Assembly (NCBI GenBank): GCA_032622095.1
Contig: CP136066.1
Location: 117,139,319 to 117,203,318 of the forward strand
From: Siphonodentalium dalli
Taxonomy: Eukaryota; Mollusca; Scaphopoda; Gadilida; Siphonodentaliidae
Direction: 5' to 3'
DNA: 64,000 bases
The position numbers and the translations under genes were made by a program. Numbering within the stretch: position 1 is the first letter of the stretch; every line of letters starts with the position of its first letter. This document shows positions 1 to 64,000 of this stretch, piece after piece. The notes under the pieces were generated by a model. That model saw nothing but the letters and a program-made list of their open reading frames with translations. It was not told the DNA's origin and searched no databases.

Positions 1-289
1 ATTTGGCGAGGTCGGTAGGCGGGCGGGCATGCAGGCATCCGGACGACCGCTACTGTTAGCGCGATAACTCAAACAAACGTCGACCGATTTTATTCATATT
101 TGATATATGGGTCAGTTGCAATGATATCTCGAACGAGTTCAAAAACCAGGTTTGTGCAATCTAATATACAAGAGTTCTGGGTCTTAGTTTGTCTATTTTT
201 AGCGATTTTGATCGTTTGCGACCATTAGCTTGATAATTCAAACAAACTTTCTGTCTGACGGAGAATCATTCAAAATGGACGACTAAAGA

Positions 290-520
290 ACCATAACTAA
301 GGTAAACACAAGATGGCTGCCAGCTGCCATGTTTTTCATGTAGAGCTGATCCTAAACAAGCATGTAAAGATTCAAAACAAATGTCCATTAAATGTGGGTT
401 GTAGGGTGTGCTGATGGATTCACATTTGAAACCCAAGATGGCTGCTGGCGTTTTAAAAAAAATATTTCTAACAAATTTCTTGATAAAAGGGAGGCTCCCA
501 TCTGACTAGATCACATGTAA
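290..520 (+). repeat. Diverged dispersed copies of the 158-bp satellite monomer
   Basis: Two diverged monomers carrying the satellite signature (aagatggctgcc followed by gccatgttttt near 310-335, and again near 425-445) lie outside the terminal repeats of the large element that follows. They show that the satellite family also exists as scattered single copies. The flanking stretches 1-289 and 521-756 hold no gene that I can see; the first bases are a short GGCGGGC-like simple repeat cut by the window edge. Confidence 0.6.
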
Positions 521-839
521 AATAAGTGATGCTTATATTCTAAAACATACATTTGTCTAATATTTCCTTTGACCCAGAGTTAATCAAGGCTGATTAACCA
601 CGTTGTGGATAACCAAGTTAGTTACCACAATCCAATCAAGGGCAACACCATGCATGAATGATAATCTCATGAATTAATACCTTTGTTTCTAATCAGTTGC
701 TTTGATATAAATGGTTGAGAGAGATCTGCATTTCATATGAACTGAGCTCAGCTTAGTTATTAGCTCAACTTTACTTTGTAAAGTTTGAGCTATTGCCATG
801 TACGTAAGGCGTCAACAATGCAGTCTACAGGTCATACCT

Positions 840-3215
840 TTGATCGGATCATTATGAAATTTGTCATAGCTGTTGACATCAACATTTAGACCAGAATGAT
901 TAATTTTGGGGTCATTCGGTAAAAAAACATGGCCGCCAGTGGCCATCTTGCATTTCAAAATTCAATCCATTAGCACGGGCTACAGGGCGTACTGTTTGTC
1001 TGATCGTCATGAAATTTGTCATGGATGTTAATATTGACATGTAGATGGGAACGAGTAATTTTGGGGTCATTCGGCCCAAAAACATGGCCGCCAGCAGCCA
1101 TCTTGGATTTTACTCTTTGTATGACTAAATTCTTTAGCACGGGCTACAGGTCGTACTTTTAGTCTGATCATCATAAAATTTGTCAAGAATGTTAATAATG
1201 ACATGTAGATGGGAACGAGTCATTTTGGGGTCATTCGGCCAAAAAACATGGCCGCCAGCAGGCATCTTTGATTTCACTCTTTGTATGACTAAATCCTTTA
1301 GCACGGGCTACAGGTCGTACCTTTAGTCCGATCATCATAAAATTTGTCATGGCTGTTGAAATTGGAATGTAGATGGGAACGAGTCATTTTGGGGTCATTC
1401 GGACAAAAAACATGGCCGCCAGCGGCCGTCTTGGATTTCAAAATTCAATCCATTAGCACGGGCCACAGGTCGTACTGTTCGTCTGATCATCATGAAATTT
1501 GTCATGGATGTTAATATTGACATGTAGATGGGAACGAGTAATTTTGGGGTCATTCGGCCAAAAAACATGGCGGCCAGCAGCCATCTTGGATTTTACTCTT
1601 TGTATGACTAAATCCTTTAGCACGGGCTACAGGTCCTACTTTTAGTCTGATCATCATAAAATTTGTCAAGAATGTTAATAATGACATGTAGATGGGAACG
1701 AGTCATTTTGGGGTCAATCGGCCAAAAAACATGGCCGCCAGCAGCCATCTTGGATTTTACTCTTTGTATGACTAAATCCTTTAGCACGGGCTACAGGCCG
1801 TACCTTTAGTCTGATCATCATAAAATGTGTCATGGCTGTTGAAATTGGAATGTAGATGGGAACGAGTAATTTTGGGGTCATTCGGCCAATAAACATGGCC
1901 GCCAGTGGCCATCTTGGATTTCAAAATTTAATCCATTAGCACGGGCCACAGGTCGTACTGTTCGTCTGATCATCATAAAATTTGTCATGGATGTTAACAA
2001 TGACATGTAGATGGGAACGAGTAATTTTGGGGTCATTCGGCCAAAAAACATGGCCGCCAGCAGCTATCTTGGATTTTACTCTTTGTATGACTAAATCCTT
2101 TAGCACGGGCTACAGGTCGTACCTTTATTCTGATCATCATAAAATTTGTCATGAATGTTAATAATGACATGTAGATGGGAACGAGTCATTTTGGGGTCAT
2201 TCGGCCAAAAAACATGGCCACCAGCAGCCATCTTGGATTTTACTCTTTGTATGACTAAAGCCTTTAGCACTGACTATAGGTCGTACCTTGAGTCTGATCA
2301 TCATGAAATTTTTCATGGCTGTTGAAATTGGAATGTAGATGGGAACGAGTCATTTTGGGGTCATTAGGACAAAAAACATGGCCGCCAGCGGCCATCTTGG
2401 ATTTCAAAATTTAATCCATTAGCACGGGCCACAGGTCGTACTGTTTGTCTGATCATCATGAAATTTGTCATGGATGTTAACAATGACATGTAGATGGGAA
2501 CGAGTAATTTTGGGGTCATTCGGCCAAAAAACATGGTCGTCAGCAGCCATCTTGGATTTTACTCTTTGTATGACTAAATCCTTTAGCACGGGCTACAGGT
2601 CGTACATTTAGTCTGATCATCATAAAATTTGTCATGGCTGTTGAAATTGGAATGTAGATGGGAACGAGTCATTTTGGGGTCATTTGGCGAAAAACATGGC
2701 CGCCAGCAGCCATCTTGGATTTTACTTTTTGTATGACTAAATTCTTTAGCACGGGCTACAGGTCGTACCTTTAATCTGATCATCATAAAAAATTTCATGA
2801 ATGTTAATAATGACATGTAGATGGGAACGAGTCATTTTGGGGTCATTTGGCCAAAAAACATGGCCGCCAGCAGCCAACTTGGATTTTACTCTTTGTATGA
2901 CTAAATCTTTTACCACGGGCTACAGGTCATACCTTTAGTCTGATCATCATAAAAGTTTTCATGGCTGTTGAAATTGGAATGTAAATGGGAACAAGTCATT
3001 TTGGGGTCATTCGGACAAAAAACATGGCCGCCAGTGGCCATCTTGGATTTCAAAATTTAATCCATTAGCACGGGCCACAGGTCGTACCTTGAGTATGATC
3101 GTCATAAAATTTGTCATTGATGTTAACGATGACATGTAGATGGGAACGACTCATTTTGGGGTCATTCGGCCGAAAACATGGCCGCCAGCAGCCATCTTGG
3201 ATTTTACTTTTCTTT
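840..3215 (-). repeat. Left satellite arm, about 15 monomers of ~158 bp, inverted orientation
   Basis: Monomers read as the reverse complement of those at 4215-10540. Landmarks repeat every ~158 bp: gatgggaacgagtcattttg, the stretch ggccgccagcagccatcttg, and gactaaatcctttagcac. Copies differ by scattered substitutions. Each monomer has an inverted pair of ATGGC(C/T)GC motifs. Short open frames run through the array, but they are shared by all copies only because the monomer repeats; there is no sign of selection for a protein. Confidence 0.9.
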
Positions 3216-3287
3216 TCATGTCTATAAACTAGTATTAGACATTCAACTTTCCACATTCCTAATCGCTCCATTGACTGTAATATATTA

Positions 3288-4193
3288 AATTATTCCCTTT
3301 CCAAGTTGAGCTACAGTGTCATTGACACTTTCATTAACTGTGTGATGTCTGTGACATGATATCTTCCAAAACAGTTGATTTCTTAATCAATGGTGCCTGA
3401 CAGCAGTGTAGAATAATGGCCCATGTAGGAATATTAACAATTAGTTCTCTTCTCCAAGTTCATCTCTTGACTGAGAAATGGTCACATAAAAGCCGTATTG
3501 ATGACCCATTATATGAACTAATGCCTTTTTTGTGCAAAACTGAAATGCAAATTGCATTGGAGCAACTTAGAACTGTATTATCAGTTTGTCTATGGAATCC
3601 CACATGTGATTCCAATTTGTTCAAGCGAACCAGTACTTTAATCGTTTTTTTCCCTTGCTTGGTGACAACGCTGTTGAGATAGTCGCGACCTGATTTCCAG
3701 GATGTCCTAAGTGACCTTTTTGGTGAAAATGAGATATTGGTATTGTTGGAACCAGAATTTCAGAACGCTTCTAATGGTGGAAACGGGAAGTTTGTATTTT
3801 CACTCTCATTTTCACTCTCATGAAGATATCAGGCATTCTTTTTTGTCCGTTGTAGTTGAAATTTGGTGTATTTAACTTCCAGGTTGTCACATCTCACTTA
3901 AGCATTATAGTCTGATTTCCACTTTGAACTGGAATTATTTGAATACCGTATTAGCGACACAGGACATTGTGGAATTGAAGATATGCTTGGAACAAAATAG
4001 AATTGTCACAATTGCATGTGATGGGCATGCACATTGTTTCATAATTATAGGACAACATGGAATTGAATTGGGTTGTTATAACTAACGTATATATTTATAT
4101 AATATCAGCATCGCCATGCAGTGTGATTGACATCTGCATAATTATAAATGAAAGTGTCAATGACACTGTAGCTCAACTTGGAAAGGGAATAAA
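3288..4193. mobile_element. ~0.9-kb inverted-repeat element (MITE-like) in the spacer between the two satellite arms
   Basis: The left end (3288-3336) contains attccctttccaagttgag, then ctacagtgtcattgacac; the complement of the same stretch lies at 4146-4193. The arms are about 46 bp and nearly perfect, and each includes the small palindrome GTGTCAATGACAC. A TA-rich tract follows the right end. An 88-codon open frame inside (3416-3682) has no recognisable domain and I treat it as chance. The element fills nearly the whole spacer of the larger palindrome. Confidence 0.7.
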
Positions 4194-4214
4194 TATATAT
4201 ATATATATATAAAA

Positions 4215-7200
4215 AGTGAAATCCAAGATGGTTACTGGTGGCTATGTTTTCCAATAAAATTCAAACACATTTGATAGCTTCCATCTAGCCAGATCAATAT
4301 CAAGATTAATATGAAGTCTGGAGATGAGGGAAGTGGACTGTAGGGTGTGCCAAAGGATTCAGTCATGCAAAGAGTAAAATCCAAGATGGCTGCCAGTGGA
4401 CACGTTTTAAGACCAAATGAACCTAAATGACTCGTTTCTGTCTACATCCCAATGTTAACAGCCATGACAAATTTCCTGATGATCCGACTAAAGGTACGAC
4501 CTGTAGCCCATGCCAAAGGATTTAGTCACGCAAAGAGTAAAATCCAAGATGGCTGCTGGTTGCCATGATTTTGGCCGGATAACCTAAAAATGACTCGTTC
4601 TCATCTACATGTCAATGTCAGCATCCATGACAAATTTCACAATGATCTCACAAAAGGTGCGACCTGTAGCCCATGCCAAAGGATTTAGTCATGAAAGAGT
4701 AAAATCCAAGATGGCTGCCAGCGGCCATGTTTTTTGGCCGAACGACCCCAAAATTACTCGTTCCTATCTACATGTCAATATTAACACCCATGACAAATTT
4801 CATGACGATCAGACAAACAGTACAACCTGTAGCCCGTGCTAATGGATTGAATTTTTAAATCCAAAATGGCCGCTGGCAGCCATGTTTTTTTTTTCCCGAA
4901 TGACCCCAAAATGACTTGTTCCCATCTACATTCCAATTTCAACAGCCATGATAAATTTCATGATGATCAGACTAAAGCTACGACCTGTAGTCCGTGCTAA
5001 AGGATTTAGTCATACAAAGAGTAAAATCCAAGATGGCTGCTGGCGGCCATGTTTTTTGGCCAAATGACCCCAAAATGACTCGTTCCCATCTACATGTCAT
5101 TGTTAACATTCATGACAAATTTAATGGTGATCCGACCAAAGGTATGACCTGTAGCCCGTGCCAAAGGATATAGTCATGCAAAGGGTAAAATCCAAGATGG
5201 CTGCCGGCGGCCATGTTTTTTGGCCGAATGACCCCAAAATTACTCGTTCCCATCTACATGTCAATGTTAACATCCTTGACAAATTTCATGATGATTAGAC
5301 CAAAGGTACGACCTGTAGCCCGTGCTAATGGATTGAATGTTGAAATCCAAGATGGCCGCTGGCAGCCATGTTTTTTGTCCGAATGACCCCAAAATGACTC
5401 GTTCCCATCTACATTCCAATTTCAACAGCCATGACAAATTTCATGATGATCAGAGGAAAGGAATGACCTCTAGCCTGTGCTAAAGGATTTAGTCATACAA
5501 AGAGTAAAATCCAAGATGGCTGCTGGCGGCCATGTTTTTTGGCCGAATGACCCCAAAATTACTCGTTCCCATCTACATGTCAATGTTAACATCCTTTACA
5601 AATTTCATGATGATTAGACCAAAGGTACGACCTGTAGCCCGTGCTAATGGATTGAATTTTGAAATCCAAGCTGGCAGCCATGTTTTTTGTCCGAATGACC
5701 CCAAAATGACTCGTTCCCATCTACATTCCAATTTCAACAGCCATGACAAATTTCATGATGATCAGAGGAAAGGAATGACCTGTAGCCTGTGCTAAAGGAT
5801 TTAGTCATACAAAGGGTAAAATCCAACATGGCTGCCGGCGGCCATGTTTTTTGGCCGAATGACCCCAAAATTACTCGTTCCCATCTACATGTCATTGTTA
5901 ACATCCATGACAAATTTCATGATGATCAGAAGAACAGTACGACCTATAACCCGTGCTAATGGATTGAATTTTGAAATCCAAGATGGCCGCTGGCAGCCAT
6001 GTTTTTTGTCCGAATGACCCGAAAATAACTCGTTCCCATCTACATTCCAATTTCAACAGCCATGACAAATTTCATGATGATCCGACCAAAGGTACGACAT
6101 GTAGCCCGTGCCAAAGGATTTAGTCATGCAAAGAGTAAAATCCAAGATGGCTGCAGGCGGCCATGTTTTTTGGCCGAATGACCCCAAAAATACATGTCAA
6201 TGTTAACATCCTTAACAAATTCCATGATTATTAGACCAAAGATACGACCTGTAGCCCGTGCTAATTGATTGAATTTTGAAATCCAAGATGGCCGCTGGCA
6301 GCCATGTTTTTTTTTTTTCCCGAATGACCCCAAAATGACTTATTCCCATCTACATTCCAATTTCAACAGCCATGATAAATTTCATGATGATCAGAGGAAA
6401 GGAATGACCTGTAGCCTGTGCTAAAGGATTTAGTCATACAAAGAGTAAAATCCAAGATGGCTGCTGGCGGCCATGTTTTTTGGCCAAATGACCCCAAAAT
6501 GACTCGTTCCCATCTACATGTCATTGTTAACATTCATGACAAATTTAATGGTGATCCGACCAAAGGTATGACCTGTAGCCCGTGCCAAAGGATTTAGTCA
6601 TGCAAAGGGTAAAATCCAAGATGGCTGCCGGCGGCCATGTTTTTTGGCCGAATGACCCCAAAATTACTCGTTCCCATCTACATGTCAATGTTAACATCCT
6701 TGACAAATTTCATGATGATTAGACCAAAGGTACGACCTGTAGCCCGTGCTAATGGATTGAATTTTGAAATCCAAGATGGCCGCTGGCAGCCATGTTTTTT
6801 GTCCGAATGACCCCAAAATGACTCGTTCCCATCTACATTCCAATTTCAACAGCCATGACAAATTTCATGATGATCCGACCAAAGGTACGACATGTAGCCC
6901 GTGCCAAAGGATTTAGTCATGCAAAGAGTAAAATCCAAGATGGCTGCAGGCGGCCATGTTTTTTGGCCGAATGACCCCAAAAATACATGTCAATGTTAAC
7001 ATCCTTAACAAATTCCATGATTATTAGACCAAAGATACGACCTGTAGCCCGTGCTAATTGATTGAATTTTGAAATCCAAGATGGCCGCTGGCAGCCATGT
7101 TTTTTTTTCCCGAATGACCCCAAAATGACTTGTTCCCATCTACATTCCAATTTCAACAGCCATGATAAATTTCATGATGATCAGACTAAAGCTACGACCT

Positions 7201-10200
7201 GTAGTCCGTGCTAAAGGATTTAGTCATACAAAGAGTAAAATCCAAGATGGCTGCTGGCGGCCATGTTTTTTGGCCAAATGACCCCAAAATGACTCGTTCC
7301 CATCTACATGTCATTGTTAACATTCATGACAAATTTAATGGTGATCCGACCAAAGGTATGACCTGTAGCCCGTGCCAAAGGATTTAGTCATGCAAAGGGT
7401 AAAATCCAAGATGGCTGCCGGCGGCCATGTTTTTTGGCCGAATGACCCCAAAATTACTCGTTCCCATCTACATGTCAATGTTAACATCCTTGACAAATTT
7501 CATGATGATTAGACCAAAGGTACGACCTGTAGCCCGTGCTAATGGATTGAATTTTGAAATCCAAGATGGCCGCTGGCAGCCATGTTTTTTGTCCAAATGA
7601 CCCCAAAATGACTCGTTCCCATCTACATTCCAATTTCAACAGCCATGACAAATTTCATGATGATCAGAGGAAAGGAATGACCTGTAGCCTGTGCTAAAGG
7701 ATTTAGTCATACAAAGAGTAAAATCCAAGATGGCTGCTGGCGGCCATGTTTTTTGGCCGAATGACCCCAAAATTACTCGTTCCCATCTACATGCCAATGT
7801 TAACATCCTTTACAAATTTCATGATGATTAGACCAAAGGTACGACCTGTAGCCCGTGCTAATGGATTGAATTTTGAAATCCAAGCTGGCAGCCATGTTTT
7901 TTGTCCGAATGACCCAAAAATGACTCGTTCCCATCTACATTCCAATTTCAACAGCCATGACAAATTTCATGATGATCAGAGGAAAGGAATGACCTGTAGC
8001 CTGTGCTAAAGGATTTAGTCATACAAAGGGTAAAATCCAACATGGCTGCCGGCGGCCATGTTTTTTGGCCGAATGACCCCAAAATTACTCGTTCCCATCT
8101 ACATGTCATTGTTAACATCCATGACAAATTTCATGATGATCAGAAGAACAGTACGACCTATAACCCGTGCTAATGGATTGAATTTTGAAATCCAAGATGG
8201 CCGCTGGCAGCCATGTTTTTTGTCCGAATGACCCGAAAATAACTCGTTCCCATCTACATTCCAATTTCAACAGCCATGACAAATTTCATGATGATCCGAC
8301 CAAAGGTACGACATGTAGCCCGTGCCAAAGGATTTAGTCATGCAAAGAGTAAAATCCAAGATGGCTGCAGGCGGCCATGTTTTTTGGCCGAATGACCCCA
8401 AAAATACATGTCAATGTTAACATCCTTAACAAATTCCATGATTATTAGACCAAAGATACGACCTGTAGCCCGTGCTAATTGATTGAATTTTGAAATCCAA
8501 GATGGCCGCTGGCAGCCATGTTTTTTTTTTTCCCGAATGACCCCAAAATGACTTGTTCCCATCTACATTCCAATTTCAACAGCCATGATAAATTTCATGA
8601 TGATCAGAGGAAAGGAATGACCTGTAGCCTGTGCTAAAGGATTTAGTCATACAAAGAGTAAAATCCAAGATGGCTGCTGGCGGCCATGTTTTTTGGCCAA
8701 ATGACCCCAAAATGACTCGTTCCCATCTACATGTCATTGTTAACATTCATGACAAATTTAATGGTGATCCGACCAAAGGTATGACCTGTAGCCCGTGCCA
8801 AAGGATTTAGTCATGCAAAGGGTAAAATCCAAGATGGCTGCCGGCGGCCATGTTTTTTGGCCGAATGACCCCAAAATTACTCGTTCCCATCTACATGTCA
8901 ATGTTAACATCCTTGACAAATTTCATGATGATTAGACCAAAGGTACGACCTGTAGCCCGTGCTAATGGATTGAATTTTTAAATCCAAGATGGCCGCTGGC
9001 AGCCATGTTTTTTGTCCGAATGACCCCAAAATGACTCGTTCCCATCTACATTCCAATTTCAACAGCCATGACAAATTTCATGATGATCAGAGGAAAGGAA
9101 TGACCTGTAGCCTGTGCTAAAGGATTTAGTCATACAAAGAGTAAAATCCAAGATGGCTGCTGGCGGCCATGTTTTTTGGCCGAATGACCCCAAAATTACT
9201 CGTTCCCATCTACATGTCAATGTTAACATCCTTTACAAATTTCATGATGATTAGACCAAAGGTACGACCTGTAGCCCGTGCTAATGGATTGAATTTTGAA
9301 ATCCAAGCTGGCAGCCATGTTTTTTGTCCGAATGACCCCAAAATGACTCGTTCCCATCTACATTCCAATTTCAACAGCCATGACAAATTTCATGATGATC
9401 AGAGGAAAGGAATGACCTGTAGCCTGTGCTAAAGGATTTAGTCATACAAAGGGTAAAATCCAACATGGCTGCCGGCGGCCATGTTTTTTGGCCGAATGAC
9501 CCCAAAATTACTCGTTCCCATCTACATGTCATTGTTAACATCCCTGAAAAATTTCATGATGATCAGAAGAACAGTACGACCTATAACCCGTGCTAATGGA
9601 TTGAATTTTGAAATCCAAGATGGCCGCTGGCAGCCATGTTTTTTGTCCAAATGACCCGAAAATAACTCGTTCCCATCTACATTCCAATTTCAACAGCCAT
9701 GACAAATTTCATGAAGATACGACCAAAGGTACGACATGTAGCCCGTGCCAAAGGATTTAGCCATGCAAAGAGTAAACTCCAAGATGGCTGCAGGCGGCCA
9801 TGTTTTTTGGCCGAATGACCCCAAAAATACATGTCAATGTTAACATCCTTAACAAATTACATGATTATTAGACCAAAGATACGACCTGTAGCCCGTGCTA
9901 ATTGATTGAATTTTGAAATCCAAGATGGCCGCTGGCAGCCATGTTTTTTTGTCCGAATGACCCCAAAATGACTCGTTCCCATCTACATTCCAATTTCAAC
10001 AGCCATGACAAATTTCATGATGATCAGACTAAAGCTACGACCTGTAGTCCGTGCTAAAGGATATAGTCATACAAAGAGTAAAATCCAAGATGGCTGGCGG
10101 CGGCCATGTTTTTTGGCCGAATGACCCCAAAATGACTAGTTCCCATGTACATGTCACTGTTAACATCCATGACAAATATTATGATGATCCGACCAAAAGT

Positions 10201-10540
10201 ACGACCTGTAGGCCGTGCCAAAGAATTTAGTCGTGCAAAGAGTAAAATCTAAGATGGCTGCCGGCGGCCATGTTTTTTGGCCAAATGACTCAAAAATTAC
10301 TCGTTCCCATCTACTTGTCAATATTAACATACATGACAAATTTCGTGATGATCAGACGAACAGTACGACCTGTAGCCCGTGCTAATGGATTGAATATTGA
10401 AATCCAAGATGGTCGCTGGCGGCCATGTTTTTTTTTCCGAATGACCCCAAAATGAATCGTTCCGGTCTAAATGTTGATGTCAACAGCTACGTGAAATTTC
10501 ATAATGATCCGACCAAATGTACGACCTGTAGCCTGTATTG
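4215..10540 (+). repeat. Right satellite arm, about 40 monomers of ~158 bp with higher-order structure
   Basis: Two alternating monomer subtypes are seen: one with agagtaaaatccaagatggc and one with gaattttgaaatccaagatg. A variant monomer lacking about 15 bp (aaaaatacatgtcaatg directly after gaccccaa) recurs near 6185, 6978, 8399 and 9822, so spacings are 793, 1421 and 1423 bp, that is 5, 9 and 9 monomers. A ~1.42-kb higher-order repeat has therefore been amplified recently. Identical 87-codon frames at 5532, 7746 and 9169 are a by-product of this amplification. Each monomer carries CCAAGATGGC(C/T)GC and a facing GGCCATG motif. Confidence 0.9.
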
Positions 10541-10655
10541 TTGACGAATCACGCACACACGGACGACGGACGACAAAGCCATGGCAATAGCTCAAACTTT
10601 ACAAAGTAAAGTTGAGCTAATAATCAGTACGATCCAGTGGCTGGGATGACTGTAG

Positions 10656-10677
10656 CCCCCCCCCCCCCCCCCCCCCC
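10656..10677 (+). repeat. Poly-C homopolymer tract
   Basis: An uninterrupted run of 22 C just outside the right end of the satellite-bearing element. Length is likely to be unreliable in any assembly. Confidence 0.95.
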
Positions 10678-11588
10678 ACAAGACATTTTGCAAGTTTGAA
10701 ATTCAGGCATTTTCGGGAAAATTACGTAAACATTCATTTCAGGATTCCGTCCGAAATATACACAATTCGGCATTTATTTTAATATATGCAACAATATTGG
10801 ATACATACCACATATTTAACATGAATCGAGACTACATAATAGCGGACCCACAATGCAACTTAGTTCGTCGGCAGGGGGTGTGGCGAAAAGTGTCCTGAAT
10901 TGGGAGGGGGTTCCCAAGTTCCCACGTAAGACATTCCGATTGCACCACCATTCACAGCTTTCCAAATTGTACCGGTCTCAGGTCCCCATTTCTCATAAGT
11001 ATTGAAATTATATGGATATTGATATTTGGTAGATGTTGGGCACAGTAGCATGTTATATATTCTTGTCTCCGGGACATGCCGAGCGTTGCCCTTTGTGCAT
11101 ATCTGGGACGAAATAAATACACGGGAGAAATTTCCTGTTGTACATACCTGGGACTAAAAAATGAATCTATACTTTGGCTAACGCCAGTAGATATCATATT
11201 CCACCGGTAAAAAACCTGGGAACTTTTTGATGTTCTGACCCGTTCTGACGGGGAACTTTATAACATTGAACAAACATGACGGGAAATATATTTCTTTGTC
11301 AATACGTGTTCCTCAATAATCTACTTCACATTAGGGGGTGGTCCCAGCTCGAGATTGCATGCATTTTGTGACTTTTGTGAACCGATATCGTAATAAACAT
11401 TGCAAATCCGTAAGTTTTATTGCAAAGCAAGATCGGTCACAAAGTCACTTAAAACGTACAATTTGGAGTCAGAACCTTCACCTAAAGTGAAATGCATTAT
11501 TAAGGAACATGTAATAACTAAGAAATATATTACCTATGCTGTTTTTATATGCTGTACATATCCCTGTCACAACATGTGCCCAGGTTTT
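10678..11588. other. Intergenic stretch, no gene recognised
   Basis: Minus-strand open frames (10860-11051 and 10952-11197) overlap here. They partly reflect a short imperfect duplication (tcccaggtatgtacaa and tcccagatatgcacaa on the minus strand). The composition of the first frame is protein-like in part (NTYEKWGPETG), but there are no clear splice sites or family match. I leave it unassigned. Confidence 0.4.
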
Positions 11589-11686
11589 TTATACGCCCTT
11601 TTGAAAAAAAGGCCGTATTATAGTATTGGTCTGTCCGTCCGGGCGTCCGTCCGTCCGTCCGTCCGTTAACCTGTTGTCAAGATGAT
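11589..11686 (+). repeat. Left part of an older repeat split by the LINE insertion
   Basis: Begins with a small hairpin (tatacgcccttttg then aaggccgtatta), followed by a (GTCC)n-rich tract and tgttgtcaagatgat. The downstream continuation, gatgataactttagttag, resumes at 15977 after the LINE poly-A tail. The same junction, tgttgtccggatgataac, is intact at 16138-16156 in a later unit of the same repeat, so the pre-insertion order can be read directly. Confidence 0.7.
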
Positions 11687-14600
11687 TGTTGTCAATGTAT
11701 TATTGTTCTTCATTGACTGAATTAATTAATCTTGTTGTCTTTTTTCTGTGTCGACGTTCCGGATGTCTGCATACTGATAAGTTATTATGTCTATAAAAAT
11801 ATTGTCTTCAAATTGCCGAGGTTTGAATCGTGCAGAAAAACGCCGCGACGTATTCCGATATCTCCGAACGCAAAATGCCTCAATTTATTGTTTACAAGAC
11901 ACACACTTTACAAAGGAAATGGACAAATGTATATCATCTGAATGGGGGTTCAAAACAGAATTGGCTTCTTTTTCATCTCAGTCACGCGGTGTGGCCATTT
12001 TATTCAATCAAAATCTTGACTTCGAAATACACAATTCTATCAAAGATGACTCTGGAAATTTCATAATTATTGACGTAACTGTTGAGAAACTTAGAATGAC
12101 TATAGCTAATATATATGGTCCAAACGAAGATAATCCTGATTTCTACAAACAATTAAAACTTAAGCTTATTAATGTCGGTAACACCCAAATAGTAATATGT
12201 GGCGATTGGAATATGGTTCAGGACCAATCGATGGACACTTATAATTATAAACATATCAACAATCCACAAGCTAAAGTGGCAGTGGGTGACCTTGTCGACA
12301 GGCTAGATTTGGTAGACGCTTGGAGGATCAATAATAAGGAGAATCAACGATATACATGGCGAAAAAAGTCACCCATAAAAATGGCTAGATTAGATTACTT
12401 TATGATATCTGAGGATATACTCAGTTTAGTTGGAGAAGGAACCGACATATTACCTGGATACCACTCAGATCATTCGATAATATCTCTTACGCTTAAACTA
12501 AGTACAATTGATAGAGGTCGTGGCTTTTGGAAATTTAACACCTCCTTACTCCGTGATGAAAAATATGCCGAACTGGTAAAATCAACAATAGAGAATAATA
12601 AATCAAGATATGGATATAAACTATATACCGATGAGTTGAATAAACCGCAAGTTACATGTAAAACAAGTAAACGTTTATTTTTAGATACTCTTTTGCTCGA
12701 TATTAGAGATGAGACCATACATTTTGCGTCGAAACGAAAGAGAGACCGAAAGATGAAAGAAAATGAACTGAATAGATCTAAAATATTTCTCGAAATTGAA
12801 ATAGATAAAGATGACATAAATACAGAAAATAAAGACGAATTACTGGAAAAAATACAAAAGATTGACACTGACCTTTACGAAATAAGAAAAGAAGACACAA
12901 GGGGGGCAATGGTAAGATCAAGAGCCAAATGGATTGAACAAGGTGAAAAACCAACAAAATATTTCCTCAATCTTGAAAAACGCAATTCTATATCGAAAAC
13001 TCTATGCAATCTCACCGACTCCACCGGGAAAAACATTGACAATCAATCAGACATAATGCATGAAGCTAGAAGTTTTTACGAAAATATATATGCATTAAAA
13101 AATACAAACAAATCTGATATTCAGGCTATTCTTGAAAAAGACCATACAGTATTGTCACAAGACACTGCCAAAAGCATAGAAGGGCCAATAACTCTAACTG
13201 AACTGACGTGTCCACTGAAACGATCACAAAGTGATAAATGCAGTGGACTAGATGGATACCCATATGAGTTTTGGAAATTTTTTTGGATTGACTTAGGCCA
13301 AATTCTATGTGAATCACTCAATGAAGCTTTTGATAATGGGGAACTTTCAATAACCCAGAAACAAGGACTTATTACTCTGATTCCCAAAAAAGACAAAGAC
13401 AGAAATCATCTGAAAAACTGGCGACCAATTTCACTCTTGAATATATCTTACAAATTAGCTTCTTCATGTATAGCTGAAAGATTAAAGCGTGTCCTACCTG
13501 ATATAATAAGTGAGGATCAAACGGGATTCTTAAAAAATCGCTACATCGGAGACAATACTAGACTTACCTATGATCTTATTCACAAGGCAAAATTGGCTGA
13601 TAAACCTGGGTTACTGCTCCTCCTAGACTTTGAAAAGGCCTTTGATTCAGTATCATGGAAATTTATACATAAATGCCTTAACCTTTTCAATTTTGGAGAT
13701 GACATGAAAAGGTGGATTTCTATATTTTATACGAATATCAACTCATCTATTTTAATAAATGGGCATATATCTCAGAGTTTCAAACTACATCGTGGCTGTC
13801 GACAGGGTGACCCAGTCTCGCCGTATATTTTTTTGATATGCGCAGAAATCTTAGCTATTATGATAAAATCTAATGACCGCATTAAAGGTATCAACCTCGG
13901 CAATTTAGAATACAAAATTACACAGTATGCAGACGACACGACGCTTTTCTTAGACGGCAGCGAAGAAAGTCTTAGGGAAGTATATACTGTTTTAAACTTA
14001 TTTGCAGATTATTCAGGCCTAAAAATTAACCCTAGCAAGTGTCAGGCGTCGTGGATTGGATCTTACACGAAACGTACATATATTATGTGCCCAGACCTTG
14101 GACTAACATTCGATAGTACTTTCAATCTCCTTGGAATACACTTTGATACAAACCTTGAGAAAATGAATATAAATTATGATAAAAAACTTGCTGAAGTCAA
14201 ACGTTTGATAGAAATATGGAAACACCGGTTACTTACACCCATTGGTCGAATAACTGTGATAAAATCACTAATACTCCCAAAATTAACACACCTTTTTGTA
14301 GCTCTCCCAAATCCCGGTAATGTTTTTATTAAAAATCTTGACACAATGCTCTTTAATTTTCTTTGGAACTCGAAGCGTGATAGAATCAAACGCAAAGTTA
14401 TATGTCAGGATTATAAGAATGGCGGATTAAAAATGGTTGATGTTAAACATTTTATGATGTCCATGAAAATAACTTGGGTTAGGCGCCTCGTGACAAAAAG
14501 TGCCAAGTGGACTCCATTAATAGATATACCTTTATTTGATGACCCTATGTTCCTTACTTATGACTACCCTTACATAGAAAAACAGGCAAAGAAATTAACC

Positions 14601-15976
14601 AACCCTTTTTGGCATGATGTCCTGATGGCATTTACAAAATTTCTAGAGAAAGATAGAAACAATCGCAAATTATCAGCATGTACGTTATGGAATAACCCAA
14701 ATATAAAGCAATACGGAAAAGTATTAAATTTCACCTCCTGGCGAGAAAAGGGGGTTATCTTTTTAAACGATATGCTGGACAATACAGGATGTTTTCTTAC
14801 ACGAGACGATCTACTAAGGATCTATAACATACATACAAACTTCATCACTCTTAATAACATTCAACATCAGATAAAATTACTTGCAAAAAAACTTCAACAA
14901 CCTATAACTCGAATAGTCACTCCCCTTTTACCAAATAATTTCATTAAATTGCTTAAAAACTGTCGAGGAGGACAAGACTTTTATAAAATTTTAATCGACA
15001 TTCCAACTTCTACTGTAGCACACAAAAAATGGCAAGTGTTATTTTCCGACAACATAATTAATTGGTGCAAACTGGATAAACTTCCCTTTCTCACGACGCC
15101 GGACACAAAGCTGCAATGGCTACAATTCCGAATAAATTCACGAATATTATCAACCAACAAGTTTCTCAAAATGTCCAATTTACGACAAGATGATAAATGC
15201 GAAAGATGTAAAAGCGAGACAGAAGACATCTCCCACATATTTTGGAACTGTGTTCACGTTCAGAAATTCATTAAGGAACTCAGCGATTGGGGTAAAATTA
15301 ACAGCATTGATCTCTGTGCCCAACAAACGACAATGATTCTCGGCTCTTCACCAACGGATCCTAACTTTACAACTAACATGCTATGGCTCCTGATTAAACA
15401 ATACATATATAGGACTAAATTCAAGCCAATTAACTTATCGCTAAATGTTTTCCTCAAAGAGTTGAATTATAGATACCAATGTGAGAAGTATACCGCACGA
15501 TGCCAATCGAAACAAGAAGAATTTTCGAAAAACTGGTTCCTTTTAGAAAAGGCTTTACATGTGTAACATATACCCACAAGTCAACAATAATCAACTTGAG
15601 TGTCCTGGAAGTGATCTCTTCACCAACTCGAAAACTCACTTAATTATTCTAACCGGAAATACGATATCCCTGCCAATATCACAATGCCGTCTACGGTTAG
15701 ATGTCGTGCCGATACGCCGTACACAGGAAGAAAGTTGAAATATTTAAAATCTGAAGTAATATATTAATTTGAACATATATTCCATTAATTCCAACTTACA
15801 TGTCAGTCACTGGGAGTGCATGTGGTGTACGAAAGACGTGTAAATGAAGCGAGCGAGATGTGAGCGAATTGGAAGAATGTCACTTGATATATTATAATAT
15901 GTACCTCTGTTTATGTTTACATTCCTTCATTGATGTATGTTAATTCCAATAAAAAATTAAAAAAAAAAAAAAAAAA
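11687..15976 (+). mobile_element. LINE retrotransposon of L1/Tx1 type, apparently full-length for its ORF, with poly-A tail and target-site duplication
   Basis: The element consists of a ~100-bp leader, one long ORF, a ~390-bp 3' untranslated region, AATAAA at about 15950 and a poly-A tail ending at 15976. The 8-bp sequence AAGATGAT occurs at 11679-11686 and again at 15975-15982 (overlapping the last As), as expected for a target-site duplication. No separate ORF1 is present upstream, so it is either a family with a single ORF or a copy 5'-truncated just before ORF2. The intact reading frame argues for a recent insertion. Confidence 0.88.
11787..15566 (+). CDS. LINE ORF2-like protein: AP endonuclease plus reverse transcriptase
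   Basis: A 1259-residue uninterrupted protein that would nick target DNA and copy the element's RNA at the nick. The N-terminal apurinic-type endonuclease spans roughly residues 1-235, with N9 in SSNCRG, LQDTH (an Asp where most relatives have Glu), GDWN at 139-142, RLDYF, and SDHS at 227-230. The reverse transcriptase spans roughly 480-800, with RPISLLN, the catalytic LLDFEKAFD (Asp 614), GCRQGDPVSP and YADD at 714-717. The C-terminal region has a C-x2-C-x7-H-x4-C knuckle starting at residue 1138, as in L1 and Tx1 proteins. The ATG at 11787 is chosen because the endonuclease fold begins immediately after it. Gene content and the poly-A tail support L1-superfamily rather than CR1/Jockey assignment. 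No frameshift or stop is seen, so activity is possible, subject to the E-to-D change. Confidence 0.93.
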   Translation: MSIKILSSNCRGLNRAEKRRDVFRYLRTQNASIYCLQDTHFTKEMDKCISSEWGFKTELASFSSQSRGVAILFNQNLDFEIHNSIKDDSGNFIIIDVTVEKLRMTIANIYGPNEDNPDFYKQLKLKLINVGNTQIVICGDWNMVQDQSMDTYNYKHINNPQAKVAVGDLVDRLDLVDAWRINNKENQRYTWRKKSPIKMARLDYFMISEDILSLVGEGTDILPGYHSDHSIISLTLKLSTIDRGRGFWKFNTSLLRDEKYAELVKSTIENNKSRYGYKLYTDELNKPQVTCKTSKRLFLDTLLLDIRDETIHFASKRKRDRKMKENELNRSKIFLEIEIDKDDINTENKDELLEKIQKIDTDLYEIRKEDTRGAMVRSRAKWIEQGEKPTKYFLNLEKRNSISKTLCNLTDSTGKNIDNQSDIMHEARSFYENIYALKNTNKSDIQAILEKDHTVLSQDTAKSIEGPITLTELTCPLKRSQSDKCSGLDGYPYEFWKFFWIDLGQILCESLNEAFDNGELSITQKQGLITLIPKKDKDRNHLKNWRPISLLNISYKLASSCIAERLKRVLPDIISEDQTGFLKNRYIGDNTRLTYDLIHKAKLADKPGLLLLLDFEKAFDSVSWKFIHKCLNLFNFGDDMKRWISIFYTNINSSILINGHISQSFKLHRGCRQGDPVSPYIFLICAEILAIMIKSNDRIKGINLGNLEYKITQYADDTTLFLDGSEESLREVYTVLNLFADYSGLKINPSKCQASWIGSYTKRTYIMCPDLGLTFDSTFNLLGIHFDTNLEKMNINYDKKLAEVKRLIEIWKHRLLTPIGRITVIKSLILPKLTHLFVALPNPGNVFIKNLDTMLFNFLWNSKRDRIKRKVICQDYKNGGLKMVDVKHFMMSMKITWVRRLVTKSAKWTPLIDIPLFDDPMFLTYDYPYIEKQAKKLTNPFWHDVLMAFTKFLEKDRNNRKLSACTLWNNPNIKQYGKVLNFTSWREKGVIFLNDMLDNTGCFLTRDDLLRIYNIHTNFITLNNIQHQIKLLAKKLQQPITRIVTPLLPNNFIKLLKNCRGGQDFYKILIDIPTSTVAHKKWQVLFSDNIINWCKLDKLPFLTTPDTKLQWLQFRINSRILSTNKFLKMSNLRQDDKCERCKSETEDISHIFWNCVHVQKFIKELSDWGKINSIDLCAQQTTMILGSSPTDPNFTTNMLWLLIKQYIYRTKFKPINLSLNVFLKELNYRYQCEKYTARCQSKQEEFSKNWFLLEKALHV

Positions 15977-16668
15977 GATGATAACTTTAGTTAGATTGAA
16001 CCAAAATTAGTAAAATTTGGTATGTGGGTTTATTAGCCGAAAAGTAAGTTCAAGTTCGAATTTGGGTTCCGCCCGCCAATTTTCACCGGAGTTATGCCCC
16101 TTATTTAACGTTTTTTGACTTAGAAAATCCTTGAAATTTGTTGTCCGGATGATAACTTTAGTATAGTTTATCGGAATGAATCCAAATTTGGTATATTACT
16201 TTCTCCCACCAAAACACAGGTCAAGTTAGAACTTGGGTTCTGTCCGACCATTTTTGGTAGAGTTATGCCCCTTTTTCGACTCAGAAAATTCAGTTTTTCT
16301 TATGTTTTTTGGTTTCCGGATGATAACTCGATTTTGGAATGTTTATACGCAAAACACGTTTTTTGTGGATTACATATATCGAAATACAGCTCAAGTCCGA
16401 ATTTCGTTTTAATCCGATAATGTTTGCGAGAGTTATGGCCCCTTTTTTGACGTAATTTGACTTAGAAAATCCCTGAAATTTGTTGTCCGGATGATAACTT
16501 TAGTTAGAATGAACAGATTTCAATAAAATTTGGTATGTGGGTTTATTAGGAGAAAAGACAGCTCAAGTTCGAATTTGGGTTCCGTCCGCCAATTTCCACA
16601 CCGGAGTTATGCCCCTTATTTGACGTAATTTGACTTAGAAAATCCCTGAAATTTGTTGTCCACTCGAA
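15977..16668 (+). repeat. Diverged ~170-bp tandem repeat, about four units
   Basis: Units begin ccggatgataact near 16145, 16315 and 16485, with the first unit starting at the LINE junction. Other shared words are gagttatgcccctt and gacttagaaaatcc. The last unit ends at ttgttgtcc and passes directly into the GC-rich array. This is the right-hand continuation of the repeat at 11589-11686. Confidence 0.75.
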
Positions 16669-19600
16669 AATGGTCCATACCCCATTTTCACCCCCTCGGG
16701 TGGCACCCCCCGGGGGTGATGTGTGGGGGGTCGGGGTGTTTCTAGGTGGTATTTGGGGTGGGCCACCCACCCATGCCGTCAAATCGGTCGAAATCCTTAC
16801 CGTTCTCGAAAATGGTCCATACCCCATTTTCTCCCCATCGGGGTGGCACACCCCCGGGGGTGATGTGTGGGGGTCGGGGTGTTTCTAGGTGGTATTTGGG
16901 GCGGGCCACCCACCCATGCCGTCAAATCGGTCGATATTCTTACCGTTCTCGAAAATGGTCCATACCCCATTTTCACCCCCTCGGGGTGGCACCCCCGGAG
17001 GTGATGTGTGGGGGTCGGGGTGTTTCTAGGTGGTATTTGGGGCGGGCCACCCACCCATGCCGTCAAATCGGTCGAAATCCTTACCGTTCTCGAAAATGGT
17101 CCATACCCCATTTTCACCCCCTCGGGGTGGCACCCCCCGGGGGTGATGTGTGGGGGGTCGGTGTGTTTCTATGTGGTATTTGGGGCGGGCCACCCACCCA
17201 TGCCGTCAAATCGGTCGAAATTCTTACCGTTCTCGAAAATGGTCCATACCCCATTTCACCCCCTCGGGGTGGCACCCCCCGGGGGTGATGTGTGGGGGGT
17301 CGGGGTGTTTCTAGGTGGTATTTGGGGTGGGCCACCCACCCATGCCGTCAAATCGGTCGAAATTCTTACCGTTCTCGAAAATGGTCCATACCACATTTTC
17401 ACCCCCTCGGAGTGGCACCCCCGGGGGTGATGTGTGAGGGGTCGGGGTGTTTCTAGGTGGTATTTGGGGCGGGCCACCCACCCATGCCGTCAAATCGGTA
17501 GAAATCCTTACCGTTCTCGAAAATGGTCCATGCCCCATTTTCACCCCCTCGGGGTGGCACCCCCCCGGGGGTGATGTGTGGGGGGTCGGGGTGTTTCTAG
17601 GTGGTATTTGGTGCGGGCCACCCACCCATGCCGTCAAATCGGTCGAAATTCTTACCGTTCTCGAAAATGGTCCATACCCCATTTTCACCCCCTCGGGGTG
17701 GCACCCCCCGGGGGTGATGTGTGGGGGGTCGGGGTGTTTCTAGGTGGTATTTGGGGCGGGCCACCCACCCATGCCGTCAAATCGGTCGAAATCCTTACCG
17801 TTCTCGAAAATGGTCCATGCCCCATTTTCACCCCCTCGGGGTGGCACCCACCGGGGGTGATGTGTGGAGGATCGGGGTGTTTCTAGGTGGTATTTGGGGC
17901 GGGCCACCCACCCATGCCGTCAAATCGGTCGAAATCCTTACCGTTCTCGAAAATGGTCCATGCCCCATTTTCACCCCCCTCGGGGTGGCACCCCGCCCGG
18001 GGGTGATGTGTGGGGGGTCGGGGTGTTTCTAGGTGGTATTTGGGGCGGGCCACCCACCCATGCCGTCAAATCGGTCGAAATTCTTACCGTTCTCGAAAAT
18101 GGTCCATACCCCATTTCACCCCCTCGGGGTGGCACCCCCCGGGGGTGATGTGTGGGGGGTCGGGGTGTTTCTATGTGGTATTTGTGGCGGGCCACCCACC
18201 CATGCCGTCAAATCGGTCGAAATCCTTACCGTTCTCGAAAATGGTCCATACCCCATTTTCACCCCCTCGGGATGGCACCCCCCGGGGTGATGTGTGGGGG
18301 GTCGGGGTGTTTCTATGTGGTATTTGGGGCGGGCCACCCACCCATGCCGTCAAATCGGTCGAAATTCTTACCGTTCTCGAAAATGGTCCATACCCCATTT
18401 TCACCCCCTCGGGGTGGCACCCCCCGGGGGTGGGTGATGTGTGGGGGGTCGGGGTGTTTCTAGGTGGTATTTGGGGCGGGCCACCCACCCATGCCGTCAA
18501 ATCGGTCGAAATCCTTACCGTTCTCGAAAATGGTCCATACCCCATTTTCACCCCCGGGGGTGATGTGTGGGGGTTCGGGGTGTTTCTATGTGGTATTTGG
18601 GGCGGGCCACCCACCCATGCCGTCAAATCGGTCGAAATTCTTACCGTTCTCGAAAATGGTCCATACCCCATTTTCACCCCCTCGGGGTGGCACCCCCCCG
18701 GGGGTGATGTGTGGGGGGTCGGGGTGTTTCTAGGTGGTATTTGGGGCGGGCCACCCACCCATGCCGTCAAATCGGTCGAAATCCTTACCGTTCTCGAAAA
18801 TGGTCCATACCCCATTTTCACCCCCTCGGGGTGGCACCCCCCCGGGTGATGTGTGGGGGGTCGGGGTGTTTCTAGGTGGTATTTGGGGCGGGCCACCCAC
18901 CCATGCCGTCAAATCGGTCGAAATCCTTACCGTTCTCGAAAATGGTCCATACCCCATTTTCACCCCCTCGGGGTGGCACCCCCCGGGGGTGATGTGTAGG
19001 GGGTCGGGGTGTTTCTATGTGGTATTTGGGGCGGGCCACCCACCCATGCCGTCAAATCGGTCGAAATCCTTACCGTTCTCGAAAATGGTCCATACCCCAT
19101 TTTCACCCCCTCGGGGTGGCACCCCCCCTGGGGTAATGTGTGGGCGGTCGGGGTGTTTCTAGGTGGTATTTAGGGCGGGCCACCCACCCATGCCGTTAAA
19201 TCGGTCGAAATCCTTACCGTACTCGAAAATGGTCCATATCCCATTTTCACCCCCTCGGGGTGGCACCCCCCGGGGGTGATGTGTGGGGGGGTCGGGGTGT
19301 TTCTAGGTGGTATTTGGGGCGGGCCACCCACCCATGCCGTCAAATCGATCGAAATCCTTACCGTACTCGAAAATGGTCCATACCCCATTTTCACCCCCTC
19401 GGGTGGCACCCCCCGGGGGTGATGTGTGGGGGGTCGGGGTGTTTCTAGGTGGTATTTGGGGCGGGCCACCCACCCATGCCGTCAAATCGGTCGAAATCCT
19501 TACCGTTCTCGAAAATGGTCCATACCCCATTTTCTCCCCCTCGGGGTGGCACCCCCCGGGGGTGATGTGTGGGGGTCGGGGTGTTTCTAGGTGGTATTTT

Positions 19601-22600
19601 GGGCGGGCCACCCACCCATGCCGTCAAATCGGTCGAAATCCTTACCGTTCTCGAAAATGGTTCATACCCCATTTTCAACCCCTCGGGGTGGCACCCCCCG
19701 GGGGTGATGTGTGGGGGGGGGGGTCGGGGTGTTTCTATGTGGTATTTGGGGCGGGCCACACACCCATGCCGTCAAATCGGACGAAATCCTTACCGTTCTC
19801 GAAAATGGTCCATACCCCATTTTCACCCCCTCGGAGTGGCACCCCCCGGGGGTGATGTGTGGGGGGTCGGGGTGTTTCTAGGTGGTATTTGGGGCGGGCC
19901 ACCCACCCATGCCGTCAAATCGATCGAAAATTCTTACCGTTCTCGAAAATGGTCCATACCCCATTTTCACCCCCTCGGGGTGGCACCCCCCGGGGGTGAT
20001 GTGTGGGGGCTCGGGGTGTTTCTAGGTGGTATTTGGGGCGGGCCAGCCACCCATGCCGTCAAATCGGTCGAAATCCTTACCGTTCTGGAAAATGGTCCAT
20101 GCCCCATTTTCACCCCCACGGGGTGGCACCCCCCGGGGGTGATGTGTGGGGGGTCGGGGTGTTTCTAGGTGGTATTTGGGGCGGGCCACCCACCCATGCC
20201 GTCAAATCGGTCGAAATTCTTACCGTACTCGAAAATGGTCCATACCCCATTTTCACCCCCTCGGGGTGGCACCCCCCGGGGGTGATGTGTGGGGGTCGGG
20301 GTGTTTCTAGGTGGTATTTGGGGCGGGCCACCCACCCATGCCGTCAAATCGGTCGAAATTCTTACCGTTCTCGAAAATGGTCCATACCCCATTTTCACCC
20401 CCTCGGGGTGGCACCCCCCCCGGGGTGATGTGTGGGGGTCGGGGTGTTTCTAGGTGGTATTTGGGGCGGGCCACCCACCCATGCCGTCAAATCGGTCGAA
20501 ATCCTTACCGTTCTCGAAAATGGTCCATACCCCATTTTCACCCCCCGGGGTGGCACCCCGCGGGGGTGATGTGTGGGGGGTCGTGGTGTTTCTAGGTGGT
20601 ATTTTGGGCGGGCCACCCACCCATGCCGTCAAATCGGTCGAAATCCTTACCGTACTCGAAAATGGTCCATACCCCATTTTCACCCCCTCGGGGTGGCACC
20701 CCCCGGGGGTGATGTGTGAAGGGTCGGGGTGTTTCTAGGTGGTATTTTGGGCGGGCCACCCACCCATGCCGTCAAATCGGTCGAAATCCTTACCGTTCTC
20801 GAAAATGGTCCATACCACATTTTCACCCCCTCGGGGTGGCACCCCCCGGGGGTGATGTGTGGGGGGTCGGGGTGTTTCTAGGTGGTATATGGGGCGGGCC
20901 ACCCACCCATGCCGTCAAATCGGTCGATATTCTTACCGTTCTCGAAAATGGTCCATACCCCATTTTCACCCCTTCGGGGTGGCACCCCCCCGGGGGTGAT
21001 GTGTGGGTGTCGGGGTGTTTCTAGGTGGTATTTGGGGTGGGCCACCCACCCATGCCTTCAAATCGGTCGAAATCCTTACCGTTCTCGAAAATGGTCCATA
21101 CCCCATTTTCACCCCCTCGGGGTGGCACCCCCCGGGGTGATGTGTGGGGGGTCGGGGTGTTTCTAGGTGGTATTTGGGGCGGGCCACCCACCCATGCCGT
21201 CAAATCGGTCGAAATCCTTACCGTACTCGAAAATGGTCCATACCCCATTTTCACCCCCTCGGGGTGGCACCCCCCCGGGGTGATGGGTGGGGGGTCGGGG
21301 TGTTTCTATGTGGTATTTGGGGCGGGCCACCCACCCATGCCGTCAAATCGGTCGAAATCCTTACCGTTCTCGAAAATGGTCCATACCCCATTTTCACCCC
21401 CTCGGGGTGGCACCCCCCGGGGGTGATGGGTGGGCGGGGTCGGGGTGTTTCTGGTGGTATTTGGGCGGGCCACCCACCCATGCCGTCAAATCGGTCGAAA
21501 TTCTTACCGTTCTCGAAAATGGTCCATACCCCATTTTCACCCCCACGGGGTGGCACCCCCCGGGGGTGATGTGTGGGGGGTCGGGGTGTTTCTAGGTGGT
21601 ATTTGGGGCGGGCCACCCACCCATGCCGTCAAATCGGTCGAAATCCTTACCGTACACGAAAATGGTCCATACCCCATTTTCAACCCCTCGGGGTGGCACC
21701 CCCCGGGGGTGATGTGTGGGGGGTCGGGGTGTTTCTAGGTGGTATTTGGGGCGGGCCACACACCCATGCCGTCAAATCGGTCGAAATTCTTACCGTTCTC
21801 GAAAATGGTCCATACCCCATTTTCACCCCCTCGGGGTGGCACCCCCCCCCGGGGTGATGTGTGGGGGTCGGGGTGTTTCTAGGTGGTATTTGGGGCGGGC
21901 CACCCACCCATGCCGTCAAATCGGTCGAAATCCTTACCGTTCTCGAAAATGGTCCATACCCCATTTTCACCTCCCGGGGTGGCACCCCCCGGGGGTGATG
22001 TGTGGGGGGTCGTGGTGTTTCTAGGTGGTATTTTGGGCGGGCCACCCACCCATGCCGTCAAATCGGTCGAAATCCTTACCGTACTCGAAAATGGTTCATA
22101 CCCCATTTTCACCCCCTCGGGGTGGCACCCCCCGGGGGTGATGTGTGGGGGGTCGGGGTGTTTCTAGCTGGTATTTTGGGCGGGCCACCCACCCATGCCG
22201 TCAAATCGGTCGAAATCCTTACCGTTCTCGAAAATGGTCCATATCCCCATTTTCACCCCCTCGGGGTGGCACCCCCCGGGGGTGATGTGTGGGGGGTCGG
22301 GGTGTTTCTAGGTGGTATATGGGGCGGGCCACCCACCCATGCCGTCAAATCGGTCGAAATCCTTACCGTACTCGAAAATGGTCCATACCCTATTTTCACC
22401 CCCTCGGGGTGGCACCCCCCGGGGGTGATGGGTGGGGGGTCGGGGTGTTTCTATGTGGTATTTGGGGCGGGCCACCCACCCATGCCGTCAAATCGGTCGA
22501 AACCCTTACCGTTCTCGAAAATGGTCCATACCCCATGTTCACCCCCTCGGGGTGGCACCCCCCGGGGGTGATGGGTGGGGGGTCGGGGTGTTTCTAGGTG

Positions 22601-22646
22601 GTATTTGGCGCGGGCCACCCACCCATGCCGTCAAATCGGTCGAAAG
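16669..22646 (+). repeat. GC-rich tandem array with a 143-bp unit, about 42 copies
   Basis: Each unit runs from tcgaaaatggtccatacccc through a C-rich then G-rich block (ccccctcggggtggcacccc, then gtggggggtcggggtg) to gccgtcaaatcggtcgaaat. Neighbouring copies are over 90% alike by eye and differ mostly in the length of C and G runs and in tac/ttc before the closing tcgaaaatgg. The period is visible as 143-bp spacing of every landmark. Open frames cover both strands throughout because stop codons are rare in the unit; since 143 is not a multiple of 3, the frame changes every copy, so this is not a coding repeat. The G runs could form quadruplexes. Confidence 0.95.
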
Positions 22647-23650
22647 CGACATTTTTGAAAATAAGGAATAAGGAATAGGGAATAAGTTCCAATTGTCATG
22701 TCTGTTCCTTTCAAATAGCTTGTACAGAACAGGTAGTAGAGTTATCGCCTTGTAACTATCAAAAGACTCTTAAAAATTTGGGTGTGCCTTTATATAGCGA
22801 ACATATGATTCCAACATTCGCATTGCGCGGAACATAACTTGACTCAAACATCAATGAAAACAGGTGAGCGAGCGAGCCTGCTAGATGTTCACCTCCAAAG
22901 ATAAGGTGTTCACAACTAATATTCGCGATGTGGCATTTCGAAATCCATTCTCCACTCATAATTGCCGTAGCCGTACATAGGTGCGCCGAACAGTCATATT
23001 ATGACTTCCAAGAATAAAAACAACAGTACCTGAGCTTATTCTGATTTTGCCACATTCAGCATTATCTGGACCAGTTTCCGTCTCTTCGTCAGATTAATCT
23101 ATCTCGCTCACACCAACACAGTGATCTACACTTCTTTGTAGAAGGGTCCCACTAATCGGAATGTCTCAAACAATACATATGCCGGTGTCTCGAAAGCTGG
23201 GAATTCTTATTCTTGGCGAGCTTCATTCGTGGTATAGCTTATGGACAGTTATGGTATAATTCAGATGCTATACATGTGGAATCTGAGCGTCATCTTGTGC
23301 GATAAACTAGAAAGGTATGCGGTTGATGCGTATACTAGCTTTCAGCAGGACCTCTCTATCTGCGTATTTTCAGCTTTTGTGACCTAATGGGGATAAACAT
23401 GTACACCTGGTGATCTTCCCAGCCAGCCACTTCTCAATAGATGGTTCATCCATTCACATACGCATCTAATGCACTGACGTACCCTGACAACTTATGTATA
23501 TGGCTTCGAATGTTGAAAGCCGGACATTTGACGGATGCCTTTCTGCTAAGGCGTAGAAGACCATAATGCATAATATACCCACACTTCTTGACCATGATCC
23601 TACGAACAAGCTTGTTGGCGTCCAGCAATTGACTCACCGAACAAGCAGCG
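22647..23650. other. Intergenic stretch between two repeats, no gene recognised
   Basis: Begins with a (GGAATAA)n-like tract at 22660-22690; the complement tattccttattcc appears at 23665-23690 at the edge of the next palindrome. Between them I see no coding signal beyond short chance frames. Confidence 0.4.
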
Positions 23651-24677
23651 TGAATTTCGTTACTTATTCCTTATTCCTTATTCAAAAAATTTGGGAAAAT
23701 GTGGCAAATGACCACGACAACGTCTTAAGTAGGGCGAGACAAAATTTCCTGTAAAAAAAAAAATTTTGGAAAAAAGTTTTAAAATGCACGAAATTAGGCA
23801 AAGTCCGAAAATGAACGAAACAAGTGCGGGGTCATAAATGGCCACCTCGGCCAAATATTTTGGGCCGAAAAAAATTTGAGTCGAGTCCGAAAAAGTGGGT
23901 CGAATCCCAGTTTTCGCTCTGCTCGGTCGGGAAAATTTCGAAAAATGTGACAAACTGTCACATATTAAAAAATGGCCACCTGGGCCGAACTTTTTGGTCC
24001 GAAAAGTTTTTGGGTCGAGTTCCAAAAAGTGGGTTAAATAGAAATTCCCGCTCTGCTCGGTCAGGAAAAATTGGCAAATGACCATGGCAACGTCTTAAGT
24101 AGGGCGAGACATAATTTGCTGTGAATTTTTTTTTTTGAAAACAAGTTTCAAAATGCACGAAATTAGGCAAAGTCAGAAAATGAACGGAAATTGGCCGAAA
24201 CAAATGCGGGGTCATTTTTTTTTCACAGGAAATTTTGTCTCGCCCTACTTAAGACGTTGCCATGGTCATTTGCCACATTTTTTCCAAAGTTTCCTGACCG
24301 AGCAGAGCGGGAATTTCTATTTGACCCACTTTTTGGAACTCGACCCAAAAACTTTTCGGCCCAGGCGGCCATTTTTTAATATGTGACAGTTTGCCACATT
24401 TTCCGAAATTTTCCCGACCGAGCAGAGCGAAAACTGGGATTCGACCCACTTTTTCGGACTCGACCCCAATTTTTTTCGGCCCAAAATTTTGGCCGAGATG
24501 GCCAATTTCCGTTCATTTTCGGACTTTGCCTAATAATTTCGTGCATTTTGGAACTTTTTTCCAAAAACAATTTCACAGGAAATTTTGTCTCGCCCTACTT
24601 AAGACGTTGCCATGGTCATTAGCCACATTTTCCCAATTTTTTTGAATAAGGAATAAGGAATAAGTAACGAAATTCAC
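23651..24677. mobile_element. 1.03-kb near-palindromic foldback element
   Basis: Outer ends are gtgaatttcgttacttattc at 23651 and its exact complement ending at 24677. Arms of about 450 bp pair around a spacer near 24130-24225. Inside each arm a block (gcaaatgaccatggcaac, then gtcttaagtagggcgagac) is itself repeated, so inner and outer stems can both form. The overlapping open frames on both strands simply mirror each other. No transposase is present. Confidence 0.85.
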
Positions 24678-25355
24678 GATGCTGGTTTGTGATGGTTCTT
24701 GACTGATTTGTGACGTTTCTTTATGATCGAAATTATACATGTTCGGGACATTTTGACAGTTAAAACGCAATTTTTGAGCCATTTAGCTGATAATTCGATT
24801 AATTTTTCCATTCCCTTCACAATCGGTGGCCCCAACGAGCGTAATAATAACGAAAATTCCATTGTTCGAGTCATAACGACGAAAACCGCGAATTTTGATA
24901 TTTGTTTGGGTTCTCTCCTGATCGAGTCGGTTCTCTCCCCATTTAATCGGTTTTATACGGGTAATACTATGGGTAATATGTTGGGCATGATAACGGTTCG
25001 AACTGACCATGTCGTGAAATTAACCAAAGATAAACACAAAAAAATATGCATTAAGTTGAAATTTGCACAATTGTCAACAATTTCTATGAATTACACTGCC
25101 TTTCTATGCTTATTCAATAACCTGTGTTACGTCTATAAAAATTCACCAAGTCGCCAGCTAGTTTGAAAAATAAACGCGTTTTGTAGGCCCAACATTGCCA
25201 TGAATCAATCGCCGGTTAACTATAGTGTAATTTCATAACGCTGCACTTCGGAAAGCGTGAGCGTAGACGGGATATATAGAGTTATCTGTCTTGTATTTTA
25301 TGTTGTCTATTTTCTTAGACGCATTTTAATCGCCAAAAAATAATACGTTAAAATT
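24678..25355. other. Intergenic stretch with one dispersed repeat segment
   Basis: The segment at about 24683-24760 (tgtgatggttcttgactgat and onward) is the reverse complement of a related segment at about 34365-34445, so it is a dispersed repeat. A 147-codon frame (24723-25166) starts within that repeat and has no recognisable domain; I do not call it a gene. Confidence 0.4.
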
Positions 25356-26960
25356 AAGTTCGTTGACAAACTAGCACCAGCTCTCAGACTCATCTTCAAG
25401 CTCTCCCTAGACACCGGAAAACTCCCCCAAGATTGGCTGAAGGCAAACGTATCAAGTATCTACAAAAAAGGAGACAGGCACCTGGCAGAAAACTACAGAC
25501 CGGTATCCCTAACATCAGTCCCCTGTAAAATTCTGGAACATATCATATGTCGCCACATCATGAAACATCTTGAGCAGAATAACATCCTAACATCACTAAA
25601 TCATGGCTTCAGAACTGGATACTCATGCGAGACACAATTGGCAGTCACACTCCACGACCTACTTCAAAAATACGACAACGGAAAGCAGGTTGACGTAGCC
25701 ATACTCGACTTTTCAAAGGCGTTTGACACGGTGCCCCACAACAAGCTTCTTCATAAAATGACAACATACGGCATCGATGGTCAAATACATAGTTGGCTAA
25801 CATCATTCTTAACCAGACGATCCATGAGAGTCATGCTTGAAGAGGAGTTCTCAAGAGACGTTTATGTGCAGTCATGAGTACCCCAAGGTACTGTATTAGG
25901 ACCGCTGCTTTTTCTGTGCCACATAAACGATCTTCCCAGCACAGTTAAATCGCAAGTCCGACTCTTCGCCGACGACTGCCTACTCTATCGGCCTATCAAC
26001 AATTACGAAGACCACAACATACTACAGAACGATCTGAATAACCTGGAAGAATGGGCAAAGAAGTGGGGGATGAAGTTCAACACCAGCAAATGCTACATAA
26101 TGAGCATCCAACAGAAAACCCAGAAATTCTATACACTGGGCGGCCAAATCCTCGCGGAAGTACCCACAAATCCCTATCTCGGCGTCCAACTGTCAAACGA
26201 CCTCAAGTGGGACGTACATATAAACAACATCACAAAGAAGGCAAACTCCACCCTCGGCTTCTTGAAGAGGAACCTCCAACACTACCCAGAAAAATGCAGA
26301 AAAACAGCATACATTGCTCTGGTAAAACCAATTACGGAATACTCCGCAACAATCTGGGACCCGTACACTGCTAAGTATTCATCAATGCTGGAAAAGGTGC
26401 AAAGAAAATCAGCACGGTTCATCACCAGAGATTACACCTCACGAGATAAGGGCTGCGTCACCAGAATGCTAAAAAATCTGGAACTTCCACCTCTAGAAGA
26501 GTGTCGCAGAAATAAACGCCTGGCCCTATTTTACAAAGTGGTTCAGGGGTCGGCCCCCGCAATATCTCCCGATAACTACCTGAAAAAACTAACCCATCGA
26601 AAAGGAAGATCAAGGCTAAGAAATACGAAGACTGTGTCTATACCAACATTGTGGAAAAGTCTGAGACCAACAACAAACAATCATTTCAACCGATTCAAAC
26701 AAACTCTGACCAGTTCAAGTATTCCTTATTCCCGCGCACCATTCTGGACTGGAATAAGCTTGACGACGACACGGTCAACGCCGCAGATATAGAAACATTC
26801 AAAGCGGCACTCACTAGGAGAGAAAAATAAATGCGCTCTCTCCGCCGTCCCATAAAAGCCAAACTGGTTACTGGGACGTACATATACAGACACCCATACA
26901 TTGTTCTGATTACGCAATTTATGAAGTTTATGTTGGGCATCCGCCGCTTGTTGGATACTG
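25356..26960 (+). pseudogene. 5'-truncated CR1/Jockey-type LINE, reverse transcriptase pseudogene
   Basis: Translation in one frame from 25362 gives the reverse transcriptase core: KLPQDWLKANV, YRPVSLTS, LDFSKAFDTVPH, VPQGTVLGPLLF and LFADDCLLYR, then the typical C-terminal region (LEKVQRKSARF). The frame is broken by one TGA at 25875-25877, immediately before VPQG, and shifts once between about 26640 and 26700, after which the tail FPRTILDWNKL is readable in another frame to a TAA at about 26828. The endonuclease domain is missing. It is the same family as the copy at 50.8-53.4 kb. Inactive. Confidence 0.9.
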
Positions 26961-26997
26961 ATCATATAGTTTAGGTGCTATGATTCGCTATTTCTTT

Positions 26998-27300
26998 ATT
27001 ACGCCACCATGTGGTGTTTCTAGTGTGGCTGTTTTTCATATTCAGTGGTAGTCTCCAATCATCTGTGGTCGAGTGGGCGAAGATTTTATTTTTGTACCTT
27101 ACTCAAATCGTACCGATAGAATCACATAGATGCTGAAATTGTAAAGTTAACGCCACCGGTGTATAATATGTTTTTGAAAATATGACTCAATCGTATCGAT
27201 AGTCGGGACAGGCTGAAATTGTAATCTTAAAGTCACCGGTGTAATAATATGTTGTTGAAAATATAAATAATCTGATAGCCTGAAAATAATATATAACCCA
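26998..27300 (+). repeat. Dispersed ~300-bp repeat, copy 1
   Basis: Begins attacgccaccatgtggtgt and ends near atataacccattggg. It is about 85-90% similar to 31925-32226 in the same orientation. Inside, a ~90-bp block (gctgaaattgtaaagttaac, then gccaccggtgtataatatg) occurs twice. No coding potential or clear tRNA-like promoter boxes. It ends beside a 34-bp direct duplication (ccccctggtatagtgaggtg) at 27307-27372. Confidence 0.75.
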
Positions 27301-27647
27301 TTGGGAGCCCCCTGGTATAGTGAGGTGAATTATGGGTAAGCCCCCTGGTGTAGTGAGGTGAATTATGGGTAATATTATGCCTGTTCTATTGTGATAAACG
27401 CCATCTTTTATCTTCTGGAATTATCGGCGTGTTTTATGAAAATGTCACCAAGATTTCTCCACTCGATTCTTTTAAAATGCACCCTAATCTGTCAAATTCT
27501 TTTGATAATTCTATCTAAATACATCTTAGCTACTATTCGGATCTGCTTTCCCGGTCGAAAAAGGTTTAGTTTGACCAAAACGGCTATTGACAACTTGAAA
27601 AGTTTGTTTATAAAATAGCGTACTCGATAAACCCGTAGTACGGCCGT

Positions 27648-28190
27648 ACATGCTGTAAATTTGTTATCGAAAACAATTCAATTTCTTCCATCTAAAACAT
27701 AATTACGCGCTGGACTCTGTCATTTTAAGAATATATAAGTATTACACACAGACACACGAATTCTCAACTCAAAATTTTGAAAAATGACAGTTTTATCGAC
27801 ATAAATCGATTTTAATTGCAAATCCCATGTTAAATTTTATCATCGAAAAAAATTCATTTCTTTCACCTAAAACATAATTATGTGCTGTATCCTATCGTTT
27901 TAGGAATATATACGTATCCCACTCAGACACACCAAGTATCAGCTTAAATTTTTGAAAAATAAGACATTTATCAACATAAATCGATTTGTATGGCAGATCC
28001 CATGTTAAATTTTATCATCGAAAAAAATTCATTTCTTCCACTTAAAACATAATTATGTGCTGTATCCTATCATTTTAGGAATATATACGTATCCCACTCA
28101 GACACACCAAGTCTCAACTTGAAATTTTGAAAAATAAGAGATTTATCAACATAAATCGATTTGTATGACAGATCCCATGTTAAATAAATT
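27648..28190 (+). repeat. 178-bp tandem repeat, three units
   Basis: Landmarks ttaaattttatcatcgaaaa, aaaacataattatgtgctgt and acataaatcgatttgtatg recur every ~178 bp. Units 2 and 3 are more alike than unit 1. AT-rich, non-coding. Confidence 0.85.
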
Positions 28191-28264
28191 TTAGGGCCCT
28201 TCAAATGTTTTCTGAGCTGTTCCATATTGGGCACCAGAGTCCATATTTGACTGGTTCTACATGA

Positions 28265-29110
28265 TAATTGTGCAACAGTACAGTCGCGTTACTTTATATG
28301 TCAACATTGGTCATTATCACTCAACATATTTATTTCGGTCTATCGTATCAACCCCTATTTCCCCCGCGTAGCCTGACTAAGTGTCAACATTGGTCTTTAT
28401 CGCTCCACTAATTTGTATCATTTCATCGGTATGAATTCCATATCCAATTATCCACATATAACCAACCCAATCTCTAATCCCAGTCCAATTTATTTATTTT
28501 TTTCATCGCTATAGTCACGTTACGAAATATTTTATTGCGTGATACTTGTACTTATATGTCTATGGTATTACTATAGTATACCGTATACGTATATCAATTG
28601 CTATTCCTTTCTATATAATTCTGGTGCCATCTATAGAGATAGAGATAATTTCCGACCCCCCCCCCCCCAATTTTATATCATTGCTGCTTTAGTACAGTCG
28701 CGATACATTACATGGCAACATCGCTCCACTAATTTATGCCAGTTCATCGGTACGAACCCCTTTTTCTCCGAGTCCATATAACCAACCCAATATCTTATCC
28801 CGGCCTAAATTATTATTTTTATTTTCATCGGTATAGTTGTGTTACATACATATTTTTATCATTTGATTCTAATTTGTATTGTACCACTATAGAAGTCCAT
28901 AAATGACTATTCTGGCACTATATAGAGATGACTAAGATTCTGACACCCCCCTATTTTATAACCTTGTTGCAACAGTAGAGTTGAGATGCATAATATGTCA
29001 ACATTGGTCGTTATCGCTCTACAAATTTATATCGGTTCAACCCTTAGTTCCCTGTAATGCCCACCCCTCCCTCAATTAATTTTTTCATTTGTATTATAGT
29101 CTCGTTACGT
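28265..29110 (+). repeat. Diverged long tandem repeat, about 2.5 units of ~350-400 bp
   Basis: Recurring landmarks are caacagtacagtcgcg, gtcaacattggtc, tcgctccactaattt and ccatataaccaacccaat. Copies are well diverged and include a poly-C run at about 28658-28668. No gene seen. Confidence 0.6.
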
Positions 29111-29319
29111 ACACATTTTATCTCTTATAACTTTTGCTTCAACGCGCCGAGTTCTGCTGCAGACAATACAAAACTGACAACATATTGAAATGTAAGCAGG
29201 CTTCAAACTCATATTATCCAAGAAAAACTCTGGCTACATCAGAAATTTGTGTATAAGGTGTACTCGCATTTGTTGCGTTAAAAACAAAAGGTCCCAAGTC
29301 AAGGTCCAAATCCCCAACA
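29111..29319. other. Short unassigned stretch
   Basis: No open frame of note, no repeat pair recognised. Confidence 0.3.
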
Positions 29320-29750
29320 AACTGATGTGAGGTTTAACTCCATCTACATACAGTAATGTCCAAAGTAATTGAAAAATTAACCACATCAGAATTATGGGTA
29401 ATTTTTCAAGATTTTAAATCCTGAAAAATTACCCATAATTCTGCTGTGGTTAATTGGTCAATTACTTTAGGCATTACTGTAGCCCATATAAGGATGTGAG
29501 GTCTAATGATAACTCCATCCACATACAGTAATGTCCAAAGTAATTGACCACTTAACCACAGCAGAATTATGGGTAAATTTTCCGGATTTTAAATCCTGAA
29601 AAATTACCCATAATTCTGCTGTGGTTAAGTGGTCAATTACTTTGGGCATTACTGTATCCCATATAAGGATGTGAGGTCTAATGATAACTCCATCTACATA
29701 CAGTAATGTCCAAAGTAATTGACCACTTAACCACAGCAGAATTATGGCGT
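29320..29750. mobile_element. Foldback Tc1/mariner-like MITE duplicated in tandem with its flank (175-bp period)
   Basis: Two complete 131-bp hairpins (29350-29480 and 29525-29655) and a truncated third (from 29700) are spaced by 175 bp. Each hairpin has ends CAGTAATGYCCAAAGTAATT and its complement, flanked by TA. In the second copy 57 of about 60 stem positions pair. TA flanks and CAGT ends fit Tc1/mariner-type MITEs. The 44-bp spacer (catataaggatgtgaggtct) is repeated too, so MITE plus flank was amplified as a unit. Confidence 0.8.
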
Positions 29751-30024
29751 TCAATATGGTCTACCTAATTCTGCTCCAAAAACATGTATATTGAATATAT
29801 GGATGTTTATTAGGGGGAAACCGATTATTTCAATGATATTTTCATTAACTGGGATCCAAAAACCGACCTACGGGAGCGCGCTTCGCGCGCGACTGTTTCT
29901 TAAGCATATGTGCATATTTAATAAGTCAACAATTGGAATCACAACAGATAAGATTGGCGGGGGTCCCTTGCGCTTGCGCGATCTGTCCATCAAAACATAT
30001 TTAGACATCTCAAGACACGTAAGA
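29751..30024 (+). other. Unassigned stretch with a GC-rich palindrome
   Basis: Contains gagcgcgcttcgcgcgcg at 29875-29892. An 85-codon frame (29791-30048) shows no domain; not called as a gene. Confidence 0.3.
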
Positions 30025-30670
30025 CGTACTGTACCCCAATTTCAATAAATTCCCGGTGACAATAGCGATCTAATATGAATATTATATTATAAAATAACTA
30101 AATTGAGTCGACGATGTCTACTGAAAACGTTCCGGTTAACAGGCTATCGTAAAAGTTAAATTGAATTATTTAATATAAATTCATTTATGGCTGGAGTCAT
30201 AAAATGGAGAATTATGCCATTACGAGTTACCGTTCTTGAAATCGCATATGTTGCGTGTCTTTTATCGACGGCCGTTCGCGAACATTATTGAGTTGCAAAC
30301 AAAACATGTTACCTGCAAAAGAAGGCCCGTTATAACCGATTCGGAAAAAAAAGGAGAAAGAAACAAGAGTCATAAAGCGTCAAGTATTTTATAGGGAGTG
30401 AGATTGTTCGATGGAAGAGATTGAATGCATCAATCGAAGCTGTGAGCAATGAACTTCCGCTTCTTCATGCGACCTGCGTCTTCTCCGGTGAAGGTAAAAA
30501 ACATGGCGCGTAGTTTGAAATCGTAATATTTTTGTTTCCAAGATCAATATTTTCTTCGCTAAATTAGGTTTATACGAAACTCATATAACACGAACACAAT
30601 CTAACTTGAAAGTTATTTCAATGGGAGTAAATAAAAAAATCGCCTATCTTTGTGTACAGTACCCCTTTAA
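30025..30670. mobile_element. Inverted-repeat element of the TTAAAGGGGTACTGTAC family, copy with empty nested site
   Basis: The left end gtactgtaccccaattt (slightly truncated) and right end tgtacagtacccctttaa match the ends of the larger copy at 32835-33890. The internal sequence also matches (ggtgacaatagcgatctaat against ggtgacaacaacgatctaat). At 30136-30139 the copy has a plain TTAA followed by caggctatc, exactly where the other copy carries a nested 477-bp MITE. Confidence 0.75.
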
Positions 30671-30734
30671 TATGCAGAATAGATACATCTATTGCCTGAG
30701 TGACTAATATTTATATTTGTTACAATGGGGTCAA

Positions 30735-30950
30735 ATAGTTGCGAAGCCAGCACCACAATTCTTTCCCTCCATAGTAAATCTTAAAACAACTTCTAAAGAA
30801 TTATGTATTTACCTTATATTTGGTATGGAGCGTCCTTGGTTTACTGGAGTTCAGATTTGTTAACATCACGTCACCAAGTCAATTACTTGCGAAGCCACAG
30901 CCATAACTATTTCCCTCCATAGTAATTCTCAAAACAACTTCTTAAGAACA
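30735..30950 (+). repeat. Direct duplication of a ~65-bp segment
   Basis: gttgcgaagccagcaccac near 30738 and cttgcgaagccacagccat near 30886, each followed by tttccctccatagtaa and aaaacaacttct. The copies are about 150 bp apart. Non-coding. Confidence 0.6.
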
Positions 30951-31218
30951 ATTGACCAGGTCAGTCGCGCAATTATTGGAAGAGCCACGGTCAATCATTT
31001 TTTTTTAAACCAAATTTTACATTTAAATTATTCCTTTATTTAACCAAAAAAAAACAAATTAAATGAGAAAATTAACTTTTACTACTTGCTAAATTTTATC
31101 TTTTAATTATTTCATTTAAATTTTAGACTAAAATTTAAAAATATACAGTCCCAGTATTTACAGTATACTAAGTCCAAGTCTTTATAATCTGTTGAGTGAC
31201 CCCACAGTCATTTACTTG

Positions 31219-31365
31219 CTTTGTTAGTAATAATTTGAAGGATTACTTGTTTAAACGCAATTGTTATCAAAATATTTTATGTATTTTTTATAATTTCTAT
31301 TTATATGTAATACTATAATCTTGGTGGCGTTACCATTTCTGACTATGGTTTTCTTGTCGCACTTG
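31219..31365 (-). repeat. Segment shared with 54228-54385
   Basis: Both places contain gtaataatttgaaggatta and, about 100 bp on, cttggtggcgttaccatttc then tgactatggttttcttgt, in the same orientation. On the minus strand it encodes the same short peptide tail (KKTIVRNGNATKI) in each. At the first locus it overlaps the end of the thrombospondin-like fragment, so it may be a shared 3' end or a dispersed repeat. Confidence 0.6.
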
Positions 31366-31722
31366 TTCTGCTGTTCGGGATAATCTGACCAGCAATCACT
31401 CAGGGTTTGTTCTAACCTCCAAGCCTCGAGACACTGAAGCCTCCTGTTAAGAGATACCTGATTACAACCAACCGTGCAAGTAATTGTATCCACTCGCCTG
31501 TAAGAGGGAATAAATTGTTTTATACTAGTAAAGGCTATCTTTTGTAATATTAAATAAAAAAAAATTGAATGAAGTGAAATCAAATAAAAATTGGATGAAG
31601 TGAAAGCAAAAACTATTTGGTCACCCGCCTTTGACTTACTATAGCAGTCGCCCGAACATGCACGATCACCCCCGGGGCAACTGGTTTTGGGCATGAGTAG
31701 TCACGCATCCTCAGGGATATTC
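31251..31722 (-). pseudogene. Decayed thrombospondin type-1 (TSP1)-like module in two exon-like blocks
   Basis: Minus strand. Block A (31722 down to 31640) lies between an acceptor-like tatgttcag and a consensus donor gtaagtc; it reads RMRDYSCPKPVAPG in one frame and GGDRACSGDC in the next, matching the TSP1 pattern R-x-R-x-C-x2-P-x-P-x2-GG-x2-C-x-G apart from one base missing in a G run at about 31671-31675. Block B (31498 downward) follows the acceptor tattccctcttacag and reads SEW in phase 1, then TCTVGCNQ, RRLQC and YPEQQNKC in another frame, matching C-x-V-x-C, R-x2-x-C and P-x4-C of TSP1. Two separate frame breaks make this look like a pseudogene, although the break in the G run could be an assembly error. 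TSP1 modules are extracellular adhesion domains. Confidence 0.45.
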
Positions 31723-31924
31723 CTGAACATAAATACGGGTACCAATACGAAACCTTTAAAAGTAACTCAATCAGCCAATGGAAGTTTTACAAAACCATGT
31801 GATTATTGGTCAAAAGAGTACAAGTGAAGTCGATCCATATGAAGACCCAAATACGAAGACGACCCGACGCGAGGTCGACCTGAGAGAAGTCGACCCCGAT
31901 GATTCGATAGGAATTGAATATTGT

Positions 31925-32226
31925 TAATATTATTACGCCACATGTGGTGTATCTAGTTTATGTGATTTTGATATTGTATGGTGGACAGGGCGAATGTATT
32001 CTTGGAGATTTTTTGTACCTTACTCAATCGTACCGATAGAATCACGTAGATGCCGAAATTGTAAAGTTAACGCCACCGGTGTATAATATGTTTATGAAAA
32101 TATGATAAATCGTATCGATAGAGTCAGGACAGGCTGAAATTGTAAACTTAAAGTCACCGGTGTAATAATATGTTGTTGAAAATATAAATAATTTGATAGA
32201 CTGAAAATAATATATAACCCATTGGG
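31925..32226 (+). repeat. Dispersed ~300-bp repeat, copy 2
   Basis: Same family and orientation as 26998-27300: attacgccacatgtggtgta at the start, caccggtgtataatatg inside, and atataacccattggggg at the end. Confidence 0.75.
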
Positions 32227-32309
32227 GGCCCCTAATGTATTCTTGTTATAAATGAGCGCGGCGGACAATTACACTTTAAACGAACACATTATTACAATGT
32301 GTGTATGTA

Positions 32310-32500
32310 CATAAGGAGGGACTTTCCTCAGTCATTGTTGTAAACTCAAACCAAGAGAACAATTTCAACATATTGTTGGTGTGAAATCTCCAACCAATCT
32401 AGTGTAAGGTATGGAATTTTGAAAAATTTTACCAAAGTTTGGGGCATACACCAATTAAGCACCCCTCCCTGTCCAAGCCTCACCCCTCCCCACCACGCCA
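32310..32500 (+). repeat. Segment related to 60900-61020
   Basis: tattgttggtgtgaaat followed by tccaac, then aggtatggaattttgaaaa and ttaccaaagtttgggg, resembles the stretch at about 60925-61015 (tattgttggtgtgaaatttc, gaccaaagttggggg). Dispersed non-coding repeat. Confidence 0.5.
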
Positions 32501-32770
32501 TAACATATCAATGATTCAGTTGAACGTGATTTCATAAGATATGTTCATGTCTGGGCGACGAACATGCGTATATGTCCCTTAGGCGGGACTTTCGAGGAAG
32601 ACATAATATGTTGGTGCTGGCATCGAAACATTATTACACCTGGATCTTTCAATCATGGCCCTGTATTAATTAAATGAATAACATCTAATAATCTCCCGAG
32701 AGTAGATTTCTATTACCATTGGTATTTATATAGGCAGGCATGATTATGCATTATACCCCTCGGGACTTTC
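32318..32770 (+). promoter_or_regulatory. Three kappa-B-like GGGACTTTC motifs
   Basis: GGGACTTTCC at 32318-32327 fits the NF-kB/Rel consensus exactly; GGGACTTTCG at 32585-32594 and GGGACTTTCA at 32762-32771 are partial. They lie 2.5-3 kb upstream of the secreted cysteine-rich gene. Three close matches in 450 bp is more than expected in AT-rich DNA, but surrounding words (ccctt or cata before them) are also partly repeated, so they may belong to a diverged repeat. Function is inference only. Confidence 0.25.
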
Positions 32771-32834
32771 AATATTTGGTTTCTGCCAATTAATAGCACT
32801 TACAATTATTATTATGTATTTATTATATTATTTC

Positions 32835-33890
32835 TTAAAGGGGTACTGTACGCCATTTTCATTAAATTTCAGGTGACAACAACGATCTAATATCGATAAT
32901 ATATAGAAACATAGGTAATTTGAGTCGAAGATGTATTCTGTAAACGCTCAGGTTAAAGGTACTCAATCCGTAAAGAGGGTCCCCATCTCAGCAGATTCCA
33001 ACAACAACAATCCGATCAGAGGGTCCTATATTACTATTTCTTTGGCTTTGGGGGTAAAAAATATTTGATTCGAGTCGAGGAACCCATCAAACAAAGCTCA
33101 GAGTTATTAGATATTGATTTTTGAAATTTGTTATTAACTCGAGATGAGTACTAATAACTGCCGTAATCTGCTCTGGATGTGTACTCCAAATCTATTCAAA
33201 CAGACAAGGATGGATAACTCTAAAATCAAGTGGTAATTTTAACGCAATTTTGGCTGAGTTCTGGGCCAGATAGTATTCCCGATAATGAAAAATAATAGAT
33301 TTCTAAAATCGATATCTAACAAATCTGAGCTTTGATGGGTGACTTCCTCGACTCGAATCAAATATTTTTGACCCCCGAAGCCATTGAAATAGTAATTGAG
33401 AGGAGTTTTATCGGATTGAGTACCTTTAATAGGCTATCTTAAAATTTAATAATTTAAAAGTTAATAATTTGATATAAATTGACTGGAGCCATAAAATGGC
33501 GTCAATTAAATTACGAATTACCGTAATCAAAAATAGTAATTGAGGGATACTGGATTGTTAAACCGATCGCACACACGATCGCTTAAAATATTATGATTAT
33601 ACGGGGAGAACACTCAAGCCACTCACTGACTAGCGACGATACAATAACTTAAATGATTACATGGGACTATTATGCATATAATATAACTTTTATTTGATTC
33701 ATTTGGTTGAAAACTTTACAAAAATTACTCGACAACGACAATTTGTATTTTTGCATTCCGGTAAATTTGTCATCCGTAACATGACTTCGTACTCAACAGA
33801 CTTTAAAATAATGGAAACATTGTTACCTTATTCTCCGACTCGGAGACTATAGAAACCAACAACAACATTTGGCGTACAGTACCCCTTTAA
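32835..33890. mobile_element. 1.06-kb inverted-repeat element with ends TTAAAGGGGTACTGTACGCC
   Basis: The left end at 32835 and its complement at 33871-33890 are exact 20-bp inverted repeats, both including TTAA. This suggests TTAA target choice as in piggyBac-type elements. It carries no transposase and hosts a nested 477-bp MITE at 32953-33429. A further right end (gtgtacagtacccctttaa) is seen at about 38192-38210. Confidence 0.85.
32953..33429. mobile_element. 477-bp MITE with ends TTAAAGGTACTCAATCCG, nested in another MITE
   Basis: Terminal inverted repeats start at 32953 and end at 33429; TTAA is present on both sides. Inner sequences also pair (ttgattcgagtcgaggaa and ttcctcgactcgaatcaa), giving a long foldback. 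A second full copy lies at 39398-39885 and a partial one at about 37020-37230. Comparison with the empty site at 30136-30139 shows that one TTAA became two. Confidence 0.9.
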
Positions 33891-35310
33891 TATACCAGTT
33901 GTATTATGTAAATGGCATAGGCTACAGTCATTATCTGGTTTAAAATGTCAGATACACAAGACAATATTCGGCCCAGAAATCTTTCAATAAATTTTATGTA
34001 TAGAACCGTCACAGCCATGATTGGCTTGAAATAGAACCATAACACACACACGTGTTGATTACGAGGCTACTGTTCCAAGTTATCAACCGCTATCGGGATA
34101 TTTTCTCAGCTATTTTACAGAAGAATAACACGTGTATATTTACACTCAGTGTTCGTGTTCAGAATGCGTTTCATATTTTATACGCCACCAAAAACAAAGG
34201 AATTGGGTTTACGTGGCTTGATTTTCAGTGATAACATGTTGATATTTACGCGTTAACTCGCTAATTCCGAGTTAATTGTGATCTAGAGTTCACATTTCTA
34301 TAATACGGCACTTCTGCAGCTTCTGTTCATTCGGGAAAGTATATACATTCAAGATATCTATAATTATGCGTGATTTTGTCCCGAAAATGATAATTTTTAA
34401 TCACAAGGAACAGTCACAAATCAGTCAAAAACCATCACAATACCGGCGATAGAACGGCTTCCGATGTAACAGTTCCTACACAGTGGACCACTGTATACTA
34501 TTGAAAGAAAAAGCTGCACTGGTAGCCATGTTGGCATGCACTGATAGCCATGTTGGCATGCACTGATAGTCCGTTGTGGCATTTTGTTTTAATCGCCACC
34601 CAGTTTCGTTTGATTTTCACGTATTTTCAACTGATATATATACACCAGTATTTTCGATTTGCATGTGCTGCAGATTCATTCCGCCGCCAGGATTTCAACA
34701 AACTTTTTACAAGTTATGCCCCGGAATGGCGTAAACGCACCAGAAAACCGATATTGGGAAAGGTTGGCCTACTCACTATGAGTTGGTGCACCCTATTTGT
34801 GTTTTGCTTTACTCACATTGCCCCCAGTTGGCATCTATACATGCATCGCAAGACGACCCACCCATCCACCAGGTAAATAAATACCTAATTGGGTTTATAA
34901 ATATGTCCAAAATGATTTTATTTCAACAATTTTCGGTCATTTCGTGATTGTGATTCCTCGAAAAGGACAAAAACACTGATAGGCCTGTATACATGTGACG
35001 CTGATAATTCTGCCGCTGTATGCGCTGATATAGGCTGTGAGCCCGTTGGACACTGCATGAACAGTGTCAGCACCAACCAATTTATATTTGGTACCATTAA
35101 ATTGTCACTTCCATGGAGTAACATCATGATAAATATTGCTGCATGCACCCCCTTAAAAAGCATACTACATTGTCTCCTACGTAATAACCTCGCATCACAC
35201 GTGCAGACCTGTCATACATCATCTTCATGTTGGTCGTTTGTCGGGTACACCTACATACAACTGCTAAACACATTTAACTTTCCGAGCAAGATCTCACAAT
35301 AGCTCTCACC
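33891..35310. other. Non-coding stretch upstream of the secreted cysteine-rich gene
   Basis: Contains a dispersed repeat (34365-34445, the inverse of 24683-24760) and a 14-bp tandem (gccatgttggcatg) near 34526-34560. A 108-codon frame at 34550-34876 has no domain. A possible TATA-like tttataaatat lies near 34894. The in-frame TAA at 35275-35277 closes the frame upstream of the start codon at 35311. I cannot define the promoter. Confidence 0.35.
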
Positions 35311-35368
35311 ATGGATTACGCAGGGGTGTTTGTCTTACTGGTGGTCTCGTCGGTCTTCACGTCTGAAG
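35311..35368 (+). CDS. Exon 1 of the 12-cysteine secreted protein gene: signal peptide
   Basis: The start context is caccATGg and an in-frame TAA lies 36 bp upstream. The exon encodes 19 full codons plus one base and is typical of a signal peptide exon: short polar start, eight-residue hydrophobic core, then SSVFTSE as the cleavage region. Donor is GAAG|GTACTG. A phase-1 intron right after the signal peptide is the usual arrangement for genes built by exon shuffling. Confidence 0.7.
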
Positions 35369-38300
35369 GTACTGTACTAGTATTGTAGAGACCTAGCTGT
35401 TCCAGTAATTTAATTTTAAATAATGATTAGAGTGAATCGAATATTTATCGCGCAGGTGTGTTGTGAATATTGTATTGTGTTATTATTGTCTTTTGCTGTC
35501 CGTTATTACGAATACGGTTTTGGATTTTCACAAATACATATCAATGTATAGTGATACGTTCCCGGTCGTTTCTCAGCTCCTCAATGAGGGAGATGACTCT
35601 GAGATTATGTCTTTAAATTGTGATCGCCATGTGGCCTTAATTTTTACATATTAGTGGCAATCAAATCATTCGTCATGAAACTCGAGGATCTTGCGAAACT
35701 CAAAGCGCTATAAAGCTATGACATGATAACAACATAATTATATATAAGAGTACAAAATATAAACACGGCACGCATAACCACAATCCCCTTACTGCGAGTG
35801 GCAAGCACGATTGTCTCACAAACGGACTCGTAGTCGTCAATAATCTGCTAAAAGTTTATGGACCGTGCGAAAAAAACAATATTACAATGTATCTTATTGT
35901 CCATTGAATTTTCTTTAAAGTATAGTTCGATAGTATATCAAACGAAGTGAGTCGATATTTCGTGCCAAAAACTAGCAAAATATACTGAAATTTGGGAGTA
36001 AAACGGGGCCGCCTAATATCGTCAATAATTCTAAAAATAGTCAACTCAGACAAAATATGCCCCAGTGTATGTTATAGGGCATACCATTCCCTATGGGCGG
36101 CCGTTGGATCGGAAATTACATGAAATAAAAGTTAATGGTGGTTTGTTTAAACAATTATATGCACCTCACATTCAATATAAGTCCATTCCGTTTTAATAGC
36201 AATCTTTTTCAAACCAATTGGTGTCCATTTTCAAACCAATAGGAGACAATTCAATTATAATATATATTGTTTCATAATCAATGTTGACCGATGCAGAATT
36301 AATGTTCTATTTCAATTTAATGTTATTAATTTTTCAACCAATATCTAATAAAAAAAAACAATTAGTACAGCTATCGCATATTCAATATATGTGTTTTCTG
36401 TATCTATAACCATATTTTTCTAATCAATATAGAATCCCCAAGTCAACGATGTTCATTTTCAAACCAATAGACCTTGTCATTTTTATATTTAATAGATATC
36501 AATTATCATCAACGCATATCTAACAGCAAAATCAATTACCTATTTCCGGTAATATTCAATGATCGCAGCTGACATTTTAATAAATACTGTTTACAAACCA
36601 TTACTCTATTCTCGAATTAATGCTAGGGGTGCCACCAGGGACGTTGAATATACTTGGTTCATGTGACGTAATGTATACTCGTGATGGGATCCCCAGATTT
36701 ACTTAGTCTATTTATATATTGCTGACGTCACGTGAACCGAAGTCCTCCACATAATCTATATATAATCTATGGTTCCTCCAACCGCAGGGAGTTTGATATT
36801 GAATGAGTCTTCCACCAACCTGACACTTGCGAACTTTACTTTACTATCTGCAAGATATGGGTTCCAACAACAACAACAACAATTTTTGAAATGCTGCTTC
36901 AGTTATCAGAATCGATGAATTGCCCAAAAATAATGCGAATCACTGTCAACCTTAGTATAAAATTGCCCGAAACGTTTAATTATTCAAAATTTTTTTTGCC
37001 TTATTATCAACACAAAACAACTTGATTTTAGAGTTATCCATCTTCATCCGCAATTTGGTCCGAAACCGTCAGCTCGTCGAATTTTTACCAGGCCACTAAT
37101 AGGTCTCGGTGGTGAAAAATAATAGATTTCAAAACTCGATATCTGATAACTCTTTGCTTTGAGTTGGTTCCTCGACTCGAATCAAATAAATAGTAATTGA
37201 AGGGCGTTTAATCGGATTATGCATTAGTAATAAATGCCATTTACTGTAGCAATCAGCTGTTTAGATATAGGTTACGATTCACAAAGAAATTACAAATTAA
37301 TAAACGCTCTTTATTGTGGACGTCGGTGCATGTTGGAGTTGATGAAGCCTGCATATATAAATATATGTTAATATTCACACCTCGTAATCTATCGTCGGTC
37401 ATTCGGTCGGAAATTACATGAAATAAAAGTTAATGGTGTTTTTTGAAAACAAGTACATGCATCGCACATTCAATATTCGTCTATCCCGTTTTAATACCAA
37501 TCTATTTCAAACCAATAGTCTCCATTTCAAACCAATAGTCGTTCTTGGATTCAATAAGAGACAATTCCGTTTTAATAGATATAGATTAATAATCAATGTT
37601 GACCGATGCAGAATTAATGTTCTAGTTTAATTTAATAGTATTCATTGTTCAACTAATATCTAATAACAAACAATTAGTACAGCTATCGCATATTCAATAA
37701 ACGTACATTATTATTTATTATTCGTCGAATTTGTCTTAAATGTACCCTGTATACAGTGTATACTATACACCACTTTAACATATTTTTACAAACGCTCTGA
37801 TTATATACGTCATGTTTACGGACTAATCACCTCTATATATTTAAGTGGCATTAAATTTGATTTGCATAGTCTTGTTTAATATGGAAGGTTCCAGAACGTT
37901 GGATAATTAGTGATTATTCAACATAATATATGCAACAAATTAATGAATTTGAGCCTTGAATTAGTGCAAAATATACTCATGTGCTATATGAACGATACAA
38001 ACAACATGGTAATTATTGATATTGAATTTATGATTCGAGTCATAAATTCATTTTCATTATAATTACCATGTTGTTTAGATCGTTAATATATCACATGAGT
38101 GTATTTTGCACTAACACATGACTCAAATTCATTCATTTGCTGCATATATTATGTTGAGTATAATAGATGGTCCCATAAATGGCCGGATTTCGTGTACAGT
38201 ACCCCTTTAAAGACTTTCTCTTCTATTCGTTAATTTTAGTCTCGTGAAATAATTATAATAAGCTTCAGATGCATATTTCCAATAAGTTTTGTTTTGTCCT

Positions 38301-41300
38301 ATTTTCAGCGATGATAATCAAGAACAATTGCAAGGGCTGTACAATAAAATGCCAGAACGCCCACTGCATCGAAACTTGCACAGACTTGTGCCCAAGTTAG
38401 TATCATCTATATATTTAAAACGTAGTAAGATATTTCTGTCTGTCCGTAAGTATGGATTTTGTTCTCCCAGACTGCTGGTCTGATTTCAACCAAGTTTGGT
38501 GTGGTGAATCGGGGTACCCTGACGGATGTTATAAAGGCGTTAGTTTTTTCAAACATTTTGATTTAAAAAAATATAATTAAATAAATAAAAAAACGAAAAA
38601 ATAAGCTCACTATGGGCCTATTTCATCACCATGTGTACGCTCTTTATATGTGCATCACTGTGGCCCGCGCCATTCAACTGAATAACTGGTAGAAGCAGGG
38701 GGGGTCAGGCGCTGATTTATTATTTCTGCCCTCTGGTTACCCACCACCCCCTAATTTTCATTTTTTTTCCGATTCTGGGATAGGTACCCACCCCTTCAAA
38801 CTGCTTCAAATGACTATTTCACTTAGTTGTCCTGATCTTATCTGATCTATGTTCTGTAAAATATTTATATAAGCATTCATACTTTTTATTTACCAATAAG
38901 GCTGTAACGTTTCAAAGCAATTATTTAATAAATGTGGGCCGTAGATTGTACTGACGGATTCACATTTGAAAACCAAGATGGCTGTTGGCGACCATGTTTG
39001 TTTTTAACAGATTTTCGGGGAAAATTGGAGTCTCTCCATCTTGAGGTCAACCCGAAGATCCATATCAAGTTTGGTGACGACTGGGTGAGAAATGTGACCT
39101 GTAAAATGTGCTAAAGGATTTAGTCATACAAAGAGTAAAATCCAAGATGGCCCCTGGCAGCCATGTTTTTAATAGAATTCGGGAAATTCGAGAGGTGACA
39201 CAGAGGATTCATATGAAGTTTGTTGATGATCGGATGAGGGATAAGCTATGTAGGGTGTGCTAAAGGATTGAGTGACGCAAAGAGTAAAATCCAAGATGGC
39301 TGCCGGTGGCCATGTTTTTCATCGAAAATCGTTCAATTTGACAGCTTAATCCAGCGGTGATCCCAAACCCGTGTACTGCGAATAACATTGAAATCGGTTA
39401 AAGGTACTCAATCCGAACAGAGGGTCGCCGTCTCAACAGATTCCAACAACAACAATACGATCAGAGGGTCCTATATTACTATTTCTTTGGCTTTGGGGGT
39501 AAACAATATTTGATTCGAGTCGAGGAACCCATCAAACAAAGCTCAGAGTTATTAGATATTGATTTTTGAAATTTGTTATTTACTCGAGATGAGTACTAAT
39601 AATTGCCTTCAACTGCCGTAATCTGCTCGGGTTGTGTACACCAAAATCTATTCAAACAGACAAGGATGGATAACTCTTAAATCAAGTGGTAATAATAACG
39701 TAATATTGACTGAGTTCTGGGCCAGAAAGTATTCCCGATAATGAAAAATAATAGATTTCTAAAATCGATATCTAACAAATCTGAGCTTTGATGGGTGACT
39801 TCCTCGACTCGAATCAAATATTTTTGACCCCCGAAGCCATTGAAATAGTAATTGAGAGGAGTTTTATCGGATTGAGTACATTTAAAGTTTGTTTTAACAC
39901 CTTTATGTTTTATTTTATTATGGTTTTTTGAATAGTCTATTTTTATTTGTAGAGTTTACATTTATTTGAAGAATCTATATTGTGTTATGTTTTCATTTAT
40001 ATCAGGTTGAATAAATGATTTTTAATATAATTATTTAGAATATTTAAACCTGAGCCTTTCCATGTCAACGTGCATTGATAGATCCTTGATGAAAACATTT
40101 AGCAAGCTGACCTTTTTATTACCCTTTGGTGTCATCCCTCATTATTAACTGATGGTGAACTCAAACCCCCTACCAAGAGTTAAGTTCACACCTATTCCAT
40201 AATAGAAGCATTCTTAAAACCTTTTGTTGCATTATTTTGAAGAAAAATACCCACCCACCCTCGCCTAGTGTTCGGAAAAAAATAGCAGATTATGATTATT
40301 TACAATCCGCACACAAGGATTCGTCGAAAGAGTGGGCCCAAGTTAGCAATTTCGTGTATAAATAAGGTGAATCATACATCCGGGAATGTGAGAAATCCGA
40401 GAGTCACAATGCAAAAAGACTACGGGCTCACCACCTCACATACTTAAAACCTAAAAACAAAACTTTTAAAAGCCGTTCATTTGGTACAAATTAAAATAGA
40501 ATATAAACTTCCAACATCAAACTGAAAGTAGAGAGGGGAGTATTTTACTGAAATTAACCATTACATTTTTGACGATGTTTAAGCAAACCGACAAAAGCAC
40601 CACACGGAGAAGCTTGTCGATTTCATCGTGTACATTTCATTCATAAAATGTCATCATGTCGATTTCACCAAAACTCGACGAACAACGTTATCATGTAGCT
40701 TTCCCCAATGACCGAATTCGCGATAACCTGAATGTATGTTCCGCTTTGTTCGTAATTATGTGTTCCTTCTCCATTCATGAAGTTAGAAGGATATCTATAT
40801 AAATATATATGAATTATCAGATGCATGTATACTATGTAATATTTTTATAATTTAATTTTTTAAACGCGATATATCATAACGTTTGAATTCATCACGAATT
40901 TCGATAACAGTATTCTCTCCCGCCCTGACAGAGTGATTGAGATTTTCTCAGTGCACGCGCGTTTTATATTTTAGGCCACTCCAATGAAAATCTTAAGACT
41001 GTCGTTAATATGTCATATTTTTCAATAAAGGGTAAACCACCACTACGAATCAATTTGTAATTCAATATGCATGTACGCTCTTTATGGATGTGTTTTCACT
41101 GTGGCCCGCGCCATCCAATATAATAGTCCACTATGGGCTTATATCAGAACCAAATAAGTCCAATATGAACCAATGTCAATATTTAGGTTCAATATGAACC
41201 TATTTGCCCGAGGATGTATTGAAGTAGCATAATAAAATGATCAAAATATATAAAAGAGTAGGATACATCTGTTATGTGCGCGAAGCGCACTCAGAGCCAC

Positions 41301-44300
41301 ATAAGCCCCCAGCGCACAGAGGGGACATAGGCCCCTTTGTGAAGGAGCCGCAAAGGAGCCACAGCCCCCTCCGACGCTGAATAAAGCCTCCAGAAGGGAG
41401 CCTGTTTCAGCTAGTTCGCTATATTTTACATATTATGGGATATGGATTATAGGATATCCTATATTCTGATATTCAATCGAACATCCCATGCCACATGATA
41501 TCAACTATCATTAGATAGCTCATGGCGAACCCCGATTACACATTGTTTGTAAATAATCCTTGGAGTATTTCCTGGTAATAACCCATACTGCCCAGAATGT
41601 ACACACCGAGCCTATCATAATCCTTATTTATTAACCATTTTCATTATAATTTGTATTATATTCATTATCTAGGTGGGACCCATTCTACCGCTCATTTGAC
41701 TGGATCTCGATCACCCCACTGGGTTCACTCTAAAATATGGACATGTGGCTCTTTATTATGTGTGAATATGTGTGTGTACTATGTGTATATGCTACATGTC
41801 GGATCATTATGAAATTTGTCATGGCTGTTGACATTGACATGTAGATGGGAACGAGTTATTTTGGGGTCATTCGGCAAGAAAACATGCCCAGCCAAAGATT
41901 ATTGTTGTTGAATGTTGTTGTTCGTCAGGTCCAGCACATCTTCTGAACGGGCTGAATGTCACAATCGTGATAAATGTGACCGAGTGACGCAATGAAACAT
42001 TAACAACCCCGCATATATGTCCGTATATAAGCGATTACGACACAAATATATGACTGCGAACTTGGGTGACATAAATTACACAGCCATCAACCCTCTTGCT
42101 GCTAATTAAAATATAAATGACGTTGCTCACCGCTGAATTTCCCATGTTACTACTAATCCAGTCAAAATACGACAAATATGGGATCAACCTATAGACAAGA
42201 TTTTTGTACATAATTTCTTTCATTCTTAAAGTGTGCAGGGGCTGCTTCCTGACCATATATCAAAAGTTCGTTTCGAGATCTGTGTGCAAAGTATGGAAAT
42301 TGCCAATTCGCAGGGACCATTGTTGTTTTCAGTCGCATTTGTTTAAGGGTATAGAGGAAATTAAATATTTGACAACAAGAAGTGAATTTAAAGACCCAGG
42401 ACAAGTTATATACAAAACGAAAGGGTGTGATTTGTTTTATACATTCGATTATGTGTGGTTGTGAGTATGTTATCATCAAGGTCAAACAGGTCAAAATGCC
42501 ACAGAGTACAAAACGAAAAGCAGTTTCCAGAACATGTACAACTGGTCCAGGAGATATTGGTCGATCTCTGTACAACAGGAATCATGTTGACCCCACCCGT
42601 GTTCTTCCTAAGGGTATCTTCTCGCTTCTCGCTTACTAACAAGAAAATGGTAGCCGCATAATCTCCAAACACGATGGCGTCCATCATGTCGGCCATTTTG
42701 CTTGATATACACCGCGACTGTTTGATCGCCAGTATAGTACAGAAAGTACCATATAGGCGGTCGTGCATTCCGCGCGATTCGTCAAACTCATGCACCTATG
42801 GGAGGCCCTTTTCACATTTATTATTTATTTACGCTTAAGCGCAAATATCAAGCGGAAATAACCTCTATCATTTGCGCTTTTGCGCTTAAGCGTAAATCAT
42901 TTGCGCTTAAGCGCAAATAAAAATTAATATTCATTGATTTCCCCCTGAATTAATTTTAAATGGCACAGGCCTAAACACATCACTCAAGTCTTTCTAGTCC
43001 CACCATATGAGGGAAGCAATTCCCCAGGAACCCCTAGATCCATTTTATGACATGGAAATGGTGTAGATCTGTGCAGGATATGTCTCATTTATAAAATATA
43101 CTTGATCTCTGTGATGGAGACACACATTCTTGGGGACAGGGATGCTGATAATATGAAAATAGGGTTTTTCCCCCTATTTCAAGTCAATAAGTACACCATA
43201 CGAAGGAAGCAAGCCCCCCGGTAACCCCTAATTCCCTTTTATGGCCATGGAAATGGTATATATCTGTGCAGGAGATATCCCTTTAATAAAACATACTAGA
43301 GCTATGGGAGTGAGACACCAGTGAGACGCTAATGTATACAAAACTCGAGGAGATTGACTGAAAATACAGAAACAGAATGTGAACAAAAATATAAAGAAAT
43401 TCTCCTTCATGCAACGCATGCAACGCGTGATTAAATAACTGTAACTCCCTGCCAGATATGATAGCAGAGGCAGTTGATCGATCTGAATTTAAAACTTATC
43501 TGGATTCGTTCTTCTACAGCAAGAAGTATCAATTTGAAAACTCTCTGATTATCAGACTATCTGCTATTTGTTACATTGTCACTAAATATTTCGTTATTGT
43601 TACCGGTATATATACGCTTGTCACAAATGACTCGATGCTAATCACGCAATGTCTCATTTGAACCAGTGTGTGTTATCGTTACGAATACTCCATCCAAAAT
43701 TATGCGGGTATGGGGTAACTGATGTAAGTATTTCCCAAACATTTTAGTTGAGGAAAATTCTTCCAAATCTAAGATGGCGTCCAACATGACAAAACAAAAT
43801 TGAAAATGGAGAATATGAAGCAAGGTTACACACTGATCATATAGGAGAATAATTTTCTGCTTCGTGTTATAACAGTTGGCCCGATATCACATTTTGGCAA
43901 AAATGTTAATGTCGATATAAAATCATCGCCCAGAAACTGTGAGGGGAATACCCATTTAGTATTCATCGCCCACGGTGACTAGCTCGTAATGCCTGTCAAA
44001 ATCAAATGTGGGCGATGAATACTAAATGGGTATTCCCCTCACAGTTTCTTGTTCAATTCAACATATTTACATGCATGATTTTGTTATTTTATGGTGATTG
44101 ATGTAGTGCCTTCCAGAGCATATTGCTATATGGGTTATGGCTAGTTTGGTAGCAATAACATTTGGTGGGGTTTGTGTGATTTTTGTTCGTTTTAGCTAAT
44201 GTTGGAGCAGGGTTTTTGCAAAGGGGTATTTTCTTCATTAGCACGCCAGCGTGTATACTGTGCTTGAAAATATAAAATCCACTGGTGTTATGGGGGGTTA

Positions 44301-47300
44301 TGGGGAATTAGGTCGATGTAAAAGTAAAAATGGGCGCTTTAAAAGCTGTAGTCTTACCAGAATGCTCAATAAAATAGTCCGACACAGATTAGCACATGTG
44401 CTGATATTGATAATAACCACACCGTTTGGAAAGCATGCGATCGTGTGGTAATCAAAGATGGATTTCGACGAAATTTGATACTTAGGATACTTTTGTCCGG
44501 GGAGTGTTTTGGATTGGTCAAGTCGTGACCCCGACCTGACCTTGACGTTCAAAATGGTCAATCAAGGTCAAATCGGGTATAACGGAAGGGATTTCGACGA
44601 AATTTTATACCTAGGGGTACCTTTGTCTGGGGAGTGTTTTGGACTGGTCAAATCGTAACCCACAACTGACCTTGACCTTCAAAATGGTCAATTCAAGGTC
44701 AAATCGGGTAAAACGGATGGATTTCGACTAAATTTGATACCTAGGGTTACTTTTCTCCGGGGAGTGTTTTGGACGGGTCAAATCATGACCCCGACCTGAC
44801 CTTGACTTTCAAAATAGTCAATTCAAGGTCAAATCGCGCCTTTCGCCGGAAAGGAGATGGGAAACAGCTTGGACGAAGTCGGGCCCACCAGCTAATGTAA
44901 TAAAAACGAGACAGCTTAATTGAAGAATGTAATGTATAACACGAGAAACGGGAAAACGGGAAGTATCCAGCAGGATCATCTTTCTTGTAAATAGGAATGA
45001 CGTTTGCAAACTTCCATGCTGCAGGGAATTTCGAAGTGTTAATTGTATACATTAGGCCAAATTATAGAATTCCATGGTCCTATGTAGGTATTATAAATAG
45101 ATGATTTGAGAAGCTTTATTGTTTTAGGATATTGTAGAAAAGCTAATCTGGCCGTGTCAAATTGAGTTATAGCGATTGGATATCTCGCAGCGCAAAGGCA
45201 CCTTGACAATCGTTATGTTTGAAGTGTCAAAAATAAAAGCAGCAAACGCCACCTGCTGGACAAAAAAGCATCAAAATTACTACTGTCACAGTCAAAACTC
45301 AGTGTAGCAACACAGTGCAGTGTACTAGCTAGGTTAACCCTCACAAACAATGCTCTTGCCCTTGAGTTCAATTTCATCAGCATATAAGATCCCACTGCTG
45401 CCACCCAATGTATAAGCACGGCCATTCAATGTATGAACAGAATCATTCACCATTTTGATTATGTTTTTTATTGTTTTTAAACAATTCCTACATATATATT
45501 AATAGCTGTGTGCAAGAATTCATTTAGTATAGAAAGGGTTAAACGGCTTCTGTCATTTTTTAACTTGACTTCTTTTTCGGTAGTATTTTTCAAAAATAAT
45601 TTGAAATTAAACCTTCCCACCATCAAACCTATGAAACCATATGGATACACCATTGTTCATGTATGCATGTGTATAAGCACCTTGACATGTGTAATATATG
45701 TCTGTCTCTATATGTAAGTTATATGTGTGTGTTAACACATGCATGTAATGGTGTATGTATTAGAGTGCACCTACACATGTATGAATGGAAGGGTGTTTTC
45801 ACATTTATTCCTTATTTGTGCTTAAGCACAACTATTTGGGTTTAAGCGCAGATATTTGTCCTTGAGCGTAAATATTTGTGCTTATCGCAAATAAAAATTC
45901 ATATGCATTGATCCCCCCTTAATTAATTTTAAATGGCACAGTGCCTAAACACACCACTCAAGTCTATGTAGACCCACCATATGAGTGAAGCAATCCCCCC
46001 CAGTAACTCATAATTCCCTTTTTTGAACATGGAAATGGTAAAGATCTAAATGATATGTCTGTTATAAAATATATTTTTGGGGGCAGGGATGCTGATATTA
46101 GATAGGGTTCCCCCTTCTTTCAAGTCAATAAGTACACCATATGAGAAAAGCAAGCCCCCTCTCATTAACCCCTAATTACCTTTTTATGGCCATGGAAGTG
46201 GTATTATATCTGTGCATGAAATGTCCCTTTAATAAAATATACAAGCGCGCTGGGGGTAAGGCACCAATTACTGGGACACCAGGAGCAGAGATGGTGATAT
46301 GCATATGGAAATATGTTTTTCTTCAAATTTCGAGTTTATAGTGGACTACTACTATGAGATGAACTCAATCATTCATAATTGGAGGGGAGTAAGGGGGTGT
46401 CAAACGCTTAAATCATATACGCGTAACCTCAAATAAATTGTTAGATGTATGTTTGCACTTGAGCGCAAATAATTTCTGCTTAAGCGCAAATATCTGCGCT
46501 TAAGTTTAAGCGCAAATCAATAATAAATGTGAAAAGGGCCTCCCATATGTATGTTCTTGGGTTTTCAGTGTATGGTATTAGGCTTCAGACAAAAAAAATC
46601 TCTCTGTATTTTGAAGGGCTTGAGACCTACTGCACCATAACCCATTAGAATATGTGATTGTTGTAATCAAACACATGTGTAATATGGTATGCATTACCCC
46701 TGCATTGAATTTTTTTCAGGAGCTGATCTTAATGCTCATGGGGAATTGATGGTATTTCCACATCAGCTGGTGTTGATGCTCATCCTTATGGGAGGCGCTT
46801 TTCATATAAATCATTTATGTGTGCTAAAACACAAATATTTGTGCTTAAGCGTAAATGATTTGCGCTTAAGCTCGAGTCATTTGTGCTTAAGTGCAAATGA
46901 CAGAGGTTATTTGCACTCAAGCACAAATATTTACATTTAAGCGCAAATATTTGCATTTAAGCGCACATAAGGAATAAATGTGAAAACGGCCTCCCATACA
47001 TCCCCCGATGTTATGTAAGGGCATATATGCCAAACATTGACTGTTTTTGTATAATTGGACAGACTTCACCTCTAATGTATCCTGTCATTTATTTGGAAAG
47101 GGGCGTGGACCTTGACCTGGGACTTTTATTTATTTGTTTTTGAATGAAGTTCATCTCACAATTTATGCGAGTGCACCTATCGTCCATATACAAAAATTTC
47201 CTCTCTGCATTTTCAAGGGCTTGAGACCTTCAATTAATCATATTACTAGTAATAGATTAATTGGCTGCATTATAAAATTTTGTTATATTAATATTTCCTC

Positions 47301-50300
47301 TATGCGTTTTCTTGAGACTAGGAGGTATATAGTTATTATATGATCGGTCTATCGGTTTGCTTCATACCATTATAATACACCATACGCATGCTGGTGAGCT
47401 GATACACCATTCTAATATGGTGTAATATACGATATGCGAGATCGGTCTACTATACACCATTATGATATATGATACATGTGTCTGTCTCTGCCTATACACA
47501 ATTATAATATATGATATGCGGTGTCGGTCTACTATACACCATTATAATATATGATAAGTCTGTCGGTCTACTGCACTGTTAGTCCAAGTCTTCTTGTACT
47601 AAAACCAGCTAAGATATTGGGATGGCGATGCTAAACGCCAGCATCGCCATCCCAATATCTTAGCTGGTTTTAGGACAAGAAGACTTGGACTACTGCACTG
47701 TCTGCACACCATTATAATATACACCATTATAATATACAATATGTGGGTCGGTCTAATACACTTCATTATAATATATATTACAAATTATAGTAGACTGACA
47801 TGCATATCGTATATTATAGTGATGTAGAGTAGACCGACACAAGTGTTGTATATTATGATGGTGAATAGTAGACTGACATGTGCACCGTACCACTATAATC
47901 AAAGTAACTGACTTGAAAAATGGAGTGCTAACCCGGTAATGACGACAGTATTACTGGTTGTATACAGTATCAACAGAGGTATCAAAATAACCACAGTAGT
48001 GGAGTTATGGTACCGTTCGCTTATGAAACCGCAGTTTATTAGGGATCGTCACACCGGCAAAAAGTTAAAGAAATCAATATGTCCATGCGGATCTTGTTAA
48101 AGATATGGTAAGCATTGCGGTGGATTTCACTGTTAAGATAGTCACATCCATTAAACCGCCATTAACAGAAATAATTTATTTTTGACAAATTTTGTTCTTA
48201 TGCCAATCTTAAATATCAAGTAAATTGCGGCATGTTATTGTCATGTTAACTGGTTCAGTGCTGAAAGCCCATATTTGGACCCTGTGTAAGAGTGCTGGAA
48301 GCCCAGATATGGGCTTTGGCAATGACACTGTCTTGTTTAGTCAACTCTTGTTTAGTTTAATCATTTAAATAGCGTTTGTCAGGTAATATTTTAGAAATAT
48401 TGTTACATATATAATTAAATTGGGACATTGTGAAGTTTGAATGGATGCCGACCAATAAAATTGTCAGAAAAGGTACTTATATCGCGAAAAGTTTGAGAAT
48501 AATTACAAATGTTTTGCCCTAAGGGCGGCCGACAACCAAGCTCATAACCATAACCTAATCAGACATCCAGGCTCATATCGATAACCTACATTGACAAACA
48601 GACAACCAGGCTCATGACCATAGCCTAATGCATGAGACATCCAGGCTCATAACCATTGCCTAATGAGACATCCAGACTCATAATCATTGCCCAAATGAGA
48701 CATCCAGACCCATAACCATAGTCTAATGAGACATCAAGGCTCATAACCATAGCCTAATGGCTAATGAGACATCCAGGCCCATTGGCATAGCCATAGCCTA
48801 ATGAGACATCCACTCATAACCATAGCCTATTCAAGCAGTCCTTCCCACGAGCAAAACACAGAAGACGGGTGAAGACGGGTGTAATATTGCTCCCATACTA
48901 TATAATTGTAAGTTGGGTTTTTCTCAAACAAAAAGTCATTGTGGAATAGACCTATGTCTAGTTACACTTTAATATGCCATAGTTGAACTGAGATGGTAAA
49001 GGATCTAAATAAACCTTAAAATAGTTCAATATTGAACCAACAATTACAGTCTCCATTAGTATTTTGAGAAAAGGGACGGGTGCGAATTTTAGCACCCGTG
49101 AATTGATAATTACGAGTGCGTACGGGTGCGAGAGCAATCACTCCCGTCTCCTGGGAAGGACTGCTATTGAGACATTCAAGCTCATAACCATAGCCCAGTG
49201 AGACATCCAGGCTCATAACATAATCACAAATGTATATATATGGGGGTCAAATTTGATAAAAGAGTGCAAATTATCAACTGCGAGCATAAAATTCAATAAT
49301 ATATATGTTGAAATATATATACGCATTTTATTACGTGTATGTAGGATATTTAGCAGCGAACCAGTTAATAATTAATCTGTGTTATATGTGAACAAACGCC
49401 ATGTTACGTAAACAAACAGTATGTAAAGAGTATGCCATAAGCAAAACTCAACACGGAGGAGACCCCCCCCCCCCCATTAATTAAACTTTTGTTAGAAATG
49501 CCACCGGGTTGTATACATCATACCGGTATACATGTAGCTATCGATAATCTTCACATCTAAAGATTTCAGTGTTTAATGGGTCACCATGAATCACTCTTCT
49601 AAATGAACACCACGATGTTGAGTGTTTTGCATATCGGTCACTATTTATGAGCTATATATAAACAAACACTTGGCTCACAGAAAGTGTTTTGTTGATAATA
49701 ACACATTCATATGATCATATATCCTATAGGCTTCCAGTTTCCACAGATATATAAGGAGAATCACTGCATTTTATTTTCATGCTGGCGAATCCGCATTGCA
49801 TGCATCGTGGTGCAACAGTGGTACATGCTGTGTTGAAGCGGTAACATTATCAGGGTGTTGGAGGTCACCGCGGTATAATACTGCAGTATTGCCGGGGTGA
49901 CACCACGTTAGTGGTTGTCAACTACTTTTAGTATACATGTAGCTGGGCATCATATATATATATATCATTCTATTGTGCATAATATACCGGCACACGTATC
50001 ATATATTATAATGGTGTAGACTATAATAGACCAGGTGACGATTGCCTGTGCTTCAGCTGATTGGTTGAGCCATGTGATGATGCGGCCTGAAAACAGGCTG
50101 CAGTGAAATGATTATGACTTCCCCCTGGGTGCAGGCCAGAATCTTGCGCTATCCCTCAGAATTGATAATGAGTAAGTGTTGAGCACATATTAATCGGTAA
50201 ATTAATTAAAATAAGCTAACAATTCACAATTTTCTTCTGAAAATTTACATTTTAATATTTCGCGACATAATTTTCACCAATAAAAACATATTTGTTGCAT

Positions 50301-53300
50301 TGCAGAGTTAACCGTATCTGTAGATATGTTATGATTCAAATGAATGTTGTTGAGCATATTTCAAGCAATTTAAATGAAATTTTTCTTCACACGATTATGT
50401 GACGATAACTAAAATTTACAATTTTTAGGATTTTAACCTGCCTCATTTTGATCAGCAATTGTTGTGCACGCTGATTGAACGTCTATAATCACTCGATAGG
50501 TCAAATTATGCCTTGACCATGCCAGAATCTGGCTAGAAATTGGACAAACAATATTTTTTTGGTGTTGACAAAATTAACATGGGAATCTCCATAGACAACG
50601 GTAAAATTGCGATAAAAACTAAAATAATGCGAAATGAAAGTCGTCATTCGCTAGCCTGGTGCAGAATAATATACGAGTCATGATCTATAAGATATGTCGT
50701 TTTCATTCGATTAATTAGTCTCGTAATTAACGGATCAATGACATGAAAATATTGTAGCTATCGAACAACTTGATCTGATCACAAACTGCGAACTGGAATG
50801 GGCATCAATAACAACATCAAATAAAAAAACCCTATACATCGGATCTTTTTATATGGCCCACAGAAACCTAGAAGACATCAAACAGCTAGAGGAATCTCTC
50901 AATACCATACAAGATAGAAGGTATAAAGACATCATATTTAAACGGCGACTTCAACTGCCCAAATATCGACTGGGATAAACTTTGTGTAACAACAGGGGCA
51001 CAGGATACTGAGATCCAACAAGCATTACTTGACCTGTGTATCCACAAAGGTCTGACTCAAACCCACAGACAGCCCACAAGGGAAAACAACCTGCTCGATA
51101 TAGTTCTAACAAACAACACCTCATTAATAAAGAACTCAAACAACATACCTGGAATATCGGACCACGACATCATAGTCACTGACTGCCAGATAACACCGTA
51201 TGCAAAACCACAAAAACAACAAAAGAAACGCTTCGCCTACAACCGGGCTGACTGGACTAACCTATCACTAGATCTTAGGTTCCTCTCTGAAGAAATTAGA
51301 ACAATACCTGGAAATCCCAAAATCAACACCATTTGGGAGACCTTCAGAGATGGTATAAAGGGCCTGATAGATAAACATATACCATCGGCACCAAAGAGAA
51401 GAGACAACCACGTGCCATGGCTAAACAAGCGCCTTATCCGGATACTGAAGAAAAAATGGAGACTCTTCAAAAAAGCAAAGAGGACCAACCAATGGGGAGA
51501 GTATAAGGCACACCAGAAAACATGTAGGCGAGAAATGAGAAGAGCAGAGTGGACCCATGTAAACAGAGTCATTGAAGAGGGGCTGGCAAATAAGAACACA
51601 AAGCCATTCTGGAATTATCTGAAATCCAGGAAACGGGACAACATCGGGATAGCGCCAATGAAACACCAAGGAAACCTCACAAATGACCCTGTCGCGAAAG
51701 CAGAACTCTTAAACACCCAGTTCCGCTCTGTATTCACCAAGAAGACAAATACCACCAAAGCACCACTCCCATCTGACAAACCAACCATAGGAGACCTGAA
51801 CATATCAGTTGAAGGTGTGGAAAAGCTACTTATATAGGGACTTAAAACCCGGCAAAGCTAGCGGACCAGATGCCCTTCCAAATCAAGTCCTGAAAAAATG
51901 TGCCAATTCCATCGCTCCAGGCCTGACCTATATTTTCCACAAATCGATCACCACAGGAAAACTACCACAAGACTGGAGGGACGCAAACGTTGCTCCGGTA
52001 TTTAAGAAGGGGGACGTCCACATACCGGAAAACTACCGACCAGTTTCCTTAACAACAGTATGCTGCAAAAATACTGGAGCATATTATATGCCGTCACCTG
52101 CTGAACCATCTTGACAAACATGAAGTCCTGACCAAATTAAATCATGGATTCAGGAAAGGCTACTCATGCGTAACACAGCTACTAACAACATCAGATGACC
52201 TGCTCCAATCCTTCAACAAAGACATCCAAACAGATATAGCAATACTTGACTTCTCAAAAGCCTTTGACACTGTACCGCACAACAAACTACTACAGAAAGT
52301 TCAAAACTATGGAATTAAAGGAAATATATACACCTGGCTCTCATCATTCCTAACCAAAAGACGAATGCGAGTAGTTGTTGAAGGAAGCTACTCATCATAT
52401 GTCCCAGTTGATTCAGGAGTCCCACAAGTCACAGTATTAGGACCACTCCTGTTCCTGATACATATAAACGACCTACCAACATGTGTAGATTCCCAGATGA
52501 GACTGTTCGCAGATGACTGCCTGCTATACAGAAACATCACCTCACAGAAAGACCACCACATACTCCAAAAAGATCTAAAGAAGCTTGAAGACTGGGCTGA
52601 AAACTGGGGTATGCGTTTCAACTCCAAAAAATGTAACATCATGAGCACCAAAAACAAATCATCATACATGTACCAACTGGGAGAACACATACTAGAGACA
52701 ACAGCTGAGACCCCATACCTGGGACTGACCTTTACCAACGACCTGACATGGTCAGTCCATATTAGGAAGACAACAAAGAAAGCAAACTGTGCTTTAGGCC
52801 TCCTAAGACGTAACATCAGACATGCTCCAGAGAAATGTAAAAAGACAGCTTACATCGCTACAGTAAGATCGGCGCTCGAATATGGAGCAGTGGTATGGGA
52901 CCCCCACTTAAAGAAAGACATTGACAACCTTGAAAAAGTACAGCGAAGGAGCGCGAGATTCATAAAGAATAATTATAGTCGCCAAGGAACATCAGTCACC
53001 ACCATGCTTGAGGAACTAGATCTAAAACCTCTAGACGAGCGACGTAGAGAACAGCGTCTCATCCAGTTCCATAATATAGTTGAGGGGATGGTGCCAGCAT
53101 TAAGTGCAAACAACTACCTAACGCCTAAGAAATCAGGCAGGAAGATCACAGCCAAAAAATTGGAACCAACTGGAAGACCGGATCGTGTGCAACAGTGATC
53201 CAGAGTTATTCTTACGGGCACTCCGCAACGATGGAATCACTGAACCTGAGGACACAGCACCATCAGAGTCCTCGACGGAACCAACATCATCCTCCACCCA

Positions 53301-56004
53301 GTGCGCCTAAAACCAGAATTGGTTACTGCACTGAACCCACTACAGATACAGATACAGATTGACAATCAAAACATTCCACCGCAGACGAATTTCACTGCCG
53401 AAAGTTTATAATTGTCAACAACTCACCTTTCACATATAGAATGCGAAAGAAATCTACAGTCATTAAAGATCCATAATATAAATACTCATATATACGTAAT
53501 TAAAACATGAATTACAGACAAAAGGATGAGATTTAACGATGAAATGCAATAGAATTTCCCCACTTCAGTTGCACGGAAACCCCCCCTCAAATTCAAGCTG
53601 CCTGTGATTCTAAAAATAGAGCAACGTTACGTAGGGGATGCCGATAAAGGCAGATCGGTGATTGGTCGGAACTTTTGCGCAACACATTTCGCGTTTTCGT
53701 GGGGTGTGTATTCGCTGGATGTCTTATAGTTGCAGTATATAACTACATGTATTATGACTCGTTAATTGCGTTCGATGTTTAGGTATGAACAATGGCTGGG
53801 TCATGCACACTTGAAGATTATATGGCGGGAACACAATTTTTTATTTGCATTTAGAAGCTTTCTGGTTTGGTGAATGAAAAACCTGCAGTAATAAGGCGTC
53901 ATTCTCACAAAAAAAAGTGCTGAAGGGTACACAGGGTTTGAACGTGTGCTGAAGGGTACACAGGGTTTGTGATCGGCACGAACACCATTACATAAATTGT
54001 GTTTATGAAAGTCTGGCGCCCAATAGCAGTTTGTTTTCAGTACATTTTAATATTCATTGGAACGTAAACAATTATTCTCTGACAGAAATCATGGCAGATA
54101 CGAAGACTGAATGTCCTTTATAATGACATTTCAAAACCTGTGTACCCTTCAGCACATTTTGAAAATCCTATCTACTCTTCAGCACTTTTTTTTTGGTGAG
54201 AGTGACCCCTTCAGCAGTAATAAGCCGTAGTTTTTTGTAATAATTTGAAGGATTAGTTGTTTTAACGGAATTCTGAGGCGGTGTATTCATGTAACCAATA
54301 TATTTTATATTATAATTTATATTTATGGCTAATAATATGATCTTGGTGGCGTTACCATTTCTGACTATGGTTTTCTTGTTATTGTCTGGTCGTCGCTTCT
54401 GAAAGCGCGTGTATTTGTGTATCTCTGATATGATTAAACACCGTGGTCTCATCTAAGGTTTGTCGCGTGTGTGTGTATGGTCCAGATAAGTTGTTCGTAT
54501 CTAACTACTGGCGCAGGGTCTATTTTGGTGAACCAATATCGTGTTATCAATTTTAAACAACATAACGTATTTACGAACTAATAGAATTAACATTCCCCAA
54601 AACACGGCACCTCAAACGTGCTTATACAGTGGTAACATATAGTATCACATATGCAGCATAATGTTTCCACAAACACTCGTAAATGATTCCTAGAATGCAT
54701 TTAGTGCACCAAATGGGGAACGCACAGGAACTATTTGCAGGGTTCGATTTTCTGGCTCTCTACGGAGAATCAGATACAGAACCAAAGCAGATCAGATTTG
54801 TTATCCCCTCAGCAGCCCTCGTACAAATTTAGAACAATTCTGGTTCAATCTGGAATTCGGTTCTTTATTTTGGTTCTTCGTGAAGATTAGTGCCAACTCA
54901 TGTATGCTTGGTTGTTAATTTGGTTCTTTATTTTGGTTTTAGGCGAAGAACAAAAACATGTATGACGGGTTCTTCGTTTCATTCTCCTATTTGGGACAAA
55001 CTTGTGAACCAGTTTTGGTTCCTCGGGGATCGAACCAATTGTTTTTATTGTGTATTAGCATAACACCCACGGGAGTAATATATAAATAAGATTGTAACAC
55101 CTTTATAGACTTGCTGCATGTGATTGTATTCCACGAGCTTCCGATCCTTAACATTCTAGGGGTCTTTTTTGAGTGTTTGGCACATCATAATTATACTTAA
55201 CCATAAATCATTGTGTTCTCTAACATTTTGTTTTTTTCTCAGGGGATTGTTTATCATGTTCTGTGATGTGCATTAATGGCGTTTGCAAAGAAAACTGTGG
55301 AAGTTGCGCAGGTTAGTCTCTAAACACGCGCACATTAAGTAATTGGATTGACAACTCTTCACCTATATTATAACGTCAATTTTAATATATCCTCGTAGAT
55401 TGTAAAGTCATTGCCCAACGAGTCACAAAGTAAATGCAGGAAATTAATTCAGAAGTTAAAATGTTTGACCCTTAAATTCTAGAATGTTCAAGGTTGGTTA
55501 CATGTTAGTACGGGGACAGGTAAACCAGGAAAATGCTGACAAGATCTTCTGTATAAATACAAATTATTCCCGGGCAGATCCTCTCGACAACTATACGTTG
55601 AATTGATGTGAAATCTTTCCATTGGAGAACAAGCTGATATACCTCGTTGAGTGGTAATTTACTTCGATCCTCTTCCTTTGGTTCGTCTGATGGTATGATT
55701 GTAATGAGATAACACGCGTTTATAGTGAATTCGTGATGTATGCATATACAAAAACTGTATATATACCATGCAGGATGATGAATATATATAAATATTCATA
55801 TACTTTTCAGTTGCCGGTACGAGCCCGAACATGACTAGTCCTGGGTGGATCAAGACACAGCAGCAGACGCGTCAGTTAGAGAAGTATATGTCAGACTGGC
55901 AAAAGAAGTTCTCAGTTGGTATGGCTGGATGGCAGAAAACATTCGGAAATGGGATGAGGTTCCTAAATCAGTTTTTACGCAGAATGACTTCTGTATTCGG
56001 CTAA
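35311..56004 (+). CDS. Four-exon gene for a 135-aa secreted 12-cysteine protein with a cationic amphipathic tail
   Basis: Exons are 35311-35368, 38309-38395, 55243-55311 and 55811-56004 (58+87+69+194 = 408 nt, exactly 136 codons with the stop). All introns are GT-AG and phase 1. Residues 1-20 form a signal peptide with hydrophobic core GVFVLLVV. Exon 2 gives Cys 27, 30, 34, 39, 43, 47; exon 3 gives Cys 51, 54, 58, 63, 67, 70; both follow C-x2-C-x3-C-x4-C-x3-C-x2/3-C. Residues 73-135 are cysteine-free and strongly basic (about +7), contain a sequon NMT at 78-80, a twice-repeated W-Q-K-x-F-x-x-G-M block at 101-109 and 112-120, an RR pair at 128-129, and end Phe-Gly. The even cysteine number suggests disulfides. 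The tail resembles antimicrobial or peptide-hormone precursors in general character only; I recognise no family. The model is inferred from splice signals and phase, without transcript support. Intron 2 (16.8 kb) is full of mobile elements. Confidence 0.68.
36100..36395 (+). repeat. Dispersed ~300-bp repeat in intron 1, copy A
   Basis: gaaattacatgaaataaaag, caaaccaatagg, atcaatgttgaccgatgcag and attagtacagctatcgcat occur in the same order as at 37405-37705. Rich in AACCAAT words. Non-coding. Confidence 0.75.
37020..37230. repeat. Partial copy of the 477-bp MITE
   Basis: Contains gatttcaaaactcgatatct, cctcgactcgaatcaaat and a degraded right end (aatcggattatgcatt), aligning with the right half of 32953-33429. 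The left terminus is missing. Confidence 0.65.
37405..37705 (+). repeat. Dispersed ~300-bp repeat in intron 1, copy B
   Basis: Direct-orientation partner of 36100-36395, about 85% similar by eye, with a small extra block (gtcgttcttggattcaataa). Confidence 0.75.
37912..38165. repeat. ~250-bp imperfect palindrome in intron 1
   Basis: Left arm words attcaacataatatatgcaa, gtgcaaaatatactcatgtg and acaacatggtaattat each have their complement in the right arm (atatattatgttgagtat, cacatgagtgtattttgcac, ataattaccatgttgt). The centre is near 38038. The right end abuts gtgtacagtacccctttaa at 38192, so it probably belongs to the TTAAAGGGG element family. Confidence 0.75.
38309..38395 (+). CDS. Exon 2 of the 12-cysteine secreted protein gene: first six-Cys module
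   Basis: Acceptor gtcctattttcag|CG, donor CCAA|GTTAGT, phase 1 at both ends, 87 nt. It encodes a split Ala, 28 residues and the first base of an Arg codon. The cysteines follow C-x2-C-x3-C-x4-C-x3-C-x3-C. Because it is symmetrical, the exon can be skipped or duplicated without a frameshift. It is a diverged paralogue of exon 3. Confidence 0.72.
38930..39350 (+). repeat. Three diverged monomers of the 158-bp satellite family in intron 2
   Basis: aaccaagatggctgttggcg, aaatccaagatggcccctgg and aaatccaagatggctgccgg recur about 150-180 bp apart, each followed by ccatgttttt. More diverged than the array at the start of the window, so probably an older dispersed copy. Confidence 0.75.
39398..39885. 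mobile_element. Second full copy of the TTAAAGGTACTCAATCCG MITE (488 bp)
   Basis: The left end TTAAAGGTACTCAATCCG and right end cggattgagtacatttaa (one mismatch) bound a copy about 95% similar to 32953-33429, with TTAA at both sides. Confidence 0.9.
39886..41800. other. Intronic stretch, no gene recognised
   Basis: AT-rich. The segment at about 41065-41145 (tgtacgctctttat and cactgtggcccgcgccat) repeats a segment at about 38625-38680. The block 41270-41405 is locally rich in agccccc, with the palindrome gcgcgaagcgc. No open frame with coding character. Confidence 0.4.
41805..41890 (-). repeat. Single satellite monomer
   Basis: gatcattatgaaatttgtca, then catgtagatgggaacgag and ttttggggtcattcggc, match the left satellite arm closely, then stop at aaaacatg. 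A lone copy inside intron 2. Confidence 0.85.
41891..42798. other. Intronic stretch with overlapping chance frames
   Basis: Several open frames of 60-130 codons overlap on both strands at 42035-42795. None shows a domain, consistent codon character or splice signals. Not called. Confidence 0.35.
42799..43330 (+). mobile_element. CTTAAG-palindrome MITE family, right-truncated copy
   Basis: Starts TGGGAGGCCCTTTTCACAT preceded by TA, followed by several ttgcgcttaagcgcaaat units, then a body (aattttaaatggcacag, atggaaatggt, gtacaccata) shared with 45786-46545. The right terminal repeat is absent. Confidence 0.75.
43932..44049. repeat. Perfect 42-bp inverted repeat with a 34-nt loop
   Basis: The arms 43932-43973 and 44008-44049 are exact complements over 42 of 42 bases (starting agaaactgtgaggggaatac). 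No copy elsewhere in the window. Perfect pairing implies either a very young foldback element or a maintained hairpin. If intron 2 is transcribed, this would be a strong RNA hairpin, longer and more perfect than usual animal microRNA precursors. Confidence 0.9.
44461..44838 (+). repeat. ~130-bp tandem repeat, three units, each with paired TCAAGGTCA motifs
   Basis: Units start gatttcgac at 44461, 44590 and 44720. Each contains TGACCTTGA and, about 17 bp on, TCAAGGTCA (44537-44545 and 44562-44570 in unit 1): an inverted pair conserved in all three. TCAAGGTCA is the extended half-site bound by monomeric nuclear receptors such as the ERR and SF-1 groups. Whether it acts here is unknown. Confidence 0.85.
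44890..45055 (-). pseudogene. Short reverse transcriptase fragment (CR1-like)
   Basis: The minus strand reads NTSKFPAAWKFANVIPIYKK followed by DDPA, the conserved region of non-LTR reverse transcriptases just before the RPISLL motif. The frame then loses similarity. About 50 codons remain. Confidence 0.65.
45056..45785. other. Intronic stretch, no gene recognised
   Basis: Short TG/CA-rich segments near 45650-45790. No repeat pair or coding signal recognised. Confidence 0.3.
45786..46545. mobile_element. CTTAAG-palindrome MITE family, long copy (~760 bp)
   Basis: The right end atgtgaaaagggcctccca is the complement of the family start TGGGAGGCCCTTTTCACAT; the left end is diverged (tggaagggtgttttcacat). 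Blocks of gcttaagcgcaaat occur near both ends. The middle has two related sub-blocks (accatatgagtgaagcaa and accatatgagaaaagcaa). Confidence 0.75.
46789..46996. mobile_element. CTTAAG-palindrome MITE family, short complete copy (208 bp)
   Basis: TGGGAGGCGCTTTTCATAT at the left and atgtgaaaacggcctccca at the right, with TA on both sides. The interior is almost entirely variants of ttgtgcttaagcgcaaat, a self-complementary word, so the whole element is a chain of small hairpins. No coding capacity. Confidence 0.8.
47345..47900. repeat. Minisatellite of ~50-bp units with an inverted tail
   Basis: tcggtctactatacaccatt followed by ataatatatgatatg recurs between 47345 and 47760. From about 47790 the complement (atagtagactgacatg, then tatcgtatattatag) recurs, so the array folds on itself. 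A related single unit lies at 49970-50030. It is interrupted by the 113-bp MITE at 47580. Confidence 0.75.
47580..47692. mobile_element. 113-bp hairpin MITE with 9-bp target-site duplication (Mutator-like)
   Basis: Ends TAGTCCAAGTCTTCTTGT and the complement; about 50 of 53 stem positions pair around an ~8-nt loop (aaacgcc). CTGCACTGT flanks it on both sides (47571-47579 and 47693-47701). A 9-bp duplication is the usual signature of Mutator-like elements. Inserted into the minisatellite. Confidence 0.85.
48530..49235 (+). repeat. 31-bp minisatellite (agacatccaggctcataacc) interrupted by an insertion
   Basis: About ten units of agacatccaggctcataacc plus atagcctaatg occupy 48530-48832; two more follow at 49167-49235. 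The gap is a separate inverted-repeat element. Confidence 0.85.
48833..49166. mobile_element. ~330-bp element with AGCAGTCCTTCCCA ends inserted in the minisatellite
   Basis: agcagtccttccca at 48834 pairs with tgggaaggactgct at about 49152-49165. The inner sequences gaagacgggtg and ctcccgtctcc also partly pair. Flanks (ctattca, ctattgag) suggest a ~5-bp duplication, CTATT, but the boundary is uncertain. Confidence 0.65.
49236..50760. other. Intronic stretch, no gene recognised
   Basis: Holds a poly-C tract (about 49466-49479), a (TA)n tract near 49955-49970 and one unit of the 47345 minisatellite. No coding signal. Confidence 0.35.
50761..53360 (+). pseudogene. CR1/Jockey-type LINE pseudogene (endonuclease C-terminal part plus reverse transcriptase)
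   Basis: Reading across frames: endonuclease end (GDFNCPNIDW, LLDIVLTN, SDHDIIVTD), linker, then the reverse transcriptase (GKASGPDALPNQ, YRPVSLTT, LDFSKAFDTVPH, GVPQVTVLGPLLF, LFADDCLLYR) and the usual tail ending CA-stop at about 53309. Damage: one-base insertion near 50941, in-frame TAG at 51835-51837 with frame change, one-base insertion near 52069, and loss of a segment near 53160. The 3' end is a short (ACAGAT)n tail at about 53341-53358. The glutamine-glycine of the VPQG motif is changed to QV. Same family as 25356-26960; sits in intron 2 in sense orientation. Confidence 0.9.
53361..53885. other. Intronic stretch, no gene recognised
   Basis: No repeat pair or open frame of note. Confidence 0.3.
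53886..54226. mobile_element. ~340-bp foldback element flanked by GCAGTAATAAG direct repeats
   Basis: The left arm (tctcacaaaaaaaagtgctg, then aagggtacacagggttt) and right arm (aaacctgtgtacccttcagc, then agcactttttttttggtgag) are inverted. The left arm contains gtgctgaagggtacacaggg twice. GCAGTAATAAG occurs at both outer edges in direct orientation and is likely to be the duplicated target. Confidence 0.7.
54228..54385 (-). repeat. Segment shared with 31219-31365
   Basis: gtaataatttgaaggatta and cttggtggcgttaccatttc match the first locus, with a ~20-bp insertion between them. The TSP1-like sequence that precedes it at 31.4 kb is absent here. Confidence 0.6.
54386..55242. other. Intronic stretch before exon 3
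   Basis: Contains repeated gttctttattttggttctt words at about 54858-54950. No exon seen. Confidence 0.35.
55243..55311 (+). CDS. Exon 3 of the 12-cysteine secreted protein gene: second six-Cys module
   Basis: Acceptor gtttttttctcag|GG, donor GCAG|GTTAGT, phase 1 at both ends, 69 nt. Cysteines follow C-x2-C-x3-C-x4-C-x3-C-x2-C, the same pattern as exon 2 with one residue fewer in the last loop. The shared spacing, length class and phase argue for exon duplication followed by strong divergence outside the cysteines. Confidence 0.72.
55811..56004 (+). CDS. Exon 4 of the 12-cysteine secreted protein gene: basic amphipathic tail and stop
   Basis: Acceptor catatacttttcag|TT joins in phase 1. 63 residues follow a split Val, to TAA at 56002-56004. 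The block W-Q-K-(K/T)-F-x-x-G-M occurs twice 11 residues apart, followed by FLNQFLRRMTSVFG. Hydrophobic residues (W, F, M, L) recur every three to four positions, so an amphipathic helix is likely. Terminal Phe-Gly could be converted to an amidated Phe, and RR could be a cleavage site. Nine Lys/Arg against two acidic residues. Confidence 0.72.
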
Positions 56005-56241
56005 CTCGGACGCGAACAACTGCTAGCTGAGTCACAGGAGAATGAATGAGCCTTGAAGATGTTCTTACAGCAGACCTTTATGTATTAACAGCTATAGCCG
56101 TAGATAGGAGAATATAGGGACTACATGTACCGAACATATATACGATACCAACTGCATGTGTTATGCACATTGTCGGAACTAGATAATTAGATGTACGCGG
56201 ACATGTAAATCAATTGTGTTATGCACATATATACTGTTGCA

Positions 56242-56397
56242 ATTAAAATGCGAAATCACATTGTTAGTCGCCCAGAAGCATTGGGCCCAGAACAAATTAT
56301 CAGCAAGCTGTTTTTGGTGTCATTTTGTCCGGCAGTATCCAGCAGTATCTGGGGAAAACATATCCAAAATCCGCTTTGGGAAAAGTTCTCTAATAAA
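56242..56397 (+). terminator. Candidate polyadenylation signals for the 12-cysteine gene
   Basis: ATTAAA at 56242-56247 and AATAAA at 56392-56397 lie 240-390 bp after the stop codon. No other canonical signal is nearer. Without transcripts I cannot choose between them. Confidence 0.4.
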
Positions 56398-56399
56398 AA

Positions 56400-57017
56400 T
56401 TTCGTCCAAAATGGCTGTTGGTATCGGAAATTACGGAATTTCTGCGATATGTGCACCAATTAATGCCAAATTTGGAATGAATTTAAATATTGAAAAAAAT
56501 GCTTTAAAATGGCCACCCTCCAAAATTAACACACCCGAATTAAGTTTACATTTTGTGCATACTATAATAGCCAGTCCTTATAAGGGCGAACAAACCCTCA
56601 TTGCGGGGTATAAGAGAAACTTTTGATCAGAGATGTACAAATTCTCTCTGATGAATCTGACGAGTGAGCTATCAAATGTAGGGTCTCGTGCAACGGTTAT
56701 ATCTGGACTTTATGGGCGCCCAGAAATGGGAAAATTACGTAGTTTTATATGTACTTTTTATCTTGAATCGTGTTGTTATATGTATAACTAGCAGGGTTAC
56801 CCGGCGTTTACCAGGTTAAAGTGATGTGAAAACATCTGCATGCTGTGGATATTTGGTGGGAATAGAGAATCTCTTGCTCTCAAAGTGTAATACGTATTCT
56901 CATAAATTGTATATCCAAATGACATCACAAAACATGATTCTTACACATGGAATATAAGTAGTGGCTCACCTTGTCGGGTCGGAGCGATTGTCACTTTGTT
57001 TATCGCGTTTAATCCGT
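56400..57017. other. Downstream stretch, no gene recognised
   Basis: Includes actagcagggttacccggcg at about 56787, a dispersed-repeat start motif. A 136-codon frame (56216-56626) has no domain and overlaps the 3' end of the preceding gene. Not called. Confidence 0.35.
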
Positions 57018-59100
57018 CCCACCAATAAAGAAGTATTTATTTATTTATTTACAACTGCGTATACTTCAGTCGTTATAGCATGAAACATGAACATCATAAA
57101 CACATTAGTTCGAAAAAAGACGACAATTGTGTTTTACATAGAGATGTATCAATCAATTTAGTGGGTTAGACACAGATTTTGAGGACACCTGGTTATCATA
57201 TCTTCATGAAGATACAGATGTTTTAAAGATATGTCCAGGTGCTCCTCTGTTCTGGTGCTATATACTGGCTAATCATTTTCAGTTTAAAAGAAATGATGCT
57301 ATGCACGTATAGCAGCTACATTTGCCCGACACTGAGATTTTGAGTTGTTTGTGTTGTAGATTAAGAAATCCTTTGTATCGGGCAGATATACTCTTGTCAG
57401 ATGTCACTATTGGATGATCCTGGAAAGTCATGTGCCACGGACTGCGTTTTCTTTTATCTCAGAAGTAACCATATTTGGCTGCACACTATGACCACTATTT
57501 TTGAACAGACCTGCTCTACATTTCCATATCTCTTGACAATTGTAACTTTTTTTGTGGAAACTATATTGAATGGAACAGACTTAATTGTGTTATGATATAT
57601 ACATGAGCCATTGTAATATGCAATCCTCTGACGATTCAAGGTCCCTCAGTTTGCAAGAATATATGTATCTCTTAAATATAATGATATAAATATATACTTT
57701 TAATGCTTTCTTCTATGTATCTGTTTTGCTAGATCATTATAGGAATGCCCTGATTTACATCCCCAATTAAATATGACAGTTGAGAAGATATAATTGTTCA
57801 AGTGACTTAGCTCGGTCACCATTTGTCGAGATTGTGAAATTGGAATGCCAAAAACTCCTTATAACGAAATGGAGATGTCATGGGAGATGACTATATATAA
57901 CTGTGTTGGATATATCGGCGAATTGAACAATATTATCAATGCTAGTGAATCTCCTCTCGCCATCCATGACCCAAACGACACCAAATGTGATTTAATTCAT
58001 CATATCAGTAGAGAAGAACGTGTATGAGTTTGGTGGAATTAGTGCTAAATATATTTGTATCAACTTTTGGTGCAACTCCCTCATGCATGACTTGAACCGC
58101 GCCACTTTTGTCATATTTAAACCACGTCTATTAAACTCATGCATGTATGATATAATGGAGATAATTATATATAAGTTTGGTGGTAATCGGCAACTAAACA
58201 TATTCTTATCATAGCTATTACCCCTCCCCCCCCCCAATCTCTCACACAAACGGCACCAATTTGGCGTCGTTAAATCACACGATTATATTCCTCGTATCAC
58301 GGAGAATAATAATATATCAATTTGGTCGAAATCTGCGCTAAAATAGCCCCTCCCTGACACCAACAACGTCACTACAAGCTTTTAACCCGCACCATTATCT
58401 TACTCGTAAAAGGTTACCCCTGTTAGACCGCATTGGTGCCATCTCGACCTTACCCTTAAAGTTATATATAGAACACAGAGAGATATTCGCAAATATTTGA
58501 TTCATTGTATCATTTGAGAAGAACGTGTATGAGTTTGATGGCAATTGGCACTAAACATATTTTTATCAGTTTTAGTGACCCTCCCGTCCCTATTTCGGAC
58601 TTAACCACACACTTAGTCTCATTATAGAGATAAATGTATATAAAATTGGTGAAAATTGGCGAGTATACCAATTTGGAGTCTTTAAATCACACAATAAGAT
58701 TCCTTGTATCATGGAGATCTCAGAAGAATGTGCATCAATTTGGTGGAAGTTGGCGCTAAAATGATTTTTGATCAATTTTGGTGCCCTTCTCCCCTTCCGA
58801 GCATCCCTGACTCGAACGGCGCGACTTTTGACATATTTAAACCACATCGTTAGATTCCTGATATCATGGGGATTATTGTATATAAGTTTGGTGGAAATCG
58901 GCGACAATTTTTTTTCTGCCCCTCCCCATTTTCTGCCCCTGACAACAACGGCGTCACTTAAAAAAATTCTAACCAGCACCATTATCTTTCTCGTAAAAAG
59001 TTATCCCTGTTAGACCCCTTTTGTGCCATCTAGGTGGTCCCCTGTGAATTTCTATAGAACACAGACAGACAGACAGATATTCGCAAATATAGATATAGAT
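57018..59100 (+). repeat. Left arm of a ~7-kb inverted repeat
   Basis: Starts ataaagaagtatttatttat and continues through acaactgcgtatacttcag; the complement of the whole arm is found at 61371-63975. It contains several ~300-bp sub-repeats sharing gtttggtggaaatcggcg and catatttaaaccacat. Ends with a (CAGA)n tract at about 59061-59075. Confidence 0.85.
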
Positions 59101-59490
59101 TAAACAGTTAAATGGGATTTAATAGGGATGTATTGATTCTGTGATTTTTTCTTGAAGCAGAAACATATGTACTCAGGGCACTCTCACGAATGTGACCGAT
59201 CATCATTTATTTTGAGACCTTTCAAAATGCACTACTGTGGAACCATATGAGAGGTATTCCGATAGTATTGCGTAAAATGTAAACACCTTATTGCCCATGT
59301 CTCAAATAGTAGTCACAGTTACCTCCGATCAAGTGATGAAACACGAATAATTAGATTTTATCACAAGAATGCATGGTGGTATATTATGAAAGTAATTTAT
59401 CAAAACACAAAGGAGAACAACACAAAGGAGAACCATACCAGTTTCCTATCTTCAATAAATTCATAACAACCAACATTGTTTACAACAGAA
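59101..59490. other. Unassigned spacer
   Basis: No open frame or repeat pair recognised. Confidence 0.3.
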
Positions 59491-60612
59491 GACCCCACAA
59501 TAGCGGCAGGGGCTGCTGGTATCCCAACTATAACGCTAGGGACAAGTGGTAACCCCACTACAACACCAGGGGGGCTGGTGGTAGCACCACTATAAGATCA
59601 AGGGTCTGGTGGTAACCCCACTATGACGACAAGGGGCTGGTGGTAACCACAATATAACGCCAGGGGGCTGGTGGTAACATTATAGCGCCAGGGGGCTGGT
59701 GGTAACCCCACTATAACACCAGGGGCTGGTTGTAACCCCACTATAACACAAGGGGACTGGTGGTAACACCACTAACGTAAATGGGTTGCACGTGGTAACC
59801 CCACCATAACACAAGGGGGCTGGTAGTAACCCCATATAACGCCAAGCTTAGGGCTGGTGGTAACCTCACTATAACTCAAGAGGTTGGTGGTAACTACACG
59901 ATAACGTCAGGGGTTGGTGGTAACCACACTATAACACTAGGGGGTGGTTGTAACCCCACTACAACACAAGGGGACTGGTGGTAACACCAATATAACGTCA
60001 AGGGGCTGGTGGTAACCCCGCTATAAGATCAGGGGGCGGTGGTAATCCCACTATAACACCAGGGGAACCCCACTGTAAGGGGCTGGTGGTAACACCAGTT
60101 TAAACCAGGGGGCTGGTGGTAATACCACTATAAGGGGACTGTTGGTAACGCCATGGGGCTGGTGATAACGCCACTATATCGCCATGGGGCTGATGGTAAC
60201 TCCACTATAACACCAGGGGGTTGGTGGTAACCCCACTATAACGTCGGGGTGGTGGTAACCCCACTATAGCGTTAGAGGGCTGGCGGTAACACCGCTATAA
60301 CACCAGGGGATGGTTGTAACCCCACTATAACACAAGGGGACTGGTGGTAACACAACTATAACGTCAAGGGGTTGGTGGTAACCCCACCATAACATCAGGG
60401 GGCTGGTAGTAACCCCACTATACCGCCAGGGGCTGGTGGTAACTACACTATAACGCTAGGGGGCTGTTGGTAACCACACTATCACGCTAGGGGGCGGTTG
60501 GTAACTACACTATAACGTTAGGGGATGGTGGTAACCACAATTAATAAGCTAGGGGCTGGTGGTAACCCAACTATAACGTCAGGAGGTTGGTGGTAACCAC
60601 ACTATAGTGTCA
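59491..60612 (+). repeat. 31-bp minisatellite (ggggctggtggtaaccccac), about 36 units
   Basis: The unit is ggggctggtggtaaccccac plus tataacgccag, with many substitutions and small indels between copies. Occupies the centre of the large inverted repeat. Non-coding; stop codons (taa) occur in each unit. Confidence 0.92.
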
Positions 60613-61049
60613 GTGTGACACCCCGACTCAGGTTGGAAAATTTCCATCTGATGACAATTCCAGTGACAATTTTGACCAAATGTTGGACAATATGGTTTTC
60701 TTAAATTATTAACTAGAAGTTTTTGACTGGCCATGGGGGAGGGACCAGGACACAAGCTTTCCAAGTGTTGGAAATTTCCAACCTGACACCCCCTAAGGTT
60801 GGAAAATTTCAAACTTATGCCATCTCAGTCCAAAAAATTTACCAAAAGAAGGAAAATATGCAAATATGGTCCAAAAACAATAAATTCCCCCCAATAAATT
60901 GTTTGAAAATCAAACTACAAGAACATTTTTAACCTATTGTTGGTGTGAAATTTCCAACTAATGTTGTGTCAGGTATGAAATTTCCAACTGTTGAAAATTT
61001 TGACCAAAGTTGGGGGGGGGGGTGAGACACCCCAAGCCCCCCCCCCCCC
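60613..61049 (+). repeat. Diverged repeat with ttggaaatttccaac motifs
   Basis: gttggaaatttccaacctga and its variants recur (60620-61015), a self-complementary word. Ends with poly-G (about 61013-61021) and poly-C (about 61037-61048) tracts close together. Related to 32310-32500. Confidence 0.6.
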
Positions 61050-61053
61050 TGTA

Positions 61054-61338
61054 TATATGACGGGAATCGGAGCGAAAACATAAATAACCGATCGCGATTA
61101 CAGCATTTTGCTGGCTTTTTAGGCAACAAAACTATAGGGAAACATGAAGGTTGAAGCTAGAGGTAAACATTAACATAACATGTCTAACATGTTAACTTGC
61201 ATTATATCTGTGTTTTTAAGTTTTTCGGCTGGTATATTTGAAATTTGCTCGGCCGACAAGCGGAAAAACTCACAACGGAATCGGCATTTGAACGGGGGGA
61301 ATGAGATTTCGAGGAGTGGATCCTCCACAGTGCTACAG
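61054..61338 (+). CDS. Candidate first exon of a second secreted protein
   Basis: ATG at 61180 opens 53 codons ending at a consensus donor ACAG|GTTAGT (61338/61339), phase 0. The first ~25 residues (LTCIISVFLSFSAG core, then CSA) form a credible signal peptide; the rest is basic and polar (DKRKNSQRNRHLNGG). Upstream are TATATAT at about 61053 and a nine-codon upstream ORF at 61144-61173. The next exon is not found: the intron would run into the right arm of the inverted repeat and possibly beyond the window. It could equally be a chance frame. CDS portion is 61180-61338. Confidence 0.33.
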
Positions 61339-61370
61339 GTTAGTAATATAAATTTAATATTCGCTTTTCC

Positions 61371-63975
61371 AAAGTGACGCCGTTGTTGTCAGGGGCAGAA
61401 AAGGGGGAGGGGCAGAAAAATAAATTGCCGCCGATTGCCACCAAACTTATATGTAATCATCCCCATAATATGAGGAATCTAATGTTGTGGTTTAAATGTG
61501 TCAAAAGTCGCGCCGCTCGCGTCAGGGATGCCCGGAATGAGAGAGGGGCACAAATTTAATCAAATTTTTTTTAGCGCTGAATTCTACCAAATTGATGCAC
61601 ATTCTTCGGAGATCTTCTCCATGATACAAGGAATCGTATTGTGTGAGTTAAAGACGCCTAATTGGTGTCGTTGGGTTAAGAGATTTGGGGGGCGGCGGGT
61701 GGGTACTTATTTTGATATGAATTGGTTTAGTCGCCGATTGCCACAAAACTTATACAAATTCATCCCCATGGTATGAGGTGTCTAATGGCGTGGCTTAAAT
61801 CTGTATAAAGTGGCGTCATTCGAGTCAGGGGTGCACTGGAAGGGAGAGAGGCACCAAAATTGATACACAATATTTTTAGCGCCAATTTCCACAAAATTGA
61901 TACACATTCTTATCCATGATAAGAGGAATCTATCGTGTGATTTTAAAGACGTCATATAGGTGCTGCTTTGGTGAGAGATGGGTGTGGGGTGGGGCGGGCA
62001 CTAAATTTAATAAAAAATTGTTTAGTCGCGGATTAGCACCAAACTTACAAATAATAATCTCCATGATATCAGGAATCTAATTGTGTGGTTTAAAGATGTC
62101 AAACGTGGGGCCATTCGACTCAGGGGTACATAGAGGGCGAGAGGGACACAAACATTGATAAACAATATGTTTAGCGCCGATTTCCACCTGATTGATACAT
62201 ATTCTTCTCCGTGATACGAATGATCTAATCGTGTGGTTTAAATGCGCCAAATTGGTGCCTTTTGGGTTAAAGATATGCAATAGTGGCCCTAAATTTGATA
62301 CGAATTTGTATACTCGCCAATTTTCATAAATTTTATATATATTCATCTCTATAATGAGTCTAAGTGTGTGGTTTAATTATGTCAAAAGTGGCGCCGCTTG
62401 AGTACGAAACAGGGACGGGAGGGTCACCAAAAACTTATAAAAATATGTTTAGTGCCAATTACCATCAAACTCATACACGTTCTTCTCAAATGATACAATG
62501 AATCAAATATTTGCGAATATCTCTCTGTGTTCTATATATATAACTTTAAGGGTACAATCGAGATGACACCAAGGCGGTCTAACATGTGTAACTTTTTACG
62601 AGTGAGATAATGGTGCGGGTTAATATTTTCTAAAGTGACGTTGTTGGTGTCAGGGGACGGGCTATTTTTAGCAAAGATTTCGACCAAATTGATATATTAT
62701 TCTTCTCCGTGATACCAGGAATATAAACGTGTGATTTAAAGACGCGAAATTGGTGCCGTTTGGGTGAGAGATGGGGGTGGGGTAATAACTATGATAAGAA
62801 TTTGTTTAGTTGCCGATTATCACCAAACTTATATATAATCATCTCATTATATACTGCATGCATGAGTCTAATAGACGTGGTTAAAATATGACAAAAGTGG
62901 CGCGGTTCAAGTCATGCATGAGGGGAGTTGCACCAAGTTGATACAAATATATTTAGCACTGATTCCACCAAATTCATGCACGTTCTTCTCCAATGATATG
63001 ATGAATTAAATCACATTTGGGGTCGTTTGTGTCATATGGATGGCAAGAGGATATTCATTAGCATTTATAAGATTGTTCAATTCGCCGATATCCAACAAAG
63101 TTATATATAGTCATCTCCCAGGCCATCTCCATGTCGTTCTAAGGATTTTTTGGCATTCCAATTTCACAATCTCGAAAAATGGTGACCGAATTAAGTCACT
63201 TGAACAATTATATCTTCTCAACTGTCATATTTATATGCGGATGGAAATCAGGGCATTCCTATAATGATCTAGCAACACAGATACATAGAAGAAAGCATTA
63301 AAAGTATATTTATATCAATCTATTTAAGAGATACATATATTCATTCAAACGGAGGGACCTTGAATCGTCAGATGATTGCATATTATAATGGCTCATGTAT
63401 ATATTATAACACGATTGAGTCTGTCCCATTCAGTATAGTTTCCACAAAAAAGTTACAATTGACAAGAGATATGGAAATGTAGAGCAGGCCTGTTCAAAAA
63501 TAGTGGTCACAGTGTGCAGTCAAATATGGTTACTTCTAAGATAAAGGAAAACGCAGTCCGTAGCACATGACTTTTCAGGATCGTCCAATATTGACATCTG
63601 CCCGATATATACAGAGGATTTCTTTCATTTTTTTAGAACAGACTCATCGCCTAACACAAACAACTCAAAATCTCGCTGTGTCGGGCACATGTAGCTGCTA
63701 TATGTGCATAACATCAATTCTTTTAAACTAAAAATGATTAGCCAGTATAGCACCAGAACAGAGGAGCACCTGGACATATCTTTAAAACATCTATATCTTC
63801 ATGAAGATATGATAAACTAGATTGATTGATTGATTGATTGATACATCACTATGTAAAACACAATTGTCGTATTTTATTTTTTCGAACTAATGTGTTTATG
63901 ATGTTCATGTGTCATGCTATAACGTCTGAAGTATACGCAGTTGTAAATAAATAAATACTTCTTTATGGGTCCGTG
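61371..63975 (-). repeat. Right arm of the ~7-kb inverted repeat
   Basis: Reverse complement of 57018-59100, ending taaatacttctttatggg. It is longer than the left arm because the internal ~300-bp sub-repeats (gccgattgccaccaaactta, gatacacattcttctcc) are present in extra copies. Similarity is about 85-90% by eye, higher in the outer 600 bp. Open frames in it have no preserved counterpart in the left arm, so they are not genes. Confidence 0.85.
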
Positions 63976-64000
63976 AAGGTAGCACAACATTCAACATTCG

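Follow-up and report, generated by a model that had tools for sequence, protein, structure and literature searches.

A four-exon gene and its paralog in Siphonodentalium dalli point to an unrecognised, probably secreted protein with six-cysteine exons and an amphipathic tail

The window analysed here is a stretch of 64,000 nucleotides of the Siphonodentalium dalli genome (C6:117139319-117203318), and the genome searched comprises 2.23 Gb in nine contigs. The window carries on its plus strand what looks like a real gene of four exons for a small secreted protein, with the following features:

34559..35495, plus strand: 5' segment containing exon 1, with copies on contig C8; its first ~450 bases also match dispersed places (genome DNA search)
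35311..35368, plus strand: exon 1, start codon in CACCATGG context and predicted signal peptide MDYAGVFVLLVVSSVFTSE; donor GAAG/GTACTG, phase 1
38309..38395, plus strand: exon 2, cysteine module 1, CX2CX3CX4CX3CX3C, homologous to paralog exon 2 at C6:58386884-58386801 (minus strand)
55243..55311, plus strand: exon 3, cysteine module 2, CX2CX3CX4CX3CX2C, with an NG turn; 69 nt, equal in length to paralog exon 3 at C6:58384276-58384208 (minus strand)
55811..56004, plus strand: exon 4, cationic amphipathic, probably helical tail and stop codon (periodicity, helical moment, AlphaFold2)
56242..56247, plus strand: candidate polyadenylation signal ATTAAA, 238 nt past the stop (from the sequence)

The first-pass annotation had described four exons with matching phase-1 sites that add up to an exact open reading frame, and we reproduced this chain with identical coordinates, GT-AG introns throughout and exon lengths of 58, 87, 69 and 194 nt, giving 408 nt that encode 135 residues and a stop codon. 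Every junction lies in phase 1, which makes exons 2 and 3 symmetrical (1-1). The product begins with a hydrophobic N-terminus, continues with two six-cysteine modules and ends in a basic C-terminal tail. Intron 2 is 16.8 kb long and contains LINE remains with reverse transcriptase; arrays of 20-21-bp units with a palindromic CTTAAG core also lie inside it (window 42879-46969). Elsewhere in the window we noticed a GC-rich tandem array (16663-22645; 143-bp unit, ~42 copies, 92% matches) and two 164-bp tandem arrays (825-3208 and 4347-10533). The consensus units of the latter two read by eye as mutual reverse complements, suggesting that one satellite occurs here as an inverted pair.

A protein search of the genome revealed one sister gene, located ~59 Mb away on the same contig and on the minus strand. 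Its exons were read from the DNA; exon 1 is a candidate only, picked because it ranked first among three rows, of which two overlap, in a 27-kb scan:

C6:58391909-58391849, minus strand: candidate exon 1 (61 nt)
C6:58386884-58386801, minus strand: exon 2 (84 nt)
C6:58384276-58384208, minus strand: exon 3 (69 nt)
C6:58378294-58378134, minus strand: exon 4 (161 nt)

Spliced, the paralog gives 375 nt encoding 124 residues, again with all junctions in phase 1, and all 12 of its cysteines align with those of the window protein; 8 of the 12 cysteine codons differ. Over 45 aligned codons of exons 2 and 3 (one window codon being omitted as a gap), 26 residues are identical and differences fall 16, 9 and 32 times at the first, second and third codon positions; dN is 0.335, and dS is not computable and was taken as saturated. 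Exons 2 and 3 are thus under constraint at the protein level, and this third-position bias, as a mark of purifying selection, argues that both genes are functional now or have been so for long. Downstream of the paralog, partial tandem copies of the 3' part of its last exon and UTR occur at C6:58375846-58377757 (minus strand), the nearest three ~450 bases apart; three of the copies keep an open frame ending LQSEMSRVFGGIRNTISY and could be alternative last exons.

Splicing of the paralog is recorded in the genome itself, as an intronless copy lies at C6:189490991-189491302 (minus strand), in which exons 2, 3 and 4, followed by the 3' UTR, are joined at the predicted splice sites. The copy is 98% identical to the paralog, with mismatches to the genomic exons at 1 of 88 positions in exon 2, 1 of 75 in exon 3 and 6 of 297 in exon 4 plus UTR. 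It shares the AATAAA signal with the paralog, placed 114 nt past the stop and followed by an A-run, and it is flanked by a 13-nt direct repeat, ATAATATACTGCA. By its structure it is a 5'-truncated retrocopy of LINE type, in other words a natural cDNA of the paralog, and it shows that transcripts of the paralog were made, spliced where predicted and polyadenylated. Moreover, inheritance of the retrocopy implies that germ-line cells or the early embryo contained the message of the paralog. The copy starts with a G, one base before exon 2, which fits the end of the candidate exon 1 and the end of the intron equally well and is therefore uninformative on exon 1 of the paralog. Presumably LINE machinery of some kind made the retrocopy. 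The window itself holds, at 11781-15566 on the plus strand, an uninterrupted LINE open reading frame of 1261 codons with endonuclease and reverse transcriptase (RVT_1, E 5.8e-38), in which a zf-RVT match lies below its cut-off.

Three findings place exons 2-3-4 of the window gene in a gene family, namely that a paralog exists, that the differences are biased by codon position and that the paralog left a spliced retrocopy. Among the genome matches scored with protein and DNA queries, the window gene had no retrocopy of its own, and the evidence for its splicing is homology to the paralog rather than a transcript.

The 12 cysteines of the window protein form two modules, CKGCTIKCQNAHCIETCTDLC and CLSCSVMCINGVCKENCGSC. 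The earlier claim that the two share the same spacing holds except at the last gap, where module 1 has X3 and module 2 has X2; both modules of the paralog have X2 there. The spacing CX2CX3CX4CX3CX2C is palindromic about the NG turn, which is replaced by NA in window module 1. A search for the six-cysteine pattern found only the two modules in the 84 kb around the window gene, only two in the 50 kb around the paralog, and no occurrence in 20 mononucleotide shuffles of the window. Between the genes, 13 of 20 residues are identical in the second modules and 10 in the first, against 8 and 9 between the two modules of one gene, which suggests that the exon was duplicated before the gene was. The non-cysteine residues common to both modules of one gene are few (2 of 14 in the window protein, p 0.15; 3 of 14 in the paralog, p 0.066), so that the case for a common origin of the modules is made by their cysteine spacing, by exon phase and partly by the NG turn.

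With a net charge of +1 or 0, the modules are almost neutral. We modelled the open frame of exon 3 with AlphaFold2 from the single sequence and obtained short strands flanking the NG turn (pLDDT 78.9, pTM 0.37), a model in which the pairing of the bonds is not visible. A Foldseek search of this model against the PDB returned 27 matches at E ≤10, the best at E 3.9 and none at E ≤0.001. Zinc fingers were among the top ranks, with probability <0.1; a zinc-binding reading of the CxxC pairs was rejected because the protein appears to be secreted.

The tail encoded by exon 4 contains, as the first-pass annotation had reported, two W-Q-K-x-F-x-x-G-M blocks and a terminal Phe-Gly-stop. By eye, this pair belongs to a run of four 9-mers in the window protein (QTRQLEKYM, WQKKFSVGM, WQKTFGNGM and FLNQFLRRM), and the paralog tail reads by eye as three blocks (QFQRFQREM, WMTRLQSEM and VFGGIRNTI). 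These blocks are mostly hydrophobic at i, i+4 and i+8, and the first block in each tail starts with Gln. A 33-nt internal duplication in exon 4, with 21 of 33 bases matching (reached by 1 of 60 shuffles), is suggestive only. When exon 4 and the 256 bases downstream were searched against the genome at the DNA level, the sole match among the best candidates scored was the query itself.

Both tails have helical periodicity together with a net positive charge. Measured across each entire tail, hydrophobicity has a best period of 3.62 (window protein) or 3.54 (paralog), values reached by 4 of 3000 shuffles each (4 and 5 of 3000, respectively, when Tyr is left out). In helical segments chosen by eye, the periods are 3.60 and 3.62, reached by none of 3000 shuffles each, with net charges of +6 for the window and +2 for the paralog. 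The whole tails carry +7 over 64 residues in the window protein and +2 over 52 in the paralog, which is thus weakly cationic. The maximal helical moment is 0.73 in the window tail (reached by 3 of 2000 shuffles) and 0.61 in the paralog tail, where the shuffle fraction of 0.051 is borderline. AlphaFold2, given exon 4 alone as a single sequence, placed one 50-residue helix at residues 14-63 of 64 (pLDDT 69.2, pTM 0.31). An argument for a free helix (period 3.6) over a heptad arrangement (3.5) held on the segments chosen by eye and failed on the whole paralog tail, whose period of 3.54 is compatible with a heptad coiled coil; our confidence in a membrane-binding helix was therefore lowered slightly, and that in self-assembly raised slightly.

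We also looked for known families. The whole window protein matched no Pfam-A family at E ≤10, BRICHOS included, and sequence searches of the PDB gave chance matches only (E ≥0.43) or none. In a two-row alignment searched against Pfam at the same threshold, the paralog row, which is a hybrid sequence, gave PF18781 at E 0.88. Among the literature matches listed, titles and the starts of abstracts described no protein with this arrangement. Marker profiles run against the genome gave no match for Chitin_bind_4 or Hemocyanin_M at E 0.001, nor for molluscan haemocyanin (PF14830) or Eryth_link_C; as no control genome gave a signal with any of these profiles, the first two negatives count against an arthropod but do not prove the point. 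Three protein queries of the genome gave 10, 11 and 4 matches at E ≤10 among the best candidates scored, and the family content seen with these and three DNA queries is two genes, one retrocopy, partial repeats of the terminal exon, exon-1 fragments on contig C8 and a dispersed repeat; beyond these pieces there were two weak protein matches, at E 0.54 and 3.92. The earlier statement that no known family has this arrangement is thus borne out as far as animal proteins are represented by Pfam models and PDB chains. Likewise, the broader description of an unrecognised protein, probably secreted, in which phase-1 six-cysteine exons are combined with a cationic amphipathic tail is supported by the exon chain, the Pfam result, the paralog and the tail periodicity.

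As for function, the reading that we favour, at a little under an even chance, is that the protein is secreted and stays uncleaved, with a head stabilised by disulfides and a C-terminal amphipathic helix that binds membranes or lipids, most likely at cell or microbial membranes. An old duplication of a phase-1 exon would have produced the two six-cysteine modules, which may fold as small disulfide-linked hairpins and make up a compact head in a secreted protein of ~115 residues after removal of the signal peptide. The last exon would add a cationic amphipathic alpha-helix of up to ~50 residues, lying along the surface of a membrane or lipid, and the uncleaved protein could then work at the membranes of cells or microbes, perhaps as a host-defence effector or as a surface-binding secreted factor. 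A more specific version can be proposed tentatively, namely an undescribed family of two-part secreted membrane effectors, in which tandem near-palindromic CX2CX3CX4CX3CX2C hairpin modules would anchor a membrane-binding helix of 9- to 11-residue blocks whose number varies between paralogs.

The same helix might instead serve lipid carriage or self-assembly, in an apolipoprotein-like, mucus, egg-coat or adhesive protein whose cysteine head cross-links or binds a ligand, a reading that we consider somewhat unlikely. The 9- to 11-residue blocks repeated in the tail, as seen by eye, are consistent with it, as is the presence of the paralog message in germ cells or the early embryo that the inherited retrocopy implies, and the weaker charge of the paralog tail, with its near-heptad whole-tail period of 3.54, leaves room for either role. 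On the contrary, the bulky Trp, Phe and Met of the window tail, together with its basic residues, lean towards membranes, the window period is 3.62, and the window protein has no match in Pfam.

Exon 1, likely but unproven, is the least certain part of the window gene, as it was read from sequence features only. The DNA search with the 5' segment gave at least 46 matches (40 of 179 candidates scored), consisting of the window itself, five C8 copies covering exon 1, one further C8 match corresponding to the upstream portion of one of those copies, and 39 matches within the first 448 bases. The C8 copies of the exon-1 segment sit near 89.74, 96.34, 96.51 and 96.53 Mb. When aligned over exon 1 (six rows, two of which are the same place), all five carry an in-frame TAA stop at the position of the window's Leu codon TTA; the ATG is lost in one and an 8-nt deletion is present in one. 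Similarity between the window and the C8 copies ends near 35495, a limit common to the three C8 stretches compared, and by eye three copies stay alike for some tens of bases past the point where the window diverges. The predicted signal peptide lacks a basic n-region, and hydropathy scans found a hydrophobic N-terminus in the candidate first exons of both genes. We scanned the 48.3 kb upstream of exon 2 for phase-1 first exons encoding a hydrophobic, signal-peptide-like stretch. With the donor cut-off set at 6 of 9, two candidates remained, exon 1 not among them; with the cut-off at 5 and stronger hydrophobicity required, three remained, of which exon 1 was the sole one inside the window.

It is conceivable, though unlikely, that exons 2 to 4 are real and that 35311-35368 is not their first exon, being a C8-related duplicated fragment that lies upstream by chance, or that such a fragment was captured and now supplies promoter and signal peptide; this would be compatible with the other readings, and the probabilities do not sum to one. 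The five C8 copies, all with a stop, the end of their similarity near 35495, the lack of resemblance between window exon 1 and the candidate exon 1 of the paralog, and the outcome at the stricter donor score all speak for it. On the other side, every other candidate of either scan sits in flanking sequence upstream of the window, at a distance of over 38 kb from exon 2, whereas exon 1 is only 2.9 kb away, has its start codon in CACCATGG context, matches phase 1 and keeps an open frame at the site where the C8 copies have a stop.

The first-pass annotation had proposed a precursor of a membrane-active or signalling peptide, possibly amidated, which we took as one that is cleaved and C-terminally amidated. 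The Phe-Gly-stop end of the window protein and the KK and RR pairs in its tail are in line with this, but the paralog terminates in NTISY, lacking a C-terminal Gly, and nowhere in its tail do two basic residues adjoin; the proposal finds no support at the family level. As the paralog tail is amphipathic but has neither a C-terminal Gly nor basic pairs, amphipathicity is, on this comparison, the feature kept between the paralogs and amidation is not; amidation and dibasic release would therefore be at best peculiar to the window copy, and we regard a cleaved precursor as improbable. A venom or mucus toxin component, with a disulfide-rich head and a cytolytic helix, is equally improbable, as only the architecture of cysteine-rich modules and amphipathic cationic tail speaks for it, against two genes found instead of an expanded family (best candidates scored) and no Pfam match for the window protein.

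Taken together, an exon chain read by eye has become a supported two-gene family, in which a natural cDNA of the sister gene proves splicing. The protein is also a small, defined target (~115 residues) for tests of membrane activity. A wide distribution of the family would bring the secreted peptides of animals an additional cysteine framework and a head-plus-helix arrangement; should the family be confined to its lineage, it would be one more orphan secreted gene.

Several known systems resemble parts of the membrane- or lipid-binding protein that we favour. Apolipoproteins and synucleins have amphipathic helix repeats of 11 residues, and the tail blocks described here, hydrophobic at i, i+4 and i+8, likewise recur by eye every 10-11 residues; the window protein differs in lacking a Pfam match and in the joining of the helix to a cysteine-rich head. 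Scorpine-type peptides and big defensins combine a membrane-seeking segment with a disulfide-rich module. The window protein may do the same, its tail being the presumed membrane-seeking segment, although the order of the segments and the cysteine pattern are different and the protein has no Pfam match. Among these, big defensins are treated in PMC7203481 (title and start of abstract). The nicomicins of polychaetes are antimicrobial peptides made from precursors with a BRICHOS domain (PMC6265681, title and start of abstract). Like these precursors, the window protein would have a signal sequence, an accompanying domain and a C-terminal peptide that may be membrane-active; unlike them, it has two short six-cysteine exon modules in place of BRICHOS and no cleavage site common to both paralogs. 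Cystine-stabilised beta-hairpin antimicrobial peptides (PMC13001179, title and start of abstract) differ from the window protein, which has six cysteines per module, two tandem modules that are nearly neutral and a long helix, but they may share with it the arrangement modelled for the exon-3 module, in which strands flank an NG turn with cysteines beside them.
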